A stretch of 64,000 nucleotides of DNA, taken from NCBI GenBank assembly GCA_011389865.1, contig JAABTL010000002.1, positions 124,001-188,000 of the forward strand, in the 5' to 3' direction. A program made the position numbers and the translations under genes. The DNA is from Trueperaceae bacterium. GTDB taxonomy: Bacteria; Deinococcota; Deinococci; Deinococcales; Trueperaceae. Numbering within the stretch: position 1 is the stretch's first letter; each line of letters starts with the position of its first letter. Under the pieces are notes generated by a model. The model did no database searches, was not told the origin of the DNA, and saw only the letters and a list, made by a program, of their open reading frames with translations. Positions 1 to 64,000 of this stretch are shown in pieces.

Positions 1-391
1 TCTCGTCGAGGCTGGCGCCGAGCGCCTCGCGCACGTGGAGGGGCCACGACTTGCCGAACAGGGTGACGATGGGCGTGGCGGCGGCCAGCAGCGCCGCGAG
101 GTTGGCGTCGTCCTCCGGCGCGACGCCCTTCCGCCGCGTCGACCCGAAGGCCGTCAGCCGCGCGCGCGCGAGCGGCACGTCACGCATGCGCGCGAAGAAG
201 TCGACGTCCTTCGGGTTCGAGCCGGGCCAGCCGCCCTCGATGAGGTCCATCCCGAAGGCGTCGAGGCGCAACGCGACCGCGACCTTGTCGTCGCTGGTGA
301 AGCTCACACCCTCGCCCTGCGTCCCGTCCCGCAGGGTGGTGTCGTAGATCTCCACCCTTTCGCCCGCGACGCCGCCCTCGGCCGTGGTCAC
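1..391 (-). CDS. cimA: (R)-citramalate synthase CimA-type (partial, N-terminal part)
   Basis: Only the first ~130 codons lie in the window; the gene runs off the left edge. The translation carries the HMGL-like TIM-barrel opening VEIYDTTLRDGTQGEGVSF, then DLIEGGWPGSNPKDVDFF, which is typical of the citramalate synthase branch rather than 2-isopropylmalate synthase (compare FDTTLRDGEQTPGV in the adjacent leuA). The family condenses pyruvate with acetyl-CoA as a threonine-independent entry to isoleucine. The GTG start at 391 overlaps the leuA stop as GTGA, implying translational coupling; a second in-frame GTG at 355 is possible. It is the last visible gene of the ilvBNC-leuA operon, which fits isoleucine synthesis. 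Substrate is inferred from family resemblance only. Confidence 0.82.
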   Translation of the reverse strand, partial: MTTAEGGVAGERVEIYDTTLRDGTQGEGVSFTSDDKVAVALRLDAFGMDLIEGGWPGSNPKDVDFFARMRDVPLARARLTAFGSTRRKGVAPEDDANLAALLAAATPIVTLFGKSWPLHVREALGASLDE

Positions 392-1926
392 GGCGTGGCG
401 ACGGGCTTCCGCTCGCGGCCCACGCCGGCCGCGAGCTTGTTGAGGACGTCGACGTAGGCGCGGGCCGAGGCCTCGACCACGTCCGTCGACAGCCCGCGGC
501 CGTGCACGGTGCGGCCGTCGCTGACCATGCGCACCGTCACCTCGCCTAGCGCGTCCTTGCCGCTGCCGACGCTGCGGATCTCGTAGCTCTCCAGCACCAG
601 CGGCACCTGCGCGATGCGCTCGAGGGCGTGGTAGACGGCGTCGACGGGCCCGTCGCCGGTCGCGGCCTCCTCCATCGTGCCCGCGTCGCTGACGAGCCTG
701 ACGGTAGCGACCGGCGTCATGCGGGTGCCGGACTGGAACTGGACGGCCTCCAGCACGTAGGTCTCGGCGACCCGGGCGGTCTCGCTGTCGACGAGCGCGC
801 GGATGTCGTCGCTGGTGACGTTCCGCTTGCGGTCGCACAGGTCCTTGAACTGCCGGAAGAGGGCGTTGACGGTCTCGTCGTCCAGGTCCTCGTAACCGAG
901 TTCGCCGAGCGTCTTGCGGAACGCCCGCCGGCCGGAGTGCTTGCCCATCACCAGCACGCCGGCGTCGCGCCCGACCGTCTCCGCCGACATGATCTCGTAG
1001 GTCTCGAGCGCCTTGATCACGCCGTCCTGATGGATGCCGGACTCGTGCGCGAAGGCATTGTCGCCGATGACGGCCTTGTTCGGCGAGACCGACACGCCGG
1101 TGAACATGCTGACCATGCGCGACGCGCGGTAGAGCTCGCGGGTGTCGATCCGCGTCTGGTGACCCCAGAAGTCCTTGCGCGTCTCGAGCGCCATGACGAC
1201 CTCCTCGAGCGACGCGTTGCCGGCGCGCTCTCCGATGCCGTTCAGGGTGCACTCGATCTGCGTGGCGCCGGCACCGACGGCCGCGAGCGAGTTGGCGACC
1301 GCCAGGCCGAGGTCGTCGTGGCAGTGCGTGGAGAAGTGCAGACCCTCGGCGCTCGGCAGGGCGTCGATCAGCGCTCGGAGCAGGCCGCCGTACTCGTCCG
1401 GCATGCCGTAGCCCACGGTGTCGGGCACGTTGAGCGTGGTCGCGCCGGCCTCGATGGCGGCCCCGTAGAGACGGACGAGGAAGTCGAACTCGCTGCGGGT
1501 GCAGTCCTGCGCGGAGAACTGCACGTCGTCGGTGAACTCGCGCGCGTAGCGCACGCTGTCGATCGTGGCGGCGACGACCTCGTCCTCGGTCTTGCGCAGC
1601 ATGTGCTCGAGGTGGATCTTCGAGCCCGAGGTGAAGACGTGGATGCGCCCCGCCTCGGCGGGCTCGATCGCCTGCCCGGCCCGTTCGATGTCGGGCTTGG
1701 CCGTGCGCGCGAGCGCGCACACGATCGGGCCACGCACCTCACGGGAGATGCGCTGGACCGCCTCGAAGTCGCCGGCGCTGGTGATCGGGAAGCCGGCCTC
1801 GATGACGTCGACGTTCAGCCGCGCAAGCTGCCGGGCGATCTCGATCTTCTGCGCCGTGTTGAGGGCGACGCCGGGCGTCTGCTCGCCGTCGCGCAGGGTC
1901 GTGTCGAAGATGCGGATGTGGGCCAT
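388..1926 (-). CDS. leuA: 2-isopropylmalate synthase
   Basis: 512 residues, the usual bacterial LeuA length. It catalyses acetyl-CoA + 2-oxoisovalerate to 2-isopropylmalate, the first committed step to leucine. The catalytic barrel begins IRIFDTTLRDGEQTPG at residues 4-19; the metal-binding HCHDDLGLAVANSL lies near residue 200; LNGIGERAGNASLEEVVM follows. The last ~140 residues (from about TRMTPVATVRL) form the LeuA dimer regulatory domain, so leucine feedback is expected. The ATG is preceded by GGAGGCACCTCGC. It lies 124 bp downstream of ilvC and overlaps cimA by 4 nt. Confidence 0.95.
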   Translation of the reverse strand: MAHIRIFDTTLRDGEQTPGVALNTAQKIEIARQLARLNVDVIEAGFPITSAGDFEAVQRISREVRGPIVCALARTAKPDIERAGQAIEPAEAGRIHVFTSGSKIHLEHMLRKTEDEVVAATIDSVRYAREFTDDVQFSAQDCTRSEFDFLVRLYGAAIEAGATTLNVPDTVGYGMPDEYGGLLRALIDALPSAEGLHFSTHCHDDLGLAVANSLAAVGAGATQIECTLNGIGERAGNASLEEVVMALETRKDFWGHQTRIDTRELYRASRMVSMFTGVSVSPNKAVIGDNAFAHESGIHQDGVIKALETYEIMSAETVGRDAGVLVMGKHSGRRAFRKTLGELGYEDLDDETVNALFRQFKDLCDRKRNVTSDDIRALVDSETARVAETYVLEAVQFQSGTRMTPVATVRLVSDAGTMEEAATGDGPVDAVYHALERIAQVPLVLESYEIRSVGSGKDALGEVTVRMVSDGRTVHGRGLSTDVVEASARAYVDVLNKLAAGVGRERKPVATP

Positions 1927-1947
1927 GCGAGGTGCCTCCGGGGAGGG

Positions 1948-2012
1948 CCGGTCGTGACCGGCGCGGGGTCGGGTGGTCGAAAGCGTCTGCCGGGCCGACG
2001 GCGTCAGCCCGG
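1948..2012 (-). promoter_or_regulatory. hairpins in the ilvC-leuA spacer
   Basis: The 124-bp spacer holds two dyads. One has CCGGGC/GCCCGG arms at 1990-2012 with an inner GAC/GTC and a U-G pair, about 10 bp in all. The other has CCGGTC/GACCGG arms at 1948-1961. No T-run follows either in the minus sense, so they may be processing or attenuation elements between ilvC and leuA rather than full terminators. Function is inferred from structure only. Confidence 0.35.
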
Positions 2013-2050
2013 CCGGCCTAGCCGACGCCCCGCCCCGACGCCGACGGCGC

Positions 2051-3052
<1,002 letters not shown>

Positions 3053-3074
3053 CGGGGGTTCTCCTAGGTGCGCG

Positions 3075-3638
3075 TCAAGCGGCGCGCGAGCGGGAAGCGG
3101 TGCGGTCGTCGGCGCCGGCGGCACCGTTGCTGCCGTGGGCGCCGTTGCGGGGGGCGGTCCGGGGGAGCGCCACACGGCCGGTTCGGATCAGGTCGAGCAC
3201 GCCGAAGGTGCGCATCTGCTCGATGAAGGCGTCGGTCTTGGCCTCGTCGCCGGTGACCTCGAAGACGAGCGCGTCGCGGGCGACGTCGATGATGCGGGCG
3301 CGGAAGTCCTGGGCGATCTGGCGCATCTCGACCCGGTCGTCCGGGTTGCGCACCGCGACCTTGATGAGCATGAGCTCGCGGTCGACGTACGGGCCCTCGG
3401 AGTGGTCGATCACCTTGATGACGTCGACCAGCTTCTGCAGCTGTTTCTGCATCTGCTCGACGTGGGCGTCCTCGCCGGTGACCACGAAGGTCGTCCGGCT
3501 CAGGCCCGGCTCGTGCGTCTGGGCGACGGACAGCGACTCGATGTTGTAGCCGCGGCGGGCGAACAGGGCGGCGATGCGCACCAGCGCGCCGGGCTGGTCC
3601 CGCACGGTGACGGACATGACGTGTCGCCGGACGCTCAT
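3075..3638 (-). CDS. ilvN: acetolactate synthase small (regulatory) subunit
   Basis: 187 residues. The N-terminal ACT domain ([20 protein letters not shown], then [11 protein letters not shown]) is the valine-binding regulatory domain of IlvN/IlvH; the C-terminal IlvN domain follows ([10 protein letters not shown] through [15 protein letters not shown]). The last ~25 residues are an Ala/Gly/Arg-rich tail outside the domain. Its ATG overlaps the ilvB stop as ATGA, so catalytic and regulatory subunits should be made in a coupled way. It activates IlvB and confers end-product inhibition (family knowledge). Confidence 0.94.
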
Positions 3639-5326
3639 GCCGACACCCCCTCGGCCTCGTCGGCCTCCTGGTCGCCGATGATCATCTCGTCGACGCCGGC
3701 GCCCGCGGGCACCATCGGGAACACCTTCTCGGAGTCGTACACCACGAAGTTGATCAGCGCCGGCTTCTTGCGCGCGAGCACCTCGGGCACCAGCTTCGCC
3801 GCCGTCTCGCGGTCGAAGACGTTGTAACCGTCGATGCCGTAGGCCTCCGCGAGCTTGGCGAAGTCCGGGTTCGAGTCCGCCAGGTACACCTCGGAGTAGC
3901 GCTGGGCATGGAACATCTCTTGCCACTGCCGCACCATCCCGAGCATGCCGTTGTTGGTGATGGCGATGACGATCGGCAGCTGGTGCTTGTAGATGGTGGC
4001 CAGCTCCTGGATGTTCATCTGGACGCTGCCGTCGCCGGCGACGCACACGATCGTCTCCCCCGGCCGCGCGAAGGCCGCGCCGATCGCCGCGGGGAGCCCG
4101 AAGCCCATCGTGCCAAGCCCACCCGAGCTGATCCACGTGCGCGGGCGGTTCGTCGGGAAGAGCCTGGCCGCGAACATCTGGTGCTGGCCGACCTCGGTCG
4201 TCACGACGCAGTCGCCGCCGGTCTCGCGCGCGAGCAGCGCGATGACCTCCTGCGACACCAGCGGCTTGTCGGTCTTGTAGCGCTCCGGGTAGCTCGCCTT
4301 CCAGACGTCGAGCTGGGCCCACCAGTCGCCGAGCTCCAGCGGCCCGAGCAGCTCGGTGAGGCGCGGCAGGACGTCACGCAGGTCGCCCACGACGGGGACG
4401 TGCGCCTTGACCAGCTTCGAGATCTCGGCCGGGTCGATGTCGATGTGCACGATGGTGGCGTTCGGCGCGAAGCGGCTGAGCTTGCCGGTGACGCGGTCGT
4501 CGAAGCGCAGGCCGGCGCCGACGATCAGGTCGCAGTGGCTGATCGCGCGGTTGGCCGTCACGGTGCCGTGCATGCCCGGCATGCCGAGCGACTGGGGCGC
4601 ACCGCCCGGGTAGGCGCCGATGCCCATGAGCGTGGTGATGACGGGGATCCCGGTGAGGCGGGTGAACGCCTCGACCTCTTCGGCGGCCACCTGGGCGCCG
4701 CCCCCCACCATGAGTACCGGCCGCTCGGCGGCCTCGATCGCTTCGGCCGCGCGCCGGATCTGCCGGGCGTTGCCGACGACGGTCGGCCGGTAACCGGGCA
4801 GGTCGATCTCGACGTCGAAGTCACCCTCGAAGGCCGCCTGCTGGATGTCCTTCGGCACGTCGACCAGGACGGGTCCCGGGCGGCCGCTGCGGGCGATGTG
4901 GAAGGCCTCGGCGAGGACACGCGGCAGGTCGCGGACGTCCTTGACGAGGTAGTTGTGCTTGGTGACCGGCAGCGTGACACCGGTGACGTCGGCCTCCTGG
5001 AACGCGTCGGTACCGATCAGCGAGAGCGGCACGTTGCCGGTCACGGCGACGACGGCCGACGAGTCCATGTACGCGGTCGCCAAGCCGGTCACCAGGTTGG
5101 TGGCTCCTGGACCCGAGGTCGCGAAGCACACGCCGACGCGGCCGCTCGCCCGGTAGTAGGCGTCGGCGGCGTGGGCGCCGGCCTGCTCGTGGCGCACCAG
5201 GACGTGCTGGATCGGCGAGTCGTAGAGCGCGTCGTAGATCGGCATGATCGCGCCGCCGGGGTGACCGAACACCGTGGTCACGCCCTGTCGCTCGAGCGCC
5301 TTGAGCACGGCCGCGGCCCCGTTCAC
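3635..5326 (-). CDS. ilvB: acetolactate synthase large (catalytic) subunit
   Basis: 563 residues, a ThDP- and FAD-dependent enzyme forming 2-acetolactate or 2-aceto-2-hydroxybutyrate. Seen: the catalytic glutamate in VLVRHEQAGAHAADAY near residue 47, SGPGATNLVTGLATAY, and the ThDP/Mg motif GDGSVQMNIQELAT ending in TNNGMLGMVRQWQ. The GTG start (5326) follows GAGGT at 5-nt spacing and matches the usual MNGAAAVLKALE opening. The start overlaps the stop of a six-codon ORF (5323-5343) that has its own strong GGAGGAG site. First structural gene of the operon, about 205 nt downstream of the predicted transcription start. Confidence 0.96.
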   Translation of the reverse strand: MNGAAAVLKALERQGVTTVFGHPGGAIMPIYDALYDSPIQHVLVRHEQAGAHAADAYYRASGRVGVCFATSGPGATNLVTGLATAYMDSSAVVAVTGNVPLSLIGTDAFQEADVTGVTLPVTKHNYLVKDVRDLPRVLAEAFHIARSGRPGPVLVDVPKDIQQAAFEGDFDVEIDLPGYRPTVVGNARQIRRAAEAIEAAERPVLMVGGGAQVAAEEVEAFTRLTGIPVITTLMGIGAYPGGAPQSLGMPGMHGTVTANRAISHCDLIVGAGLRFDDRVTGKLSRFAPNATIVHIDIDPAEISKLVKAHVPVVGDLRDVLPRLTELLGPLELGDWWAQLDVWKASYPERYKTDKPLVSQEVIALLARETGGDCVVTTEVGQHQMFAARLFPTNRPRTWISSGGLGTMGFGLPAAIGAAFARPGETIVCVAGDGSVQMNIQELATIYKHQLPIVIAITNNGMLGMVRQWQEMFHAQRYSEVYLADSNPDFAKLAEAYGIDGYNVFDRETAAKLVPEVLARKKPALINFVVYDSEKVFPMVPAGAGVDEMIIGDQEADEAEGVSA

Positions 5327-5343
5327 CCGATACCTCGTTGCAT
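5323..5343 (-). CDS. six-codon mini-ORF (MQRGIG) overlapping the ilvB start
   Basis: ATG CAA CGA GGT ATC GGG TGA is preceded by GGAGGAGATC, the best Shine-Dalgarno site in this leader. Its TGA overlaps the ilvB GTG as GTGA. It is out of frame with ilvB, so it is not an alternative ilvB start. It may load ribosomes that re-initiate at ilvB. Product function, if any, is unknown; translation is inferred. Confidence 0.4.
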   Translation of the reverse strand: MQRGIG

Positions 5344-5413
5344 GATCTCCTCCAGAGCGCCTCGTGCGTGAGCTCGTCGGACGCTTCGTCGTACCGTGTC
5401 CACCCTACGAGAA

Positions 5414-5445
5414 GACCCCGCCAGGTCCATGACCGTGACGGGGTC
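5414..5445 (-). terminator. candidate attenuator hairpin of the ilv leader
   Basis: In the transcript sense GACCCCG (5445-5439) pairs with CGGGGTC (5420-5414). A nested GGTC/GACC stem closes over an ATG loop. The hairpin is followed by the pyrimidine-rich TTCTC. ACCCC of the left arm (5444-5440) is also complementary to GGGGT at 5481-5477, which spans the stop codon of the leader peptide. Alternative terminator and antiterminator folds are therefore possible. Inferred from sequence. Confidence 0.5.
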
Positions 5446-5474
5446 CAGGTGGTCTACCGCGAGCGGTGATCCCG

Positions 5475-5531
5475 TTACCCCTCCGCAGATAGCCGCAGGG
5501 CGGCGACGTGGGCGGTAAGCAACGCGATCAT
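5475..5531 (-). CDS. branched-chain amino acid leader peptide, 18 aa
   Basis: Reads MIALLTAHVAALRLSAEG and stops with TAA. Six of 18 residues are Ile, Leu or Val, and Leu uses four different codons (TTG, CTT, CTG, CTA). Its ATG lies 8 nt after the TATACT -10 box, at or within 1-2 nt of the expected transcription start, so it would be translated from a leaderless mRNA end. It sits ~150 nt upstream of ilvB and immediately before a terminator-like hairpin: the classic layout of ribosome-mediated attenuation of ilv/leu operons. It is too short to be recognised by homology, and translation has not been shown. Confidence 0.65.
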   Translation of the reverse strand: MIALLTAHVAALRLSAEG

Positions 5532-5539
5532 CGCCGCGG

Positions 5540-5568
5540 AGTATACGGGGTGCTATCCTGGGTGTCAA
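5540..5568 (-). promoter_or_regulatory. promoter of the ilvBNC-leuA-cimA operon
   Basis: On the minus strand TTGACA (5568-5563), a 17-bp spacer, then TATACT (5545-5540). The -35 matches the sigma-70 consensus fully and the -10 matches in 5 of 6 bases. This is striking in such GC-rich DNA. Expected start is about 5531-5534. Confidence 0.85.
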
Positions 5569-5642
5569 CCGACCGCCGAAGCATCCTGCTCCGTCCAGGC
5601 CGACGACTTCGCCGCCTCCTTCACCCTAGCTCGGAGGTCCGC

Positions 5643-5987
5643 ATGCCCACCCTGCGTGTTTCCGCGCAGTCCCGACCCAACGCCGTGGCCGGTGCGATCG
5701 CGGCGCTCCTGCGCCTCGACGGTGCGGTCGAGATGCAGGCGATCGGCCCGCACGCCGTGAACCAGGCCGTCAAGTCCCTGGCGATCGCGCGCTCCTACCT
5801 CGAGCAGGACGCGCTCGACCTGGTGGTGGCGCCCGGCTTCGTCAAGCTCGAGCTGCACGAGGAGGAACGCACGGCCATGCGCTTCGAGGTCCGCGCCGTC
5901 GCCCGGGAGACCGTCGACCCCGAGCCGAGCGCGGGCGAGGCCGGCGACCCGGAGCCCGCGGTCGAGGCCCACCTCGACGAGGCGTGA
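5643..5987 (+). CDS. spoVS: SpoVS-family (stage V sporulation protein S-like) protein
   Basis: 114 residues. Residues 1-84 are the compact SpoVS fold (MPTLRVSAQSRPNAVAGAIA, AIGPHAVNQAVKSLAIARSY, LVVAPGFVKLELHEEERTAM). The family is an Alba-like small protein widespread in Deinococcota, where sporulation is absent and the role is unclear (nucleic-acid binding suggested). Unusually, about 30 extra acidic residues (VDPEPSAGEAGDPEPAVEAH and on) extend the C-terminus beyond the usual ~86. The ATG is chosen from CGGAGGTCCGC directly upstream. It overlaps rsmB by GTGA and is divergent from the ilv promoter. Confidence 0.88.
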   Translation: MPTLRVSAQSRPNAVAGAIAALLRLDGAVEMQAIGPHAVNQAVKSLAIARSYLEQDALDLVVAPGFVKLELHEEERTAMRFEVRAVARETVDPEPSAGEAGDPEPAVEAHLDEA

Positions 5988-7345
5988 CCCGCACCAAGTC
6001 TGCGTCGAGCCGAGCCGCGCCGGGGTCGAGCCGTGCCGCGGCGGGTTCGAGCCGCGCCGCGGCGGTCTCGAGCCGCGCAAGGGTCCTGCACGTGCTGGAT
6101 GCGGTCCAGCGCCGCGACGCGGCGGCCAGCGCCGCCCTGACGAGGGCGCTGAGCGACGTCGACCCGGGACCGGACCGCGCGATGATCACGGACGTCGCCT
6201 ACGGCACGCTGCGCTGGCTGCCGGCGCTCGACGCCGCGCTCGGTGCCCGCCTCGCGGACGCGGCGGCACTGCCCGACGCGGTGCTCGACGCGCTGCGGGC
6301 TGGCGCCTTCGAGCGCCTCGTCCGCGGCACGCCGGCTCACGCCGCGGTGCACGCCTGGGTCGAGGAGGTCAAGCGGCTCCCGGGGGCCCCCGCGCGGCTG
6401 GCCGGGCTGGTGAACGCCGTGCTCCGCCGGGTCGATCTCGCCGACGCCGGCGGTCCGCCCGCCGGTGTCGGTCTCCCCGGGCCGCTGTGGGAGCACATCG
6501 TCGCCAGCCTCGGCCCGCACGCGGCCGACGCCGCGCGCGCCATGCTGCAGCCCGAGCCGCTGTGGGTGACCGTCTACCGAGACGACGCGCTCGAGCTGCT
6601 GCGCGGCGAGGGTGCCGAGGCGCGCCCGGGGCCGCTGCCCGGCTCCTGGGCCGTGCGGCCCGGCCGGCCCCTGGGCGCGCTCGCCGCGTTTCGACGGGGG
6701 GCGATCCAACCGCAGAACCCGAGTTCGGCCGCCGTGGTGAGCGCGCTGGGCGACGTCGCCGGCCGGCGCGTGCTCGACGTCGGCTCTGGCCACGGCGTCA
6801 AGGCGGCGCAGCTGGCGGCCGCCGGCGCCGCGGTCGAGGCCGTCGAGATCGACGCGCGGCGCAGCGACGTGGGGCGACGCAACCTCGCGCGCCTCGGGCT
6901 GAGGGCGCGCCACCACGTCGTCGACGCGGCGGCTCCCATGACTGGGATCCCGTTCGTCGACGCCGCGCTGCTCGATGCCCCGTGCACCGGCACCGGCACC
7001 CTGCGCGGCCACCCGGAGATCAAGCTGCGCTGGACGCCGGACGACGCCCGGCGGGCGGCGGCGCGGCAACTCGCGATGCTCGCCTCGGTCGCGGAACGCG
7101 TCAGGCCGGGCGGCGCGTTGGTGTACGCGGTCTGCGCTCTCGGCCTCGAGGAGGGCCCGGAGGTGGTGGCGTCCTTCCTCGCCGCTCACCCCGCGTGGCG
7201 CGCCGTCGCGCCGAGCGTGCCGCTGCCGACCGTGTCCGCGCCCGTCGGCGCGTGGCTGCTGCCGAGCGACGAGGGCCTCGACGGCTTCTACCTGGCCCGC
7301 CTGGAGCGCGCCGAGAACGGCCCTGCGGGCGCGCCGCCGAAGTAG
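5984..7345 (+). CDS. rsmB: 16S rRNA m5C967 methyltransferase RsmB-type
   Basis: 453 residues: an N-terminal NusB-like RNA-binding region (about residues 30-150), then a SAM-dependent m5C methyltransferase domain. Seen: the SAM motif VLDVGSGHGVKAAQLAAAGA, motif IV DAPCTGTGTLRGHPEIKLRW with the release cysteine, and motif VI YAVCALGLEEGPEVV with the catalytic cysteine. The GTG overlaps the spoVS stop (GTGA). The first ~30 residues come from a 21-bp tandem repeat (6005-6078) giving SSRAAPG/SSRAAAG/SSRAAAV/SSRA, outside the conserved fold; true translation could begin later. Confidence 0.85.
   Translation: MTRTKSASSRAAPGSSRAAAGSSRAAAVSSRARVLHVLDAVQRRDAAASAALTRALSDVDPGPDRAMITDVAYGTLRWLPALDAALGARLADAAALPDAVLDALRAGAFERLVRGTPAHAAVHAWVEEVKRLPGAPARLAGLVNAVLRRVDLADAGGPPAGVGLPGPLWEHIVASLGPHAADAARAMLQPEPLWVTVYRDDALELLRGEGAEARPGPLPGSWAVRPGRPLGALAAFRRGAIQPQNPSSAAVVSALGDVAGRRVLDVGSGHGVKAAQLAAAGAAVEAVEIDARRSDVGRRNLARLGLRARHHVVDAAAPMTGIPFVDAALLDAPCTGTGTLRGHPEIKLRWTPDDARRAAARQLAMLASVAERVRPGGALVYAVCALGLEEGPEVVASFLAAHPAWRAVAPSVPLPTVSAPVGAWLLPSDEGLDGFYLARLERAENGPAGAPPK
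6005..6078 (+). repeat. 21-bp tandem repeat, 3.5 copies, in the rsmB N-terminus
   Basis: Units start at 6005, 6026, 6047 and 6068 (partial), each opening TCGAGCCG. They are in frame and encode seven-residue SSRAAxG units. Confidence 0.85.
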
Positions 7346-7353
7346 CCTGGCGC

Positions 7354-7467
7354 ATGGCGATCGCTCCGCCCGTCCAGCCGTCCGAGCGGGTCCACCTGCC
7401 GCCGGGGTCGGTGAACGTCGTCCTCGTGCGCGAGCAGCGGGCGCGGCTCGTGTGGGGCCCGGCGTGA
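7354..7467 (+). CDS. 37-residue ORF resembling an MBL-fold N-terminus (possible remnant)
   Basis: Starts MAIAPPVQPSERVHLPPGSV, continues NVVLVREQRARLVWGPA and stops. The LPPGSVNVVLV segment resembles the first strands of glyoxalase-II-like metallo-beta-lactamase proteins, but no HxHxDH motif follows. It lies 8 nt after rsmB and its TGA overlaps the GTG of the next, complete MBL gene. It could be a decayed or internally deleted MBL gene or a small coupled protein. Function unknown. Confidence 0.4.
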   Translation: MAIAPPVQPSERVHLPPGSVNVVLVREQRARLVWGPA

Positions 7468-8870
7468 CGACGCGCGACGCGGACCGGGCCGTCAGCGGCT
7501 GGACCCTGTGCAGCGCCGGCGGCTGCGAGGGCGTCACCGGCAGCGCGCACCTGCTCATGACCGAAGACGCCCGCGTCCTGGTGGACGTGGGGCTCTTCCA
7601 GGGTCCCGACGACGAGGAGGCGAACCGGGCGCCGTGGCCCTTCGACCCACGGTCGATCGACGCGGTCGTGCTGACCCACGGGCACCTCGACCACGTCGGT
7701 CGTCTTCCGCGCCTGTGGGCCGACGGCTATCGCGGCCCCGTGTTCGCCACCGCCGCGACGCTCGCGGTCGCCGAGGTCGTCCTGCGGGACGCCGCACGCA
7801 TCCAGAAGGAGGACCGCGCTCGCGCCCGGCGCCGGGCGCGGCGCGCCGGCGTCGCGGGCGACGCGCCACGACCGCCGTACTCGGACAACGACCTCGAGGC
7901 CGTCCTCGCCCGCGGGCGCCCGGTCCCCTTCCACCGACGCTTCACCGTGTGCCGCGGGGTGCATGGGACGCTGGGGCGGGCCGGTCACGTGCTCGGTGCC
8001 GCGTGGCTCGCGCTCGACGGCCCCGCCGGGCGGGTCCTGGCATCGGGCGACCTCGGTGACGCGGACGGTCCGCTGCACCCACCGCCGGAGCCGCCACCGC
8101 CCACCGACGCCCTGCTGATCGAGACGACCTACGGCGACCGCCGCCACCGGAGTTGGGACGCGACGGCGCGCGCGTTCGCCGAGGTGGTCCGCCGCACGCT
8201 GGAGCGCGGCGGCAACGTGCTGGTTCCCACCTTCGCCCTGGAGCGCACGCAGGCCGTGCTGAACACCCTGCAGGTCCTCGAGGCCAGGCGCGAGATCCCA
8301 TCGGCGCGGGTCGTACTCGACGCGCCGATGGGCGAGCGCATGACGGATCTCTACCGCCGCTTCCCGCAGACCCTGCGGTCGGCGATCGCCGACCGCCTCG
8401 CGCACGGTGACGACCCCTTCCATCCCGCCGGCCTCGAGATCTCGCGCGGCGGCGGGACCGCGCGCGAACTGCGCGATGCCCGGGGCGTCGTGATCGTCGC
8501 CGGCGCCGGGATGCTGACGGGCGGCCGCATGCTGCAGCACCTCGCCTTCCATCTCGGGGACCCGCGCAACGCCCTGCTGTTCGTCGGCTACCAGGCGGAG
8601 GGCACGCTGGGCCGGCAGATCGTCGACGGCGCACGCGGCGTCCGCGTCCTCGGCGACTCCGTGGAGGTCGCGGCGGAGATCGCCATCGTCGACGGGTTCT
8701 CGGCCCACGCGGACGCGGACGCGCTCGACGCCTGGTGGCGCGCGAGCGGCGCGCGCGTCGTCGTGCCGGTCCACGGCGAGGCCGCGGCACGCGAGGCGCT
8801 GGCCGACCGCGTCGCGGCCACGGGCGCCAGCGTCCGCCAGGCGCACCTCGGCGAGGCGCTCCCGCTGTGA
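7464..8870 (+). CDS. beta-CASP metallo-beta-lactamase RNA hydrolase
   Basis: 468 residues. The MBL zinc motif THGHLDHVGRLP is near residue 71; GHVLGAAWLAL and ASGDLGD supply further metal ligands. The beta-CASP insert runs from LLIETTYGDR through VLVPTFALERTQAVLNTL. Beta-CASP motifs follow: AGAGMLTGGRMLQHL, IVDGFSAHADADALD and VVPVHGE. This is the architecture of the TTHA0252/YSH1-like ribonuclease family of Thermus, so endo/exoribonuclease activity is expected (by family). The GTG start is inferred from the GTGA overlap with the preceding 37-aa ORF and agrees with the first conserved strand (SGWTLCSAGGCEGVTGSAHL). Confidence 0.87.
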   Translation: MTTRDADRAVSGWTLCSAGGCEGVTGSAHLLMTEDARVLVDVGLFQGPDDEEANRAPWPFDPRSIDAVVLTHGHLDHVGRLPRLWADGYRGPVFATAATLAVAEVVLRDAARIQKEDRARARRRARRAGVAGDAPRPPYSDNDLEAVLARGRPVPFHRRFTVCRGVHGTLGRAGHVLGAAWLALDGPAGRVLASGDLGDADGPLHPPPEPPPPTDALLIETTYGDRRHRSWDATARAFAEVVRRTLERGGNVLVPTFALERTQAVLNTLQVLEARREIPSARVVLDAPMGERMTDLYRRFPQTLRSAIADRLAHGDDPFHPAGLEISRGGGTARELRDARGVVIVAGAGMLTGGRMLQHLAFHLGDPRNALLFVGYQAEGTLGRQIVDGARGVRVLGDSVEVAAEIAIVDGFSAHADADALDAWWRASGARVVVPVHGEAAAREALADRVAATGASVRQAHLGEALPL

Positions 8871-8904
8871 CCGGGGACCCACCGCACGCGCGCGTCGCGT
8901 TCCC

Positions 8905-8961
8905 GTAAGCCGGCTTACCAAATCCGTCCAGGACGGATCTCACGAGGTCAGCCGGGTTACC
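8905..8961 (+). promoter_or_regulatory. paired operator-like palindromes upstream of lon
   Basis: A perfect 14-bp palindrome, GTAAGCCGGCTTAC, at 8905-8918 is followed exactly 42 bp later by a 12/14 match, GTCAGCCGGGTTAC (8947-8960). Between them lies a second dyad, ATCCGTCC/GGACGGAT (8922-8938). The 42-bp spacing is about four helical turns, as expected for two regulator dimers on one DNA face. It does not match the HspR (HAIR) or CIRCE heat-shock operators I know. The regulator is unknown. Confidence 0.55.
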
Positions 8962-8993
8962 GACGGCGCCGTCCCGACGGTGTTGGATGGGGC

Positions 8994-11384
<2,391 letters not shown>

Positions 11385-11398
11385 CGGTCAGGCGGGCC

Positions 11399-12424
11399 TC
11401 AAGGCGCCGCCTCCGGATCCGGTACCCAACAGCGGGCGCAGCGCGAGGCGCCGTGCAGCTCGACCGGCCCCAGCCCGGCTGGCAGCAGCCACGACGAGCC
11501 GGGCGTGATCGTCGCCTCGCCACCGTCCCAGCGCAGCATTCCCGCTTCGGCCGTACGCTCCTCGCCGAGGTCGGTCAGCAACTCGAACGAGTCCGGCCCG
11601 ACGACCCACCCCACCCCGTCCGGGCCGACGCCATCGGCGCGCGGGTCGACGGACTCGAGCACGAAGGCGTCCGTGCGGGCGAGCTCGAGGCGCCCCGCCG
11701 CCGTCGCGCCCGGTGCCGGTGCCGGCGCGCCGCCGGGCGTCAGGCGCGCGACCGCCAGGGCCTGGGGGAGGTGCAGTTCGCGCGGCCGACCGTCGGCCCC
11801 CAGGCGGCCGTGGTCGTACAGGCGGTAGGTCAGGTCCGACGCCTGCTGCACCTCGTAGACGAGCAAGCCCGCCCCCAGGGCGTGCACCGTCCCGGCGGGG
11901 TTGACGACGACGTCGCCGGCGGTGACCGGCAGCTCGCGCAACAGGGACCCCCAACGGCCGCTCGTGGCCGCCCGCTCGACCTCGCCCCTCGTCACCTCGC
12001 GCGCGAAACCCCAGGTGACCCGGGCGCCCGGCTCGGCGGCCACGACCCACCAAGCCTCCGTCTTGCCGAGGTGGCCACTGGCGGCTTCGAAGCGCAGGGC
12101 GTAGGCGTCGTCGGGGTGGACCTGCAGCGAGAGCGGTTCGGCGGCGTCCAACAGCTTGACGAGCAGCGGGAAGCGCGCCCCGTACCGGCTCCACGGCACG
12201 GCGCCGAGGAGCGTCGCCCCGTGCGCCGCCGCCAGCGCGGCGAGGTCGCGCCCCGCGTCGGGACCCGCCGCGACACGGGTCCACGGGCCCGCCAGCCAGG
12301 CCTCGCCGACGGGCTCGCGCCCGGCTTCGAGATCGGCCTCGCCGGGCGCCCAGCGGGTCGCGAGGCGGTCGCCGCCCCAGGGCCGGCGGCGGAGTTCGGG
12401 GCGCAACGCCCACGGCGTCAGCAC
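11399..12424 (-). CDS. manA: mannose-6-phosphate isomerase, class I
   Basis: 341 residues. The cupin-type PMI signature is present: PLLVKLLDAAEPLSLQVHPD (zinc-binding Gln and His), GKTEAWWVV (Glu ligand) and NPAGTVHALGAGLLVYEVQQ (His ligand). It interconverts fructose-6-P and mannose-6-P for sugar-nucleotide synthesis. The GTG at 12424 (VLTPWALRPELRRRPWGG) is chosen because class I PMIs begin there; an in-frame GTG 51 nt further upstream is possible. It converges on lon with a 14-bp gap and no visible hairpin. Confidence 0.86.
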   Translation of the reverse strand: MLTPWALRPELRRRPWGGDRLATRWAPGEADLEAGREPVGEAWLAGPWTRVAAGPDAGRDLAALAAAHGATLLGAVPWSRYGARFPLLVKLLDAAEPLSLQVHPDDAYALRFEAASGHLGKTEAWWVVAAEPGARVTWGFAREVTRGEVERAATSGRWGSLLRELPVTAGDVVVNPAGTVHALGAGLLVYEVQQASDLTYRLYDHGRLGADGRPRELHLPQALAVARLTPGGAPAPAPGATAAGRLELARTDAFVLESVDPRADGVGPDGVGWVVGPDSFELLTDLGEERTAEAGMLRWDGGEATITPGSSWLLPAGLGPVELHGASRCARCWVPDPEAAP

Positions 12425-12523
12425 GGCGCGCCCCCGAGGCGCAACGGTGAACGACGGGTGATGGGCGGGTGTCGGGCGTCCCACGAGAGGGTCATGGGGG
12501 AAGCGTAGTATGCCGACGGACAG

Positions 12524-13195
12524 ATGACCGAGGCGATGACCAACTTCATCAACGACGCGGGGTGGTTCGCACCGCTGTACTACATCCTGTCGTTCGTGCT
12601 CACGGCCCTGGTGCCGGTCATCCCCACGCCGCTGGTCGGCGCGTTGGGGGGCGCGGCGTTCGGCACGGTTCCCGCCGTGCTGTACGGCATCGTCGGGCTG
12701 GCGCTCGGCGCCTTCGTCGCGCTGACCCTGTCGCGACGGATCGGCCGGCCGCTGCTCCTGCGCATCGTCAGCCCCACGGCGTGGAACGAGTGGGAGGCGA
12801 TCGTCGGCATCAAGAGCGTCGTGCTGTGGGGCGTGATCTTCTTCGTGCTGAACATCGACGTGGCGGTGATCGCCGCGGGCCTCTCGCAGGTGCGGCTGCG
12901 CAGCCTGTGGCTGACGGCCATGATCGCGCGCTTCCCGTGGCTTCTCGCCAGTGCCTGGTTCGGCGAAGTGGTGTTCGTCTCGGACACGGTGATGTACCTC
13001 GCCCTCCTGGGGCTCATCGCCGGCGTCGTGGTGTTCCAGAAGCTGCGCCCGCGCTTCCAGCACTGGCTCGTCGAGCGCGTGAAGCGTGAGCAGGGGGCGG
13101 ACGGCGACGCCGTCGCGGGCTCCGGGGCGGGCGGGGCGCGCCCGACCGTCACCCGCCCCGCTTGGTGGCGGCGCTGGTTCGGTGGTCGCCCGTGA
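12524..13195 (+). CDS. VTT (SNARE-associated/DedA-TVP38-like) membrane protein
   Basis: 223 residues with about five hydrophobic segments (near residues 15-35, 43-72, 98-120, 130-145, 150-170). The VTT-type loop VPVIPTPLVGALGGAAFG, then GALGAFVALTLSRRIGRPLL with its Gly/Arg pattern, is characteristic of the DedA/TVP38 superfamily. These are proposed lipid scramblase-like or transporter proteins. A basic cytoplasmic tail ends AWWRRWFGGRP. A TAGTAT -10-like box lies 12 nt before the ATG. The 3' end overlaps the convergent LolD-type ATPase gene by 47 nt. Confidence 0.75.
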   Translation: MTEAMTNFINDAGWFAPLYYILSFVLTALVPVIPTPLVGALGGAAFGTVPAVLYGIVGLALGAFVALTLSRRIGRPLLLRIVSPTAWNEWEAIVGIKSVVLWGVIFFVLNIDVAVIAAGLSQVRLRSLWLTAMIARFPWLLASAWFGEVVFVSDTVMYLALLGLIAGVVVFQKLRPRFQHWLVERVKREQGADGDAVAGSGAGGARPTVTRPAWWRRWFGGRP

Positions 13196-13850
13196 GGCGC
13201 CCCTCGTCGAGCCAGGCACGCCGGTCGGCCCGCGCCGCGACGCGCTCGTCGTGGGTGACGAGGACGACGGCCGCGCCATCGGCGCCGGCCGCACGCAGCA
13301 GCGCCTCGACCACCGTGTCCGCGCTCGCGCGGTCCAGGCTGCCGGTCGGTTCGTCGGCCAGGACCACGCGCGGCGAGCCGTAGAGCGCGCGGGCGACCGC
13401 CACCCGCAGGCGTTCGCCGCCGGAAAGCGTGCGCGGCAAGGCGTCCGCGCGCGCCGCCATGTCGACGCTATCGAGCAGTGCCCGGCCGCGCGCACGATCC
13501 GGCCGGCCGCGGACGCGCCCGGGAAGGGTGACGTTCTCGAGGGCGGTGAGGTCGGCGAGCAGGTGGTGCTGCTGGAACACCAGGCCGACACGCCCGGCGC
13601 GAGCCCGCGCCGCCGCCTCCGGGGCGAGCTCGTGGACGGCCGTGCTCCCCCACCAGACGCCGCCGGAAGTGGGTCGGTCGAGGCCGGCCAGCAGGTGCAG
13701 CAGGGTGCTCTTCCCGGAGCCCGAGGGCCCCTGGATCGCCCAACTCTCGCCGGAGCGCACCTGCAGGTCGACGCCGTCGAGCACCGTCAGCGGTCCCGCC
13801 GGGGTCGGGAAACGACGCACGAGCCCTCTCGCGGCGAGGACGACCTCCAC
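13149..13850 (-). CDS. ABC transporter ATP-binding protein, LolD/MacB type (orphan)
   Basis: 233 residues. Walker A is GPSGSGKSTLLHLLAGLD, Q-loop LVFQQHHLLADLTALENV, signature LSGGERLRVAVARAL, Walker B VVLADEPTGSLDRASAD, H-loop VTHDE. This is the LolD/MacB/FtsE branch. Its MacB/LolC-type permease is not adjacent: the neighbours are a VTT protein and a Crp/Fnr gene. The GTG start lies exactly 6 nt after TATACT, so the mRNA is probably leaderless. The last 47 nt overlap the end of the convergent VTT gene. Confidence 0.85.
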   Translation of the reverse strand: MEVVLAARGLVRRFPTPAGPLTVLDGVDLQVRSGESWAIQGPSGSGKSTLLHLLAGLDRPTSGGVWWGSTAVHELAPEAAARARAGRVGLVFQQHHLLADLTALENVTLPGRVRGRPDRARGRALLDSVDMAARADALPRTLSGGERLRVAVARALYGSPRVVLADEPTGSLDRASADTVVEALLRAAGADGAAVVLVTHDERVAARADRRAWLDEGRLTGDHRTSAATKRGG

Positions 13851-13856
13851 CCGGTT

Positions 13857-13862
13857 AGTATA
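13857..13862 (-). promoter_or_regulatory. -10 box of a leaderless LolD-type ATPase mRNA
   Basis: TATACT on the minus strand, followed by 6 nt and the GTG start. No convincing -35 hexamer is seen. Confidence 0.6.
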
Positions 13863-13919
13863 GGACCGCTTCACGTGGTCGGCCCCCGTGGTCCCGGCCC
13901 CGTGGCGGCGGGAGGCTCG

Positions 13920-14627
13920 ATGAACGATCCGGCAACTTCCGGCGACGTCCGTGCGTTCCTCGAGAGCGTGCCGCTGTTCGATGGCGCGCCGCCGCGGGCG
14001 CTCGACGTCGTGGCCAGCGTCGTCCGCCGCCGGCGGTTCGAGGCCGACACGCTGCTCTTCCAGGAGGGCGAGGTTGGCGACGCCCTCTACCTGCTGGCCG
14101 ACGGGCTGGTGAAGCTGTCCAAGGTCGACCTCGGCGGTCACGAGAAGACGCTGGCGCTCCTGCGGCCTCCGGATTTCTTCGGCGAGATGGCCCTCTTGGG
14201 GCACTCGAACCGCAGCGCGGCCGCGGTCACCGTGGTCCCGACGACGTGCTACCTGCTCTTCCGCGACGACTTCCAGCGCCTGCTCTCGGCGTACCCGACC
14301 GTGAGCCTCAACCTGACCAGCACGCTGGCCGAGCGGCTGCGGGGGATGGACGACGAGGCCCAGGTGCTGTCGTACCAGGACGCGCAGGGCCGGGTCGCCT
14401 ACGTCCTCCTGCGGCTGTACCGCGACGGCGTCGTCGAGCTCCTCGAGGATCGGGCTCGGGCGCGCCTGACGCATCAGGACCTCGCCAACCTGGCCGGCAC
14501 GTCACGGGAGACCGTCACCCGCGCGCTCAAGGCCCTCGAAGCCGAGGGCCTGATCGAGACCCGACCCAGGGAGGTCGACCTGCTCGACGTTCAGGGTCTG
14601 GAGGAGGTCCTCCACGGCGTCCGCTGA
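13920..14627 (+). CDS. Crp/Fnr-family transcriptional regulator
   Basis: 235 residues. The N-terminal cyclic-nucleotide-binding-like domain (ESVPLFDGAPPRALDVVASV, FQEGEVGDALYLLADGLVKL, FFGEMALLGHSNRSAAAVTV) is joined by a long dimer helix to a winged helix-turn-helix (LTHQDLANLAGTSRETVTRA, then LKALEAEGLIETR). FGEMALL resembles the ligand-binding phosphate cassette, but the usual RSA(A/T) is RSAAA, so cAMP binding is uncertain. GGGAGG upstream supports the ATG. Target genes are unknown; it is divergent from the LolD-type gene and 70 bp upstream of a P450 gene. Confidence 0.9.
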   Translation: MNDPATSGDVRAFLESVPLFDGAPPRALDVVASVVRRRRFEADTLLFQEGEVGDALYLLADGLVKLSKVDLGGHEKTLALLRPPDFFGEMALLGHSNRSAAAVTVVPTTCYLLFRDDFQRLLSAYPTVSLNLTSTLAERLRGMDDEAQVLSYQDAQGRVAYVLLRLYRDGVVELLEDRARARLTHQDLANLAGTSRETVTRALKALEAEGLIETRPREVDLLDVQGLEEVLHGVR

Positions 14628-14697
14628 GCGCAGGCCGGCGGCCCGCGGCGCCGACGAGCGCTTCCCCGGGCCACGCGGGTGGGCGCACGCACGCGTG

Positions 14698-15981
14698 ATG
14701 AACCTCGCCGGCGGCGACGTCCGCGCGGCGCTCGACGCCTGCCAGGCCGTCCACGGCGACGCCTTCGTCTTCGGCTTCGGACCGATTCGTTACCACTGGT
14801 TCCTGGGGCTCGAGGGGATGCGCTTCGTGCTGCTCGACGAGGCCGACGCCTTCGGCAACGCGGGCGCCTACGGCTTCCTGCAGCCGATCGGCGGCCCGAC
14901 GGCACTGATCGCCACGGACGATCCCGAGCACCTGCGGCGGCGGCGGTCGGTCCAGCCCGCGTTCCACCCACGCCAGGTCGACGGCTGGGCGGACGCCGCG
15001 GCAGCGCGCTTCGAGCGCTTCGTCGCCGAGCGGATCGCCGCGGGCGGCGGGCCCCTGCTGCCGGCGCTGCGCCCGGTGGTGCTCGAGATCGTGCTCGACG
15101 TGCTCCTCGGTCCGTCGGCGAGGCGCCGCCACCCGCGCCTCGCCGACGACGTGGCCACGATGATGGCGTTCGCGAACCAGCCACTGCTCGCCCAGACGAT
15201 CAAGCTACCGGTACCGCCGGCGCCGTGGGCGGGCTTCGTCGCCGCGCGGCGACGGGCGGACGCCGCGATCCGCGCCGACATCCGGGCGCGGCGCGCGGGC
15301 GCCGCCCTCGAAGGGGGCGCCGCCCTCGGAGAGGGCGGCGTCTTGGAACTGCTGTTGGCGCTCGACGGCGATCCCGACGCCCGCCTCACCGAGGACGAAC
15401 TGCGCGACCAGTCGCTGAGCCTGGTCTCCGCGGGGTTCGACACGACGACCGCGGCGATCGCCTGGCTCAGCCTGTTGCTCACGCGCGGTGAACTGCGGGA
15501 CCCCGTCGCGCACGAGCTGGCCGACGCGGAGCCGGCGGCCGCCGTGCGCGCGCCACTGGCCAACGCGCTGCTGCACGAGTCGCTCCGCCTCTACCCGCCG
15601 GCCCCGGCCATCCTGCGCAGGGTGCGGCGCCGCGTGACCTGGCGTGGACACGCGCTGGCGGCCGGCGCGGGCGTCGGGCTGTCGCTGTGGCACCTGCATC
15701 GCGATCCCCGACTCTGGCGTGAGCCGGAGCGCGTCGTCCCGCAGCGCTGGCTCGACCGCAGCGGACCATGGGGGGCGCCGCGCGATCCCCTCGCCTACCT
15801 CCCCTTCGGCCACGGCGGCCGCTACTGCATCGGGGCCGGCCTCGCCCGCACGCTGACGCTCGCGTACGCCTGGGCCGCGCTGCGCTCCGCTCGCTGGACG
15901 ACACCGGACCCCGACGTCCCACCCGTGGGCATGACCCTCGTCCCCGCCGGAGGGTTGCCCCTGGCGTGGCGCCGCGGCTGA
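14698..15981 (+). CDS. cytochrome P450
   Basis: About 427 residues. Hallmarks: I-helix oxygen-activation motif SAGFDTTTAAIAWL, ExxR in ALLHESLRLYPPAPAILRRV, and heme-thiolate loop FGHGGRYCIGAGLA with the axial Cys. The short length and layout recall the carotenoid hydroxylase P450 of Thermus (CYP175A1), but the substrate is not established. The frame upstream of the first possible start (GTG 14695/ATG 14698) continues open and reads FPGPRGWAHAR, like the proline-rich P450 N-terminus, yet offers no ATG/GTG/TTG. The true start is therefore doubtful. Confidence 0.88.
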   Translation: MNLAGGDVRAALDACQAVHGDAFVFGFGPIRYHWFLGLEGMRFVLLDEADAFGNAGAYGFLQPIGGPTALIATDDPEHLRRRRSVQPAFHPRQVDGWADAAAARFERFVAERIAAGGGPLLPALRPVVLEIVLDVLLGPSARRRHPRLADDVATMMAFANQPLLAQTIKLPVPPAPWAGFVAARRRADAAIRADIRARRAGAALEGGAALGEGGVLELLLALDGDPDARLTEDELRDQSLSLVSAGFDTTTAAIAWLSLLLTRGELRDPVAHELADAEPAAAVRAPLANALLHESLRLYPPAPAILRRVRRRVTWRGHALAAGAGVGLSLWHLHRDPRLWREPERVVPQRWLDRSGPWGAPRDPLAYLPFGHGGRYCIGAGLARTLTLAYAWAALRSARWTTPDPDVPPVGMTLVPAGGLPLAWRRG

Positions 15982-15999
15982 GGGCACGCGTGTGCGCGC

Positions 16000-16014
16000 G
16001 TGCGGGCTCCGCAC
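16000..16014. terminator. hairpin between convergent P450 and histidine-phosphatase genes
   Basis: GTGCGG (16000-16005), GCT loop, CCGCAC (16009-16014), in the 49-bp convergent gap. The stem is short, with no T-run. Confidence 0.35.
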
Positions 16015-16030
16015 CCAGCTGGCGAGTGCG

Positions 16031-16600
16031 CTAGCGTTCGACGGGCGTCGGCAGAGACGCCACGCGGGCGTCTTCGCGCGCGGCCACCCCGTCCCACTCG
16101 AACTCGACGATCTCGGCGTGCTCGATCGGCCGGCGGGTGCCGACGACGGACTGGATGACGACCGCGTGCGTGACGACGACGACCCGGTGGTGGTCGCGGT
16201 AGCGCTCCAGGACCCGCAGCACCCGGTCGCGCACCTCCTCCAGCCGCTCCCAGGGGGCGTCGTCGCCTGGACGCGCGAGGTCACTGCGCGCACGCCGCAG
16301 CAGGGCGGCGTCGATCTCGCCCAGCGAGTCCTTCTGGGGGAGCCACTCGTGGAGGTCGTACTCGACGAACAGCGGCTTGTTGAGCGCCCGCGACAGCAGC
16401 GCACCGGACTCCAAGGCGCGCGCGTAGGATGAGCAGAGGATGGCTTCGGCTTCCCGCAGGCGGAAGTCGCGGGCGATGACGTCGATCTGCAGCCGCCCGA
16501 GATGCGACAGCGGGGCGAACGAGGTCGCCCAGCCGCGCACACCGCGCGAAGCGACCACGTCGTAGTCCGTCTCCCCGTGCCGCACGAACAGTACCTGCAA
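16031..16600 (-). CDS. histidine phosphatase (phosphoglycerate mutase-like) family protein
   Basis: 189 residues. The phospho-acceptor motif LFVRHGETDYD is at residues 4-14; the second catalytic His is in RVVVVTHAVVIQSVV; EAILCSSYARALESG supplies the conserved Arg. This branch includes cofactor-dependent phosphatases and mutases; the substrate cannot be told. The TTG start is preferred because GGAGG lies 8 nt upstream and RHGET then falls at the usual position. Confidence 0.83.
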   Translation of the reverse strand: MQVLFVRHGETDYDVVASRGVRGWATSFAPLSHLGRLQIDVIARDFRLREAEAILCSSYARALESGALLSRALNKPLFVEYDLHEWLPQKDSLGEIDAALLRRARSDLARPGDDAPWERLEEVRDRVLRVLERYRDHHRVVVVTHAVVIQSVVGTRRPIEHAEIVEFEWDGVAAREDARVASLPTPVER

Positions 16601-16702
16601 GCGCCCGACCTCCGCGCGTCGAGGCGACCCTCGCAAACGATCGCCCGCGTGAGGCACGCTACCAACGAAGGCGCCCCCCGGGCGGTGCGAAGTCTTACTC
16701 GG

Positions 16703-16721
16703 GGCTCGGAGCCGGTACACT
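16703..16721 (+). promoter_or_regulatory. candidate promoter/operator of the proline-catabolism genes
   Basis: TACACT (16716-16721) is a plausible -10 box. Directly upstream is the 11-bp dyad GGCTCgGAGCC (16703-16713), which would sit in the promoter spacer as a repressor site could. The start of PRODH is 58 nt downstream. Confidence 0.35.
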
Positions 16722-16779
16722 GAGGTGTGCAGCCAACCACGGACCCTCGCAGCCGGGTCGAACCCCGCGCGGTGCGCGC

Positions 16780-17706
16780 GTGCTGAACCTCTATCGCCGG
16801 GCCGTCCTCGGCGTGGCCGGCATCGGCCCCGTCGAGCGTTGGTCGCGCCGTCACGGCTGGCGCCTGGGGGCCCGGCGTTTCGTCGCCGGCGAGAGCGTCG
16901 ACGACGCGCTGCCCACCCTGCGGGCGCTCGTCGACCGGGGGCGGTCACTCATCGTCGACGTCCTCGGCGAGTACGTCTCGCAGCGCGCATCGGCGGAGGC
17001 GATGGCGGGTGGCGTCAGGGACACGATGGAGACGCTGGCGCGCGCTGGACTGTCGCCGGTCGTGAGCATCAAGCCTACCCAGCTCGGGCTCGCCTTCGAC
17101 CCCGAACTGGCCGCGGAGCTGGCGACCGACCTCGCATCGCGCGCGGAGGCGGCCGGCGGACGCGTGTGCTTCGACATGGAGAACCACCGCTTCGTCGACG
17201 GCACCCTCGAGTTGCTGGGGCGCGTGCGCCGCAGCGGCGCCAGCCGCAGCTCGACCGTCCTGCAGGCCTACCTGCACCGGACCCCGGCCGACCTCGAGAC
17301 CCTGCTCGCCGACGCCCCGGCGGGGAGCGAGCTGCGCATCGTCAAGGGCGCCTACCACGAGCCGGCCGGTGTCGCGTTGCGGGACGGCGCCACGATCCGG
17401 CGCACCTACCTGGCGCTGTGCGAGCGCGCCTGGCAGCTCGGGGCCAAGGTGAACGTCGCCACCCACGACGACGGGATCATCCGCGAGGCCACCGCCTTCG
17501 TGCGCGGCGCCAGACTCGAGCCCGACCGCTACGAGCTGCAGCTGCTCTTCGGCGTGCGGCCGAGGCTCCAGCAGCGCCTGGTGGACGACGGCCACCCGGT
17601 AAGGCTGTACGTCCCCGTCGGCGCCGACTGGTACGGCTACTTCAGCCGCCGGCTGGCCGAGCGCCCCGCCAACGCGGCCGTCGTGCTGCGTGGCATCCTC
17701 GGCTGA
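16780..17706 (+). CDS. proline dehydrogenase (monofunctional)
   Basis: 308 residues, close to the stand-alone Thermus enzyme (~307). It is an FAD-dependent (beta-alpha)8 barrel oxidising L-proline to delta-1-pyrroline-5-carboxylate. Seen: VSIKPTQLGLAFDPELAAEL, CFDMENHRFVDGTLEL, LRIVKGAYHEPAGVAL, VNVATHDDGIIREA, and LYVPVGADWYGYFSRRLAER containing the C-terminal active-site YxxRR-like helix. The GTG start gives the usual short N-terminal helix. The P5C dehydrogenase gene follows 19 bp later, forming a two-gene proline-to-glutamate operon. Confidence 0.93.
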   Translation: MLNLYRRAVLGVAGIGPVERWSRRHGWRLGARRFVAGESVDDALPTLRALVDRGRSLIVDVLGEYVSQRASAEAMAGGVRDTMETLARAGLSPVVSIKPTQLGLAFDPELAAELATDLASRAEAAGGRVCFDMENHRFVDGTLELLGRVRRSGASRSSTVLQAYLHRTPADLETLLADAPAGSELRIVKGAYHEPAGVALRDGATIRRTYLALCERAWQLGAKVNVATHDDGIIREATAFVRGARLEPDRYELQLLFGVRPRLQQRLVDDGHPVRLYVPVGADWYGYFSRRLAERPANAAVVLRGILG

Positions 17707-17725
17707 GCACGACGAAGGAGGCCCC

Positions 17726-19282
17726 ATGTCCACCGTCATCCCCTTCTCCCCCGAGCCATTCACCGACCTCCGCGATCCGCATGCGCGCGATGCCTACCGC
17801 ATCGCCCTCGATGGGGTGGCCGAGCAACTCGGCAAGACGTGGCCGCTGATCATCGGCGGCGAGCGCGTCGAGACCGGCCGGACCTTCGACTCCGTCGACC
17901 CGTGCGCCCCCTCGCGGGTGATCGGCCGGGTGTCGATGGCTGGTGCCGCCGAGGTCGACCGCGCGTTCGCCGCTGCCGAGGCCGGCTTCGCGGTGTGGTC
18001 CTCGTGGCCCGCCGCTGCCCGTGCCCGGGCGCTGGGGCGCCTGGCGGCGATCATGCGCCGCCGAAAGCTCGAGTTCTGCGCCTGGGAGACCTACGAGGCC
18101 GGCAAGAACTACCGCGAGGCGGACGCCGACGTCGCCGAGGCCATCGACTTCGTGGAGTACTACGCACGCCAGGCCCTCGAGCTGGAGCCGCCGCGCGTGA
18201 CGACGCCGGTCCCCGGCGAGGACAACGTCACGACGCTCGAACCGATCGGCGTGGGCCTCGTCATCCCGCCGTGGAACTTCCCGCTGGCCATCCTGGTGGG
18301 CACGTCGATGGGTCCGGTCGCCGCCGGCAACACGATCGTCCTCAAGCCCTCGCGGGTCACGCCCGTGATCGCCGGCGTCTTCCTCGAGTGCATCGAGGAG
18401 GCGGGCTGGCCCGCCGGCGTCGTCAACCTGCTCACCGGCACCGAGGAGGGGATGGGCGACTCGCTCGTCGACGACGTGCGAACGCACTTCATCAACTTCA
18501 CCGGTTCGGTCGGCGTCGGCCTGCGCATCCTCGAGCGCGCGGCCAAGGTGCATCCGGGTCAGCGCCACATCAAGAAGGCCTTCATGGAGCTCGGCGGCAA
18601 GGACGCGATGATCGTCGACGAGACCGCCGACCTCGACGTCGCCGTCACGGCCGCGATCCAGGGGGCCTTCGGCTACAACGGGCAGAAGTGCTCGGCGATG
18701 TCGCGCCTCATCCTCGTCGACGAGATCCACGACGAGATGCTGGCGGCGTTCGTCGCAGCGACCGAGCGACTCACCGTCGGACCGGCGGTCGACGACTTCG
18801 ACGTCACCGCCGTGTCGAGCGAGAAGCAGTACCGCAGCGTGCTCGAGTACTGCGCCCTGGCCCACGAGGAGGGGCGCGTGGTCCTCGGCGGCGGCAAGGC
18901 GGAGGGGTTCGCCGAGGGCTACTACGTGGCGCCGACGATCGTCGCGGACGTCGACCCCAAGGCGCGCCTGGCGCAGGAGGAGGTCTTCGGTCCAGTGGTG
19001 GCCGTCTTGCGCGCGCGCGACTTCGACCACGCGCTGGAGATCGCCAACGACACCGACTTCGGCCTGACCGGCGGCCTGATCAGCCGCTCGCGCGAGCGGC
19101 TCGAGCGGGCCAGGCGCGAGTTCAAGGTCGGCAACCTCTACCTCAACCGCAAGATCACGGGTGCCCTCGTCGGCGTGCAGCCGTTCGGTGGCTTCAAGCT
19201 CTCGGGCTCCAACAGCAAGGCCGGCGGACCCGACTACCTGCGCCTGTTCGTCGAGGCCCGGACGGTCACCGAGCGGTTCTAG
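17726..19282 (+). CDS. L-glutamate gamma-semialdehyde (P5C) dehydrogenase
   Basis: 518 residues, an NAD-dependent aldehyde dehydrogenase of the RocA/PruA group completing proline oxidation to glutamate. The catalytic Glu is in [14 protein letters not shown] and the catalytic Cys in [15 protein letters not shown]; cofactor loop [15 protein letters not shown] and [12 protein letters not shown] are present; [21 protein letters not shown] near the end is typical of P5CDH. The ATG at 17726 follows GAAGGAGG; an in-frame start 36 nt upstream would overlap PRODH. Confidence 0.95.
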
Positions 19283-19294
19283 GTGCTCGTGTGC

Positions 19295-19323
19295 GTCGTG
19301 CCCGCAGCACGTGCGGGCACGAC
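19295..19323 (+). terminator. 12-bp hairpin between P5CDH and the stress-protein gene
   Basis: GTCGTGCCCGCA (19295-19306), GCACG loop, TGCGGGCACGAC (19312-19323): a perfect stem starting 12 nt after the P5CDH stop and 22 nt before the next ATG. No T-run, so it may be a partial terminator or an mRNA-processing/stability element. Confidence 0.55.
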
Positions 19324-19345
19324 CCCCGAAACGAGGAGGGTCGAC

Positions 19346-19894
19346 ATGAGCAAGCGGAAGGTCCTGCTCCCGCTCGACGGGTCCGACTTCGGCCGCATGG
19401 CGTTCCGCACCGTGGGCCGGCTGTTCGACCCCGAGACGACGCACGTCACGATCGCCCACGTCGCCCCGGTCCCCGAAGGCGTCACGGGCCCGCTCCCGCC
19501 CCCGTCCGTCATCGCCGGCTGGAGCGACTCGGTGCTCATGCCGTGGCGCGAGCGCGGCGAGTTCGAGCACCCCGTCTACCAGAGCCAGGCCTGGGTCTCG
19601 ACGCGCGAGGAGGTCATCGACGCGATGGACGACGACGTGCGCAGGCTCGGCGAGGCCGGTTACGAGGTGTCGCTGGCCGTGCGCTTCGGCGACCCCGCGC
19701 AGGAGCTGGCCGACCTCGTCGACGAGGAGGACGTCGACGCCGTGGTGATCGCCACGCACGGCCGCAGCGGCCTCTCCCGCGCCCTGCTCGGCAGCGTCGC
19801 CGAGCGCCTGCTCCGGATGGTGGTCGTGCCGGTGATCATGGTGCGCCCGCACGACGTGGGGACGGACCCCGCGCCGCTGGCGCCGTTCGGCTGA
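19346..19894 (+). CDS. universal stress protein (UspA family)
   Basis: 182 residues. It opens KRKVLLPLDGSDFGRMAFRT, the USP first strand with Asp. Near the C-terminus, VVIATHGRSGLSRALLGSVA then RLLRMVVVPVIMVRP matches the ATP-binding G-2x-G-9x-G(S/T) motif region. A ~35-residue insertion lies after PVPEGVTGPLPPP. Role in stress survival is inferred from the family. AGGAGGGTCGAC precedes the ATG. Confidence 0.9.
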   Translation: MSKRKVLLPLDGSDFGRMAFRTVGRLFDPETTHVTIAHVAPVPEGVTGPLPPPSVIAGWSDSVLMPWRERGEFEHPVYQSQAWVSTREEVIDAMDDDVRRLGEAGYEVSLAVRFGDPAQELADLVDEEDVDAVVIATHGRSGLSRALLGSVAERLLRMVVVPVIMVRPHDVGTDPAPLAPFG

Positions 19895-19913
19895 CCGCGG
19901 CCGCCCCACACCG

Positions 19914-19940
19914 CGAAGCCCCGCCAGAGGCGGGGCTTCG
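19914..19940. terminator. bidirectional terminator between usp and tRNA-Thr
   Basis: CGAAGCCCCGCC (19914-19925), AGA loop, GGCGGGGCTTCG (19929-19940): perfect 12-bp stem between convergent units. The arm core GAAGCCCC recurs in the hairpin at 28874-28905. Confidence 0.7.
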
Positions 19941-19943
19941 ACG

Positions 19944-20018
19944 TGGAGCCAATGGTCAGATTCGAACTGACGACCTGCCGATTACGAATCGGCTGCTCTA
20001 CCACTGAGCTACATTGGC
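19944..20018 (-). tRNA. tRNA-Thr (anticodon CGT)
   Basis: Acceptor stem GCCAATG/CATTGGC with T discriminator and encoded CCA; D-loop AGCTCAGTGGTAGAGC; anticodon stem GCCGA/TCGGC around TTCGTAA; T-arm GTTCGAATC. Reads ACG codons. Last of three tRNAs transcribed on the minus strand. Confidence 0.95.
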
Positions 20019-20057
20019 GCGGCCGTGGAGGCGCCCGGAGGCGCCTCGCTGGCGGCT

Positions 20058-20133
20058 TGGTGGCCAAGGGCAGATTTGAACTGCCGACACCACGATTTTC
20101 AGTCGTGTGCTCTACCAACTGAGCTACTTGGCC
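20058..20133 (-). tRNA. tRNA-Phe (anticodon GAA)
   Basis: Acceptor GGCCAAG/CTTGGCC with A discriminator and encoded CCA; anticodon stem CACGA/TCGTG around CTGAAAA; T-arm GTTCAAATC. Confidence 0.96.
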
Positions 20134-20136
20134 ATC

Positions 20137-20212
20137 TGGCGGAGCGGACGGGATTTGAACCCGCGACCTTCTGCGTGACAGGCAGATATGCTAACCGCTA
20201 CACTACCGCTCC
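20137..20212 (-). tRNA. tRNA-Asp (anticodon GTC)
   Basis: Acceptor GGAGCGG/CCGCTCC with G discriminator and encoded CCA; anticodon stem TCTGC/GCAGA around CTGTCAC; T-arm GTTCAAATC. First of the Asp-Phe-Thr cluster, only 3 nt from tRNA-Phe. Confidence 0.96.
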
Positions 20213-20300
20213 GCGAGCACACCGAGCACCGTCCAGCACGAGCATCGCCTTACCGGTGCGCAGGCGCGACCGCCAGGATACCCGTGCCGCGCGCGGGGTG

Positions 20301-22256
20301 TCAACGGAGCGCCGGCGACGTCGCGACGGCGTCGAGCGCCGCATCGTCGGTCTCTGCGCGACCCACGGGCGCCGGCGGCCGCTCCCAGCGTCGGCCGCGC
20401 AGGGCCGCAACCGCGTCGGCGATGCCCCGCACCCCGTAGCCGAGCTCCTCGTGCTGCCGTGCCGGATCGCCGTGCGGCACGTGGACGTCATCGATGCCGA
20501 GTCGCCGGATCGGCACCTCGAGTCCGGCGTCCGCGAGGTGCTCGGCGACGGCGGCGCCCATGCCGCCGGCCAACACGTGGTCCTCGACGGTCACGATGGG
20601 AACCCCGGCGCCGGCCCAGCGCGCCAGTAGATCTCCGTCGAGCGGCTTGAGGAAGCGGGCGTTGACCACCGCCACGTCGGTCGTCGTGCCGACGGCCTCG
20701 AGCGCGTACCCCAGGGTCACGCCGTACGCGAGGACCACCACCGCGGCGTGTTCCGGGTCGGTGGGCCCCGCCACGACATCCCAACTGCCCCAGGGGACGG
20801 CCGGCCAGTCGTCGACGGCGGCCTCGGGGGCTGCGGCGACCGACCCGCGCGGCCAGCGGACCGCCACCGGGCCACCCCGCTCGATCGCCCCCCTGAGCAG
20901 CGAGCGCAGCTCCACGGCGTCCTTGGGCATCGCGATGGACAGGTTCGGGATCGGGCGCAGGTAGGCCATGTCGAACACGCCCTGGTGGGTCATCCCGTCG
21001 GCCCCCACCAGGCCGGCTCGGTCGATGGCGAACACGACGTCGAGCGATTCCAAGGCGACGTCGTGGATCAGCTGATCGTAGCCCCGCTGCAGGAAGGTGC
21101 TGTAGATCGCCACGATCGGCTTCTCGCCACGCAGCGCGAGCCCGGCGGCGGTCGTCACCGCGACGTCCTCGGCGATGCCGACGTCGAGGTAGCGCTCGGG
21201 GTGCGCCTTGCTGTAGCGCACCAGGCCGGAGCCCTCGCGCATCGCCGGCGTGATGACCCAGACGCGGTCGTCGTGCCGGCTCAGGTCGATCGCGGCATCG
21301 CCGAAGGCGTCCGACCACTGGTAGCCCTTGCCCGCCGCGACGGGGTTGAGGGCGTCGTAGCGCGACGCGCCGTGCCAGGTGATCGGATCGGCCTCGGCGA
21401 CGTCGTACCCCTTCCCCTTGCGGGTGAGGACGTGCAGCATCGTCGGGCCCTCGAGCTCGCGGATGTGCGCGAGGTAGAAGGCGATCTGCTCGACGTCGTG
21501 CCCGTCGATCGGCCCCACGTAACGAAGGCCCATCGCGTGGAACGGGTTGTTCGAAGCGGGGTCGAAGAACCGGCGCGTGGCCTTCTTGGCCCGGCTACCG
21601 AACTCGGCGAGCGGCGCCCAGAAGTCGCGCAGCGCGGCCTTGCCGCGCGACTCCGCCTGCTGCAGCCAGGGCTGCACCTGCAGCCGTCGCATGAACTCGT
21701 TGAGCGCGCCGACGTTCTCGCTGATCGACATCTCGTTGTCGTTCAGGACGATCGTCATCCGCGGCTTCCGGTGCCCGATCGTGTTGAGCGCCGCCAGCGC
21801 CATCCCGCCGGTGAGGGCACCGTCCCCGATGACGGCGACGACGTCGTAGGGCGCCGCCCGCGCGTCGCGCGCCAGCGCCATCCCGAGCGCGGCCGCCAAG
21901 CTGGTGCTGGCGTGGCCCACCGTCAGCGCGTCGTGCGGCGACTCGCTCGAAGTCGTGAAGCCCGCGGGGCCGCCGTGCTGGCGGATCCGGCGCATGTGGT
22001 GACGCCGCCCGGTGAGGATCTTGTGGCCGTAGGTCTGGTGACCGACGTCCCACACGATGCGGTCACGCAGGCTGTCGTGGACGTGGTGCAGTGCGACCGT
22101 CAGCTCGACGGCGCCGAGACTGGACGCCAGGTGGCCGCCGGTCTCCGAGCACACGTCGATGATCTCGGCGCGCAACTCCGCGGCCAACTGCGGCAACTGC
22201 TCTCTGCGCAGCCGCGCGACGTCAGCCGACGTGCTGATGTGGTCGAGCAGGCTCAT
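20301..22256 (-). CDS. dxs: 1-deoxy-D-xylulose-5-phosphate synthase
   Basis: 651 residues, the first enzyme of the MEP isoprenoid pathway (pyruvate + glyceraldehyde-3-P to DXP), feeding carotenoids and quinones. Seen: WDVGHQTYGHKILTGRR, SSESPHDALTVGHASTSLAA, ThDP motif VIGDGALTGGMALAALN, YVGPIDGHDVEQ, IDRAGLVGADGMTHQGVFDM. Oddity: the usual DVGIAEQHAVT reads DVGIAEDVAVT (QH to DV), although the catalytic Glu is kept. About 25 residues extend the C-terminus. The ATG follows GGGGAGGAGCG. Last gene of the FAH-purN-purD-SIS-lipoprotein-dxs run. Confidence 0.92.
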   Translation of the reverse strand: MSLLDHISTSADVARLRREQLPQLAAELRAEIIDVCSETGGHLASSLGAVELTVALHHVHDSLRDRIVWDVGHQTYGHKILTGRRHHMRRIRQHGGPAGFTTSSESPHDALTVGHASTSLAAALGMALARDARAAPYDVVAVIGDGALTGGMALAALNTIGHRKPRMTIVLNDNEMSISENVGALNEFMRRLQVQPWLQQAESRGKAALRDFWAPLAEFGSRAKKATRRFFDPASNNPFHAMGLRYVGPIDGHDVEQIAFYLAHIRELEGPTMLHVLTRKGKGYDVAEADPITWHGASRYDALNPVAAGKGYQWSDAFGDAAIDLSRHDDRVWVITPAMREGSGLVRYSKAHPERYLDVGIAEDVAVTTAAGLALRGEKPIVAIYSTFLQRGYDQLIHDVALESLDVVFAIDRAGLVGADGMTHQGVFDMAYLRPIPNLSIAMPKDAVELRSLLRGAIERGGPVAVRWPRGSVAAAPEAAVDDWPAVPWGSWDVVAGPTDPEHAAVVVLAYGVTLGYALEAVGTTTDVAVVNARFLKPLDGDLLARWAGAGVPIVTVEDHVLAGGMGAAVAEHLADAGLEVPIRRLGIDDVHVPHGDPARQHEELGYGVRGIADAVAALRGRRWERPPAPVGRAETDDAALDAVATSPALR

Positions 22257-22288
22257 CGCTCCTCCCCTGACCCCCGGACCCGCACAGG

Positions 22289-22393
22289 CTACCCGCCGAG
22301 CACCCGCACGACGGTGACCGAGCACCCAACGCCGAACGCGGCGCGTCGCACGGCGGGCTGGCCCGCGCTGAGAAGACCCTCGTGGCCGATCAC
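22289..22393 (-). CDS. hypothetical 34-residue ORF between the lipoprotein gene and dxs
   Basis: The GTG at 22393 overlaps the lipoprotein stop as GTGA. The frame runs MIGHEGLLSAGQPAVRRAAF then GVGCSVTVVRVLGG and stops 32 nt before dxs. It fills most of the otherwise empty 133-bp spacer. No domain recognised; it could be a coupled small protein or chance. Confidence 0.3.
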   Translation of the reverse strand: MIGHEGLLSAGQPAVRRAAFGVGCSVTVVRVLGG

Positions 22394-23109
22394 GGCGCCG
22401 GTTGCCCGGCCTCGAAGTTCGTCGCCACCAGGAACCAGCCGTTCTCGTGGCGGACCTTGCCGACGCCGGGGGCGAACCACACCTGCTGCGATACCTCTTC
22501 GACGACGTCGCCGTCCTCGCCGAAGGTACGCGCCGTGCGGTCGATGACGAAGACGTCGTACACGCGGTCGGAGACCGTGACCGGCCGGCGGTCGACGACC
22601 GTGTACACGTAGTCGATCGACTGGGTGAAGCGCCGCTGTCCGGCCGGCGCGTCGGGAAAGACGCCCGCGGCGACGGTCGAACCCGTCCACTGCGCGCCCA
22701 CGCGGAGCTCGGCCTCTGCAGGCAGCTCGCGAATCGGGGGCTCGAAGGTGAAGCTGCCGCCAGGCCGCGTCTGCCGCCTGAGGTACACGCCGTCGTCGCG
22801 GAACTGACGGAAGTGCGTGACGTCCTGGCCGCCGCCGACCAGCCTGAAGGCGATCCACACGTCGCCGTCGAGTACGGCCGGTCCCTCGATCGTCTCGACG
22901 TACCTCGGGTCGTCCAGCAGGGCGCCATCACGCAGGTAGGCCCACTGGATCCCCGTCTCCTGCGGGTAGGTCGAGGGCGTCGCCGCGAGCTGCTGCACGG
23001 CGACGCGGCCCTGCTCCCGCACCGGGGCGCAGGCCACGAGCGCGACCAGCAAGGCGGCGCCGATGGCGATGACGAGGTGAGGTCGCGGTCGTCGGCCCAT
23101 GCTCGTCAT
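22390..23109 (-). CDS. putative lipoprotein
   Basis: 239 residues. Signal peptide with basic start MTSMGRRPRP, hydrophobic HLVIAIGAALLVALVAC and lipobox LVAC, so lipidation at Cys ~27 and an outer or periplasmic-face location are expected. The mature part is a soluble beta-rich domain (GIQWAYLRDGALLDDPRYVE, AQWTGSTVAAGVFPDA, VYTVVDRRPVTVSDRVYDVF, VWFAPGVGKVRHENGWFL). The last pieces resemble domains of unknown function in secreted proteins; no enzyme motif is seen. The ATG overlaps the preceding SIS gene stop (ATGA). Confidence 0.7.
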   Translation of the reverse strand: MTSMGRRPRPHLVIAIGAALLVALVACAPVREQGRVAVQQLAATPSTYPQETGIQWAYLRDGALLDDPRYVETIEGPAVLDGDVWIAFRLVGGGQDVTHFRQFRDDGVYLRRQTRPGGSFTFEPPIRELPAEAELRVGAQWTGSTVAAGVFPDAPAGQRRFTQSIDYVYTVVDRRPVTVSDRVYDVFVIDRTARTFGEDGDVVEEVSQQVWFAPGVGKVRHENGWFLVATNFEAGQPAP

Positions 23110-24032
23110 GCTACCGCGCGGACCCGCCCGTAGACGCCGTCGTCGGTGGGATCGATCCCGCCGAGGATCGCGCCGTAGGCGGCGACCCAGGTCGCCGCGT
23201 ACCACAGCACGACCGCGTCGACGACCGGGTCGGCATCGGCGGGTGGCAACCAGCCGTCGCCGAACGCCAGCCGTTCGACCTGCGCCACCCGGGTCTCGAG
23301 CACCTCCTCGATCAGTTCCGTCTCCGGCCCCAGGCGCCCCAGCACCAGCGCCACGAGGTCGTCGGCCAACGCGTGCCGGGCCTCGAAGGCCGCCGAAGCC
23401 ACCAGCGTGCCATGGGCACCCGCGGGGACCGCCAGGGTCTTCCCTACCCGGGCGAACACCTGCTGGACCAACCCCTGGGCGGCTGCACCGGTGCGGTCGG
23501 AGACCAACAACGGCACCCGCTGCCACAGCGCCCAGGCGAGTGCCTTCGCCGGGTTCTCCGCCGTCGGAAGCGCCGGGTCGGCGCCGGACGCGACCTGGCG
23601 CAGTGCGACGGCCAACCGTTCGCCCGCCTCGCCGCGCCCACTGGCGAACGCGAGGTAGCGCACCCAATGGAACGGGGCCAACGCGTCGTCCGGCAACCGC
23701 ACGTCGCGGGTCGCTGCCTCGACGCCCTCGTCCTCGCCGCCGATGACGACGACCTCGGCGCCGGCGACCTCGACCGCGCTTCTGCGCACGGCGAGCTCGG
23801 CGGGATCCTCGAACCCGCCCTCGATGAAGAACTGCGTGCCCTGCGGGGTCAGCCGACCATCGAACCAGTCCGCGACGACGGGCTCGAGCACGGCAGCCGC
23901 GCCGGCCGCATCGAAGCCGTGGGGGCCGGGCCGCACGCCGTCGGGTCCAGCGTAGGCGTCCGGCAGGGCGGCCAAGCGGTCGAGGAACCTCTCGGGGTCA
24001 CGCGCGTGAAGGGTGGAGCGTTCATCCAACAT
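23106..24032 (-). CDS. SIS-domain / phosphoglucose-phosphomannose isomerase-like protein
   Basis: 308 residues. The C-terminal half resembles the bifunctional phosphoglucose/phosphomannose isomerase C-terminal domain: AKALAWALWQRVPLLVSDRT, VFARVGKTLAVPAGAHGTLV, EARHALADDLVALVLGRLG. The N-terminal sugar-phosphate-binding signature is weak, so isomerase activity is uncertain. TAGGCT lies 7 nt before the ATG and overlaps the purD stop codon, pointing to an internal leaderless promoter. Neighbours are purD upstream and a lipoprotein gene downstream. Confidence 0.6.
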   Translation of the reverse strand: MLDERSTLHARDPERFLDRLAALPDAYAGPDGVRPGPHGFDAAGAAAVLEPVVADWFDGRLTPQGTQFFIEGGFEDPAELAVRRSAVEVAGAEVVVIGGEDEGVEAATRDVRLPDDALAPFHWVRYLAFASGRGEAGERLAVALRQVASGADPALPTAENPAKALAWALWQRVPLLVSDRTGAAAQGLVQQVFARVGKTLAVPAGAHGTLVASAAFEARHALADDLVALVLGRLGPETELIEEVLETRVAQVERLAFGDGWLPPADADPVVDAVVLWYAATWVAAYGAILGGIDPTDDGVYGRVRAVA

Positions 24033-24042
24033 GGGCGCGAGC

Positions 24043-25332
24043 CTACCAGCGGCGCGCGCGTCGACCGATGTCGCGCCGGACGTGGGCCCCCGGGAAGACG
24101 ATGCGGTCGACGGCCTCGTAGGCGCGCTCGACGGCCGCCACGGCGTCACGACCCACCGCCGTCACCCCCAGGACGCGACCACCGGCGGATACCAGCCGAC
24201 CGTCCGCGTCCCGCGCGGTACCGGCATGGAACACCACGACGTCGCGCCCGAGGTCGCTGGGTAGGTCGATGACGACGCCGGTCTTGGGCGGCCCCGGGTA
24301 ACCCTCGGCCGCCATGACGACGCAGGCGCACGCACCCGGCCGCCACACGGGACGGACGTCGCCCAGGCGCCCGCGCGCGGCGCCGTCGAGCAGCTCGAAG
24401 GCGTCGCTCGCGAGCAGCGGCAGCAGCGCCTGCAGCTCGGGGTCGCCGAAGCGCACGTTGTACTCGAGCAGGCGTGGACCGCCCGACGTCAGCATCAGCC
24501 CGAGGAACAGCGTGCCGACGAACGGGCGTCCTTCCGCGCGGAGGCCCTCGAGGGTCGGCGTGACCACGCTGCGGATCGCCTCCTGCAGCCCCGTCGGCCC
24601 CCATGGATCGACGGGGGCGAGCGTCCCCATGCCCCCGGTCATCGGCCCCACATCGCCGTCGTAGGCGGCCTTGTGGTCCTCCACCAGCGGCAGCGGCAGG
24701 GCGTGACGGCCGTCGCAGACGACCAGCAGGCTGACCTCGTCGCCCTCGAGGAACTCCTCCACGACGACCTGGCGCTCGCCGGCCGCGAACGCCGCGGCGG
24801 CCGCCGCGCGCCCCTCCGCCGGGTCGAAGGCGACCGTGACACCCTTGCCGGCCGCCAGGCCGCTCGCCTTGACGACCACCCGCCCGCCCGAGCGGGCCGC
24901 GAACGCATCGATCGCCTCGCCCGCGACCTCGGGACGATCGGTCGTCACGGCCCCCGCGGTCGGGATCGCGTAGCGCTGCATGAACGACTTGGCGTGGGCC
25001 TTGGACGCCTCGAGCTCGGCCGCCGCCCGCGTGGGCCCGTAGGCGGCCACGCCGCGAGCGGCGAGGGCGTCCACCAGCCCGGCGACGAGGGGCGCCTCCG
25101 GGCCGACGACCACGAGGTCGACGGCGCGCCGTTCGGCCTCGGCCGCCAGCCAGCCGACCGCCTCGGGCGTGGCCAGGCCCAGCGGCGTCGGCAGGCGCGG
25201 TCCAAGGTCGGCCGTCCCCGCGTTGCCCGGCGCGAGGATGACCTCGCCGACGCGCGGGGAGCGCGCCAACGCCCAGGCGAGCGCGTGCTCGCGCCCGCCG
25301 CCGCCGACGACCATCACCCGGGCGCCGCTCAT
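24043..25332 (-). CDS. purD: phosphoribosylamine-glycine ligase
   Basis: 429 residues, the typical GARS length. ATP-grasp ligase forming glycinamide ribonucleotide. Seen: VMVVGGGGREHALAWALARS, ILAPGNAGTADLG, VVVGPEAPLVAGLVDAL, VVVKASGLAAGKGVTVAFDP, YDGDVGPMTGGMGTLAPVD, LEYNVRFGDPELQALLPLL. The ATG overlaps the purN stop (ATGA), so consecutive purine-pathway steps are coupled. Confidence 0.97.
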   Translation of the reverse strand: MSGARVMVVGGGGREHALAWALARSPRVGEVILAPGNAGTADLGPRLPTPLGLATPEAVGWLAAEAERRAVDLVVVGPEAPLVAGLVDALAARGVAAYGPTRAAAELEASKAHAKSFMQRYAIPTAGAVTTDRPEVAGEAIDAFAARSGGRVVVKASGLAAGKGVTVAFDPAEGRAAAAAAFAAGERQVVVEEFLEGDEVSLLVVCDGRHALPLPLVEDHKAAYDGDVGPMTGGMGTLAPVDPWGPTGLQEAIRSVVTPTLEGLRAEGRPFVGTLFLGLMLTSGGPRLLEYNVRFGDPELQALLPLLASDAFELLDGAARGRLGDVRPVWRPGACACVVMAAEGYPGPPKTGVVIDLPSDLGRDVVVFHAGTARDADGRLVSAGGRVLGVTAVGRDAVAAVERAYEAVDRIVFPGAHVRRDIGRRARRW

Positions 25333-25994
25333 GCGGGGCGCTCCCGCTGCCCCGTCGGCGTCGCGTCACCCCGCAGCACGGCGCGCAAGGCGGACGGGAA
25401 GGCCTCGTGCTCCGCGGCCTGGATGCGCGCCTGCAGGGAGGCCTCGTCGTCCCCGGGCAGCACGGCGACCTCGCGCCGCTCGATCACCGGCCCGGTATCG
25501 ACGCCCGCGTCGACGAAGTGGACCGTGCAGCCGCTGCGGTCCACGCCCGCCGCCAGGGCCTGCCGCGCGGCGTGGAGGCCAGGGAAGGCCGGTAGCAGGC
25601 TCGGGTGGACGTTGACCAGCCGACCGCGCCACGCCCCCACGAAGGCCGGTGAGAGGACCCGCATGAACCCGGCCAGGGCGATCAGGTCGACGCCGTCACG
25701 CTCGAGCTCTCGCTGCGCCGCCGCCTCGAAGGCCTCTCGGTCACGGCCGAAGGGGACATGGACGGCGCGCACGCCGGCGTCCCGCGCCAGCGTCAGCGCG
25801 CCCGCATCCCGGCGATCACTCATGACGAGGACGACGCTGGCGTCCGCCGCGGCCGCCCCGTTGGCCGAGGATCCCGGCCCCTGCTCGGGTGGGAACGCGG
25901 CCATCAGCGCCGCCAGGTTGCTCCCGCGACCCGAGGCGAAGACGGCCAGCCGCGCGGTCCGGTCCAGCGGGAAGGCCGGCTGGCCGTCAGCCAC
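25329..25994 (-). CDS. purN: phosphoribosylglycinamide formyltransferase
   Basis: 221 residues. It transfers formyl from 10-formyl-THF to GAR. Seen: LAVFASGRGSNLAALM, LALAGFMRVLSPAFVG (reads LIALAGFMRV), VNVHPSLLPAFPGLHAARQA with catalytic His, and HFVDAGVDTGPVIERREVAV with catalytic Asp. An Ala/Gly-rich insert lies near residues 38-52. The GTG start overlaps the FAH gene by 8 nt. Confidence 0.96.
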   Translation of the reverse strand: MADGQPAFPLDRTARLAVFASGRGSNLAALMAAFPPEQGPGSSANGAAAADASVVLVMSDRRDAGALTLARDAGVRAVHVPFGRDREAFEAAAQRELERDGVDLIALAGFMRVLSPAFVGAWRGRLVNVHPSLLPAFPGLHAARQALAAGVDRSGCTVHFVDAGVDTGPVIERREVAVLPGDDEASLQARIQAAEHEAFPSALRAVLRGDATPTGQRERPA

Positions 25995-26754
25995 GGTCGC
26001 CGGAGGCGACCTGGTTGCGCAGCGTCCCGATCGCGTCGATCGTGACCTCGACCTCGTCGCCCGGGTGCAGTGGGCCGACCCCGTCGGGGGTGCCGGTGAG
26101 GACCAGGTCGCCCGGCTGCAGGGTGATGAAGCTGCTGACGTACGCGAGCACCTCGGGCACCGAGAAGATCAGGTCGCTCGTGTGGCCGTCCTGCCGCAGC
26201 TCGCCGTTCACGAAGGTTCGGACGCTCAGGTCGGCCGGGTCGAGGTCCGTCTCCAGCCACGGCCCGACCGGGCAGAAGCCGTCGGCGGACTTCGCACGCG
26301 CCCACTGCAGGTCGCCGCGCTGGGCATCGCGGGCGGTGACGTCGAGCGCCATCGTGTACCCGAGGACGTACGAGAGCGCCTCCTCCGCGGCCACGTCGCG
26401 CATCGTCCGGGCGATCACCACGGCGAGCTCGCCCTCGTAGTGCAGCTCACGCGTCCATGCCGGGTAGGGCACGTCGTCGCCCGGTCCTGCGAGGGCGTTG
26501 AGCCCCTTGAGGAAGATGCCGGGTTCCTTGGGCAACTGGTCGACGCTCCCGCCCATCTCCGCCACGTGCTTGGCGTAGTTCTTGCCGACGCAGGCGATGA
26601 CGCGCGGCTCGCAGGGGGCGAGCAGCGTCACCTCCGTCAGGTCGACGAGGTGCCCGCTCGGGCGGCCGAGCATGCCGGTCAGCTGCCGCACGCGCCCCCC
26701 CTCCACCTCGCCCCAGTGAACGCCGTCGAAACTGCGGTAGCGAACGCGCTGCAT
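25987..26754 (-). CDS. fumarylacetoacetate hydrolase (FAH) family protein
   Basis: 255 residues. The FAH catalytic core is present: VIACVGKNYAKHVAEMG, LHYEGELAVVIARTMRDV (acidic metal ligands), YTMALDVTARDAQ, AKSADGFCPVGPWL, GDLVLTGTPDGVGPLHPGDE. Such two-domain proteins are often 2-hydroxyhepta-2,4-diene-1,7-dioate isomerase or oxaloacetate/acylpyruvate hydrolases; the substrate is not assignable. GGGAGG precedes the ATG. It heads the purN-purD run. Confidence 0.85.
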   Translation of the reverse strand: MQRVRYRSFDGVHWGEVEGGRVRQLTGMLGRPSGHLVDLTEVTLLAPCEPRVIACVGKNYAKHVAEMGGSVDQLPKEPGIFLKGLNALAGPGDDVPYPAWTRELHYEGELAVVIARTMRDVAAEEALSYVLGYTMALDVTARDAQRGDLQWARAKSADGFCPVGPWLETDLDPADLSVRTFVNGELRQDGHTSDLIFSVPEVLAYVSSFITLQPGDLVLTGTPDGVGPLHPGDEVEVTIDAIGTLRNQVASGDRG

Positions 26755-26809
26755 GGATGCCTCCCGTGACGCCGGCCGGCGAGCCGCCGGGGCGCCGCTC
26801 TCGGGCAGT

Positions 26810-28801
26810 CTACCCGCCGGTCTTGGCCGCCAAGGCGGACGCGGCGGCCTCCCACGAGGCCATCGCCGCGAGCAGCTCGCTCTCCAGTGCGTCGTGACGG
26901 CGCCCGAGTTCCGCCCAGCGCGCCCCGCCCTCGCGCTGCCGCTCGTCGGCGGGTGCGGCCGCCGCCCGCTCCAGATCCGCCTGGGCGGCGGCCAGTTCGC
27001 TCTCCAGGCGCGCCACCTCGCCCTCCCAGTGCTCCAGGTCGCGACGCAGGCGCCAGGGCGAGCGCTCGTCGCCGGCCTCCGCGGCAGCGGAGGCCGCATC
27101 GTCGACACGCTCGCCATCCGTGCCGCCGCCGCGGTCGTCAGACCCGCCCTCGGCCTCGGCGCGCGGGTCGCGCGCTGCAGCCCGCGCCTCTCGACGCGCG
27201 TCACGCTTGCGGCGGTAGAAGGCCCAGTCGCCCTCGAAGTCGGTCAAGCGGCCGCGGTCGACCTCCCACACCCGGGTCGCCATCGTCTCCAGGAAGCGCC
27301 GGTCGTGCGAGACGAGCAAGAGCGTCCCCTCGTACGCGGCGAGGGCGGCCTCGAGGGCCTCGATCATCTCGACGTCGAGGTGGTTGGTCGGCTCGTCGAG
27401 CACGAGCACGTTCGCCTCGGTCAGCGTCAGCTTGAGCAACGCCAGCCGCGCGCGCTCGCCGCCGGAGAGATCCGCGACGCGCTTGAACTGCGCCTCGTAG
27501 GGGAACAGGAAACGCCCGAGCAGGTCGTGGGCCTCGGTGTCGCCGACGAGCCGGATCAACTCCTCGATCAGCCGCGCGTCGGGGTCCAAGCCGCCCAGGT
27601 CCTGGTCGTAGTACGCGACCCGCACGCGGGTGCCCCAGCGCACGCTCGCGCGCGGGTCGTCCGAGGGTCGCTCGCCGAGCAGGGTGCGCAGCAGGGTCGT
27701 CTTCCCCGCCCCGTTCGGGCCAGTGATCACGACGCGCTCGCCGCGGCGGACGACCAGCTCGACGCCCTCGAACAGCGTCCGGTCGTAGCGCGCCGTGAGG
27801 TGCTGGGCGTGGAGGACCAGATCGACGGACGCCGGACAGGGGAAGAGGAAGCGGGTGGTGGCCGCGTCGGGCCGTTCCTCGGCCAGCATGCCGGCCTCAT
27901 AGCGCTCGAGCCGGCGCTCCATGGCGCGCGCGCGGCGGTGGAGCTTCTCGTTCTGGCCCGCCCAGCGCTTCATGCGCGTCGCGGCCTCGGACAGCCGTTC
28001 GCGCTCGCGCACCTCGTTGGCCCGCGTGCGCGCCTCGATCCGCGCCTGCTCGGCGCGGGCGGCGCGGTAGGCGCTGGGGTTGCCGCGCGCGACCCGCAGC
28101 TCGCCACGGTCGACCTCCGCCGTCCGGTCGCAGGCGCCGTCGAGGAAGGCGCGATCGTGGGACACCATGACGGCGGCCCCCGGGTAGCGCCCGACGAAGC
28201 TCTCGAGCCACGCCCGCATCTCGAGGTCGAGGTGGTTGGTCGGCTCGTCCAGCAGAAGGATGTCGGGCTGGGCCATCAGCAGCCGCGCGAGACCGAGCCG
28301 GGTGCGTTCGCCACCCGACAGGCGTCCCACCAGGTCGCCCTCGCGCCCGGCGAAGCCGAGCGCGTGCAACACCGCGTCCCGACGCGCCCGGCGCGCGTAG
28401 CCGCCGCGCCGCTCGAAGCGCTCGTGGAGCTCGTCCCACTGCGCGTACACCCCTGGGTCGTCGAGGCCCTCCCGCTCCAGCCGGGTCAACTCGCGCTCCA
28501 TCGCATCGAGGTCGCGGAACGCGCCGTCGGCGACCTCGGCGACGTCGAGGTCGACCGCCTCGTCGCCGTCGAAACGCGCGTCCTGGTCGAGCAGGCCGAA
28601 GGTGATCCCCGGCCTGCGGTAGGTCTCGCCGCCGTCGGGTGCCTCCCGTCCCGCCAGCAGCCGCAGGATCGTCGTCTTGCCCGCGCCGTTGCGGCCGATC
28701 AGCGCGAGCCGCTCGCCCGGCCGCAGCTCGAGGCTCGCGCCGGCGAGGACGGTCTGCTCGCCATGGTGGCGGTCGACGCGCTGGAGCGAGGCGAGGATCA
28801 C
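26810..28801 (-). CDS. ABC-F family ATPase (Uup/EttA-like)
   Basis: 663 residues with two ABC cassettes and no membrane segments. Walker A: LIGRNGAGKTTILRLLAG and ITGPNGAGKTTLLRTLLG; signatures LSGGERTRLGLARLLM and LSGGERARLALLKLTL; Walker B with DEPTNHLD twice, the ABC-F hallmark. The charged linker (AEQARIEARTRANEVRERER) corresponds to the P-site tRNA interaction motif. A C-terminal coiled coil after residue ~530 suggests the Uup branch. A ribosome-associated translation factor role is inferred. The GTG at 28801 lies 7 nt after TAACCT; a longer frame would cross a strong palindrome. Confidence 0.88.
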   Translation of the reverse strand: MILASLQRVDRHHGEQTVLAGASLELRPGERLALIGRNGAGKTTILRLLAGREAPDGGETYRRPGITFGLLDQDARFDGDEAVDLDVAEVADGAFRDLDAMERELTRLEREGLDDPGVYAQWDELHERFERRGGYARRARRDAVLHALGFAGREGDLVGRLSGGERTRLGLARLLMAQPDILLLDEPTNHLDLEMRAWLESFVGRYPGAAVMVSHDRAFLDGACDRTAEVDRGELRVARGNPSAYRAARAEQARIEARTRANEVRERERLSEAATRMKRWAGQNEKLHRRARAMERRLERYEAGMLAEERPDAATTRFLFPCPASVDLVLHAQHLTARYDRTLFEGVELVVRRGERVVITGPNGAGKTTLLRTLLGERPSDDPRASVRWGTRVRVAYYDQDLGGLDPDARLIEELIRLVGDTEAHDLLGRFLFPYEAQFKRVADLSGGERARLALLKLTLTEANVLVLDEPTNHLDVEMIEALEAALAAYEGTLLLVSHDRRFLETMATRVWEVDRGRLTDFEGDWAFYRRKRDARREARAAARDPRAEAEGGSDDRGGGTDGERVDDAASAAAEAGDERSPWRLRRDLEHWEGEVARLESELAAAQADLERAAAAPADERQREGGARWAELGRRHDALESELLAAMASWEAAASALAAKTGG

Positions 28802-28818
28802 GCCCCCGAGGTTAACGT

Positions 28819-28841
28819 GCGCCCACGCGGAGCGTGGGCGC
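28819..28841. promoter_or_regulatory. palindrome just upstream of the ABC-F -10 box
   Basis: GCGCCCACGC (28819-28828), GGA, GCGTGGGCGC (28832-28841): perfect 10-bp arms ending 5 bp upstream of TAACCT (28814-28809, minus strand). It could be an operator over the core promoter or a second terminator for the upstream unit. Confidence 0.45.
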
Positions 28842-28873
28842 CAGGCGTCCGCGCCCCCGGGCCCGGGCGCCAT

Positions 28874-28905
28874 GCGAAGCCCCGGCCCATGGGCCGGGGC
28901 TTCGC
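28874..28905. terminator. 32-bp perfect palindrome, terminator downstream of the sugar ABC ATPase gene
   Basis: Two 16-nt arms, GCGAAGCCCCGGCCCA and TGGGCCGGGGCTTCGC, with no spacer, 22 bp past the stop of the gene at 28928. No T-run. Shares GAAGCCCC with the terminator at 19914-19940. Confidence 0.7.
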
Positions 28906-28927
28906 GAACGTGGATGAACCGCTGCGC

Positions 28928-30025
<1,098 letters not shown>

Positions 30026-30088
30026 TGGGTTCCTCCGTTCGAATGGGTGCTACGTCGCCGAGGGTACCACGCGCCACCGGCTCTGCGC

Positions 30089-30118
30089 TTGCGTAAGGTT
30101 CCGTATTCGGTCTATATT
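30089..30118 (+). promoter_or_regulatory. promoter of the toxin-antitoxin pair
   Basis: TTGCGT (30089-30094), 18-bp spacer, TATATT (30113-30118); the antitoxin ATG is 10 nt further on. AT-rich relative to its surroundings. Confidence 0.55.
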
Positions 30119-30128
30119 TGATACCATC

Positions 30129-30398
30129 ATGCGCCTCGAGGACCGCGTCCGATCGATCAGCTACCTGAAGGCCCACGCCGCGGAGGTCCTGCGCGACCTC
30201 GCCGAGCGCCAGGAGCCGCTCGTCATCACCCAGAACGGCGAGGCGCGGGCGGTGATGCTCACGGTCGCGGCCTTCGATGCACTGCAGGAGACCGCCGCCC
30301 TGGTCAAGCTCCTCGCCCTGGCCGACCGCCAGGAGCGGGACGGCATGGTCCAGACCGCCGAGGAGGCGATCGCCGCGCTCCGGAACGTCGACGGATGA
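30129..30398 (+). CDS. type II antitoxin, Phd/YefM family
   Basis: 89 residues. ISYLKAHAAEVLRDLAERQE then LVITQNGEARAVMLTVAAFD matches the Phd/YefM N-terminal DNA-binding fold; the C-terminal amphipathic helix (ALADRQERDGMVQTAEEAIA) would wrap the toxin. The family binds its own promoter and conditionally derepresses it. Overlaps the toxin gene by ATGA. The first ATG after the predicted promoter is used. Confidence 0.87.
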   Translation: MRLEDRVRSISYLKAHAAEVLRDLAERQEPLVITQNGEARAVMLTVAAFDALQETAALVKLLALADRQERDGMVQTAEEAIAALRNVDG

Positions 30399-30721
30399 GC
30401 CACGCCGTCCTCCTCACCGACGGCGCCGCCCGCGATCTCGACGAGCTCTATGCCGACGCCTACGACCGCGGTGGCGTCGCGATGGCGGACCGTTTTCTGG
30501 ACCGAATTCAGAGCTGTCTCGAGCGCATCGCCGAGGGGGCGCCGTCCGGTCGGACCCTGCCGGAGCTGCATCGGCTCGGCCTCGACGACGGCCGGGTCCT
30601 GCGCGACGGCGACCTCCGCATCGTCTACCGCCTGCGCGTGGCCGACGTTCTCGTGGTGCTGATCGCCTGTGAGCGTCGCTCGATGCAGTCGTTGCTGCAG
30701 CGGCGGACGCTCGACTCCTGA
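30395..30721 (+). CDS. type II toxin, RelE/ParE family
   Basis: 108 residues. It opens AVLLTDGAARDLDELYADAY (the RelE/ParE two-helix start). ADRFLDRIQSCLERIAEGAP, GRVLRDGDLRIVYRLRVADV and VLIACERRSMQSLL match the C-terminal sheet, whose RIVYRL/H.R elements carry basic residues. RelE (ribosome-dependent RNase) and ParE (gyrase poison) subtypes cannot be separated by eye. Translated in overlap with its antitoxin. Confidence 0.83.
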   Translation: MSHAVLLTDGAARDLDELYADAYDRGGVAMADRFLDRIQSCLERIAEGAPSGRTLPELHRLGLDDGRVLRDGDLRIVYRLRVADVLVVLIACERRSMQSLLQRRTLDS

Positions 30722-30758
30722 CCGCGGCGGGAGGGTCGCGGACCCGCCCATGAGGACT

Positions 30759-30785
30759 CGGCGCACCGCTGGTGGCGGCGCGCCG
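30759..30785. terminator. hairpin between the toxin gene and ssrA
   Basis: CGGCGCACCGC (30759-30769), TGGTG loop, GCGGCGCGCCG (30775-30785): 11 bp (one imperfect, G-U in the minus sense) in the convergent gap, 7 nt from the mature ssrA 3' end. Confidence 0.6.
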
Positions 30786-30792
30786 ATCGCGT

Positions 30793-31150
<358 letters not shown>

Positions 31151-31278
31151 ATGGCGAACCACGGCCCGGCGTTCCCGGGCTTGGCGTCCGACCGGGGCGA
31201 CGCTCACCCCCCAGCCGGAAGGTCATGATACCACACCAGGGCCCACGAAACGCGTCCTGGCGCGTGCTAGCATGCCGC

Positions 31279-32832
31279 ATGCCAGCCGCGGTCCGCATGC
31301 AGGGCATCAGCAAGCGCTTCCCGTTGGTCGTCGCCAACGAGCGCGTCGACTACGAGCTCGAATGGGGCGAGGTCCACGCCCTGATCGGCGAGAACGGCGC
31401 CGGCAAGAGCACGCTGATGAAGATCCTCTACGGGCTGCAACCGCCCGACGAGGGCACGATCGAGGTCGACGGCCGCGAGGTGGTGATGAACTCGGCCCGC
31501 GATGCGATCGCCCAAGGCATCGGGATGGTGCACCAGCACTTCATGCTGGTGGAGACCCTGACCGTCGCCGAGAACCTGGTCCTGGGCGCCGAGCCCCGGC
31601 GCGGACCGACGCTCGACATCGCCACCGCGCGGCGCAAGGCGCGGGAGATCATCGAACGCTTCGGCTTCGATCTCGACCCTGACGCGCGCATCGACGAGCT
31701 CCCCGTCGGGCTGCAGCAGCAGGTCGAGATCCTCAAGGCCCTGTTCCGCGACGCCCGCATCCTGATCATGGACGAGCCGACCGCCGTCCTGACGCCCCAG
31801 GAGACGCGGCGATTGTTCGAGTTCCTGCGCGGCTACGCGGCCGATGGCCACGCCGTCGTGTTCATCTCGCACAAGCTCGACGAGGTGATGGAGATCTGCG
31901 ACCGCATGAGCGTCATGCGCGACGGCCGCATGGTCGGCACCGTCGAGCGAGCGGACACCGACACCCGGCGCCTGGCCTCGATGATGGTCGGGCGCGAGGT
32001 GCTGCTGCGCGTCACCAAGGGGACGGCCCAGCCGGGCGACGTTCTCCTGGAAGCGCGTGACCTCCGGCTGCGTCACCCCGTGAAGCACCGGCCGATCCTC
32101 GACGGCGTCAGCCTTACGGTGCGGGCGGGAGAGATCGTCGGCGTCGCCGGCATCGAGGGGAACGGCCAGACGGAGCTGGTCGAGGTGCTGACCGGGCTGC
32201 GCGCCGCGGACGGCGGCTCCGTGTGGCTCGCCGGCGAGGACGTCTCGGGCGCGTCTGCCCGCGTCCTGCGCGAATCCGGCGTGTCGCACGTGCCCGAGGA
32301 CCGCAACGAGCGCGGCCTCGTGCGCCCCTACACGGCCGCCTGGAACGCGATCCTCGGTGACCACCACCGGCCGCCGTACGCCAACCGCGCCGGGCTGCTC
32401 GACCTCACGGCGATCGACGGGCACGCGCGCGCGATCATCGAGGACTACGACGTACGCCCGCGCGCCACCGACGTCTTGGCGAGCGCCTACTCGGGCGGCA
32501 ACGCGCAGAAGCTGATCATCGCCCGCGAGCTGGAGCGCTCGCCCCGGGTCCTCGTCGCCGCGCAACCCACGCGCGGGGTCGACATCGGGGCGATCGAGTT
32601 CATCCACCGGCAGATCGTCAGGGCACGCGACGAGGGCCTCGGGGTGCTGCTCGTCTCCGCCGACCTCAACGAGGTCATGAGCCTGGCCGATCGCATCCTG
32701 GTCATGTTCGAGGGGCGCATCATGGGCGAGCTGGTGCAGGCGGAGGCGACGGCCGAGACCCTCGGCATGTTGATGGCGGGCTCGCCGCTGGAGAGCATCC
32801 GCGCGGATGCCGGGGCGGCCGCGACGGCCTGA
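31279..32832 (+). CDS. nucleoside/simple-sugar ABC transporter ATP-binding protein (two cassettes, orphan)
   Basis: 517 residues, RbsA/YufO-like, with two ABC domains. Domain 1: [74 protein letters not shown]. Domain 2: [63 protein letters not shown]. The MVHQHFMLV and PEDR motifs fit the BmpA-associated nucleoside importers. Permease and lipoprotein genes normally follow but are absent here; metX is convergent. TAGCAT lies 5 nt before the ATG, suggesting a leaderless mRNA. Confidence 0.9.
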
Positions 32833-32833
32833 T

Positions 32834-32871
32834 CCCCACGCCTTAGCGTGGGGCCCACGCTTCAGCGTGGG
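32834..32871. terminator. tandem hairpins between convergent ABC ATPase and metX
   Basis: CCCCACGC-CTTA-GCGTGGGG (32834-32853) is followed at once by CCCACGC-TTCA-GCGTGGG (32854-32871). The loop of the second contains the metX stop codon, so the end of metX is built into the terminator. Confidence 0.7.
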
Positions 32872-34061
32872 GCCCGCTCCTCGAGGAAGCGCCGGAGGTG
32901 GGCGGCCACCTGGGGGAACTCGATGAGGAAGGCGTCGTGGCCGTGGGGCGAGACGATGCGAGCGTAGCGAGCGTCGGGCAGCCCCTCCACCAGCTGACGC
33001 TGCTCGACCTCGGGGTACAGGACGTCGGTAGGGATACCCATCACCAGCGCCGGCATGCGCATGCCCGCCAGCACCTCGCGCAGCGGCCCGCGCCCGGCGG
33101 CGAGGTCGTGGTCGTCCATCGCTCGCGTCAGGCCCAGGTAGGTGTTGGCGTCGAAGCGCTGGGCCAGCTTGACGCCCTGGTAGCGCAGGTACGAGGCGAT
33201 CTCGAAGCTCGCCTCCAACCCCTCCTCCTCCGCCGGGCGGCGCTCGCGACCGAACTTCGCCTCCAGGGAGTCGAACGAACGGTAGGTGAGCATCGCGATC
33301 GCGCGCGCGAGGCCCAGCCCCGTCTCCGGCTGGCGGTCGGGCCGGTAGGTGCCGCCGTGGAAGTCCGGGTCGGCGGCGATCGCGCGGCGCGCGACCTCGT
33401 TGAGCCCGATCGCCCAGGCGGAGTGACGCGCCCCGATCCCGATCGCGACCAGCGAGCCGACCCGCTCCGGGTGCGTGGCGGCCCACTCGAGCGCCTGCAT
33501 GCCGCCCATGCTGCCGCCGATCACCGCGCGCAGGCGGCCCACACCCAGTCGTTCGAGCAGGCGCCGCTGCACCTCGACCATGTCGCGCACCGTGAACCGC
33601 GGGAAGTCCGGCCCGAAGCGCCGCCCGCTCGCAGGATCGATCGACGTGGGCCCGGTGGTCCCGTAGCAGCCGCCCAGGACGTTGCTGCTGACGACGAAGT
33701 GTTCGCGGACGTCCAGCGCCTTGCCGGGACCGATCAGCGGGTCCCACCACCCGGGGACCTCGCCCTCCCCGTGCCGGCCCGCGGCATGCGCCGAACCCGT
33801 CAGCGCGTGGCACACGAGCACCGCGTTCGCGCCGCGGGCATCGAGCTCCCCGTAGGTCTCGTAGGTCACCGCGACGTGGTCCAAGCGCCCGCCCGACGCC
33901 AGCGGCAGCGGATCGTCGGGACTCGCGACGTCGACGACCTGCGGCCGTACCAGCCCGACGCTGCCGTCCTGCGCGTGCACGCTGCGAGCCAACAGCGCAG
34001 CGTGGTCGCCCCAGGTCTCGTGCACCAGCCGGCGCGGGCCGGGGCCGCCACCCCCGCTCAT
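32862..34061 (-). CDS. metX: homoserine O-acetyltransferase
   Basis: 399 residues, alpha/beta-hydrolase fold. Seen: VLVCHALTGSAHAAG, LGGCYGTTGPTSIDP, nucleophile Ser in AVIGGSMGGMQALEWA, catalytic His in IVSPHGHDAFLIEFP, and a catalytic Asp expected in PTDVLYPEVEQRQL. It activates homoserine for direct sulfhydrylation. The ATG overlaps the metY stop (ATGA); both genes lie behind a SAM-I riboswitch. Confidence 0.93.
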   Translation of the reverse strand: MSGGGGPGPRRLVHETWGDHAALLARSVHAQDGSVGLVRPQVVDVASPDDPLPLASGGRLDHVAVTYETYGELDARGANAVLVCHALTGSAHAAGRHGEGEVPGWWDPLIGPGKALDVREHFVVSSNVLGGCYGTTGPTSIDPASGRRFGPDFPRFTVRDMVEVQRRLLERLGVGRLRAVIGGSMGGMQALEWAATHPERVGSLVAIGIGARHSAWAIGLNEVARRAIAADPDFHGGTYRPDRQPETGLGLARAIAMLTYRSFDSLEAKFGRERRPAEEEGLEASFEIASYLRYQGVKLAQRFDANTYLGLTRAMDDHDLAAGRGPLREVLAGMRMPALVMGIPTDVLYPEVEQRQLVEGLPDARYARIVSPHGHDAFLIEFPQVAAHLRRFLEERAPR

Positions 34062-35356
34062 GCCGTCGCCGCGCGCAGGGCGGCCTCCACATCGACCCGC
34101 AGGTCGTCGAGCGTCTCCAACCCGACCGACAGCCGCACGGTGCCGGGGTGCACGCCGGCGGCGCGGCGGTCCTCCTCCCCCAGCGTCGCGTGCGTGGTGG
34201 TCCACGGGTGGATGGCCACGCTCTTCGCGTCGCCGATGTTGGCGAGCTGCGACACGAGCGTCAGCGCGTCGAGGAAGCGATGCGCCGCCGCCTGATCCGG
34301 CAGGTCGAGCGCCAACACCGCACCGAAGCCGCCGTGGAGGACCCGGCGGGCCGTCTCGTGGCTCGGGTGGCCCGGCAGGCCGGCGTAGCGGACCGCCTCC
34401 ACCCCCGGCCGCCCCTCGAGCCAGCGAGCCAGCGCCAGCGTGCTCTCGCAGCTGCGCGCGCAACGCAGCTCGAGCGTTTCGAGCCCCTGCAGCGCGAGGA
34501 AGGCGGCGAACGGCGAGAGCGTGGCCCCGAGCGTGAAGAGCCCGAGGTCGTGCACGCGCGCGGCCAAGGCCGCGCGGCCGTGGCGCTCGACCCACGTGCG
34601 TCCGCGCGCATCACGGGCGTGGAAGGCCGGGAAGCGGCTGGCATCGAACACGAAGTCGCCGCCGTCGACGACGACGCCCCCGACGAAGGCGCCATGCCCC
34701 CCGATCCACTTGGTGGCGGAGTGCACCACGACGTCGGCGCCGTGTTCGAGGGGCCTGCAGAGGTACCCGCCGCAGCCCCAGGTGTTGTCGACGACCAGCG
34801 GGGCGCCGGCGGCGTGGGCGACGGCCGCCAGGGTGGGCAGGTCGGGCACCGTGCCGCTGGGGTTGGCGATCGTCTCGACCCATACGGCGACGACGTCGTC
34901 CCCTAGGGCGGCCGCGACCGCCTCAGCCGTCGGGGGCACGGTCGTCGCGCGGACACCCCACGGCTCCAGCCACTTGCGGAACAGCGAGAAGGTGCCGCCG
35001 AACGCCTCCTGCGACAGCACCACGCGGGCACCCGGGCGCGCCAGTGCCAGCAGGGTGGCAGCCGACGCCGCCTGACCCGAGGCGAACGCGACGGCGCCGG
35101 CGCCACCCTCGAGGTCGCGCATCCGCTCGGCGAACGCGTCGACGGTGGGGTTGTGCATGCGCGCGTACTGGTTGCCGGGTGCCTGACCGGCGAAGAGCGC
35201 GGCCGCGTGAGCGGCGCTCTCGAACACGTAGCTCGAGGTCGCGTGGATCGGCTGGGCCCGGCTACCGGCCACCCGGTCCGGCGGGGTGCCGGCGTGCACC
35301 GCGCGGGTGGCGAAACCCAACGTGGGCTCGGGATCGGGGGACGTGGAATCCGGCAT
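34058..35356 (-). CDS. metY: O-acetylhomoserine aminocarboxypropyltransferase (sulfhydrylase)
   Basis: 432 residues, a Cys/Met-metabolism PLP enzyme. Seen: TRAVHAGTPPDRVAGSRAQP, YARMHNPTVDAFAERMRDLE, VVDNTWGCGGYLCRPLEHGA, and the PLP lysine in VVVHSATKWIGGHGAFVGG; the QLANIGDAKSVAIHPWTTTH stretch is typical of MetY. It makes homocysteine from O-acetylhomoserine and sulfide. GGAG of its ribosome site lies immediately after the riboswitch aptamer. Confidence 0.94.
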   Translation of the reverse strand: MPDSTSPDPEPTLGFATRAVHAGTPPDRVAGSRAQPIHATSSYVFESAAHAAALFAGQAPGNQYARMHNPTVDAFAERMRDLEGGAGAVAFASGQAASAATLLALARPGARVVLSQEAFGGTFSLFRKWLEPWGVRATTVPPTAEAVAAALGDDVVAVWVETIANPSGTVPDLPTLAAVAHAAGAPLVVDNTWGCGGYLCRPLEHGADVVVHSATKWIGGHGAFVGGVVVDGGDFVFDASRFPAFHARDARGRTWVERHGRAALAARVHDLGLFTLGATLSPFAAFLALQGLETLELRCARSCESTLALARWLEGRPGVEAVRYAGLPGHPSHETARRVLHGGFGAVLALDLPDQAAAHRFLDALTLVSQLANIGDAKSVAIHPWTTTHATLGEEDRRAAGVHPGTVRLSVGLETLDDLRVDVEAALRAATA

Positions 35357-35379
35357 CTCTTCTCCGATCTTCCCGGCGC

Positions 35380-35490
35380 GCCGCGATCGTCGCCCGCGCG
35401 GCCGGCTGGAGTGAGCACCCGCCTGGATGGAGGCTGGTTGCTGCGGCGTCGCGGGGCCAGGTCCCTAGACCGCTCTCGATCGATGCCCGC
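35380..35490 (-). ncRNA. SAM-I (S-box) riboswitch controlling metY-metX
   Basis: In the transcript sense GATCGAGAGCGG, GGGACCTGGCCC, GACGCCGCAGCAACC and GGTGCTCACTCCAGC follow the conserved S-box core order: P1/P2 entry with the GA-rich kink-turn, J3/4, the GCAACC box, then GGTGC...TCC-AGC. CGATCG near each end can close P1. It ends about 25 nt before the metY ATG next to GATCGGAGAAGAG, so control of the ribosome site is likely; no T-run terminator is seen. Known to turn off expression when SAM is plentiful. Confidence 0.85.
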
Positions 35491-35495
35491 CGCGT

Positions 35496-35580
35496 AGCGG
35501 CGGCGGACGCGCAGCGGCGGCGGACGCGCAGCGGCGGCGGACGCGTAGCGGCGGCTGACGCGCAGCCGCGGCGGACGCGC
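35496..35580. repeat. five 17-bp tandem repeats in the metY-DegT divergent region
   Basis: Units at 35496, 35513, 35530, 35547 and 35564, consensus AGCGGCGGCGGACGCGC. Units 1-2 are identical; unit 3 has a final T; units 4 and 5 each differ by one base. The array ends 6 bp before the riboswitch core and 25 bp before the DegT -10 box. Confidence 0.92.
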
Positions 35581-35604
35581 GCCATCACACCACATCGACG
35601 CTGG

Positions 35605-35610
35605 TAGCAT
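35605..35610 (+). promoter_or_regulatory. -10 box of a leaderless DegT-aminotransferase mRNA
   Basis: TAGCAT, then 5 nt, then the GTG start. The same TAGCAT-N5-start arrangement precedes the ABC ATPase at 31279. Confidence 0.55.
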
Positions 35611-35615
35611 GCGAC

Positions 35616-36821
35616 GTGTCCCACGCCGATCCCCGGACCGTCCCGCTCCTCGACCTGGCCGCCGAGCTCGACCCGCTGCGGCCCGAACTCGACGCCGCTT
35701 GGCAGCGCGCGCTCGCGTCGGGCCAGTTCGTGCTCGGACCGGAGGTGGCGGCATTCGAGCGGGAGACCGCGGACTACCTGGGGGTGCGCCACGCCATCGG
35801 CCTCAACTCCGGCACCGACGCCCTGACGATCGGGTTGCGCGCCCTGGGCGTCCGGCCCGGCAACGAGGTCATCACCACCCCCTTCTCGTTCTTCGCGACC
35901 AGCGAGACGATCCTGCTGCTCGGCGCCGTGCCGGTGTTCGTCGACCTGACGCCCGACGGCTTCATGCTCGACCCGGAAGCGGTCGCCGCGGCCGTGACCG
36001 AGCGCACGCGAGCGATCCTGCCGGTGCACCTCTACGGCGAACTCGCGCCGATGGACGAGCTGAACCGGATCGCTCTGCGCCACGACCTGCGCGTCCTCGA
36101 GGACGCGGCACAGGCCTTCGGTGCGCGGGCACCCGCCTCCGGTGCGCGAGCCCCCGCCTCCGGCGCGCGAGCCCCCGCCGGTGGAGCCGTGGTGGCCGCC
36201 CCACCGAGGGGCCGCGCGGCCGGTGCGCTCGGCCACGCCGGCGCCTTCTCCTTCTACCCGACCAAGAACCTCGGCGCCCTCGGCGACGGCGGCCTACTGA
36301 CCACGGACGACGACGCCGTCGCCGCCCACGCACGACGGCTGCGCAACCACGGCAGCGAGCGCCGCTACCAGCACCTCGAACCCGGGTACAACTCGCGGCT
36401 CGACGCCCTCCAGGCCGCCTGGTTGCGGGTCAAGCTGCCGCACCTCGACGCCTGGACACGGGCCCGCCGTCGGGTCGCGGCGCGCTACGACACCCTGTTG
36501 TCGGGCATGGACGGGGTCATCACGCCGCCAGCCGCCCCGGGACACGTCTACCACCAGTACACCGTCCGGCTGCCGGACGGGCGACGCGACGCGGTGGCCG
36601 AGGGCCTGCGCACGCGTGGGGTCGCGTCGATGGTGTACTACCCGGAGACGCTCGACCGGTACGGCGGCCGACCCCACGGCGACCTCCCCCACGCCCGCCG
36701 CGCCGCCGCCGAGGTCCTGTCGCTGCCGATCTACCCGACGCTCGACGAGGAAGCCCAGGCGCACGTCGCCGCCGCCCTTCGCTCAGCCATCGCCGAGGCC
36801 GGCCGGCCGCACGGCGGCTGA
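35616..36821 (+). CDS. DegT/DnrJ/EryC1 family PLP aminotransferase
   Basis: 401 residues. Seen: LGPEVAAFERETADYLG, IGLNSGTDALTIGLRALG, VITTPFSFFATSETILLLGA, ILPVHLYGELAPMDEL, VLEDAAQAFGA, catalytic Lys in GAFSFYPTKNLGALGDGGLL, and GYNSRLDALQAAWLRVKLPH. It would aminate a nucleotide-linked ketosugar for surface glycans (by family). An Ala/Gly insertion at residues ~169-189 is made of three 7-residue GARAPAS-type repeats. Leaderless start inferred. Confidence 0.9.
   Translation: MSHADPRTVPLLDLAAELDPLRPELDAAWQRALASGQFVLGPEVAAFERETADYLGVRHAIGLNSGTDALTIGLRALGVRPGNEVITTPFSFFATSETILLLGAVPVFVDLTPDGFMLDPEAVAAAVTERTRAILPVHLYGELAPMDELNRIALRHDLRVLEDAAQAFGARAPASGARAPASGARAPAGGAVVAAPPRGRAAGALGHAGAFSFYPTKNLGALGDGGLLTTDDDAVAAHARRLRNHGSERRYQHLEPGYNSRLDALQAAWLRVKLPHLDAWTRARRRVAARYDTLLSGMDGVITPPAAPGHVYHQYTVRLPDGRRDAVAEGLRTRGVASMVYYPETLDRYGGRPHGDLPHARRAAAEVLSLPIYPTLDEEAQAHVAAALRSAIAEAGRPHGG
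36120..36182 (+). repeat. in-frame 21-bp tandem repeat (3 copies) in the DegT gene
   Basis: Units at 36120, 36141 and 36162 encode GARAPAS, GARAPAS and GARAPAG. They lie between the PLP-ring Asp segment and the catalytic lysine, in a surface loop by family topology. Confidence 0.88.
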
Positions 36822-36839
36822 CCCCGCATCCCCCGCACC

Positions 36840-36867
36840 TTGCACGCCGGGGCCGCCATGGTACGCT
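36840..36867 (+). promoter_or_regulatory. promoter of the SRP RNA gene
   Basis: TTGCAC (36840-36845), 16-bp spacer, TACGCT (36862-36867), 5 nt before the RNA 5' end. Confidence 0.6.
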
Positions 36868-36872
36868 TCGCA

Positions 36873-36974
36873 GGCCCCGTCGGAACCGCGCGGTGGCGAC
36901 CCCCGAACCAGGTCAGGTCGGAAGAAGCAGCCTTAAGGGGTGATCGTCAGGTGCCGCGGACCTCCGGCGGGGCC
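36873..36974 (+). ncRNA. ffs: signal recognition particle RNA (4.5S, small type)
   Basis: About 102 nt. The ends pair: GGCCCCGTCGG (36873-36883) with CCGGCGGGGCC (36964-36974). The Ffh-binding core reads CCAGGTCAGGTC-GGAA-GAAGCAGCC, with the GGAA tetraloop and AGCAGCC asymmetric loop diagnostic of SRP RNA. The apical stem is one base pair shorter than in E. coli 4.5S. Convergent with the phosphatase gene, whose stop is 6 nt away. Confidence 0.93.
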
Positions 36975-36980
36975 TCCGTG

Positions 36981-37472
36981 TCAACCGTCGTCGGCGGCGT
37001 CCGCGGGCGCCGTCCAACGCGTCAACGCCGCCCGGCAGCCCGCCTCGATCAAGTCCAGCACCCGCTCGAATCCGGCCTCGTCACCCGCGTACGGGTCGGG
37101 GACCTCGCGGGCGCGCACGCCTTCAGGGGCGGTCGCTTCCAGGAACAGCCGCACGTTCGGGCGGTCGCCGTAGCGCGCCCGCAGCCGGTTGAGGTGGCCG
37201 CGATCCATCACCCACACGTGATCGAAGCGCTCCAGGTCGTCCTCGGTCACCTCCCGGCCACGCAGCGACGACAGGTCGTAGCCACGGGCCGCGGCCGCCA
37301 GCTGGCTCCGCCGATCCGGCGGATCACCGACGTGGTAGCCGATCGTCCCCGCGGAATCCACCTCGCCCGCCATGCCCGAGCGCTCCAGCAGGGTGCGCAT
37401 CACGCCCTCGGCCGTCGGCGAGCGACAGATGTTGCCGGTGCAGACGAACAGCACCGAGGGCGCCCGCCTCAC
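36981..37472 (-). CDS. low-molecular-weight protein tyrosine phosphatase family
   Basis: 163 residues. P-loop VLFVCTGNICRSPTAEGVMR (CX5R) is at the N-terminus; the catalytic Asp is in VPDPYAGDEAGFERVLDLIE; VDSAGTIGYHVGDPPD is conserved. Could act on tyrosine- or arginine-phosphate or be an arsenate reductase relative; substrate not determined. The GTG overlaps the relA/spoT stop (GTGA). Confidence 0.9.
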   Translation of the reverse strand: MRRAPSVLFVCTGNICRSPTAEGVMRTLLERSGMAGEVDSAGTIGYHVGDPPDRRSQLAAAARGYDLSSLRGREVTEDDLERFDHVWVMDRGHLNRLRARYGDRPNVRLFLEATAPEGVRAREVPDPYAGDEAGFERVLDLIEAGCRAALTRWTAPADAADDG

Positions 37473-39661
37473 GCCTTCAGCCCCGGCCGCGAGCGGTAGA
37501 CGCGGGTGACGTCGGCGATGCGCGCCACGTTCTGCTTGATGAACTCGATCTCGCCCTGGTCCTTGACGTCGATGCGCACGTGGATGCGGGCCTTGGTGCT
37601 GCTCTGGACGTCGGCCGCGACCCGGTTCGCAGACTTGTTCATCGACGCCAGCACGTCCAGAACGTCCTTGAGCAGGCCGGGACGGTCGACGCCGAGGATC
37701 TCGAAGTCGACGGCGAAGACCTCGCCGGCCGGGGCCTCCCAGGTGACCTGCACCAGGCGCTCCGGCTCCGCCTGCATGAGGTGCTTGACGTTCGGGCAGT
37801 CGACGCGATGGACCGTGACGCCGCGGCCGCGCGTGATGTAGCCGATCACGTCGTCGCCGCGAACCGGACCACAGCACTGGGCGAGCTTGGCGGGCGCATC
37901 CATGTTCTCGATGAACACGCCGGACACGGACCTGCGGGCCTGGCTCGGCGTCAGCGCGGGCGCCGGGGCCGCCTCGGCGGCGGAGGCGGGTGCCAGCACG
38001 TCGATCACCTGCTTGACCTGCACCCGCTTGGCGGCCAGCGCCAGGAGCAGGTCGTCGGCCGCCTCGGACTTGAGCAGTTGACGCGCGGCAGCGTCCAGCT
38101 TGGCCTTGGTGGTATGGGCCGAGACCGGCAACTGGCGGCGACGGAGGGCGCGCTCGAGAACGCGACGGCCAGCCTCCAGGAGGCCGGCGCGCTCGCGCGA
38201 ACGGAACCAGTGGCGAATCTTCTGCCGCGCCGAACGCGTCGTCGCGAGCTGCAGCCAGTCGGACGATGGCCCGTAGCTCTGACTCCGGTTGGTCAGGACC
38301 TCGACCCGGTCGCCGGTCTGCAGGGTGTACGCCAGCGGAACGATCTCGCCGTTGACCCGCGCGCCGACGCAGCGGTGGCCGATCTCGGTGTGAACCTGGT
38401 AGGCGAAGTCGAGCGGCGTCGACCCGCGGGGCAGGTTGACGACGTCGCCGGCGGGCGTGAACACCAGGACGCGCTCCGCGAGCAGGTCGGTCTTGACCGC
38501 GTCGACGAACGCACCGGCCGAATCGGCGTCGGTGTCGACGTCCAACAGCTGCTGCATCCACGCGAGCCGCTTCTGCACCTCGCCGACGTCGTCGATGCCC
38601 TGCTTGTAGGCCCAATGCGCGGCGACCCCGAACTCCGCCACCTCGTGCATGCGGCGAGAGCGGATCTGCACCTCGATCGGTTGGCCCTGCAGGCCGATGA
38701 CGGTCGTGTGCAGCGACTGGTAACCGTTGGGCTTCGGCACCGCCACGTAGTCCTTGAAGCGCCCCGGGATCGGCGTCCAGAGGCTGTGCACGATGCCGAG
38801 TGCGCGGTAGCAGCTGGCCTTCTCCTCGTCGTCGCTCGCCGCGGTCGGGCCATCGGTGTCGAGGATGACGCGGATCGCCATCAGGTCGAAGATCTGATCG
38901 AGGTTCTTGCCGTCGCGCAACATCTTGCGGTGGATGCTGTAGAGGTGCTTGGAGCGGCCCGCCAGCTCGAAGCGCAGACCCTCGGCCCTGAGACGCGTTT
39001 CGAGCGCCTCGATGGAGGCCGCGACGTACGCCTCGCGCTCGGCGCTGCGCATGCGTACTTGGCGCGCGAGCTGCTCCCAGCGGTCGGGGTCGAGGTAGCT
39101 GAACGAGAGGTCCTCGAGCTCGTTCTTGATGTGGTTGATCCCCAAGCGATGCGCCAGCGGGGCGAAGATCTCCAGCGTCTCGCGGGCGATGCGCTGCTGC
39201 TTCGCGTGTGGCATCGAGGCCAGCGTCCGCATGTTGTGCAGACGATCGGCAAGCTTGACGAGGATGATGCGCACGTCGCCGACCATCGCGAGCAGCATCT
39301 GGCGCAGGTTCTCCGCCTGCTCGTCCTCGTACGCGCGGACCGCCAGCTTGGAGATCTTCGTCTCACCCTCGACGATGCGCCGGACCGCGGCACCGAAGGC
39401 CGACTCGACGTCGTCGAAGGTGAGGCTCGTGTCCTCCACGGTGTCGTGCAGCAGGCCGGCGATGATCGCGTCGCCGTCGAGCAGCATCTCCGCGAGCAGC
39501 TCGGCGACCGCGACCGGATGCGTGATGTAGGGCTCCCCCGACCGCCGTACGTCGCCGCGGTGGGCACGCTCGGCGACGACGAAGGCCTCGGCCACCCGAG
39601 ATCGCTCGCGTTCGGGCAGGTAGGCGGTCGCTTCCAGTAGGCCGGTCTCGAGGGCCTCCAT
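37469..39661 (-). CDS. relA/spoT: bifunctional (p)ppGpp synthetase/hydrolase
   Basis: 730 residues. HD hydrolase domain: HPVAVAELLAEMLLDGDAII, LLHDTVEDT, VEGETKISKL, ILVKLADRLHNMRTL, with the metal-binding HD intact. Synthetase domain: DLMAIRVILDTD, IPGRFKDYVAVPKPNGYQSL, IEVQIRS. TGS domain: VLVFTPAGDVVNLPRGSTPL. Zinc-finger/helical region with AQCCGPVRGDDVIGYITRGR, and a C-terminal ACT domain. Both catalytic sites look functional. The ATG at 39661 is preceded by TAGACT 11 nt upstream; in-frame GTG codons upstream are possible starts. Confidence 0.95.
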   Translation of the reverse strand: MEALETGLLEATAYLPERERSRVAEAFVVAERAHRGDVRRSGEPYITHPVAVAELLAEMLLDGDAIIAGLLHDTVEDTSLTFDDVESAFGAAVRRIVEGETKISKLAVRAYEDEQAENLRQMLLAMVGDVRIILVKLADRLHNMRTLASMPHAKQQRIARETLEIFAPLAHRLGINHIKNELEDLSFSYLDPDRWEQLARQVRMRSAEREAYVAASIEALETRLRAEGLRFELAGRSKHLYSIHRKMLRDGKNLDQIFDLMAIRVILDTDGPTAASDDEEKASCYRALGIVHSLWTPIPGRFKDYVAVPKPNGYQSLHTTVIGLQGQPIEVQIRSRRMHEVAEFGVAAHWAYKQGIDDVGEVQKRLAWMQQLLDVDTDADSAGAFVDAVKTDLLAERVLVFTPAGDVVNLPRGSTPLDFAYQVHTEIGHRCVGARVNGEIVPLAYTLQTGDRVEVLTNRSQSYGPSSDWLQLATTRSARQKIRHWFRSRERAGLLEAGRRVLERALRRRQLPVSAHTTKAKLDAAARQLLKSEAADDLLLALAAKRVQVKQVIDVLAPASAAEAAPAPALTPSQARRSVSGVFIENMDAPAKLAQCCGPVRGDDVIGYITRGRGVTVHRVDCPNVKHLMQAEPERLVQVTWEAPAGEVFAVDFEILGVDRPGLLKDVLDVLASMNKSANRVAADVQSSTKARIHVRIDVKDQGEIEFIKQNVARIADVTRVYRSRPGLKA

Positions 39662-39716
39662 CTGAGCCGCAGAGTCTACCACGCGTGTGGCGGCCTGCGG
39701 CCCGTCGGCGACGCGG

Positions 39717-40841
39717 TCAGCGCCGCGCACCGCGCCTCCACAACCACACCAGGCCGAGACCGGCGAACAGCAGGTTGGCGGACCACGGACCGACCCAGGC
39801 CGAGACCACCCCGGTCAGCGACAGCAGCTGACCGAACGTGTACAGCAGGTACCAGGCGAGCGTGACCAGCAGCGCCAGGCCGAAGGCCACCGCCCGCGAG
39901 CGCGCGAAGGCGATCGAGAGGGGCAGCGCCGCGAGCAGGAGGGCGACGTTCGAGGCGGGCTCGGCCAGCTTCCGGTGCCCCAGGACGGTCGCCTCGCGGC
40001 GCTCGACGGCGGTGAGGTCGGGGTTGCGGGCGTCGGCCCACAGGCGGGTGATCGAACGCGGGTCCTCGAAACCACCGGCGCTGAAGCGGGCGACGAGCTC
40101 CGCCTCGTCGACGCCGGTCGAGACGACCAGCGGCGCGTCCGGTCCCGCGGAGCGCGCGTCGAGCCGCACCAGCGTGCGGAGCAGCTCGCCCGCATCGCCC
40201 GCGGGCCCGTCGAGCGCGGAGAGGTCGAAGCGCTGGGTGCGGTGGTCGAACAGCACCAGGTCCTGGCCCTCGAACCGGCCGCGATCGGCGCGCAGCAGCG
40301 TGTACACGTCGCCGTCCCAGCGCTCGACGCGGATGTCGCGCAGGGTGCCGTCGCGCTCGAGCCGATCGAACCGCAGGGTGAAGCCGTCGATCGGCACGCG
40401 CTGGGCGGCCAGCCGGAACAGGCCGGTGCGGCCCGCGGTCAGCTGCCAGTAGACGTCGGCGGCAGCCGCATTCGACGCCGGCACCAGCCACTGGTTGAAG
40501 GCCAGCGCCGCGACCGCCAGGCCGACGCCGATCCCGACGAAGACGCTCGTGACCCGCGCGGTGGGCACGCCGCCCGCCTGGATCGCGGTCAACTCGTGAT
40601 CGGTGGTCAGGCGGCCGAAGGAAAGCAGCACGGCGAGCACCAGGGCCACCGGCGCCGTCTGCACCAGCGCCTGCGGCAGCAGCGTCACGAGCCACCAGGC
40701 GAGCTCGACGACGGGCGTCCCGACGATCCACTGCAGCCGTGGCAGCGTCGCCCCCACCACCGCCAAACCCGCGTACAGCAGGGCGCCGAACAGGAAGGGT
40801 GGCCAGGCCTCGCGCAGCAAGTAGCGGTCGATGCGACTCAA
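39717..40841 (-). CDS. LptF/LptG-family permease
   Basis: 374 residues. Six predicted membrane helices: three in the first ~120 residues (LREAWPPFLFGALLYAGLAV..., VELAWWLVTLLPQALVQ..., VTSVFVGIGVGLAVAALAF), a ~150-residue periplasmic beta domain, then three more from LAEPASNVALLLAALPLSIA. ALVLAVLLSFGRLTTDHELT is the conserved LptF/G cytoplasmic loop. In proteobacteria this extracts LPS from the inner membrane; in Deinococcota, without classical LPS, the cargo is unknown. TTG start with GAGG upstream. Follows LptD- and LptA-like genes. Confidence 0.85.
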   Translation of the reverse strand: MSRIDRYLLREAWPPFLFGALLYAGLAVVGATLPRLQWIVGTPVVELAWWLVTLLPQALVQTAPVALVLAVLLSFGRLTTDHELTAIQAGGVPTARVTSVFVGIGVGLAVAALAFNQWLVPASNAAAADVYWQLTAGRTGLFRLAAQRVPIDGFTLRFDRLERDGTLRDIRVERWDGDVYTLLRADRGRFEGQDLVLFDHRTQRFDLSALDGPAGDAGELLRTLVRLDARSAGPDAPLVVSTGVDEAELVARFSAGGFEDPRSITRLWADARNPDLTAVERREATVLGHRKLAEPASNVALLLAALPLSIAFARSRAVAFGLALLVTLAWYLLYTFGQLLSLTGVVSAWVGPWSANLLFAGLGLVWLWRRGARR

Positions 40842-40893
40842 GACGTCCTCATCCGCGTCGGCACTCTACCGTAGGACCCCGCGCGCCCCGCGC

Positions 40894-42897
40894 TCACGGG
40901 CGTCCCTCGGTGACGGGGTTGAGCCGCTCGAGCTCGAGCGGCCGCGACTCGAAGCGCACCCCGACGTTCAGCTGCAGACCCACCCCGTCGTCGTAGCGGT
41001 AGCCGAGATCGAGCACGCCGAAGTCGCTCGTCCACGCCAGGTCCAGCCCGTGGCCCACCCACCAGCGCGCCTCCTCGCGAGTCCAGGACGACAGGTCGAC
41101 CGCCAGGTACGGCCGCCACCACCAGTCACCGGTCGTGATGGGCAGGGCCGCGAACACGGTCGCCTCACGCCAGGGCCAGCCGGGCGCCGTCGGATCGAGC
41201 CGCACGCGGGTGCCGACTTCCCAGGCCTCGCGACGCCACGCCACGCTGGCGCCCAGCGAGGACGTCCGCCCCGGTCGGGGGTCGACGGCACCCGCCAGGG
41301 CGGCGTCGGCACGCACGCTGAGGCGGCCGCCCCAGGCGGCGCCGGAGGTCGAGCCACTCAGCTCGAGGCGCTCGAGACCGATCGCCCGTCCCGGCCGCCG
41401 CGGGTCGCTCCGCCAGTCCCAGCGGGCCACCGCCGTCAACCGGCCCGTTCCATCGCCGTCGGCGCCCAGGGTGACCGATGCCCGCACGTCGCTGCGGTGC
41501 AGCGGGCCCAACCGGTCGACCGTCACGCCGAACGGCGACGCGCCCCACACCCAGCGCGAGAGGTGCTCGACGTCGAGACGCACGCCACCCACCGTCAGCG
41601 TCGCCCTCGGGGCGGCAGACACCCACGTCTGCAGCGCGCCCTCCCCTGGGTAGGCGGTCGTGCCCACGGCGACCTCCAAGGCCGGACGCCAGCCGGCGGC
41701 GAGGTCGCCAGCGACGCGGACCCTCGCAGAACCGCCCAGCCGCGTCCCGACGACCTCGCCGGCGGCGAGCGTCTGCGCCGTCAGGGCGGTGAACGTCGAC
41801 GCGTCGACCTCGACCACGGCCACCCCCGCGGCGGGCGTGGTCCACGCCCGCGACCAGCCCGCCGTCACGCTCTGGTCACGGGCCGGCTCGTCCCACGCGC
41901 CGCCCTCCAGGCGCTGCGCGTACGCGACCGTCCAGCCCGCCGCCAGGGGTCGGGCCACCCGCCACGCGACGCGCACGCGGTCGCTGGCGCCGGTGACGTC
42001 GACGCTCGCATCGCCGGCGCGGGCGGCGACGCGCACCGACAGGTCCGGCGGGCGCTCGTCGTCCCCGATGCCCACGTCCCAGGCGAACCCCACGCCCGGC
42101 GCCACCGGCTGCTCGGCGACACCGACGAGCGTGCCGCGGCGACCCTCGGGGTCCTCGAACACCGAGATCGGTGGCAGCGGAACCGCGAGGTTCTCGCCGT
42201 CGAACGACCAGGGATCGCGCAACGCCCAGCGCAGCGCCCCAACGACGAGGTCGGCACCGTGGAGGGTCACGACCGGCTCGACGAGGTCGAGTTCGGCGGC
42301 CCGCGCCTCGAGGCGAACGCGCGCGTCGGCCGGGGGGCAGTCGCAGGTCGTCAGGCCGACGACGGCGAGCGCGACCCGATCACCGTCGAGGGTCGCCGCA
42401 TCGGCGACCACCCACAGCGTCTCCGTCACGAGCCGCAGCGCATGCGCGGTGATCGTCCCGGAAACCAGGTCGACCCGCAGGTCCTCCGCGAGCGCGACGG
42501 CGTCGGGCGACGTCAGCGTGACCCCGACGAGGACCGCGCCCGCGACGTCCGCCTCGAGCAGGTCGGCGGCGATCGTCCACTCGTCGAGCTGGAACACGAC
42601 GTCGGCGGCCGCCAAGGCGACGCCGTCGCCCAGGCCCGAGACGGTGAGTCGTTCGCTGCGCAGGACGCCGCCGATGGCACTGAACTCCACGCACACGCCG
42701 CCGCTCAGCAGCGCCTCGTCGCGGACGCGGTCGGTGCTCAGGCCCGCGAAGACCGCGCGACCCAGTCCCTCCACCGTCAGCTCCGCGCCGCCCTCGACCG
42801 GGACGCAGGCGTCCGGCGGGACGGCGCCGGACGCGTGCGCGGGCCCAGCGCCGAGCGTCGCCCACACCGCCATGACCAGGACCAGCCAGCGGATCAC
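40894..42897 (-). CDS. LptD/OstA-like outer-membrane protein
   Basis: 667 residues. Signal peptide MIRWLVLVMAVWATLGAGPA then HASG. An N-terminal OstA-like beta-taco region (GLGRAVFAGLSTDRV..., repeating DLVSGTITAHALRLVTETLW motifs) precedes a C-terminal series of alternating beta strands (LDVEHLSRWVWGAS, RTSSLGASVAWRREAWEVGT, LAWTSDFGVLDLGYRYDDGV) consistent with a barrel. CDCPPAD may supply disulfide cysteines. The GTG overlaps the LptA-like stop (GTGA). Envelope-transport role inferred from family and neighbours. Confidence 0.75.
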   Translation of the reverse strand: MIRWLVLVMAVWATLGAGPAHASGAVPPDACVPVEGGAELTVEGLGRAVFAGLSTDRVRDEALLSGGVCVEFSAIGGVLRSERLTVSGLGDGVALAAADVVFQLDEWTIAADLLEADVAGAVLVGVTLTSPDAVALAEDLRVDLVSGTITAHALRLVTETLWVVADAATLDGDRVALAVVGLTTCDCPPADARVRLEARAAELDLVEPVVTLHGADLVVGALRWALRDPWSFDGENLAVPLPPISVFEDPEGRRGTLVGVAEQPVAPGVGFAWDVGIGDDERPPDLSVRVAARAGDASVDVTGASDRVRVAWRVARPLAAGWTVAYAQRLEGGAWDEPARDQSVTAGWSRAWTTPAAGVAVVEVDASTFTALTAQTLAAGEVVGTRLGGSARVRVAGDLAAGWRPALEVAVGTTAYPGEGALQTWVSAAPRATLTVGGVRLDVEHLSRWVWGASPFGVTVDRLGPLHRSDVRASVTLGADGDGTGRLTAVARWDWRSDPRRPGRAIGLERLELSGSTSGAAWGGRLSVRADAALAGAVDPRPGRTSSLGASVAWRREAWEVGTRVRLDPTAPGWPWREATVFAALPITTGDWWWRPYLAVDLSSWTREEARWWVGHGLDLAWTSDFGVLDLGYRYDDGVGLQLNVGVRFESRPLELERLNPVTEGRP

Positions 42898-43586
42898 TCT
42901 GCGGATGCCGCCTCCCAGGACGCGCGTGCCGCGGTCACCGCCGCCAGCCAGCCGCCGTCGACGGCCGTGCTCGCGTCGTACACGACGCCCTCGTCGCTCT
43001 CGCGGGCGTCGAGCTGCAGGCCGGCGCCCTCGGGGCCACGCAGCACCAACGGGCCGTCGGCGTAGGCGTAGGGGCCCACCAGCAGCACGCGACCGCCAGC
43101 GAGCTCGATCCACACCTCGGCGGCCGACGCGTCCGGTTCGACGGCCTCGACGCCACCCAAGAGGCCCACGATGCCCGCGTCGGCGTCGAACCACAGGGCT
43201 TCGCCGGTCACCTGTAGGCCCTCGCGCCGCCATGCGACGCCCCCGCTCGCCGTCAGCGTGCCCGCGGCGAGATCGATCGCCACGAGCGGCGCTTCGACGA
43301 GCCCGAGATCGCCGTCGATCGACACGTCGCGCGCGGAGACCTCGACGCCCTCCAGGTAGGCGATCCAGGCGGCGACGAGCCTCACCCCGCTGCCGCGCTC
43401 GATCAACTCGCCGCCGTCCTCCAGGACGGTCCGGCCGCTGGCCAGGTCGATGCTCTGCCGGCCGTAGGCGGTGACCTCGAGCTCGGCGATGCCACTCTGC
43501 GCCCAACCCGTGGCGACCGCGGCCAGCGCCACCAGCACGAGGATCGACCGCATCGGCGGGCGCGGGTGGCGGGCGGGACCGTTCAT
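42894..43586 (-). CDS. LptA/OstA-N-like periplasmic protein
   Basis: 230 residues. The hydrophobic segment RSILVLVALAAVATGWAQSG at residues 13-32 is a signal peptide or anchor. The rest is repeating beta strands (GRQSIDLASGRTVLEDGGEL, GVEVSARDVSIDGDLGLVEA, GTLTASGGVAWRREGLQVTG) as in the LptA/LptC jellyroll. The ATG at 43586 is favoured because TACCCT lies exactly 6 nt upstream; an alternative ATG at 43553 would start directly at the signal peptide. Coupled to the LptD-like gene. Confidence 0.7.
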   Translation of the reverse strand: MNGPARHPRPPMRSILVLVALAAVATGWAQSGIAELEVTAYGRQSIDLASGRTVLEDGGELIERGSGVRLVAAWIAYLEGVEVSARDVSIDGDLGLVEAPLVAIDLAAGTLTASGGVAWRREGLQVTGEALWFDADAGIVGLLGGVEAVEPDASAAEVWIELAGGRVLLVGPYAYADGPLVLRGPEGAGLQLDARESDEGVVYDASTAVDGGWLAAVTAARASWEAASAE

Positions 43587-43643
43587 GCGCCCAGGGTAAC
43601 CGCGGGAGCATGAGCGGCGCGACCGTCGGTCTTCACCGCGGGT

Positions 43644-44876
43644 TCAGCCTGCGTCGGTCGGGCGCAGGGCGTAGCGGAAGCTCGCGGCGAAGGGCGCGCC
43701 CTCCAACAGCTCGCGTCCCGCCGACGGGGGGGTCGCTAGGATGCGGGCGACCGTCGCCGCCGAGGCCTCGGCCTCGCCGCGATCGAGCCAGGCGTCCGAC
43801 AGCTCCGCGAGGCGCCCCATCGGCGTCTCCGCGGCCAGCGTCACCTCGGTGGCGAGCGCGCGCTGCGCGCGCGCCCATTCGTCGTCCGTCGGGCCGTCGC
43901 GCTCGAAACGCGACAGCACCTCCTCGACCGTCTCAACGACCCGATCACGGGACGCGTCGTTGGTGGTGGCGCTCGCCTGGAAACTGCCGAGTCCGTCCGC
44001 CGGGTCGAACCACAGCGCGGCGTCGTCGACCAGGCCCGGCTCGACCAGTGCCCAGAACAGCCGGCCGTTGTCGTCGTCCCCGACCACACGGGCGAGCAGG
44101 GTGGCGGCGATCCGCGCGGGGTCCTGCGCGCTGGGCGCCGGGGCGAACCACACGAGGTGGGTGCGCTCGAACCCGGAGCCGCGCTCCTCCTCCGCGCCGC
44201 GGCGCGGCGCCCACGCCGGATGGACGCGCGTGGCCCCGCCCGGCGTCCAGTCCTCCGTCGCCGCGCGCACCTCCTCGACGACCTCCTCCCAGGCGTAGGC
44301 GCCGGTCACGATCAGCAGGGCCCGGTCGCTGCGGTACCAGCGGCGATGGAACGACCGCAGCCGCGACGGGCCGAGCGCCTCCACGGACGCGCGCGTGCCG
44401 AGCACCGGCGCCCCGAGCGGGTGGCCGTCGAAGAAGAGCCGCGCACCGCGCTCCCAGGTCCGGTCCTCGGGGCGGTCCTCGGCCATGCCGATCTCCTCGA
44501 GGATGACCCGGCGCTCCACGTCGACGTCCTCTCGCCGCAGAGCGGGCCGCGCCAGCGTCAGGAGCTGCGCCGTCAACGGGGCGCGCAGATCGCGCAGGGC
44601 GGCGCCGTAGAACAGGGTGCGGTCGTGGCTGGTGTACGCGTTGACTCGGGCGCCCAGCTCGTCGAAGGCGCGGTTGACGTCGTCGGCGCGGCGGCCGCGG
44701 TCGCCCTTGAACGCCAGGTGCTCGAGGAAGTGCGCGGCGCCCGACTCGTCGGCGCGCTCGTCCCGCGCCCCCACGTCGAACGCGAGGCCGACCGCGACCG
44801 ACCGGGCATCGCTGCGCTCTCCCAGGAGGCGCAACCCGTTCGGCAGCGTGAGGTGGTCGAAGCCGCCCGCGCTCAC
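43644..44876 (-). CDS. M16 family zinc metallopeptidase (catalytic subunit)
   Basis: 410 residues. The inverted zinc motif HFLEHLAFKG (HxxEH) is near residue 50; the distal Glu ligand is in DVERRVILEEIGMAEDRPED. Domain pair of the M16B type (about 200 + 200 residues). Its upstream neighbour is an M16 homologue without the zinc motif, so the two likely form a heterodimer, as in the Thermus TTHA1264/1265 pair. The GTG overlaps the partner stop (GTGA). Confidence 0.88.
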   Translation of the reverse strand: MSAGGFDHLTLPNGLRLLGERSDARSVAVGLAFDVGARDERADESGAAHFLEHLAFKGDRGRRADDVNRAFDELGARVNAYTSHDRTLFYGAALRDLRAPLTAQLLTLARPALRREDVDVERRVILEEIGMAEDRPEDRTWERGARLFFDGHPLGAPVLGTRASVEALGPSRLRSFHRRWYRSDRALLIVTGAYAWEEVVEEVRAATEDWTPGGATRVHPAWAPRRGAEEERGSGFERTHLVWFAPAPSAQDPARIAATLLARVVGDDDNGRLFWALVEPGLVDDAALWFDPADGLGSFQASATTNDASRDRVVETVEEVLSRFERDGPTDDEWARAQRALATEVTLAAETPMGRLAELSDAWLDRGEAEASAATVARILATPPSAGRELLEGAPFAASFRYALRPTDAG

Positions 44877-46120
44877 GCGGACCACCTGCCCGCGGGCGAC
44901 GGGCCGCTCGTCACGACGGTCGCCGCGACGGGGGGCCGCGAGTCCAGGAAGGCGTTGATGCCGGCAAGGGTGACGCCTTCGATGTCCGCCTCGATCCGCT
45001 CCACGGTCCTCGGCTGCCCGAAGCGGACGACGTCGCTCGCGAGCCGCGCCGCGCGCCCGCCGCTCGTCTCGGACTCGAACACGACGGACGATCTGAGCAG
45101 CAACTGGGCCCGGTGCAGCTCACCGGCATCGAAGCCGGCGCGACTGCGCTCGAGCTCCTGGAGCAGGACGTCGATCGCCTCGCTCGCTCGCTCGGGCGCG
45201 GTCACCGCGTGCGTGAGTCGGAACGCGTCGCCGTCGACCACGTGGATGGCCGAGCCGACGTCGTAGGCGAGTCCACGCTCCTCGCGGACGACCGTCCACA
45301 GCCGCGCAGCGGTCGCGCCGGCGAGCGCGGTCATCGCCAACGCCTGCTCGGTCCAGCCCGCCGCGCGCGGCGGCACCGCCGTGTCGATCAGCGCGACGTG
45401 CGTCTGCTCGCCGTGGCCGCCGCGGTGCACCCGCGCGGCGGCCCGCGGACGGGGGACCGGCATCGGCGCGGCTCTGCCCCGCCAGCTCCCGAAGGCGCCC
45501 GCGGCCGCCGCGAGCAGCGCCTCGGCGTCGGCTCCGCCCGCCAGCGCGAGGACCGCGCCCTCCGGCGCCAGCCGCGAGGCGGCCAGGGCCCGCACGTCCG
45601 CGGGCGCGAGGCGCTCGAGGTGCGTGCGCAGGCCGTACGCGCTGCGGCCGTGTGCACCCGCGTAACGCGCGGCGACCGCCGCCTCCAGCAGGCGCTCGCC
45701 CGGCGAATCCGCCACGGCGGCGAGTTCTTGCAGGGCGAGTTGCCGGGCGCCCTCGAACTCCTCGTCCGCGAGCCGCGGTGCCGCGACGGCGCTCGCCAGC
45801 AGGGGCAGCACGTGCGTCGCGTCCGACGCCAGGCAGGCGACGCCAAGGGTCGCGTGCGCACGCCCGACGCCCCCGCCTCGTCGGGCGCCGAAGCGATCGA
45901 AGGCGTCCGCGTAGGCGTGGGCATCGAGCTCTGCCGCGCCGCGCTGCAGCCATTCGTGGAGGACGACCGCGACGCCCTGCGCGTCGGCGGGGTCGCCCGC
46001 CGTCCCCAGCGGCCAGCGCAGGTGGGCGCTCACGATGGCGCGCCCGGGCATGTTGGCGACGACGATCCGCAGCCCGTTGGGCAGGACGGTGTCGAGGGGA
46101 TCGGCTGGCGGGTGGCGCAT
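44873..46120 (-). CDS. M16 family peptidase-like protein, non-catalytic partner
   Basis: 415 residues with M16 topology (LDTVLPNGLRIVVANMPGRA; LAPADVRALAASRLAPEGAV; TALAGATAARLWTVVREERG; LAYDVGSA with the R/Y pair of the C-terminal domain). At the zinc-motif position it reads VVLHEWLQRG, lacking HxxEH, so it should not be catalytic; the C-terminal R...Y substrate-binding residues are retained. TAGGCT lies 7 nt upstream of the ATG, so this pair probably has its own leaderless promoter. Confidence 0.85.
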   Translation of the reverse strand: MRHPPADPLDTVLPNGLRIVVANMPGRAIVSAHLRWPLGTAGDPADAQGVAVVLHEWLQRGAAELDAHAYADAFDRFGARRGGGVGRAHATLGVACLASDATHVLPLLASAVAAPRLADEEFEGARQLALQELAAVADSPGERLLEAAVAARYAGAHGRSAYGLRTHLERLAPADVRALAASRLAPEGAVLALAGGADAEALLAAAAGAFGSWRGRAAPMPVPRPRAAARVHRGGHGEQTHVALIDTAVPPRAAGWTEQALAMTALAGATAARLWTVVREERGLAYDVGSAIHVVDGDAFRLTHAVTAPERASEAIDVLLQELERSRAGFDAGELHRAQLLLRSSVVFESETSGGRAARLASDVVRFGQPRTVERIEADIEGVTLAGINAFLDSRPPVAATVVTSGPSPAGRWSA

Positions 46121-46188
46121 CCGCGCGAGCCTAGCACCGCGCGTGCCCGTGCGCACGCGCGCTTCACGGTTGCGCCCGGGCGGCTTCC

Positions 46189-46908
46189 TCAGACGGCGCG
46201 CACCTCGAGGTCGGTCCACGTCGCCGCGGGCGGCGCCTCCAGCGCCCGCCGGATCGCCTCCGCCACCGCGCCGACCGGGGCGACACCGTCCGGCGCACCG
46301 CTGGAGAGCGGCTCGTCGTTCGTGTCGTAGGCGCGGCCCTCGGCCTCGTAGACTGCACGCTGCATCGGCGTGTCGGTCCGTCCCGGGTACAGGCTGGTGA
46401 ACCGCACACCGCGGTCCGCCTCCTCTGCACGCCACGCGTCGGCGACGGCCCGCAGGGCGAACTTGCTGGCGGCGTAGCCGCCCCATCCGGCCTTGGCGCG
46501 GCGGCCTGCGCCCGAGTTGACGAACAGTACGTGGCCACGCGAGGCGCGCAGCGCGGGCATCAACGCCCGCGTCAGGCGCACGGGGGCGGCGACGTTGACG
46601 CGCCACTGCCAGTCGAGGTCGTCCGGATCGGCCTCCGTCAGCGGCGACAGGGCGATCACCCCGGCCGCGTGAACGATCGCATCGAGCGGTTCGGCGGCGG
46701 CGAGCGCCACCAGCGCCGCGAGATCGTCCGCGTCGGTCAAGTCGGCGACCGCGGTCGCGACCGACCCGCCGTGCGGTCCCGCTACCGCCACCAGGCGCTC
46801 GCGGTCGCGCCCCGTGGCGAGCACCCGCCATCCGTGATCGGCGAGGGTCGCGACGGCGGCGGCGCCGATGCCGCTGGAACCGCCGGTCACCAGCACGCGC
46901 CGGTTCAA
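46189..46908 (-). CDS. short-chain dehydrogenase/reductase
   Basis: 239 residues. Cofactor motif VLVTGGSSGIGAAAVATL with Arg at the end of the second strand (ATGRDRERL) suggests NADP(H). VHAAGVIALSPLTEADPDD is the NAG-type strand; catalytic Ser in VNSGAGRRAKAGWGGYAASK with Tyr-x3-Lys. Substrate unknown. TTG start overlapping the trpC stop (TTGA). Confidence 0.85.
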   Translation of the reverse strand: MNRRVLVTGGSSGIGAAAVATLADHGWRVLATGRDRERLVAVAGPHGGSVATAVADLTDADDLAALVALAAAEPLDAIVHAAGVIALSPLTEADPDDLDWQWRVNVAAPVRLTRALMPALRASRGHVLFVNSGAGRRAKAGWGGYAASKFALRAVADAWRAEEADRGVRFTSLYPGRTDTPMQRAVYEAEGRAYDTNDEPLSSGAPDGVAPVGAVAEAIRRALEAPPAATWTDLEVRAV

Positions 46909-47786
46909 CTGGGATCTCCGGCGCCGTGCGCCCGCCGTGCCGCCACCAGGAACGCCGTCAGCGTCCCACCGGGGTCGCCGCTCCCGGCGAGGTGGCTACC
47001 GACCAGCACCGCGTCGGCGATGCCGGCCAGGCGCGCCACGGCGGCGCCGTCGCGGTAACCGGACTCGGCGACCCAGGTCGCCTCCGGCGCCAGCCGGCGG
47101 CCCGCCTCGATCAGCCTGGGCGCGACCGCGGTGTCGATCTCCAGGCTGCGCAGGTCGCGGTTGTTGACGCCGATCAGGCGCGCGCCCGCGGCGACCGCCA
47201 CGTCGAGCTCTGCCTCGTCGTGCACCTCGACCAGCGCGTCGAGGCCCAGCGACCGCGCGTACCGCAGGTAGGGTCCGACCGCCTCCCCCAGCAGGCCGAC
47301 GATCAGCAGAACCGCCCGCGCGCCGGCGCGCGCCGCCTCCTCGAGCTGTCGTGGGTCCACGACGAAGTCCTTGCGCAGGGTCGGCAGCGGCACCGCCGCG
47401 GCCACCGCCCGCAGGTGGGCGAGCTCGCCGCCGAAGCGGTGCGGCTCCGTCAGCACGGAGACCCCGGCCGCACCCGCGGCCGCGTACGCGCGCGCCGTCG
47501 CCAGCGGGTCGAGGTCGGCGATGGCGCCCAGCGACGGCGAGGCGCGCTTGATCTCGGCCACCACGGCCGGCAGTCGGCCCCGCGCCGCGCGCCCGCCGAT
47601 GGCTTCGAGCAACCCCGCGGCGCTCGCGGAAACGACGGGCTCGTGGCTGCCGCCCTCCTCTTCGTCGACCGCGCGTGCGCGCCCGATCTCGCCGATCACG
47701 CCGGGCACCCGCGCGAGGACCGCCGGCGCGAGCGGCGCAGGGCGCGCCGCCGCAGCGTCGGAGGACCCCGCGGTGTCACAGGACAT
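46905..47786 (-). CDS. trpC: indole-3-glycerol-phosphate synthase
   Basis: 293 residues (usually ~260; the first ~40 are an Ala-rich extension). TIM-barrel signatures: [110 protein letters not shown]. It makes indole-3-glycerol phosphate for tryptophan. No other trp genes are nearby, so it is a scattered trp gene. Overlaps acyP by 11 nt. Confidence 0.93.
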
Positions 47787-48057
47787 GGAACCCGCGTAGG
47801 CCGGCGGCCTCGCTCCAGGCGACCTCGAGCGCGTCGACCGCCGCGTGCGCCGGTCCCTGGGAGAGGGCGACGAGCGCGTGCTCGATCTCGCCGCGATCGC
47901 CCTCGAGGAGCACCTCCACGCGGCCGTCGGGGAGGTTCTCCGCGTGACCGGCGAGGCCGAGGTCGAGGGCATGACGGCGGACGAAGGCGCGGTAGCCGAC
48001 CCCCTGGACCCGGCCCCGGACCAGGATGGTGGCGCGGACGTCGGTGGCGTCGGTCAT
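47776..48057 (-). CDS. acyP: acylphosphatase
   Basis: 93 residues, the standard size. [20 protein letters not shown] holds the catalytic Arg; [20 protein letters not shown] holds the catalytic Asn and strand. Hydrolyses carboxyl-phosphate bonds such as acetyl- or carbamoyl-phosphate. The ATG is 6 nt after TACCAT; a second in-frame ATG at 48084 also has TACCAT exactly 6 nt upstream, so two leaderless starts (93 or 102 residues) are possible. Confidence 0.92.
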
Positions 48058-48063
48058 GCCGAC

Positions 48064-48096
48064 ATGGTACCTCAGGCCCCTCATGCGCCGATGGTA
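48064..48096 (-). promoter_or_regulatory. two TACCAT -10 boxes, each 6 nt from an in-frame acyP ATG
   Basis: TACCAT at 48096-48091 precedes ATG 48084; TACCAT at 48069-48064 precedes ATG 48057. Both ATGs share the acyP frame. Confidence 0.5.
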
Positions 48097-48174
48097 GGGT
48101 GGCGACCAGGACGGGGCTCGTCGCGTGTCGCAAGCGCGCTGGACCGACGCCGACCCGGCCCGAACCGACACCGG

Positions 48175-51100
48175 ATGCGACGACGAACCCTCACCACCCT
48201 CACGCTGTTCGCGGCGCTGGCCCTCACGCTGGGTTGGCTCCCCAATTCGTCGTGGCTGCGGGGCGTCCTCGGTTCGCTGCTCGTCGACTCGGCCGCCGCC
48301 GCGAACGCCACCCTCAGCTTCACTGCGATCACCGGCTACGCCTGGCGCGGCCTGACGCTGACGGAGCCGCGTCTCGTGGCCGACGGCCTGGACGTGAACG
48401 CGGCCTCCGTCTCGGTCAGCTGGTTCCTACCGGCGCTCGTCGTCGGCGAGTTGCCGCTCCGGCTCGACGTCGCGGGACTCGCCGGGGACGTGGAGGTCGG
48501 CCGCCTGAACGTACCGGCGGCGGACGGCGAGCCCTCCGCCGTGCGGGTGCGCATCGACGGAGCGACGATCGACATCGCCGACCTGCGGGTCGCCGAGGTC
48601 CCGTTCGATCTCCCCGACCTCAGTATCGAGCGCCTGGAGGCGACGAGCCTGGACGACGGGCACTGGGAACTGTCCACGTCGCTGGTGACGGCCGAGGGGC
48701 ACCTCGAGGGGAGCGTCCGCGGTCGCCTCGGCGACGACGCCTTCGAGGTGACGCTCGAGCGCGGCGACGCGCGCGTGGCCCGCCACTGGTGGGACGGCAT
48801 CGAGGCCGGCACGGTGCGCGGCGAGCTCACCGTCGCGTCCGGTCTCACCGCGGGCCGTTTCGAGGTCGTGGGCGGCGCCATCGACGCGCTCGGTACGCCC
48901 GCGACCGACATCCAAGGTCCCATCGCCTGGCGCGACGACGTGATCGAGGTCGCGCTGGCGGGCGCCATCGTCGGCGGTCGCTTCGCCGCCGGCGGGACGG
49001 TCGACCTCGCCCGAGCGCGCTGGCAGGCGGAGGGGAACGCGGAGGCGCCCTTGGCCGAGGCGAGCCGCGCGCTCCTCGAGCTCCTCGGCGCCCCCGGCCT
49101 CCCGGGCGCCGACGATGGCGTCGTGCGGGCCAGCGTGACGGCCGAGGGCTGGACCGCGGCGACGGTCGCGGCGGACGTCACCGCCGTGGGCGACTGGCTG
49201 GGCGCCGCGCTGGCGGTGGACGACCTGAGGTTGGCGTACGACACCGCGCGGGGGCTGTCGCTGGCGATCGATGGTCGCTGGGGGGACGGGCCGCTGCAAC
49301 TGCGCACCGAGGCCCGGGACGGTCCCACCGACTGGCGCGTGGCCGCGGGTCCGCTGCGCGTGCTCGGTGTGCCGCTCGAGGCGGTCGCGGCCACCTTCAC
49401 GACCGGCGACGGGCCCGTGCGAGGGCGCGCGACGGCCCGCGCTGGCGAGGGGCCGTGGTGGCTTGCGGCCGACGTCGTGCTCGATCCCGAGGGCCTGCAG
49501 GCCTTCGTCGACGGCAGCGCCTGGGGTGGCCCCATCACGGGTGCCTTCGCCACCGCCGTGTCCGCCGACGCACGCGTCGAGGGCGGCGTCACTTGGGTGG
49601 CGCCCGACGAGTTGGCTGCGGGTGCGGCGCGCGTGGAGGCCCGGGTGAGCGGTGACCTGAGCGCGCCCAGCTTCGACCTGGAGGTGGGCGGCGACCGCGC
49701 GGTGACGCCACGCGTCGCCGGCCTCGACCTCCCCTCGCTCCTGCCCGACCTCGACCTCCGTGGCGCCGCGAGCGCCTCGCTCGCCGGCGGGCGTCTGCAG
49801 GGCAGCGGACGGCTGGGGCCCGTCGCCCTCGAGATCGACGGCGACGACTGGACCGTCGGCATCGACGCGTTGAGCCTGGGTGGCGCGCTGAGTGGCACCG
49901 TGGGGCCGGTCACGGCGAGCGGGAACCCGGACGGTTGGTCGGCCACCCTGCGCACGACCGTCGCCGCCGGGGCGCCGCTTCCGGGAGGCGCCGAGCCGCT
50001 GTGGAGCGTGGCCGAAGACGTCGCGTGGCGAGTCGAGGGTGGTCCGGACGGCTGGACCGCGATCGGCGACGACGACCGCTGGCGGCTGACCTCGGATGGC
50101 GGTGGCGCCTGGAGCGCCGAAGCCGCGCCGGTCACCTGGCTCGGTCGGCCCGCGAGTCTCGACGCGCAGGGCACGTTCGCCGCCTTCGCCGCCACCGTCG
50201 CGCTGCCAGAGTTGCTCGCGTCCGCCGACTGGGGCGACGGCTCGCTGCGGGCGTCCGTCCTGAGCGGCGGCGAACGACTCGACGGCACCTGGGAACCGGG
50301 CGGACGACTCGACGTCGAGGGCGGGCTCGACCTCGGGGTCGCCCTCCGGGGATGGGCCGACGTCGCCGGCGTGGCGAGCGTCACGGCGGCGTGGGAGACG
50401 TCCCGCGACGGCCTGCCGCGCGGCGCGGCGACGGTGGGCCTGGTGGCGCCGTGGCCCGCGACGATCGCCCTGACCGCCGACGGGACCGCGGTCAGCTGGG
50501 AGGCGACGAGCGAACTCGCCGACGTGCCCCTGCGGTCGTCCGGCGAGTGGCGACCGGACGCACCGGAGCCGCTCGCCGGGACCCTCGCCTGGGGGGACCT
50601 CGCCCAGCTCCGCATCGACGGCGATGGCGCCGCGGGCGCGGGGACGTGGCCAGGCTGGGGCATGGCGGGCGTGCGTGTCGAACCGCAGGCGTGGCGCGTT
50701 CGGCTGTCGGGAACGGGTGCCGGAGAGGCCGAGTTCGGCGCCACGCGCGCCACCTTCGACCTCGCCGAGCCAAGCCTCGACGCGGCGATCGACCTCGGCC
50801 TGTCGTGGGGCGGGCAGCCGGCACGCGTCACGGGGCGCGCCGGCTGGTCGGCAGAGCGACCCGACGGCGAACTCGCGGCGACGCTCGAGCTCACCGGCGG
50901 AGCCCGGGCGACCCTCGTCGGTGACCTCGGCGGCGTCACGGGGACCTTCGCGGGGCCGGTCGCGGATTGGGCCTCAGTGGCCAGCCCGCTCCTGGCGGCC
51001 GAGGGCGAGGCGGCGCTCGTCGGCGAGCTCACGGGCACCCTCGCGTGGTCGCCCGAGGCGTCGCTGGAGGTGCGCGCCGGCTGGCGCGACGACGAGGACC

Positions 51101-54100
51101 GGCCCGTCAGTCTCGCCTGGACGCCCGCCGGTGGCGAGTTGAACGGCGCCGACTGGCGCGCCAGCCTCGACCCCGACGGGCGTCTCGAGATCGAGGCCGA
51201 GCAGGCGCGCCTCGCTCCGCTGGTGCGGCGCGACGACCTGGCGCTCGCGATCGACGGCAGCCTCGCGGTCTCGCTGGGCCTGGCCGTGATGGCCGGCACG
51301 GCGACCGGGGGCGCCGCTGGCGGCGCCCTCGACGTGACCGCCTCGTACGCGGGGGCCGACCTGGCCGCCCGACTCGTCGGCGGCGACGAGCCGGCCCTCG
51401 ACGCGACGGCGAGTCTCGGCCCACTGCGCGCATGGGCGGAGGGACCGGTGGTGTTCGGCCCGGCCATCACCTGGGGCGGCAATTGGCGCCTCGCCGACGA
51501 CGCGGGCATCGGACTCGACGGCCGCGGCGCCTTCCTCGCGTCCCCCGACGAGAGCCGCCTCGACGGCACGGTCGACCTGTCGGCGGGGGAGCTGGGCCCG
51601 CTGGCGTGGCCACGGCTCGCCGCGGAGGTCGAACTGCGGCCCGACGACCTCGCGCTGTCGGGCGCAGCGGGGCTCACCGGCAGCTGGCCCGCGGGGCTGT
51701 CGACGACCGTGACCCTCGCGGACGTGCCGACCTCCCTGTGGCTGCGACCGGACGACCGAGGCTGGGCGCTCGACCTCGGCGGCGAGCTCGTGACCGCCGC
51801 ATGGTCGGGCGACCTCGACGCCTGGTCGCTCCGCGGCGCGGCCCGGCTCGCAGGCATGAAGGTGGCGCTGGAGGCCACGGGGGCGGCGGCGGCGGCCAGC
51901 GGTCGCTGGTCACTGACCCACGACGCATCCACCGACGCCGACCCGGCGCCGTGGGCGGAAGGGCGCCTGACGCTGGACGACGGCGTGCTGGAGGTCGTCG
52001 CGCGGGGCGAAGACGTCGACCTTGCGGCGGCGTCAGGGCTCGCGCAACTGCCCGACTCCGCCGTGCGCGGCGAACTGCGTGCGCGGATCGCGGCCGCTGG
52101 CTGGTCGCTCGACGGCCTGCTCGACGCGTCCTTGCCACCCGAGACCGGTTGGCCCGTCAGCGCGCGCCTGGAGGCCGCCGGCCAGACCTTGGTCCTGGCG
52201 GCGGAGGCCGACGCGGCCGGCGTGGCCACCACCTGGAGCGTGAGCGGCGACGACCTCGGCGACTGGCCCGCCACGCGCTGGGCGCTCGCCGGCCGGATCG
52301 ACGACGTCCCCTGGAGCGGCGAGGCCCGCACGGACGCGACCGGCCTGGAGCTCGACCTCGCGAGCGCCGACGGCCTGTGGCGGCTGACCGCGGCGGGCGG
52401 GCGGGCGGGCGAGGCCAGCGCCACCGGTCCCGACGGGCTCGCCGCCGATCTCTCCTGGCGTCTCGACCCGTCGCTCGAGGCCGAGCTCGAAGCCGCAGCG
52501 GCCGGGTTCGCGGTCGCCGCCCACGTCGGCCTGCCGGCGAACGGCGGCGGCGGGGGGCCGTGGCTGCGGCTCGACGTGGCGCACGCCGAGGAGCCGTGGC
52601 GGGCGCACCTCGTCGGTCCGCTCGACCCGCTGGCGCTCTCCGGCGCCGTCGCGCTCACCGACCACGGCTTCGCCGCCAGCCTGGTGTCGTCACCATCGTG
52701 GCGGCTCGACTGGGGGGGGCTCGAGCTGGCCTGGGAGGACGGCGGCTTGGCGATCGACGGTCGCAGCGAGACGGGGCAGCTGCCGCTCGTCGAGCTGGAG
52801 GCTACCGACCTCCGCTGGCGCGGCGACGCGGGCTGGACGGGTCGCGGTCGCCTCGCGGGCACCTGGGACGCCGGGACGCTGGGGCGCCTCGACGCCGTCG
52901 CCGAGCTCGCCGGCGCAGGCGACCTCGAGGCCCTGCTGGCGCTGACGCTGGACGGCGCCGACGTCGGGGGCGCGTCGCTCCGCGTCGGGTCCGACCCGAC
53001 CGCCGGGGTCCGCGGCGACGCCGAGCTCGCCGTGCCGCTCGCCGCGTTGGCGTCGTCGACGCTGTTCGCCAGCGGCCCCGTAGGCTTCGGCGCCACGGGC
53101 ATCGACGCCGACCTCGAGCTGCGGCTCGCGGGCCCGCGGGAGGCGGCCGGGCGGTTGACGGCCGACGCCGAGGCCATCACGGCCCAGCTGTCCGGCCCCG
53201 GCATCGAGCTGACGTCGGAACTGCGCGGCGCCCTCGGCACGGGCCGTCTCGAGCTCCGCGAGCTGCCGCTCGACGAGGCGCTGCCGTTCCTGCAGGAGCC
53301 GCGCCTGAGCGCCAATGCCGACGTCACGTGGGACGCCGCGGGCTGGGCGTGGCGGGTCGAAGGCCTGCGCCTCACGACGCCCGGGAGCCTGCTGGAGGCC
53401 GGTGGCGTCGGGGGGCCGAACGGGCGCGTGGAGGCGTCGGCCCGCGTCGACGTCGACCTGCGCGACCTCCTGCTCGACACGGCGATCGCCGGCCGCGTGC
53501 ACGGTCCCGTGTCGTTCGACGGCGAGATCGGCGAACCGCTGGCGGGCACGATCGCGGCCAACCTGGAGGCGGAGGACGTGCACTGGGACGGCCTCGCCGC
53601 GACGTGGTGGGCCGCGCTGACGGTGACCGGCAGCGCCGGCGATCCCCTCGTTCGCGCCGACTGGGCGGCCAGCGGTGCGGACGCGCACCTCGACGGCGAC
53701 GCCGCTTGGTGGCCGGCGCGCTCGACCGGCGAGCTGCGGGCGGACGGCGACCTCTTCGGTGCGCGGCTGGCGCTCGACGTCGGGCTGGAGGCGGAGCGCT
53801 TCAGCGGCGGCGGCGAGGTCGATGTCGGCGGTGAGACCTGGAGCGTGACGTCCGAAGCCGGCCGCCTCGCCGTCCGTGGATCCGACCGCTGGCGGGACTG
53901 GTCGGTCGCGATCGATCCCGCCGACTGGAGCGCCGACGTCACCGGCGACCTGGCGGCCTTGCCCACCGCGAGCGGCAGCGTGGCGGGGACGATCGGCCTC
54001 GGCGCGGCCCAGCGACCCGTCGTCGATCTCGCGTGGCGCGCGGCCGCGGTCGGCGGCATCGAGCTGGGTGACGGCCGCGTCACCGGCGATGGGGTAGCGG

Positions 54101-57100
54101 GTTGGGCCCTGACCGGCACGCGCGCGACGGGCTCGCTCGATCCCGACCTGCGGCACTGGATGCTGACGCTCGACGGCGTTGCGACGCCCGTAGGCGACAC
54201 CAGCGCGTCGCTCGCGGCGCGCGGCGGCCCGGACGGCATGGAGTTGGCCGCGACGTGGACCGGCGACACGCCGGCCGGTCCGATCGACCTGCGCATCGAC
54301 GCAGCGGGCGAGGGAGATCGCTGGCGCGGGGACGTGACGGGACACGCGTTCGCGGGTGAGGTCGCGTGGCCGCTCACGCTCGACGGCGATGCGCTGGGTG
54401 GGAGCGGCCGCCTGGCCGGGGCCAGCGTGGCGGGCACGTCCTTCGACGCCGAACTAGGGCTCGCCGGCACGGTTGCAGACCCCGAGCTCGCCATCGGCGT
54501 CGCGGCCGGGCCCGATGGCGCGTGGCGCGTCGACGCCGGCTGGCGCGCTGGCGTCGCCCGTGTCGAGGCGTCGCTGCCGTCCGCCGACGGGGTGCAGCTG
54601 TCCGTACGCGGCGAGGCGTGGCCGGAGATCGACGTCGCCATCGACGGTGGCGACGCCGGTCTCGTGAGGCTGACCGGGGGCTGGCGAAGCGAGGCCCTGC
54701 GCCTCACGGGTGCCCTCGCGCTGGACGTGGGCGACCTGCGGATCGAGGTGGCGGAGCCCACGACCCTGCGCGTCCTGCTGCCGGCCCTCGGCGGTGGGCT
54801 GACCACGACCCTGCCGGACGCGCCGCTGCAGGGCGCCATCGCCGAGGTGTTGGAGGCGGGCTGGTGGTGGCGCGCGACCGGCGGCTGGGCCGGCTCGCTG
54901 CGCGCGCTCGGTCCCGACGGCGCGTGGATCGTGGCCGACGGGCTGTCGTTCGAACGGAGCGGCGTGGTCGCGACCTTGGACGGTCGGGTCGCAGCAGGCG
55001 CCGGCGGCGACGCCGGCGACGGAGTCGACGCCGGCGACGGAGTCGACGCTGTGCTCGACCTCCGCCTCGACCTGAGTAGCCTGGCCGACGACTTCGCCTT
55101 CGCCGGCGCGTGGGCTTGGTCGAGCCCGGTGGTCGGCAAGCTGCGTTGGAGCGACGGGCTGCTGTCGCTGACCGGAGAGGCGCCGTGGGGCATCGACGCG
55201 ACCGTCGACCTCGCCTCGGGTGCGGCTGCGATCGCCTTCGACGTGGCGGGTTCGGACACGGGCGACCGCCGGCCCCCATCCGCCGAGGGCCGCCTGACGC
55301 TCGATGCCGACGGCTGGGGCGGCACGCTGCGCGTCGAGACGGTGACGGACGCCCTGGGCGACGGACCGGCCTCGGTGGACCTCGCCATCGCGGGCGCCGG
55401 TGACCATCTCACGGTCGACGCCAGCGTCCTGGGCACCCGCGGCAGCGCGACGGCGGTGGGCCGCTGGGACGCCGGCGCCCTGCTGCCCGACGGCTGGGGC
55501 CCCCCGTCGGTCCCAGTGCGCGAACTCGACGCGCGCGTCGTCGGGCTCGACCTCACGGGCATCGCCGGCATCCCGGGCATCTCGGGCGATCTCGGGGGCA
55601 GCGTGACGTTGCGAGACGACCGGCTCTTCGGCCTCTTGACCAGCGACGCCCTCACGTACGGCGAACGCACCGATGCGGCGCGCCTCGAGTTCCAGGCCGA
55701 CCTCGCGGCAGCGACGGGCATCGTCGGGAGCGGCCGCCTCGACCTCGAGGGGGCGAACGCGCAGTTCGACGTCGGTCCAGCGGGCGTCTCGACGCTCGTG
55801 CGCCTCGAGCGCTTCCCCCTGCACGCGTGGGTCGAGGCGGTGGTGGGACCCTCCGACGTCAGGGCCGAGGTCACCGGCGCCGTTCGTGGTGCCTGGGCTT
55901 GGGGCGCTGCCGCCCCGGACGACCTGCGGGTCGCGGCCGAACGCATCGAGCTCGAGCGCGCCGGCGTCGTGACGATCGGCGAGCTGTCGATCGAGTGGGA
56001 CGGCCATTCGCTGACCATCGGTCGGGCCGCGTTCGAGGGGCGCGGCACGTGGCAGGCGCGTGGTCGCATCACACCGGAGCTGCTCGACCTCGAGCTGCTG
56101 GCGCAGGCGGCCGACTTCGGGCCGCTGCTCGGCCTGGTGCCGAGCTTCGCGCGCTACGGTGTCTCTGCCGAGGGCAACCTCGTCCTCACCGCCCACGGCA
56201 CGCCCGCGTCGCCCGACGTGGCGCTGCGCACCGACGACCTCCGGCTACTCATCGCGGGCACCCGCTACCAGCTGTTGGAGACGCGCTTCACGCTCCGCGA
56301 CGAGGACTGGAGCGGCCGGGCCGAGATCGTGGCGCTCGACCCGGTAACCGGCCGGCTCGAGCTCGCGACGAACGGGCGCATCGGTCCCTTCCCCGAGGGC
56401 GGCTTCGGCCTGAACGCCCGCGCCGTCGGCGACCTGGACGTCCCCTTCGTGGGCCGCGTCGAGGCCATCACGGCGGAGCTCACGTGGAGCGACGACGAGG
56501 CGCCGGCGCTCGCTGCCCGTGGCACGCTCGGCTCGCCCTTCACGATCGACGGCACGCTCGCGCCGCTCGACCTCCGCGCCAACGGGCGCGACCTTCTCGT
56601 CACCCTCCCCTTCCTAGCCATCGCCGACGCGCAGCTCGACGTCGACCTGAGTCTGGTCGACGACGTCGGCGGCGTCCGGCTCGGCGGCCGCGTCGACGCG
56701 AGCCAGGCGCGGATCGACCTCGCGACGCGAGCCGCGGTCACGCCGCCGGTCGACGAGAGCGCGCCAGCGACCCAGGAGACGGCCCCCAGGCCCGTCGGCG
56801 ACCCGCGCGAACGGTTCCGCTTCGACGCGGTCAGGATCGTCGCGCCGCAGCGGGTGACGTTCAACGAATCGTTCGGCAACGCAGAGGCAAGCGTCGACCT
56901 GTCACTGGGGGGTACCGCGGCGTCGCCCCAACTCGCCGGCGAGGTCACCGCGCTGCGCGGCACCGTCCGCTTCGCGGGCCGTGACCTGGAGCTGACCGAG
57001 GCGGTGGCGACCTTCGACCCCGCGCGCGGCGTGTACCCGGCCGTGCGGGTCGCCGGCCGCACCGCGTTCGAGAAGGCGCGCGTCGTTCGCCCCGGCGAGA

Positions 57101-57771
57101 CCGTACGCTTCCTGTCGCCCGTCGGTCAACGCTTCGAGGTCGTGCTCGTGCTCGAGGGTGTCGCGATCGACGGCGCCAACGGCTTCACCCTCGACCTCAC
57201 CCCCGTGCTGACCAGCGACGCCGTCGTCGAGGGCCTCGACGGTGGGGGCGCGCGTTCGCTCTCCGAACTCGAGCTGCTGACGCTCCTCACGCTCGGACGT
57301 TTGGAGGCGGGCGGCGGCTTCGCCGGTGCCGTGGCGCAGAGCGCGTTGGATACGGCCGTCGACTTGCTGATCACCGGCGAGATCCAGGCGGCGTTGTCCG
57401 AGGCGCTGGGCGGGGCGGTGGTGGAGCTGCGGACGACGGCGTTGTCGTCCCTGCTCGACGGCCAAGACCCCTTCGGCGTGTCGCTGCGCCTGGGCGGCTA
57501 CCTGAGCGATGAAGTCTTCGCCTCGTACCGCGTCTCGACCCTGGGCGGCGACGCCTTCAGCAACGAGGTGGCGTTGACCTACCAGCTGGGGCCTGTCGCG
57601 ATGGACGTGACCGGGCGGTTCGACGTCGCCGCGGGCACGGCCGCGACCGGGGGGCCGTCGCTGGCCATCGGCGGGCGCTACGGCCTGGCGCCCGGCTGGG
57701 CGCTCGAACTCGGCCTCGACCTCTCGACCGAGCGGTCGACCGCGCGCCTCGGCGTCACCTGGCGCTGGTGA
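48175..57771 (+). CDS. tamB: giant TamB/DUF490 translocation and assembly module protein
   Basis: 3198 residues, roughly 2.5 times E. coli TamB. The N-terminal signal anchor [20 protein letters not shown] is followed by ~2800 residues of amphipathic beta strands with a repeated pattern (e.g. [20 protein letters not shown]) expected to form a long beta-taco spanning the periplasm. The C-terminal ~350 residues are the DUF490/TamB domain, including [20 protein letters not shown] and [20 protein letters not shown], ending in RLGVTWRW. By family it moves lipids or assembles outer-membrane proteins. No TamA/BamA gene is adjacent. Start chosen at the signal anchor; no Shine-Dalgarno seen, and an in-frame ATG at 48091 is possible. 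It contains an 18-bp duplication (55014-55049). Confidence 0.9.
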
Positions 57772-57828
57772 GCGGGCGGTCGCGACCGACGCCGCCCAGG
57801 CTCTCCGAGATGGCCCCAGGGACCTTGG

Positions 57829-57834
57829 TATAAC
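57829..57834 (+). promoter_or_regulatory. candidate -10 box of pckA
   Basis: TATAAC within the 183-bp tamB-pckA spacer, followed by a small CGGG/CCCG dyad; about 120 nt of leader precede the pckA ATG. No clear -35. Otherwise nothing recognised in this spacer. Confidence 0.4.
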
Positions 57835-57954
57835 GGGTCACGCCCGTGCTTCGCGGCGATCGCGTGACGGCCCGCGGCCGACCGCTCACCTGGCGCGCGC
57901 CGGTGTCTTCACGGCCGCGCCGCGGCCCGCCGAACACCCGAGAGCGAGGACCCG

Positions 57955-59541
<1,587 letters not shown>

Positions 59542-59637
59542 ATCCTGGGACGTACAGGAGTCTTCCGGCGGCTCCTCGCAGGCGGGTGCCGCGCACCGTG
59601 GCGATCGAGTCGCGCGAGGACCTGGACGGCGCACGGT

Positions 59638-61377
59638 TCAATCGCGCCCGGACTCGTAGTGGACGAACCGCCAGCGCCCGAAGGCGAGCGCGCCGCCGGC
59701 GAACGCGGCGGTCCAGGCGACGGCCAGCGCGCCGGTCACCTGACCCGCCGGCGTGGACCACACCGGCAGCGCCGGGTCGACGAGCGTCGTCCACGCCGGG
59801 TAGGCCAGGAGCAGCGTCAGTCCGGCGGCGTACAGCAGCGCGAGCGTCATGTACAGCAGGCCGCCCGGTGAGACCGGGACCTCGGCCGCCTGCGTCGCGT
59901 CGTACCGCGGGTAGGCCGCCCCCAGCCCGACGCCGAGTCCGGTGACCGCGATCGCTGCCAGGCCGCCGGCGACGATCGACGCGCTGGCCAGGTTCACCGA
60001 GACGTCGAGCAGCATCGCCTGGGCGAACCCGAGCCCGAGGCCCAGCAGCAGCAGCGGCGGCATCGCGTAGGCGAACTTCGCCCCCAGCACCGCGGTGGCG
60101 CCGATCGGGCCGGTGCGCAGGAACCACAGGCCCTCCCCCTCCAGCGAGACCACCGGGAACGCCAGGCGCACCCCCACGCCCGCCAGGAGGAACCCGAGGA
60201 AGGCGACGTTGAGGGTGCCGAGCGCATCGCGGAAGCGTTGACCCTCGACCTCGAGGCTGGCGGTGCTGACGAGGTACACGCCGGCGAGGGCCACCAGCAC
60301 CAGCAGCTGCGACCACTGCGTCGGGTCGCGCATGAGCAGGCGCAGATCCTTGACCACCACGGCGCCGCCGCCGCCCCAGCGGGCGAGCGGGCGCTCCCAC
60401 CATGCCGCGGGCCGCGGCCGCGGGTCGTGCGGGCGCGACGACCCGTCGAGCGAGCGGACCCAGCCCACCTGGTACGCCCACGCCGCGACGCGGCCGAGCG
60501 CGACCAGCGAGCCCCAGGCGGCCACGGCGAGCAGCGGCAGCGCCGGCGAGACGGCGCCCGAGAGGCCGTTCCAGATGGCGTCCCCGGCCCAGGTGGCGGG
60601 CGACGCGCCGAGGTTCAGCGACGCGAAGCCCGCGAGGAAGGCCTCGAACTCCTCCGGCGTCAGCTCCGCCAGCTGCTCCGGTCGCAGGGCACGCAGGCCG
60701 ACGACGAGGCCGGCGGCGAGAAGGACGCTGGCCGCCGTCGCCACCTCCTTGACGCGCCCGGCGGGCGCGAGTCGCATGAGGAGCAGCGCCAGCAGCGACC
60801 CGGCCGTGACCGGCAGGGCGTAGAGCGCCAGCACGGCCAGCGTCGCCTGCGGGTAGTAGCTCCACGGCGCGCCACGCGCGGTCCCCAGACCCACCAACAC
60901 GGGCAGCGTGAGGAGCGCCGGGAGGGCGGCCGACGCGAGGTAGGTCTCGAACACCTTGAGCCGGAACACCCGCTCGGCGGGGAGGGGCCAGGCGAGGAGC
61001 AGCGGCAGGTCGGCGGCCGTGTAGAGCGTCGTGATGGCCGTCGTCAGGACCGAGAAGGCGACCGCCAGCACCAGGACGGTCACGAAGGCCTCGACGCTGC
61101 GCTGCAGCGCGGCGTCGGCGATGGTCCCGATCAACGGGTAGGCGTCGACCCAACGGACGCCGCGGTCGACCAGCAGGGCCGTGCCCCAGGCCACCAGGCC
61201 CATGAGGGAGGCGCCGACGAGGTAGCGGCCGGGCGCGCGGCGCACGGCGTGGGCGAACGCACGGGCCCTGAGGCCGACCAGGTCCGCCCGTCGGGCGGGC
61301 GCCCTGCGGGCGGGCGCCCGACGGTTGGGCGCCGTGCCGTCGGAGGCGCGTCGCTCGGGCGCTCCCGGGAACCTCAC
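59638..61377 (-). CDS. ABC transporter permease (putative exporter)
   Basis: 579 residues, about 12-14 hydrophobic segments in two halves separated by a cytoplasmic stretch with WWERPLARWGGGGAVVVKDL and RLLMRDPTQWSQLLVLVALA. This 'KDLRLLMRDP' element is typical of large ABC-2-like exporter permeases. The Arg/Ala-rich N-terminus (RRAPARRAPARRA) comes from a short repeat. The GTG overlaps the ATPase stop (GTGA). Substrate unknown. Confidence 0.75.
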   Translation of the reverse strand: MRFPGAPERRASDGTAPNRRAPARRAPARRADLVGLRARAFAHAVRRAPGRYLVGASLMGLVAWGTALLVDRGVRWVDAYPLIGTIADAALQRSVEAFVTVLVLAVAFSVLTTAITTLYTAADLPLLLAWPLPAERVFRLKVFETYLASAALPALLTLPVLVGLGTARGAPWSYYPQATLAVLALYALPVTAGSLLALLLMRLAPAGRVKEVATAASVLLAAGLVVGLRALRPEQLAELTPEEFEAFLAGFASLNLGASPATWAGDAIWNGLSGAVSPALPLLAVAAWGSLVALGRVAAWAYQVGWVRSLDGSSRPHDPRPRPAAWWERPLARWGGGGAVVVKDLRLLMRDPTQWSQLLVLVALAGVYLVSTASLEVEGQRFRDALGTLNVAFLGFLLAGVGVRLAFPVVSLEGEGLWFLRTGPIGATAVLGAKFAYAMPPLLLLGLGLGFAQAMLLDVSVNLASASIVAGGLAAIAVTGLGVGLGAAYPRYDATQAAEVPVSPGGLLYMTLALLYAAGLTLLLAYPAWTTLVDPALPVWSTPAGQVTGALAVAWTAAFAGGALAFGRWRFVHYESGRD

Positions 61378-62186
61378 CCCCCGCGCTCCCGCCCGTCTGG
61401 CCGAACTCGACCGCCCGACGGCCCGGCGCCGTCCACGGCCGACGGACCCCACGGCGGCGGCCCTTCGGTCGCCTCCTCGGTCAGCCGCAGGAAGATCGCC
61501 TCGAGGTCGTCCTCCCCCGTCCCCGCCGAGGCGCGCAGCTCCGCCATCGCCCCCTGGGCGGCGACGCGCCCCCGGTGCATGACGACCACACGGTCGGCGA
61601 GTGCCTCAGCGACGTCCATCGCGTGGGTGGTGAGCAGCACCGTATGCCCGCGATCGGCATGGCCGCGCATGAGGTCGCGCACCTGCCGCGCTGCCCGCGG
61701 GTCGAGGCCCACCATCGGCTCGTCGACGACGAGGGCCGCCGGTTCGGCGAGCAGGGCGGCCGCGAAGGTGAGCTTCTGGCGCATGCCGTGGGAGTAGGTC
61801 TCGATCAGCTCGTTCGCCACGGGTGCCAACGCGAAGGCCTCGAGCCACGCGTCCGCCCGGCGGTCGCCGTCCTCCACGCCGCGGAGCCGCCCGATGAAGC
61901 GCAGCAGCTCGCGCGCCGTGAGCTTGGGATAGAGGTAGGGGCGATCGGGCACGTAACCGAGCCGCGCCTTGGCGGCGAGCGGGGCGCGCACGACGTCGTG
62001 ACCGCACACCAGCACGCGCCCCGCGGTCGGTCGCAGGAGCCCGGTGATGGCGCGGATCGTCGTCGACTTCCCCGCGCCGTTCGGGCCCAGGAGCGCGACC
62101 ACCTCGCCCGGGCGGACCCGGAGGTCGACGCCGGCGACGGCGAGCTGCGCGCCGTAACGCTTGACGAGACCATCGACCTCGATCAC
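61374..62186 (-). CDS. ABC transporter ATP-binding protein (CcmA/NatA type)
   Basis: 270 residues. Walker A LLGPNGAGKSTTIRAITGLL, LGYVPDRPYLYPKLTARELL, signature degenerate as YSHGMRQKLTFAAALLA (SHGMRQ in place of SGGQ, common in exporter ATPases), Walker B ALVVDEPMVGLDPRAARQ, H-loop TTHAMDVAEALADR. The GTG at 62186 is chosen (GGAG 9 nt upstream); a longer frame would overlap the protease gene by ~70 nt. Coupled with the following permease gene. Confidence 0.88.
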   Translation of the reverse strand: MIEVDGLVKRYGAQLAVAGVDLRVRPGEVVALLGPNGAGKSTTIRAITGLLRPTAGRVLVCGHDVVRAPLAAKARLGYVPDRPYLYPKLTARELLRFIGRLRGVEDGDRRADAWLEAFALAPVANELIETYSHGMRQKLTFAAALLAEPAALVVDEPMVGLDPRAARQVRDLMRGHADRGHTVLLTTHAMDVAEALADRVVVMHRGRVAAQGAMAELRASAGTGEDDLEAIFLRLTEEATEGPPPWGPSAVDGAGPSGGRVRPDGRERGG

Positions 62187-62229
62187 GTTCGCCGGCTCCG
62201 CGGCGTGCCCCGGCCCCCGCGCGACGTGC

Positions 62230-63582
62230 TCAGCGTTCGCCTGCGGCCGCTGCCCTGCCGTCGCGCAGAGCGGCCACTGCCTCCAGCAGGATGTCGTCAC
62301 CCTCCAGGTCGACCAGCGCCTCGCCCTGGACCTCGGAGAGCTGCGGCCGCCTGCCGAGCGCGACGAACTCGAAGGTGCGATCCTCGCCCACCTCGGTGCT
62401 CCCGACCTCCACCCCGTCGACCAGGATCGTGATCGTCTGGCCGGCGTCGCCGCCTCGTCCCTCGACCGAGATCGTCTGCGCCAGTCGCGAGTCGGTCACG
62501 ACCACGTCCGGCACGATCCCCTCGGCGCTGATCGAACGTCGCTCCGGCGTCAGCCACTCGAAGGAGGTGTAGGCGAACTGGCCGCCGTCGGCGAGCGACA
62601 CGACGCTCTGGGCGACGCCCTTGCCGAAGGTCCGCTCGCCGATGATGAGCGCGCGGGGGTTCTCCTGCAGGGCGCCGGCGACGATCTCGGAGGCCGAGGC
62701 CGAGTTGCGGTTGACGAGCACGACCATGGGCGCGTCCACCAAGCCGCCCGGGTCGGCCGACGCCAGCCGCTGGGTCACGCCGCGCGCGCGCTGGAAGACG
62801 ATGTCGCCGCGCTCCAGGAACTCGTCCGCCACCAGGATGCCCTGCGTCAGCAGGCCACCCGGGTTGTCGCGGAGATCGAGCACGAACGACTTCGCCCCGT
62901 CGAGCTGCAGACGCGTGATCGTCTCGAGCAACTGCTCGTAGACGAGCTGGTTGCCGAAAGAGCTGATGTGCAGGTACCCCACGTCGCCGTCGACGATCGC
63001 ACCCGAGACGTTGACGATCTCGATCGTGGCGCGCACGATCTCGAACTCGACCGGCTCGTCCTCGCCGGGCCGGAGGAAGCTGATGCGGACGGTGGTGCCC
63101 CCGGGGCCACGAACCAGCTCGACCACTTCCGTGGTGGTGGCATCCGCCACGTCGACACCGTCCACCTCGAGGAAGATGTCGCCGCGCTGGACGCCGGCCT
63201 CGTACGCGGGACCGTCGCGGTAGACGTTGAGGATCTCGACGCCGCGACCGGTCTGGCGGTTGTACGGCGTGAGCACCGCGCCGATGCCCTCGAACGAACC
63301 GCTGCGGTCCTGCAGCTCCCGTGCCGCGTCGCGCGGCTCGAGGTAGTAGGTATAGGGGTCGCCGACCGCCTCGATCATCCCGTTGATCGCGCCGCGGATG
63401 ACGGTCTCGTCGTCGATGTCCTCGAGGTACCCGGTCTTGAGGGCACCGTAGGCCTGCACCAGGGCGCGGCCGCCGGGGGTACCGAGGAACTCACCGGCGA
63501 AGTCACGCGACAGCTGCGCTTGGACGACGACCGTCGTCAGCAGGCCGGTCACCAGCAGTACGAAGAAGACGGGCCGCTTCAC
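62230..63582 (-). CDS. ctpA: C-terminal processing protease (S41 family)
   Basis: 450 residues. N-terminal signal/anchor VKRPVFFVLLVTGLLTTVVV; PDZ domain about residues 95-180 (EGIGAVLTPYNRQTGRGVEI, AGVQRGDIFLEVDGVDV); protease core with FVLDLRDNPGGLLTQGILVA, catalytic Ser in VLVNRNSASASEIVAGALQE and catalytic Lys in IGERTFGKGVAQSVV. Cleaves envelope proteins at their C-termini. Transcribed with the ABC exporter genes. GTG start. Confidence 0.93.
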   Translation of the reverse strand: MKRPVFFVLLVTGLLTTVVVQAQLSRDFAGEFLGTPGGRALVQAYGALKTGYLEDIDDETVIRGAINGMIEAVGDPYTYYLEPRDAARELQDRSGSFEGIGAVLTPYNRQTGRGVEILNVYRDGPAYEAGVQRGDIFLEVDGVDVADATTTEVVELVRGPGGTTVRISFLRPGEDEPVEFEIVRATIEIVNVSGAIVDGDVGYLHISSFGNQLVYEQLLETITRLQLDGAKSFVLDLRDNPGGLLTQGILVADEFLERGDIVFQRARGVTQRLASADPGGLVDAPMVVLVNRNSASASEIVAGALQENPRALIIGERTFGKGVAQSVVSLADGGQFAYTSFEWLTPERRSISAEGIVPDVVVTDSRLAQTISVEGRGGDAGQTITILVDGVEVGSTEVGEDRTFEFVALGRRPQLSEVQGEALVDLEGDDILLEAVAALRDGRAAAAGER

Positions 63583-63637
63583 GAGATCACCAGGCGGCGG
63601 GGGTCGGTGGGCACCGTGGGGCAGGAGTTCATGCGGC

Positions 63638-63643
63638 AGTATA
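63638..63643 (-). promoter_or_regulatory. -10 box for the ctpA-ABC operon
   Basis: TATACT on the minus strand, ~55 nt upstream of ctpA. No clear -35. Confidence 0.45.
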
Positions 63644-63754
63644 GGTGTCCTCAGGCATGAGAACCGTGTCCTGGTGCGCATCTGCGAGCGCTGGTCCGCG
63701 CACCGGGTCCCACGGCCCCGACGTCGCCGGCGGAGCGCTCGAGCGGGCTCGCGG

Positions 63755-63760
63755 TAGACT
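63755..63760 (+). promoter_or_regulatory. -10 box of a leaderless glgA mRNA
   Basis: TAGACT, 7 nt, then the GTG start codon. Confidence 0.5.
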
Positions 63761-63767
63761 GGCGGGC

Positions 63768-64000
63768 GTGCAGCTCCTCCATGCGACCGCCGAGGCGGTC
63801 CCCTTCGCGAAGACCGGCGGCCTCGCCGACGTGCTCGGCGCCCTGCCCGCGGCCCAGGCCGCGCTCGGCCACGACGTTCTGGTCGTCCATCCGTGGTACG
63901 CGCGCCTCGCGGCCGTGCCGCCGCCACTGTGGATCGGGGACGTCCCCGTCCCTTTCGACGGCGGCCACGTCACCGTCGGCGTCGGCACGCTGGAGGCCGG
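63768..64000 (+). CDS. glgA: glycogen (starch) synthase, GT5 family (partial)
   Basis: Only the first ~77 codons are in the window. VQLLHATAEAVPFAKTGGLA then DVLGALPAAQAALGHDVLVV is the ADP-glucose-binding KTGGLADV signature of GlgA. It elongates alpha-1,4-glucan. The GTG is 7 nt after TAGACT, suggesting a leaderless mRNA. Divergent from ctpA. Confidence 0.93.
   Translation, partial: MQLLHATAEAVPFAKTGGLADVLGALPAAQAALGHDVLVVHPWYARLAAVPPPLWIGDVPVPFDGGHVTVGVGTLEA

Follow-up and report, generated by a model that had tools for sequence, protein, structure and literature searches.

Platforms of SAM-I (S-box) riboswitches in which the ribosome-binding site lies in the 3' side of P1 have been described (Barrick and Breaker 2007, PMC2258182), and the metY-metX (metYX) leader analysed here comes closest to them. 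The metYX leader resembles them in a match to RF00162 above the gathering score, in the met genes downstream, in a ribosome-binding site within P1 and in that no terminator was found, and it differs from them in the 17-bp tandem array that separates the aptamer from the predicted promoter and in an A-A mismatch at the second P1 pair. A further comparison is offered by the SAM-I riboswitch of the Xanthomonas campestris met operon, where the met genes are controlled mainly by translation (PMC7270179); the metYX riboswitch appears alike in this respect, but the Xanthomonas one employs a separate anti-Shine-Dalgarno hairpin together with uncharged tRNA-fMet, whereas the metYX switch has just 5 nt between the Shine-Dalgarno (SD) sequence and the ATG. 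Literature searches, covering mostly open-access papers, on Truepera with riboswitches and on S-box with tandem repeats and leader length returned nothing on point.

The window, i.e. the whole stretch of 64,000 nucleotides that was analysed, belongs to a Trueperaceae genome assembly of 3.05 Mb in 67 contigs (G000). On its reverse strand, a metY-like gene of the O-acetylhomoserine sulfhydrylase family (34058-35356), matched by TIGR01326 and related families below their curated cut-offs, is followed by metX (homoserine O-acetyltransferase, 32862-34061), which overlaps the metY stop and scores above its cut-off (NF001209, 455.1 bits against 331). The divergent gene on the forward strand (35616-36821) is labelled a DegT-type sugar aminotransferase from its best NCBIfam matches, every one of them below cut-off; it contains a 21-bp tandem repeat in frame (36107-36179), which encodes GARAPAS-type repeats.

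The SAM-I aptamer occupies 35362-35485 on the reverse strand and matches RF00162 over its full length (model positions 1-108 of 108) with 55.1 bits, the gathering score being 44.4. The first-pass annotation had placed riboswitch and array at 35380-35580, an interval that takes in the array and most of the aptamer and stops short of the aptamer end at 35362. Membership in SAM-I is given by this full-length match together with the linkage to methionine genes, metY-like and metX, lying downstream, and the aptamer would sense SAM. The only other Rfam family at the locus is M23 sRNA, on the opposite strand, with 19.6 bits, below its gathering score of 41.2. In the cmscan alignment the 3' strand of P1 consists of the last eight aptamer bases, GATCGGAG (35362-35369, reverse strand); the final four of these are the SD of metY, GGAG (35365-35362), 5 nt from the ATG. 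The same GATCGGAG, 5-nt spacer and ATG are found in the window genome and in its two sisters, Trueperaceae bacterium S08.Bin137 (G001) and Trueperaceae bacterium KA26 (G002), which places the ribosome-binding site in P1 in all three; a loose pattern for such a layout matches 12 of 38 Trueperaceae loci, these three included, two of the matches (L049, L076) being perhaps spurious. No terminator-like site was found at the locus, as in a direct-occlusion platform, which has no separate terminator. Judged from the sequence, the metYX switch appears to be of this known direct-occlusion type: with SAM bound, P1 would form and the GGAG in its 3' strand would be buried, so that metY would not be translated, and without SAM P1 would open and the ribosome could bind.

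Five full copies of a 17-bp unit and a partial one make up the array (35491-35580, reverse strand), which reads on the metY strand as GCGCGTCCGCCGCGGCT, GCGCGTCAGCCGCCGCT, ACGCGTCCGCCGCCGCT and GCGCGTCCGCCGCCGCT twice, the partial copy coming last. TRF reports a period of 17, 5.3 copies and 91% matches, and its score of 152 is the highest in the window; in 30 dinucleotide-preserving shuffles of the window the top score ranged from 50 to 87. That the array adjoins the aptamer, as first proposed, is correct, the gap being five bases (35486-35490). In a 464-kb sample of the same genome its score ranks fifth among 308 TRF rows; the metYX array is therefore strong, yet one of several in this GC-rich genome. 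Because the copies differ in bases, an assembly loop is an unlikely origin of the array. Single near-copies of the unit, 143 forward and 147 reverse where the reversed pattern gives 80 and 84, are scattered in the genome and partly GC-driven, whereas the tandem dimer is, in the five genomes of the genus that were compared, unique to the metYX site; the idea of a dispersed genome element was accordingly rejected.

A consensus scan for promoters and terminators gave no match on either strand, which led to a search for the promoter by comparing species. In each of the three species the 240 nt that precede the aptamer contain a single -10-like hexamer (at least four of six matches to TATAAT, or the form TANNNT): TGTGAT, at 35584-35589 on the reverse strand of the window, with an extended TG at 35592-35591. 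In all three it lies beyond the array, its start being 104, 70 and 36 nt away from the aptamer. The block that holds it, bounded by the divergent gene on one side and the array on the other, is identical at 32-33 of 35 positions, compared with 84-89% for longer aligned stretches. The first-pass view that the repeats lie where the metYX promoter should be does not agree with this arrangement. A loose extended -10 pattern, TGnTnnnnT, also occurs upstream of the aptamer at 26 of 40 SAM-I loci of the Trueperaceae, each with 60 nt or more of sequence before the aptamer. Moreover, six syntenic metYX loci without a detectable riboswitch (L122, L124, L125, L126, L130, L131) carry, by eye, the block TGTGCTTSACTGG, where S is C or G, whose counterpart in the window is TGTGGTGTGATGG. 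No -35 of metYX is recognisable, in that nothing matches TTGNNN-15..19-TNNNNT; since TGTGAT also lacks the A at position 2 of TANNNT, the promoter looks weak by sequence criteria. Transcription is predicted to start near 35577, which would put nearly the whole array inside the transcribed leader. In fact, with the sole -10-like hexamer on the far side of the array, within a conserved block and in three species, the array is most likely transcribed 5' leader and not promoter or operator.

On the other strand, the divergent gene has a predicted -10, TAGCAT (35605-35610), five bases before its GTG, in accordance with the TANNNT rule for the phylum; a GCATGCTA-like block is seen by eye in relatives, and the mRNA is predicted to be leaderless. 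This corresponds to the layout of Deinococcus-Thermus, in which a TANNNT -10 beside the ORF goes with leaderless expression (PMC12340547); metYX is the opposite, having a long structured leader.

The site is present in three genomes, one per species, two of which are named as MAGs. The comparison of repeat number that had been suggested between strains was carried out across these species, and the syntenic site holds five copies in the window, three in S08.Bin137 (L064/L120) and one in KA26 (L065/L121); a three-way MAFFT alignment placed the repeats wrongly and was left out of these counts. As a consequence the distance from the end of the -10 to the aptamer is 98, 64 and 30 nt, respectively, that is, it changes in 34-nt steps. 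The earlier suggestion that expansion tunes promoter spacing is correct as to the variable copy number, but what changes is the length of the leader between the -10 and the aptamer, not the spacing of the promoter itself. Variable tandem repeats are known in bacterial promoters and leaders, and the metYX array, with a copy number that differs among related genomes at one site, resembles them in its short unit as well; it differs in that the variation seen here is one between species, and not phase variation or change within a strain.

At several syntenic loci outside these three species the metYX riboswitch was not detected. One further genome (G004) keeps the gene order with no detectable riboswitch, and in another (G003) no close metY copy was found, the best match reaching 48% identity. 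An Rfam scan with E up to 1 over nine syntenic or related loci (L127, L129 and L132 were left out) found SAM in L128, whose 5' end is cut by the contig, and no SAM riboswitch at L103, L122, L123, L124, L125, L126, L130 and L131. By eye, a remnant of the 5' half of the aptamer can be seen at L123, and GATCGGAG is retained before the ATG at L103.

The account that we consider probable is a nearly neutral expansion of the leader by slippage, with the promoter upstream of the array, beside a riboswitch of the known direct-occlusion type. RNA polymerase, starting from the promoter with its -10 at 35589-35584, would copy some 90 nt of GC-rich leader, made up almost wholly of the 17-bp repeat, ahead of the aptamer. 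The repeats would stem from a 17-bp segment of the leader, present once in KA26, that was duplicated by a slippage-type process. They are probably a dispensable lengthening of the RNA leader rather than a control site: since the last copy, with its flank, can still form a hairpin running up to P1, changes in leader length probably do not reach the aptamer, and the number of copies may drift almost neutrally. Several observations go against this account: the weak promoter sequence, the absence of P1 from the ligand-free folds, the modelled folding cost that the repeats add, a hairpin that is not significant at this locus by itself, and the small number of genomes with the site. In addition, the other SAM-I riboswitch of the genome also stands beside a five-copy 17-bp array, which would not be expected under pure neutrality, and tuning by the repeats is possible.

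If the repeats did tune the switch, their number could act as a rheostat of its set point, through the distance or time between transcription start and aptamer or through competition between the folds of leader and aptamer, and expansion and contraction would supply heritable variation. The different copy number in each of the three species and the arrays at both SAM-I loci of the window genome are in line with this, and so is a modelled cost of folding the aptamer that the repeats raise slightly, by about 2.8 kcal/mol in the window, 3.5 in S08.Bin137 and 0.1 in KA26, in energies that take no account of SAM, the K-turn or the pseudoknot. The cost is, however, no lower for leaders shuffled at equal composition (13.6 kcal/mol, sd 3.2, compared with 9.7 in the window), and a hairpin abutting the aptamer would insulate it; we regard the rheostat as unlikely, if the most serious of the competitors. 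P1 is missing from the ligand-free minimum-energy folds of all three leaders, with or without repeats. Interference of the repeats with aptamer folding, also considered, was rejected, the cost being small and no greater than in shuffled leaders.

Selection could instead act on a stable GC-rich 5' end, with the array supplying or protecting the hairpin at P1, or extending the half-life of the mRNA, while SAM sensing is unchanged. The predicted hairpin, TCCGCCGC(CGCTAC)GCGGCGGG (35486-35507, reverse strand), is formed by the last repeat copy, which supplies its 5' arm, and the flank, and ends at the base before the aptamer; it has 8 pairs, one of them G-U, and on its own it is not significant at the window locus (composition-matched P 0.09, and 0.33 in KA26). 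Across the family, a perfect stem of at least 5 pairs ends directly before the aptamer at 18 of 40 Trueperaceae SAM-I loci, against 3.6 expected (sd 2.0; 200 mononucleotide shuffles, highest 11), in a set of related loci whose counts are not independent. The excess decays within a few bases of the aptamer edge, the offsets from 1 to 5 giving 15, 7, 10, 7 and 4 of 40. A coarser per-locus test at P <=0.05 gives 7 of 40 at the edge, also 7 of 40 at 40 nt further upstream, and 0, 2, 1, 0 and 3 of 40 at 20, 60, 80, 120 and 160 nt. These counts suggest that Trueperaceae SAM-I leaders tend to set a hairpin directly against P1, and this enrichment speaks for a selected 5' end as it does for the account that we favour; nevertheless, one copy suffices in KA26, and no such repeat is present at L123 and other syntenic loci, which leaves such selection improbable.

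The first-pass annotation had also proposed an iterated binding site. A regulatory protein that binds the repeats between the two divergent promoters would fit tandem copies lying close to two predicted promoters, but relatives do not keep several copies: KA26 has a single one, and of the five genomes of the genus two have the tandem dimer, which matches at their metYX sites alone. The near-copies of the unit, moreover, are scattered and partly GC-driven, and a period of 17 bp, about 1.6 helical turns per copy, is not a whole number of turns, so that we find an operator very hard to sustain. A metYX promoter inside the array is the least credible reading of all, for although the array stands immediately 5' of the aptamer, it contains no -10-like hexamer and its 30-nt segments have 7-20% A+T.

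The second SAM-I riboswitch of the genome (G000:C21:1750-1875) has directly upstream of it another 17-bp unit repeated 5.4 times (L187, 1931-2021), which extends from just past the stop codon of the preceding gene to the promoter and whose last copy carries, by eye, a predicted -35, TTGCGC, 17 bp from TTCACT. The contig stretch C21 was put into the 464-kb sample deliberately, as the holder of this riboswitch, and the sample was thus not blind to the L187 array. A third 17-bp array (L179, 18642-18724; G000:C11:38642-38724) lies at an ordinary gene junction, between a gene read as penicillin-binding-protein-like and the next gene, and repeats the GTGAGC start region. This genome thus has several 17-bp expansions, in two cases next to a SAM-I riboswitch, which is in favour of the slippage account, and the argument that arrays at both SAM-I loci make these loci special is weakened by the third. 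A bolder proposal is that Trueperaceae of this genus tune SAM-I through two independently evolving, slippage-prone 17-bp rheostats on one regulon, leader length at metYX and promoter strength at the second metY locus, where the array ends on the -35; we think it a long shot.

Between the SAM-I aptamer and metY, most other Trueperaceae loci have a feature that is absent from the metYX of the window. Of 41 Trueperaceae SAM-I loci, 28 have the hexamer CGAATG in the 420 nt on the 3' side of the aptamer (shuffles, mean 3, maximum 8) and one has it in the 420 nt upstream. The 28 are L002 (G000:C21:1599-1615) and 27 more, e.g. L048, L050, L058, L071 and L074; the loci are related, and their counts are not independent. 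An SD-started open frame reaches CGAATG with CGA ATG in frame in 26 of 28 cases, and either other frame does so in none of the 28. Its arginine codon is CGA in 26 of 26, CGA being 32 of 351 arginine codons in six genes of the window. On the 3' side of CGAATG there follows N6-GCGG, often with a strong hairpin (L082 left out); the motif CGAATGYN5SCGGC occurs once in the window genome, at the L002 site. No Rfam family was found at this region in the 9 loci scanned, and literature searches on SAM riboswitches with leader peptides or upstream ORFs, again mostly in open-access papers, found nothing on such an ORF. The ORF may encode a Met-codon leader peptide that SAM-I controls. In order-level relatives (L094, L096, L097, L098), the long extension of the aptamer itself contains, apparently in P3, the helix being assigned by eye, a small ORF that encodes an Arg-Met motif (RMF or RML).

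The array may matter less than the upstream ORF that, with its in-frame CGA-AUG, is conserved behind most of the other SAM-I riboswitches of the Trueperaceae. As for metYX itself, a new kind of system is not needed, an ordinary riboswitch whose leader has been extended by tandem repeats being enough; its one, three and five copies form a natural series of leader lengths before a nearly identical riboswitch, in which it can be tested whether the RNA preceding an aptamer affects switching.

Follow-up and report, generated by a model that had tools for sequence, protein, structure and literature searches.

Two Lpt-type lines in the Deinococcota, one of them beside a giant TamB gene in a Trueperaceae bacterium

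The locus described here, part of a 64,000-nucleotide stretch of Trueperaceae DNA (the window), raises the question of what a set of Lpt-like genes does in the Deinococcota and which lipid it would carry. The set, designated line B, and its neighbors are located in the window as follows.

39717..40841, minus strand: solo LptF/LptG-family permease (S; PF03739, E 1.1e-55), the inner-membrane subunit of line B
40894..42897, minus strand: LptD-B, 667 aa, with a signal peptide, an N-terminal jelly-roll and a C-terminal outer-membrane beta-barrel
42894..43553, minus strand: LptA-B, 219 aa, a secreted Lpt jelly-roll protein (AlphaFold and PDB fold matches)
43644..44885, minus strand: M16 peptidase, active-type subunit (PF00675/PF05193; HFLEH kept)
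44873..46231, minus strand: M16 peptidase, inactive-type partner (PF05193/PF00675; HxxEH lost)
48175 (ATG)..57771, plus strand: giant TamB, 3,198 aa (PF04357), a neighbor whose membership of line B is only putative

The LptF-like, LptD-like and LptA-like proteins, the M16 pair and the TamB named by the first-pass annotation were all recovered by Pfam, AlphaFold and Foldseek at, or very near, the places it gave them. The LptD-B coding sequence begins with a GTG at 42897, in a 4-nt overlap with the LptA-B stop, and LptA-B starts at ATG 43553, with an alternative in-frame ATG at 43586 that would give 230 aa. The listed 905-aa open reading frame of LptD-B extends upstream beyond the gene. An SDR gene and trpC sit between the M16 pair and TamB, and thus the region is not one uninterrupted envelope operon. 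A single operon with TamB was rejected because TamB lies on the opposite strand, trpC and the SDR gene intervene, and the genes are unlinked in other genomes.

No Pfam or NCBIfam model matched LptD-B, LptA-B or LptD-A (the LptD of a second line, line A, defined below), and PDB-sequence profile searches with LptD-A and LptD-B yielded no LptD match. The AlphaFold model of LptD-B (pLDDT 81.9) shows a jelly-roll at the N-terminus joined to a large outer-membrane beta-barrel, and its best 28 Foldseek matches in the PDB were all LptD, aligned end-to-end (E 4.5e-19), with low TM-scores (0.25-0.29) although the 3Di match was long and specific. The LptD-A and LptD-B profiles aligned with each other across 470 columns (E 6.5e-12); hhalign against the single E. 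coli LptD sequence gave E values of 0.2 for LptD-A and 0.045 for LptD-B, neither convincing alone, and in the former alignment, not significant alone, the Cys173 region matches the PCxRC motif. E. coli LptD has a disulfide signature of C31, C173 and CC724-725 in YSSCCYAIRVGYER; Meiothermus-type LptD-B has C31, C122/124 and YADCCFIWRVGYQ, and LptD-A has the motifs PCxRC and DRCCWALR. In the first alignments, the CC pair was present in 17 of 17 LptD-A and 12 of 17 LptD-B proteins, though three Thermus-type LptD-Bs carry it upstream of the place it has in E. coli. The window's LptD-B retains Cys31 and Cys185 and, like its close relatives, is missing the C-terminal pair. A generic porin was rejected for LptD-B by the fold ranking and the cysteines. 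Because membership comes from fold (LptD-B) and cysteine motifs, with no curated model matching, LptD-B is classed, on its predicted structure, as LptD-like and not as a curated LptD, and LptD-A is predicted from its cysteine motifs to be LptD-like and probably shares the LptD fold. The LptA-B model (pLDDT 90.7) had the LptD N-domain, LptC and LptA as its best PDB fold matches, with TM-scores of 0.76 by target length to LptC 3my2 and 0.73-0.74 to some chains of LptA 2r1a, and it is a secreted Lpt beta-jelly-roll. In each of the five families sampled its gene adjoins that of LptD-B, which is highly divergent in one of them (f2).

The permease scored under the NCBI equivalog cut-offs of both TIGR04407 (106.5 bits; cut-off 230) and TIGR04408 (111.2 bits; cut-off 240), and it is assignable to neither the LptF nor the LptG equivalog. 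In the permease tree, all sampled S permeases form a solo clade of their own (support 96/99), and the tandem LptF-LptG pair forms two further clades (97/98 and 100/99); each of the three is phylum-wide in the Deinococcota. The "LptF-like" label was right as to family (PF03739), but the first-pass annotation saw a single Lpt line and missed the second. An LptG expected elsewhere does exist, in the tandem LptF-LptG, but that pair belongs to a line with its own LptD and would not be the partner of line B. The LptB search proposed at the same time returned one high-confidence copy in the window's genome (324 bits; cut-off 240). In Oceanithermus-type Marinithermaceae and family f2, the gene order is mreB-fabZ-S-MGDG-type glycosyltransferase-polysaccharide deacetylase, S occupying the slot that holds lpx genes in relatives.

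That the Deinococcota have two Lpt lines looks to be a new finding. Line A consists of the tandem LptF-LptG and an LptD-A of ~800-1,080 aa, and line B of the solo permease, LptA and a shorter LptD; LptD-A was found in 84 and LptD-B in 79 of 86 Deinococcota genomes, and both lines probably date back to the last common ancestor of the phylum. All seven genomes with fewer than three permeases also lacked one LptD or kept a remnant, as against 3 of the other 79 (Fisher p 2e-8, kinship uncorrected); because a line's permease and LptD genes are usually close together, this co-loss may reflect one deletion and is no proof of joint function. Neither LptE nor LptC was identified beside either line. A lipoprotein gene (c6) follows LptD-A in Thermaceae and Marinithermaceae.

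The locus had been taken to lie in a lineage without classical LPS, which does not fit the Trueperaceae: LpxC was detected in 24 of 27 of their genomes (at least 90% complete), usually inside a conserved lpx cluster, and in 48 of 86 genomes phylum-wide, and an LPS-containing outer membrane in the ancestor of the phylum was already inferred in 2016 (PMC5007114). In the window's own genome, no LpxC, LpxB or FabZ was found; since FabZ is missing alongside the lpx genes, an assembly gap is the simplest reading, and a true absence of LPS genes was rejected.

We consider it fairly probable that the window's line B forms one of a pair of parallel lipid bridges of the Lpt type, with the mechanism and the non-LPS cargo proposed here. 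S, probably as a homodimer and with the single clear LptB-type ATPase, would extract an amphipathic lipid from the inner membrane, the LptA-B jelly-roll would ferry it across the periplasm, and LptD-B would be the outer-membrane gate; line A, with its tandem permeases and larger LptD, would do the same job for another lipid. In genomes with lpx genes, lipid A-based LPS would be the cargo of one line, more likely line A, whose permeases are paired and whose cysteine motifs are complete. Most LpxC-less Thermus genomes retain both lines, and of the 38 LpxC-less genomes overall, all 38 have LptD-A and 32 have LptD-B; a non-LPS glycolipid is thus the more likely cargo of line B. The first-pass annotation had rightly left the cargo unspecified. 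The outer membrane of Deinococcus radiodurans is reported to resemble the inner membrane in lipid composition (PMC9388160), which implies a weaker need there for an outer-leaflet glycolipid exporter and counts against this model. LptA-B could also serve both lines. A more specific version, in which both bridges are dedicated, line A to LPS (or whatever replaced it) and line B to a non-LPS glycolipid that it handles through a homodimeric permease and an LptD of its own, is less likely than not.

It is doubtful, on balance, that line B is instead the LPS line of the Deinococcota, kept with an altered cargo after lpx loss. Such a role would agree with the lpx cluster in most Trueperaceae, Meiothermus and Marinithermus, with the presence of LptD-B in 47 of 48 LpxC-positive and 32 of 38 LpxC-negative genomes, and with the loss of LptD-B and one permease from several lpx-less Thermus genomes, one lpx-less Thermus genome retaining an 89-aa LptD-B remnant; but most lpx-less Thermus genomes keep line B, its solo permease and divergent LptD are less canonical than line A, and no lpx gene adjoins it in the loci read. 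Both permease sets might also feed a common LptA-B, with the two LptDs sorting lipids or backing up each other, as the single clear LptB in the window's genome and the lack of a separate LptA beside LptD-A in the line A loci read (adjacent genes only) would allow. We regard this single network as unlikely, because two genomes (G100 and G008) have all three line B genes, S, LptA-B and LptD-B, yet neither the tandem pair nor LptD-A, and because profile comparison shows an OstA-like stretch at the N-terminus of LptD-A itself.

TamB, at 3,198 aa, is 2.5 times the length of its E. coli counterpart (1,259 aa), as first estimated. Its PF04357 match is confined to residues 2796-3140 (E 2e-18, over the cut-off) and its N-terminus is hydrophobic on direct reading, giving a membrane anchor and a C-terminal DUF490/TamB domain. 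TamB matches occur in 106 of 111 Deinococcota genomes, and the protein is giant wherever the frame is complete. The suggested search for BamA/TamA found one Omp85-family match in the window's genome, and therefore no second TamA-like copy. A functional module of TamB and line B for a wide envelope would suit their spacing of ~20 kb or less in the Trueperaceae examined, and TamB length does rise with periplasmic width in three cases: E. coli (1,259 aa; ~30 nm, a typical diderm spacing), Thermus (~2,700 aa; ~70 nm) and D. radiodurans (4,002 aa; 90-121 nm). The link from a long TamB to a wide envelope holds to that extent, but it is not new, the giant D. radiodurans TamB and the idea of spanning a wide periplasm having been published in 2017 (PMC5382914), and three points cannot establish a scaling; linear extension of the 150-200 Å measured for E. 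coli TamB by AFM/DLS gives only ~32-43 nm for Thermus. With trpC and the SDR gene intervening in the window and TamB unlinked to lpt genes in Meiothermus and Thermus, such a module is quite improbable, and TamB would be a bridge in its own right, its position next to line B in Trueperaceae being coincidental.

According to a 2022 survey, lptD has not been found in any of the atypical diderms, Deinococcus-Thermus among them, and this absence enters its discussion of a possible single-membrane bacterial ancestor (PMC8871954). With two divergent LptD-like proteins encoded by almost all Deinococcota genomes, that support would fall away where this phylum is concerned. If both bridges are indeed dedicated in this way, LptD-type translocons would be lipid exporters able to work without LPS in Deinococcota, and outer-leaflet assembly would have passed to line B in Thermus-like lineages after lipid A loss; the duplicated Lpt of culturable, LpxC-less Thermus makes such non-LPS export testable. 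Among known systems, the DR_146T TamB of D. radiodurans (PMC5382914) is likewise giant, from the same phylum and without a TamA homologue, but two TamB motifs were reported in its 4,002 aa and the window's TamB has one Pfam stretch. The Lpt cluster of diderm Firmicutes (PMC5007114) also has a single LptF/G homologue, LptB and ~200-aa OstA-type proteins; no LptD was found there, whereas each Deinococcota line has one. With the E. coli Lpt system (LptB2FG-C-A-DE), the Deinococcota share the permease family, the jelly-roll bridge, the LptD fold (predicted for LptD-B), one clear LptB and, in most family members though not in the window's protein, a signature of the Cys31/Cys173/Cys-Cys type. In contrast to E. 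coli, they have two LptDs, which Pfam and NCBIfam do not recognize, and three permeases, one of them solo, in lines that have no identified adjacent LptE or LptC and are present also where LpxC is absent.

The genome from which the window derives encodes three PF03739 permeases, a solo one here and two in tandem on contig C11, and these probably belong to two Lpt lines. Line B comprises the window's solo LptF/LptG-family permease, LptA-B and LptD-B, and line A comprises the tandem LptF-LptG permeases and a second LptD-like family, LptD-A. The window covers 124001-188000 of contig C22 in a draft genome of 3.05 Mb, and the nearest named relatives of the window are Trueperaceae metagenome bins, in one of which the solo permease is 92% identical. 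The Lpt-like genes, M16 pair and TamB claimed for this region by the first-pass annotation were borne out, with gene starts corrected. On the minus strand, the transcription order is trpC (IGPS), an SDR gene, two M16 peptidase genes and the LptA-like, LptD-like and LptF/G-like permease genes, followed downstream by a gene whose translation reads as RelA/SpoT; the LptD-like start (GTG 42897) overlaps the LptA-like stop by 4 bases. The TamB gene is divergent from the lpt genes:

ATG 48175 to 57771, plus strand, TamB, 3,198 aa

Two long ORFs in the window, 26753-30121 (1,122 aa) and 17642-19852 (736 aa), had no Pfam match at E 1e-5.

Among the three lpt genes of the window, the permease alone was detected by sequence models, and its NCBIfam score lay below both the LptF and LptG cut-offs. 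The LptD-like and LptA-like proteins of the window were folded from alignments of 16 and 15 sequences, respectively (the window protein plus sequences from named Trueperaceae contigs). The LptD-like model (pLDDT 81.9) gave LptD as its best 28 Foldseek matches against the PDB (E 4.5e-19), with alignments that take in both the jelly-roll and the barrel; the TM-scores were low (0.25-0.29), and thus barrel size or relative domain placement differs from LptD. For the LptA-like model (pLDDT 90.7), LptD N-domains, LptC and LptA headed the match list.

Three permeases are present in most of the 86 Deinococcota genomes that are at least 90% complete. Maximum-likelihood analysis places the solo permeases in a single clade and the two tandem permeases in a further two, with all families represented in each (the labels of the two tandem permeases of the window's genome are swapped in the output, owing to overlapping frames); the simplest reading is that the common ancestor had three permeases. 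Genome G007 has an extra permease, placed in one of the tandem clades and apparently duplicated within its own lineage. LptD-A (about 800-1,080 aa, with the cysteine motifs PCxRC and DRCCWALR) follows the tandem pair in Trueperaceae, Thermaceae, Marinithermaceae and family f3, and its profile matches that of the window LptD family over 470 columns (E 6.5e-12). LptD-A is present in 84 of the 86 genomes and LptD-B in 79. The most conserved unit is the LptA-B/LptD-B neighbourhood, which adjoins the solo permease in most Trueperaceae, in Thermaceae, in Marinithermus and in part of f3, and stays paired where that permease has moved away (Oceanithermus-type genomes and family f2, whose LptD-B is very divergent). 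A lipoprotein-like gene after LptD-A is a candidate LptE analogue both on C11 (408 aa, L043:4806-6032) and in Thermaceae and Marinithermaceae (cluster c6, about 300-430 aa, for example L055:11134-12252). We take G108, G009, G031 and G011 to be Truepera radiovictrix, Marinithermus hydrothermalis, Meiothermus ruber and Oceanithermus profundus, and the family and genus names of f4 and f5 are likewise assumed; none of the genomes that supplied loci for reading is known to belong to Deinococcus proper.

The two lines are lost as lines. In G100 and G008 the solo permease is the only one left, and LptD-A is missing. LptD-B is missing from G050, G064 and G068 (Thermus-type), each with two permeases, and from G088, with one. 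In the Thermus-type genome G060, which likewise has only two permeases, LptD-B is reduced to a C-terminal remnant of 89 aa (L156:8228-8497), a line B in decay. Counting the remnant as absence, one line is lacking in all 7 genomes with fewer than three permeases versus 3 of the 79 others (Fisher p 2e-8, relatedness ignored). Since a line's genes are generally close neighbours, both can disappear through a single deletion or assembly gap; the G064 assembly has 2 contigs and 99% completeness, so the loss there is probably real.

The description of this lineage as one without classical LPS does not hold, as LpxC was found in 24 of 27 Trueperaceae. It occurs in 48 of the 86 genomes, including nearly all Meiothermus-like genomes, Marinithermus and 4/4 f3 genomes, and was not found among them in Thermus, f2 or Oceanithermus-type genera. 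The cluster, named from translation reading and blastp between species, runs mreB ... lpxD-lpxC-Gfo/Idh-fabZ-lpxA-lpxB-like-msbA; its LpxB is divergent and scores weakly against Pfam, and a few loci yielded no match for some members. The Gfo/Idh oxidoreductase lies between lpxC and fabZ (L119-L131), a GnnA-like position that would suggest, by analogy, a 2,3-diamino sugar lipid A. The closed Trueperaceae genome G084 (L151) keeps lpxA, lpxB, fabZ, Gfo/Idh and msbA without LpxC, and its cluster gave no LpxD match. LpxC, LpxB and FabZ were not found in the window's genome, most simply owing to an assembly gap; its congener G087 carries lpxB-lpxA-fabZ-Gfo/Idh-lpxC on one contig. Thermus retains mreB-fabZ alone. 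In LpxC-less f2 and Oceanithermus-type genomes (L047, L051, L068, L075, L077), the lpx slot reads mreB-fabZ-solo permease-MGDG-synthase-type glycosyltransferase-YkoP/polysaccharide deacetylase. An LPS-OM ancestor of the phylum was inferred earlier (PMC5007114).

TamB length had been linked to a wide envelope. Matches occur in 106 of 111 genomes, and median lengths range from about 2,700 aa (Thermus) and 2,800 aa (Meiothermus-like genomes) to 3,330 aa (Trueperaceae) and 4,300 aa (f3) (ORF lengths of complete-looking frames, hence slight overestimates, with frames cut by contig ends excluded by hand). D. radiodurans TamB has 4,002 aa, and an envelope-spanning hypothesis has been published (PMC5382914). 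The periplasm is about 70 nm wide in T. thermophilus (PMC4463427) and 90-121 nm in D. radiodurans (PMC8688812, PMC9388160), versus about 30 nm in typical diderms (PMC8688812); length against width gives a rough fit of 0.02-0.03 nm per residue on three points.

Neither line is likely to be solely an LPS exporter, because LpxC-negative genomes keep LptD-A in 38/38 cases and LptD-B in 32/38. Where lpx genes are missing, the solo permease has a glycosyltransferase as its neighbour, which hints that the cargo may be a glycolipid, as we tentatively infer. The LptD-A/LptD-B pair contradicts the statement that lptD was never found in atypical diderms (PMC8871954), and searches of open-licence papers turned up no account of a double Lpt system in Deinococcota, a scope that does not imply wider absence. 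On the model of the Lpt system, the solo permease would be driven by an LptB-type ATPase, of which the window's genome has one clear copy (324 bits); LptA-B would serve as the bridge, and LptD-B would pass the cargo on to the outer leaflet. E. coli LptD has a disulfide signature of Cys31, Cys173 and Cys724-Cys725 within YSSCCYAIRVGYER; the Cys-Cys pair is lost in the window LptD-like protein and its close relatives, and Meiothermus-type LptD-like proteins have, compared with E. coli LptD, Cys31, Cys122/124 and YADCCFIWRVGYQ.
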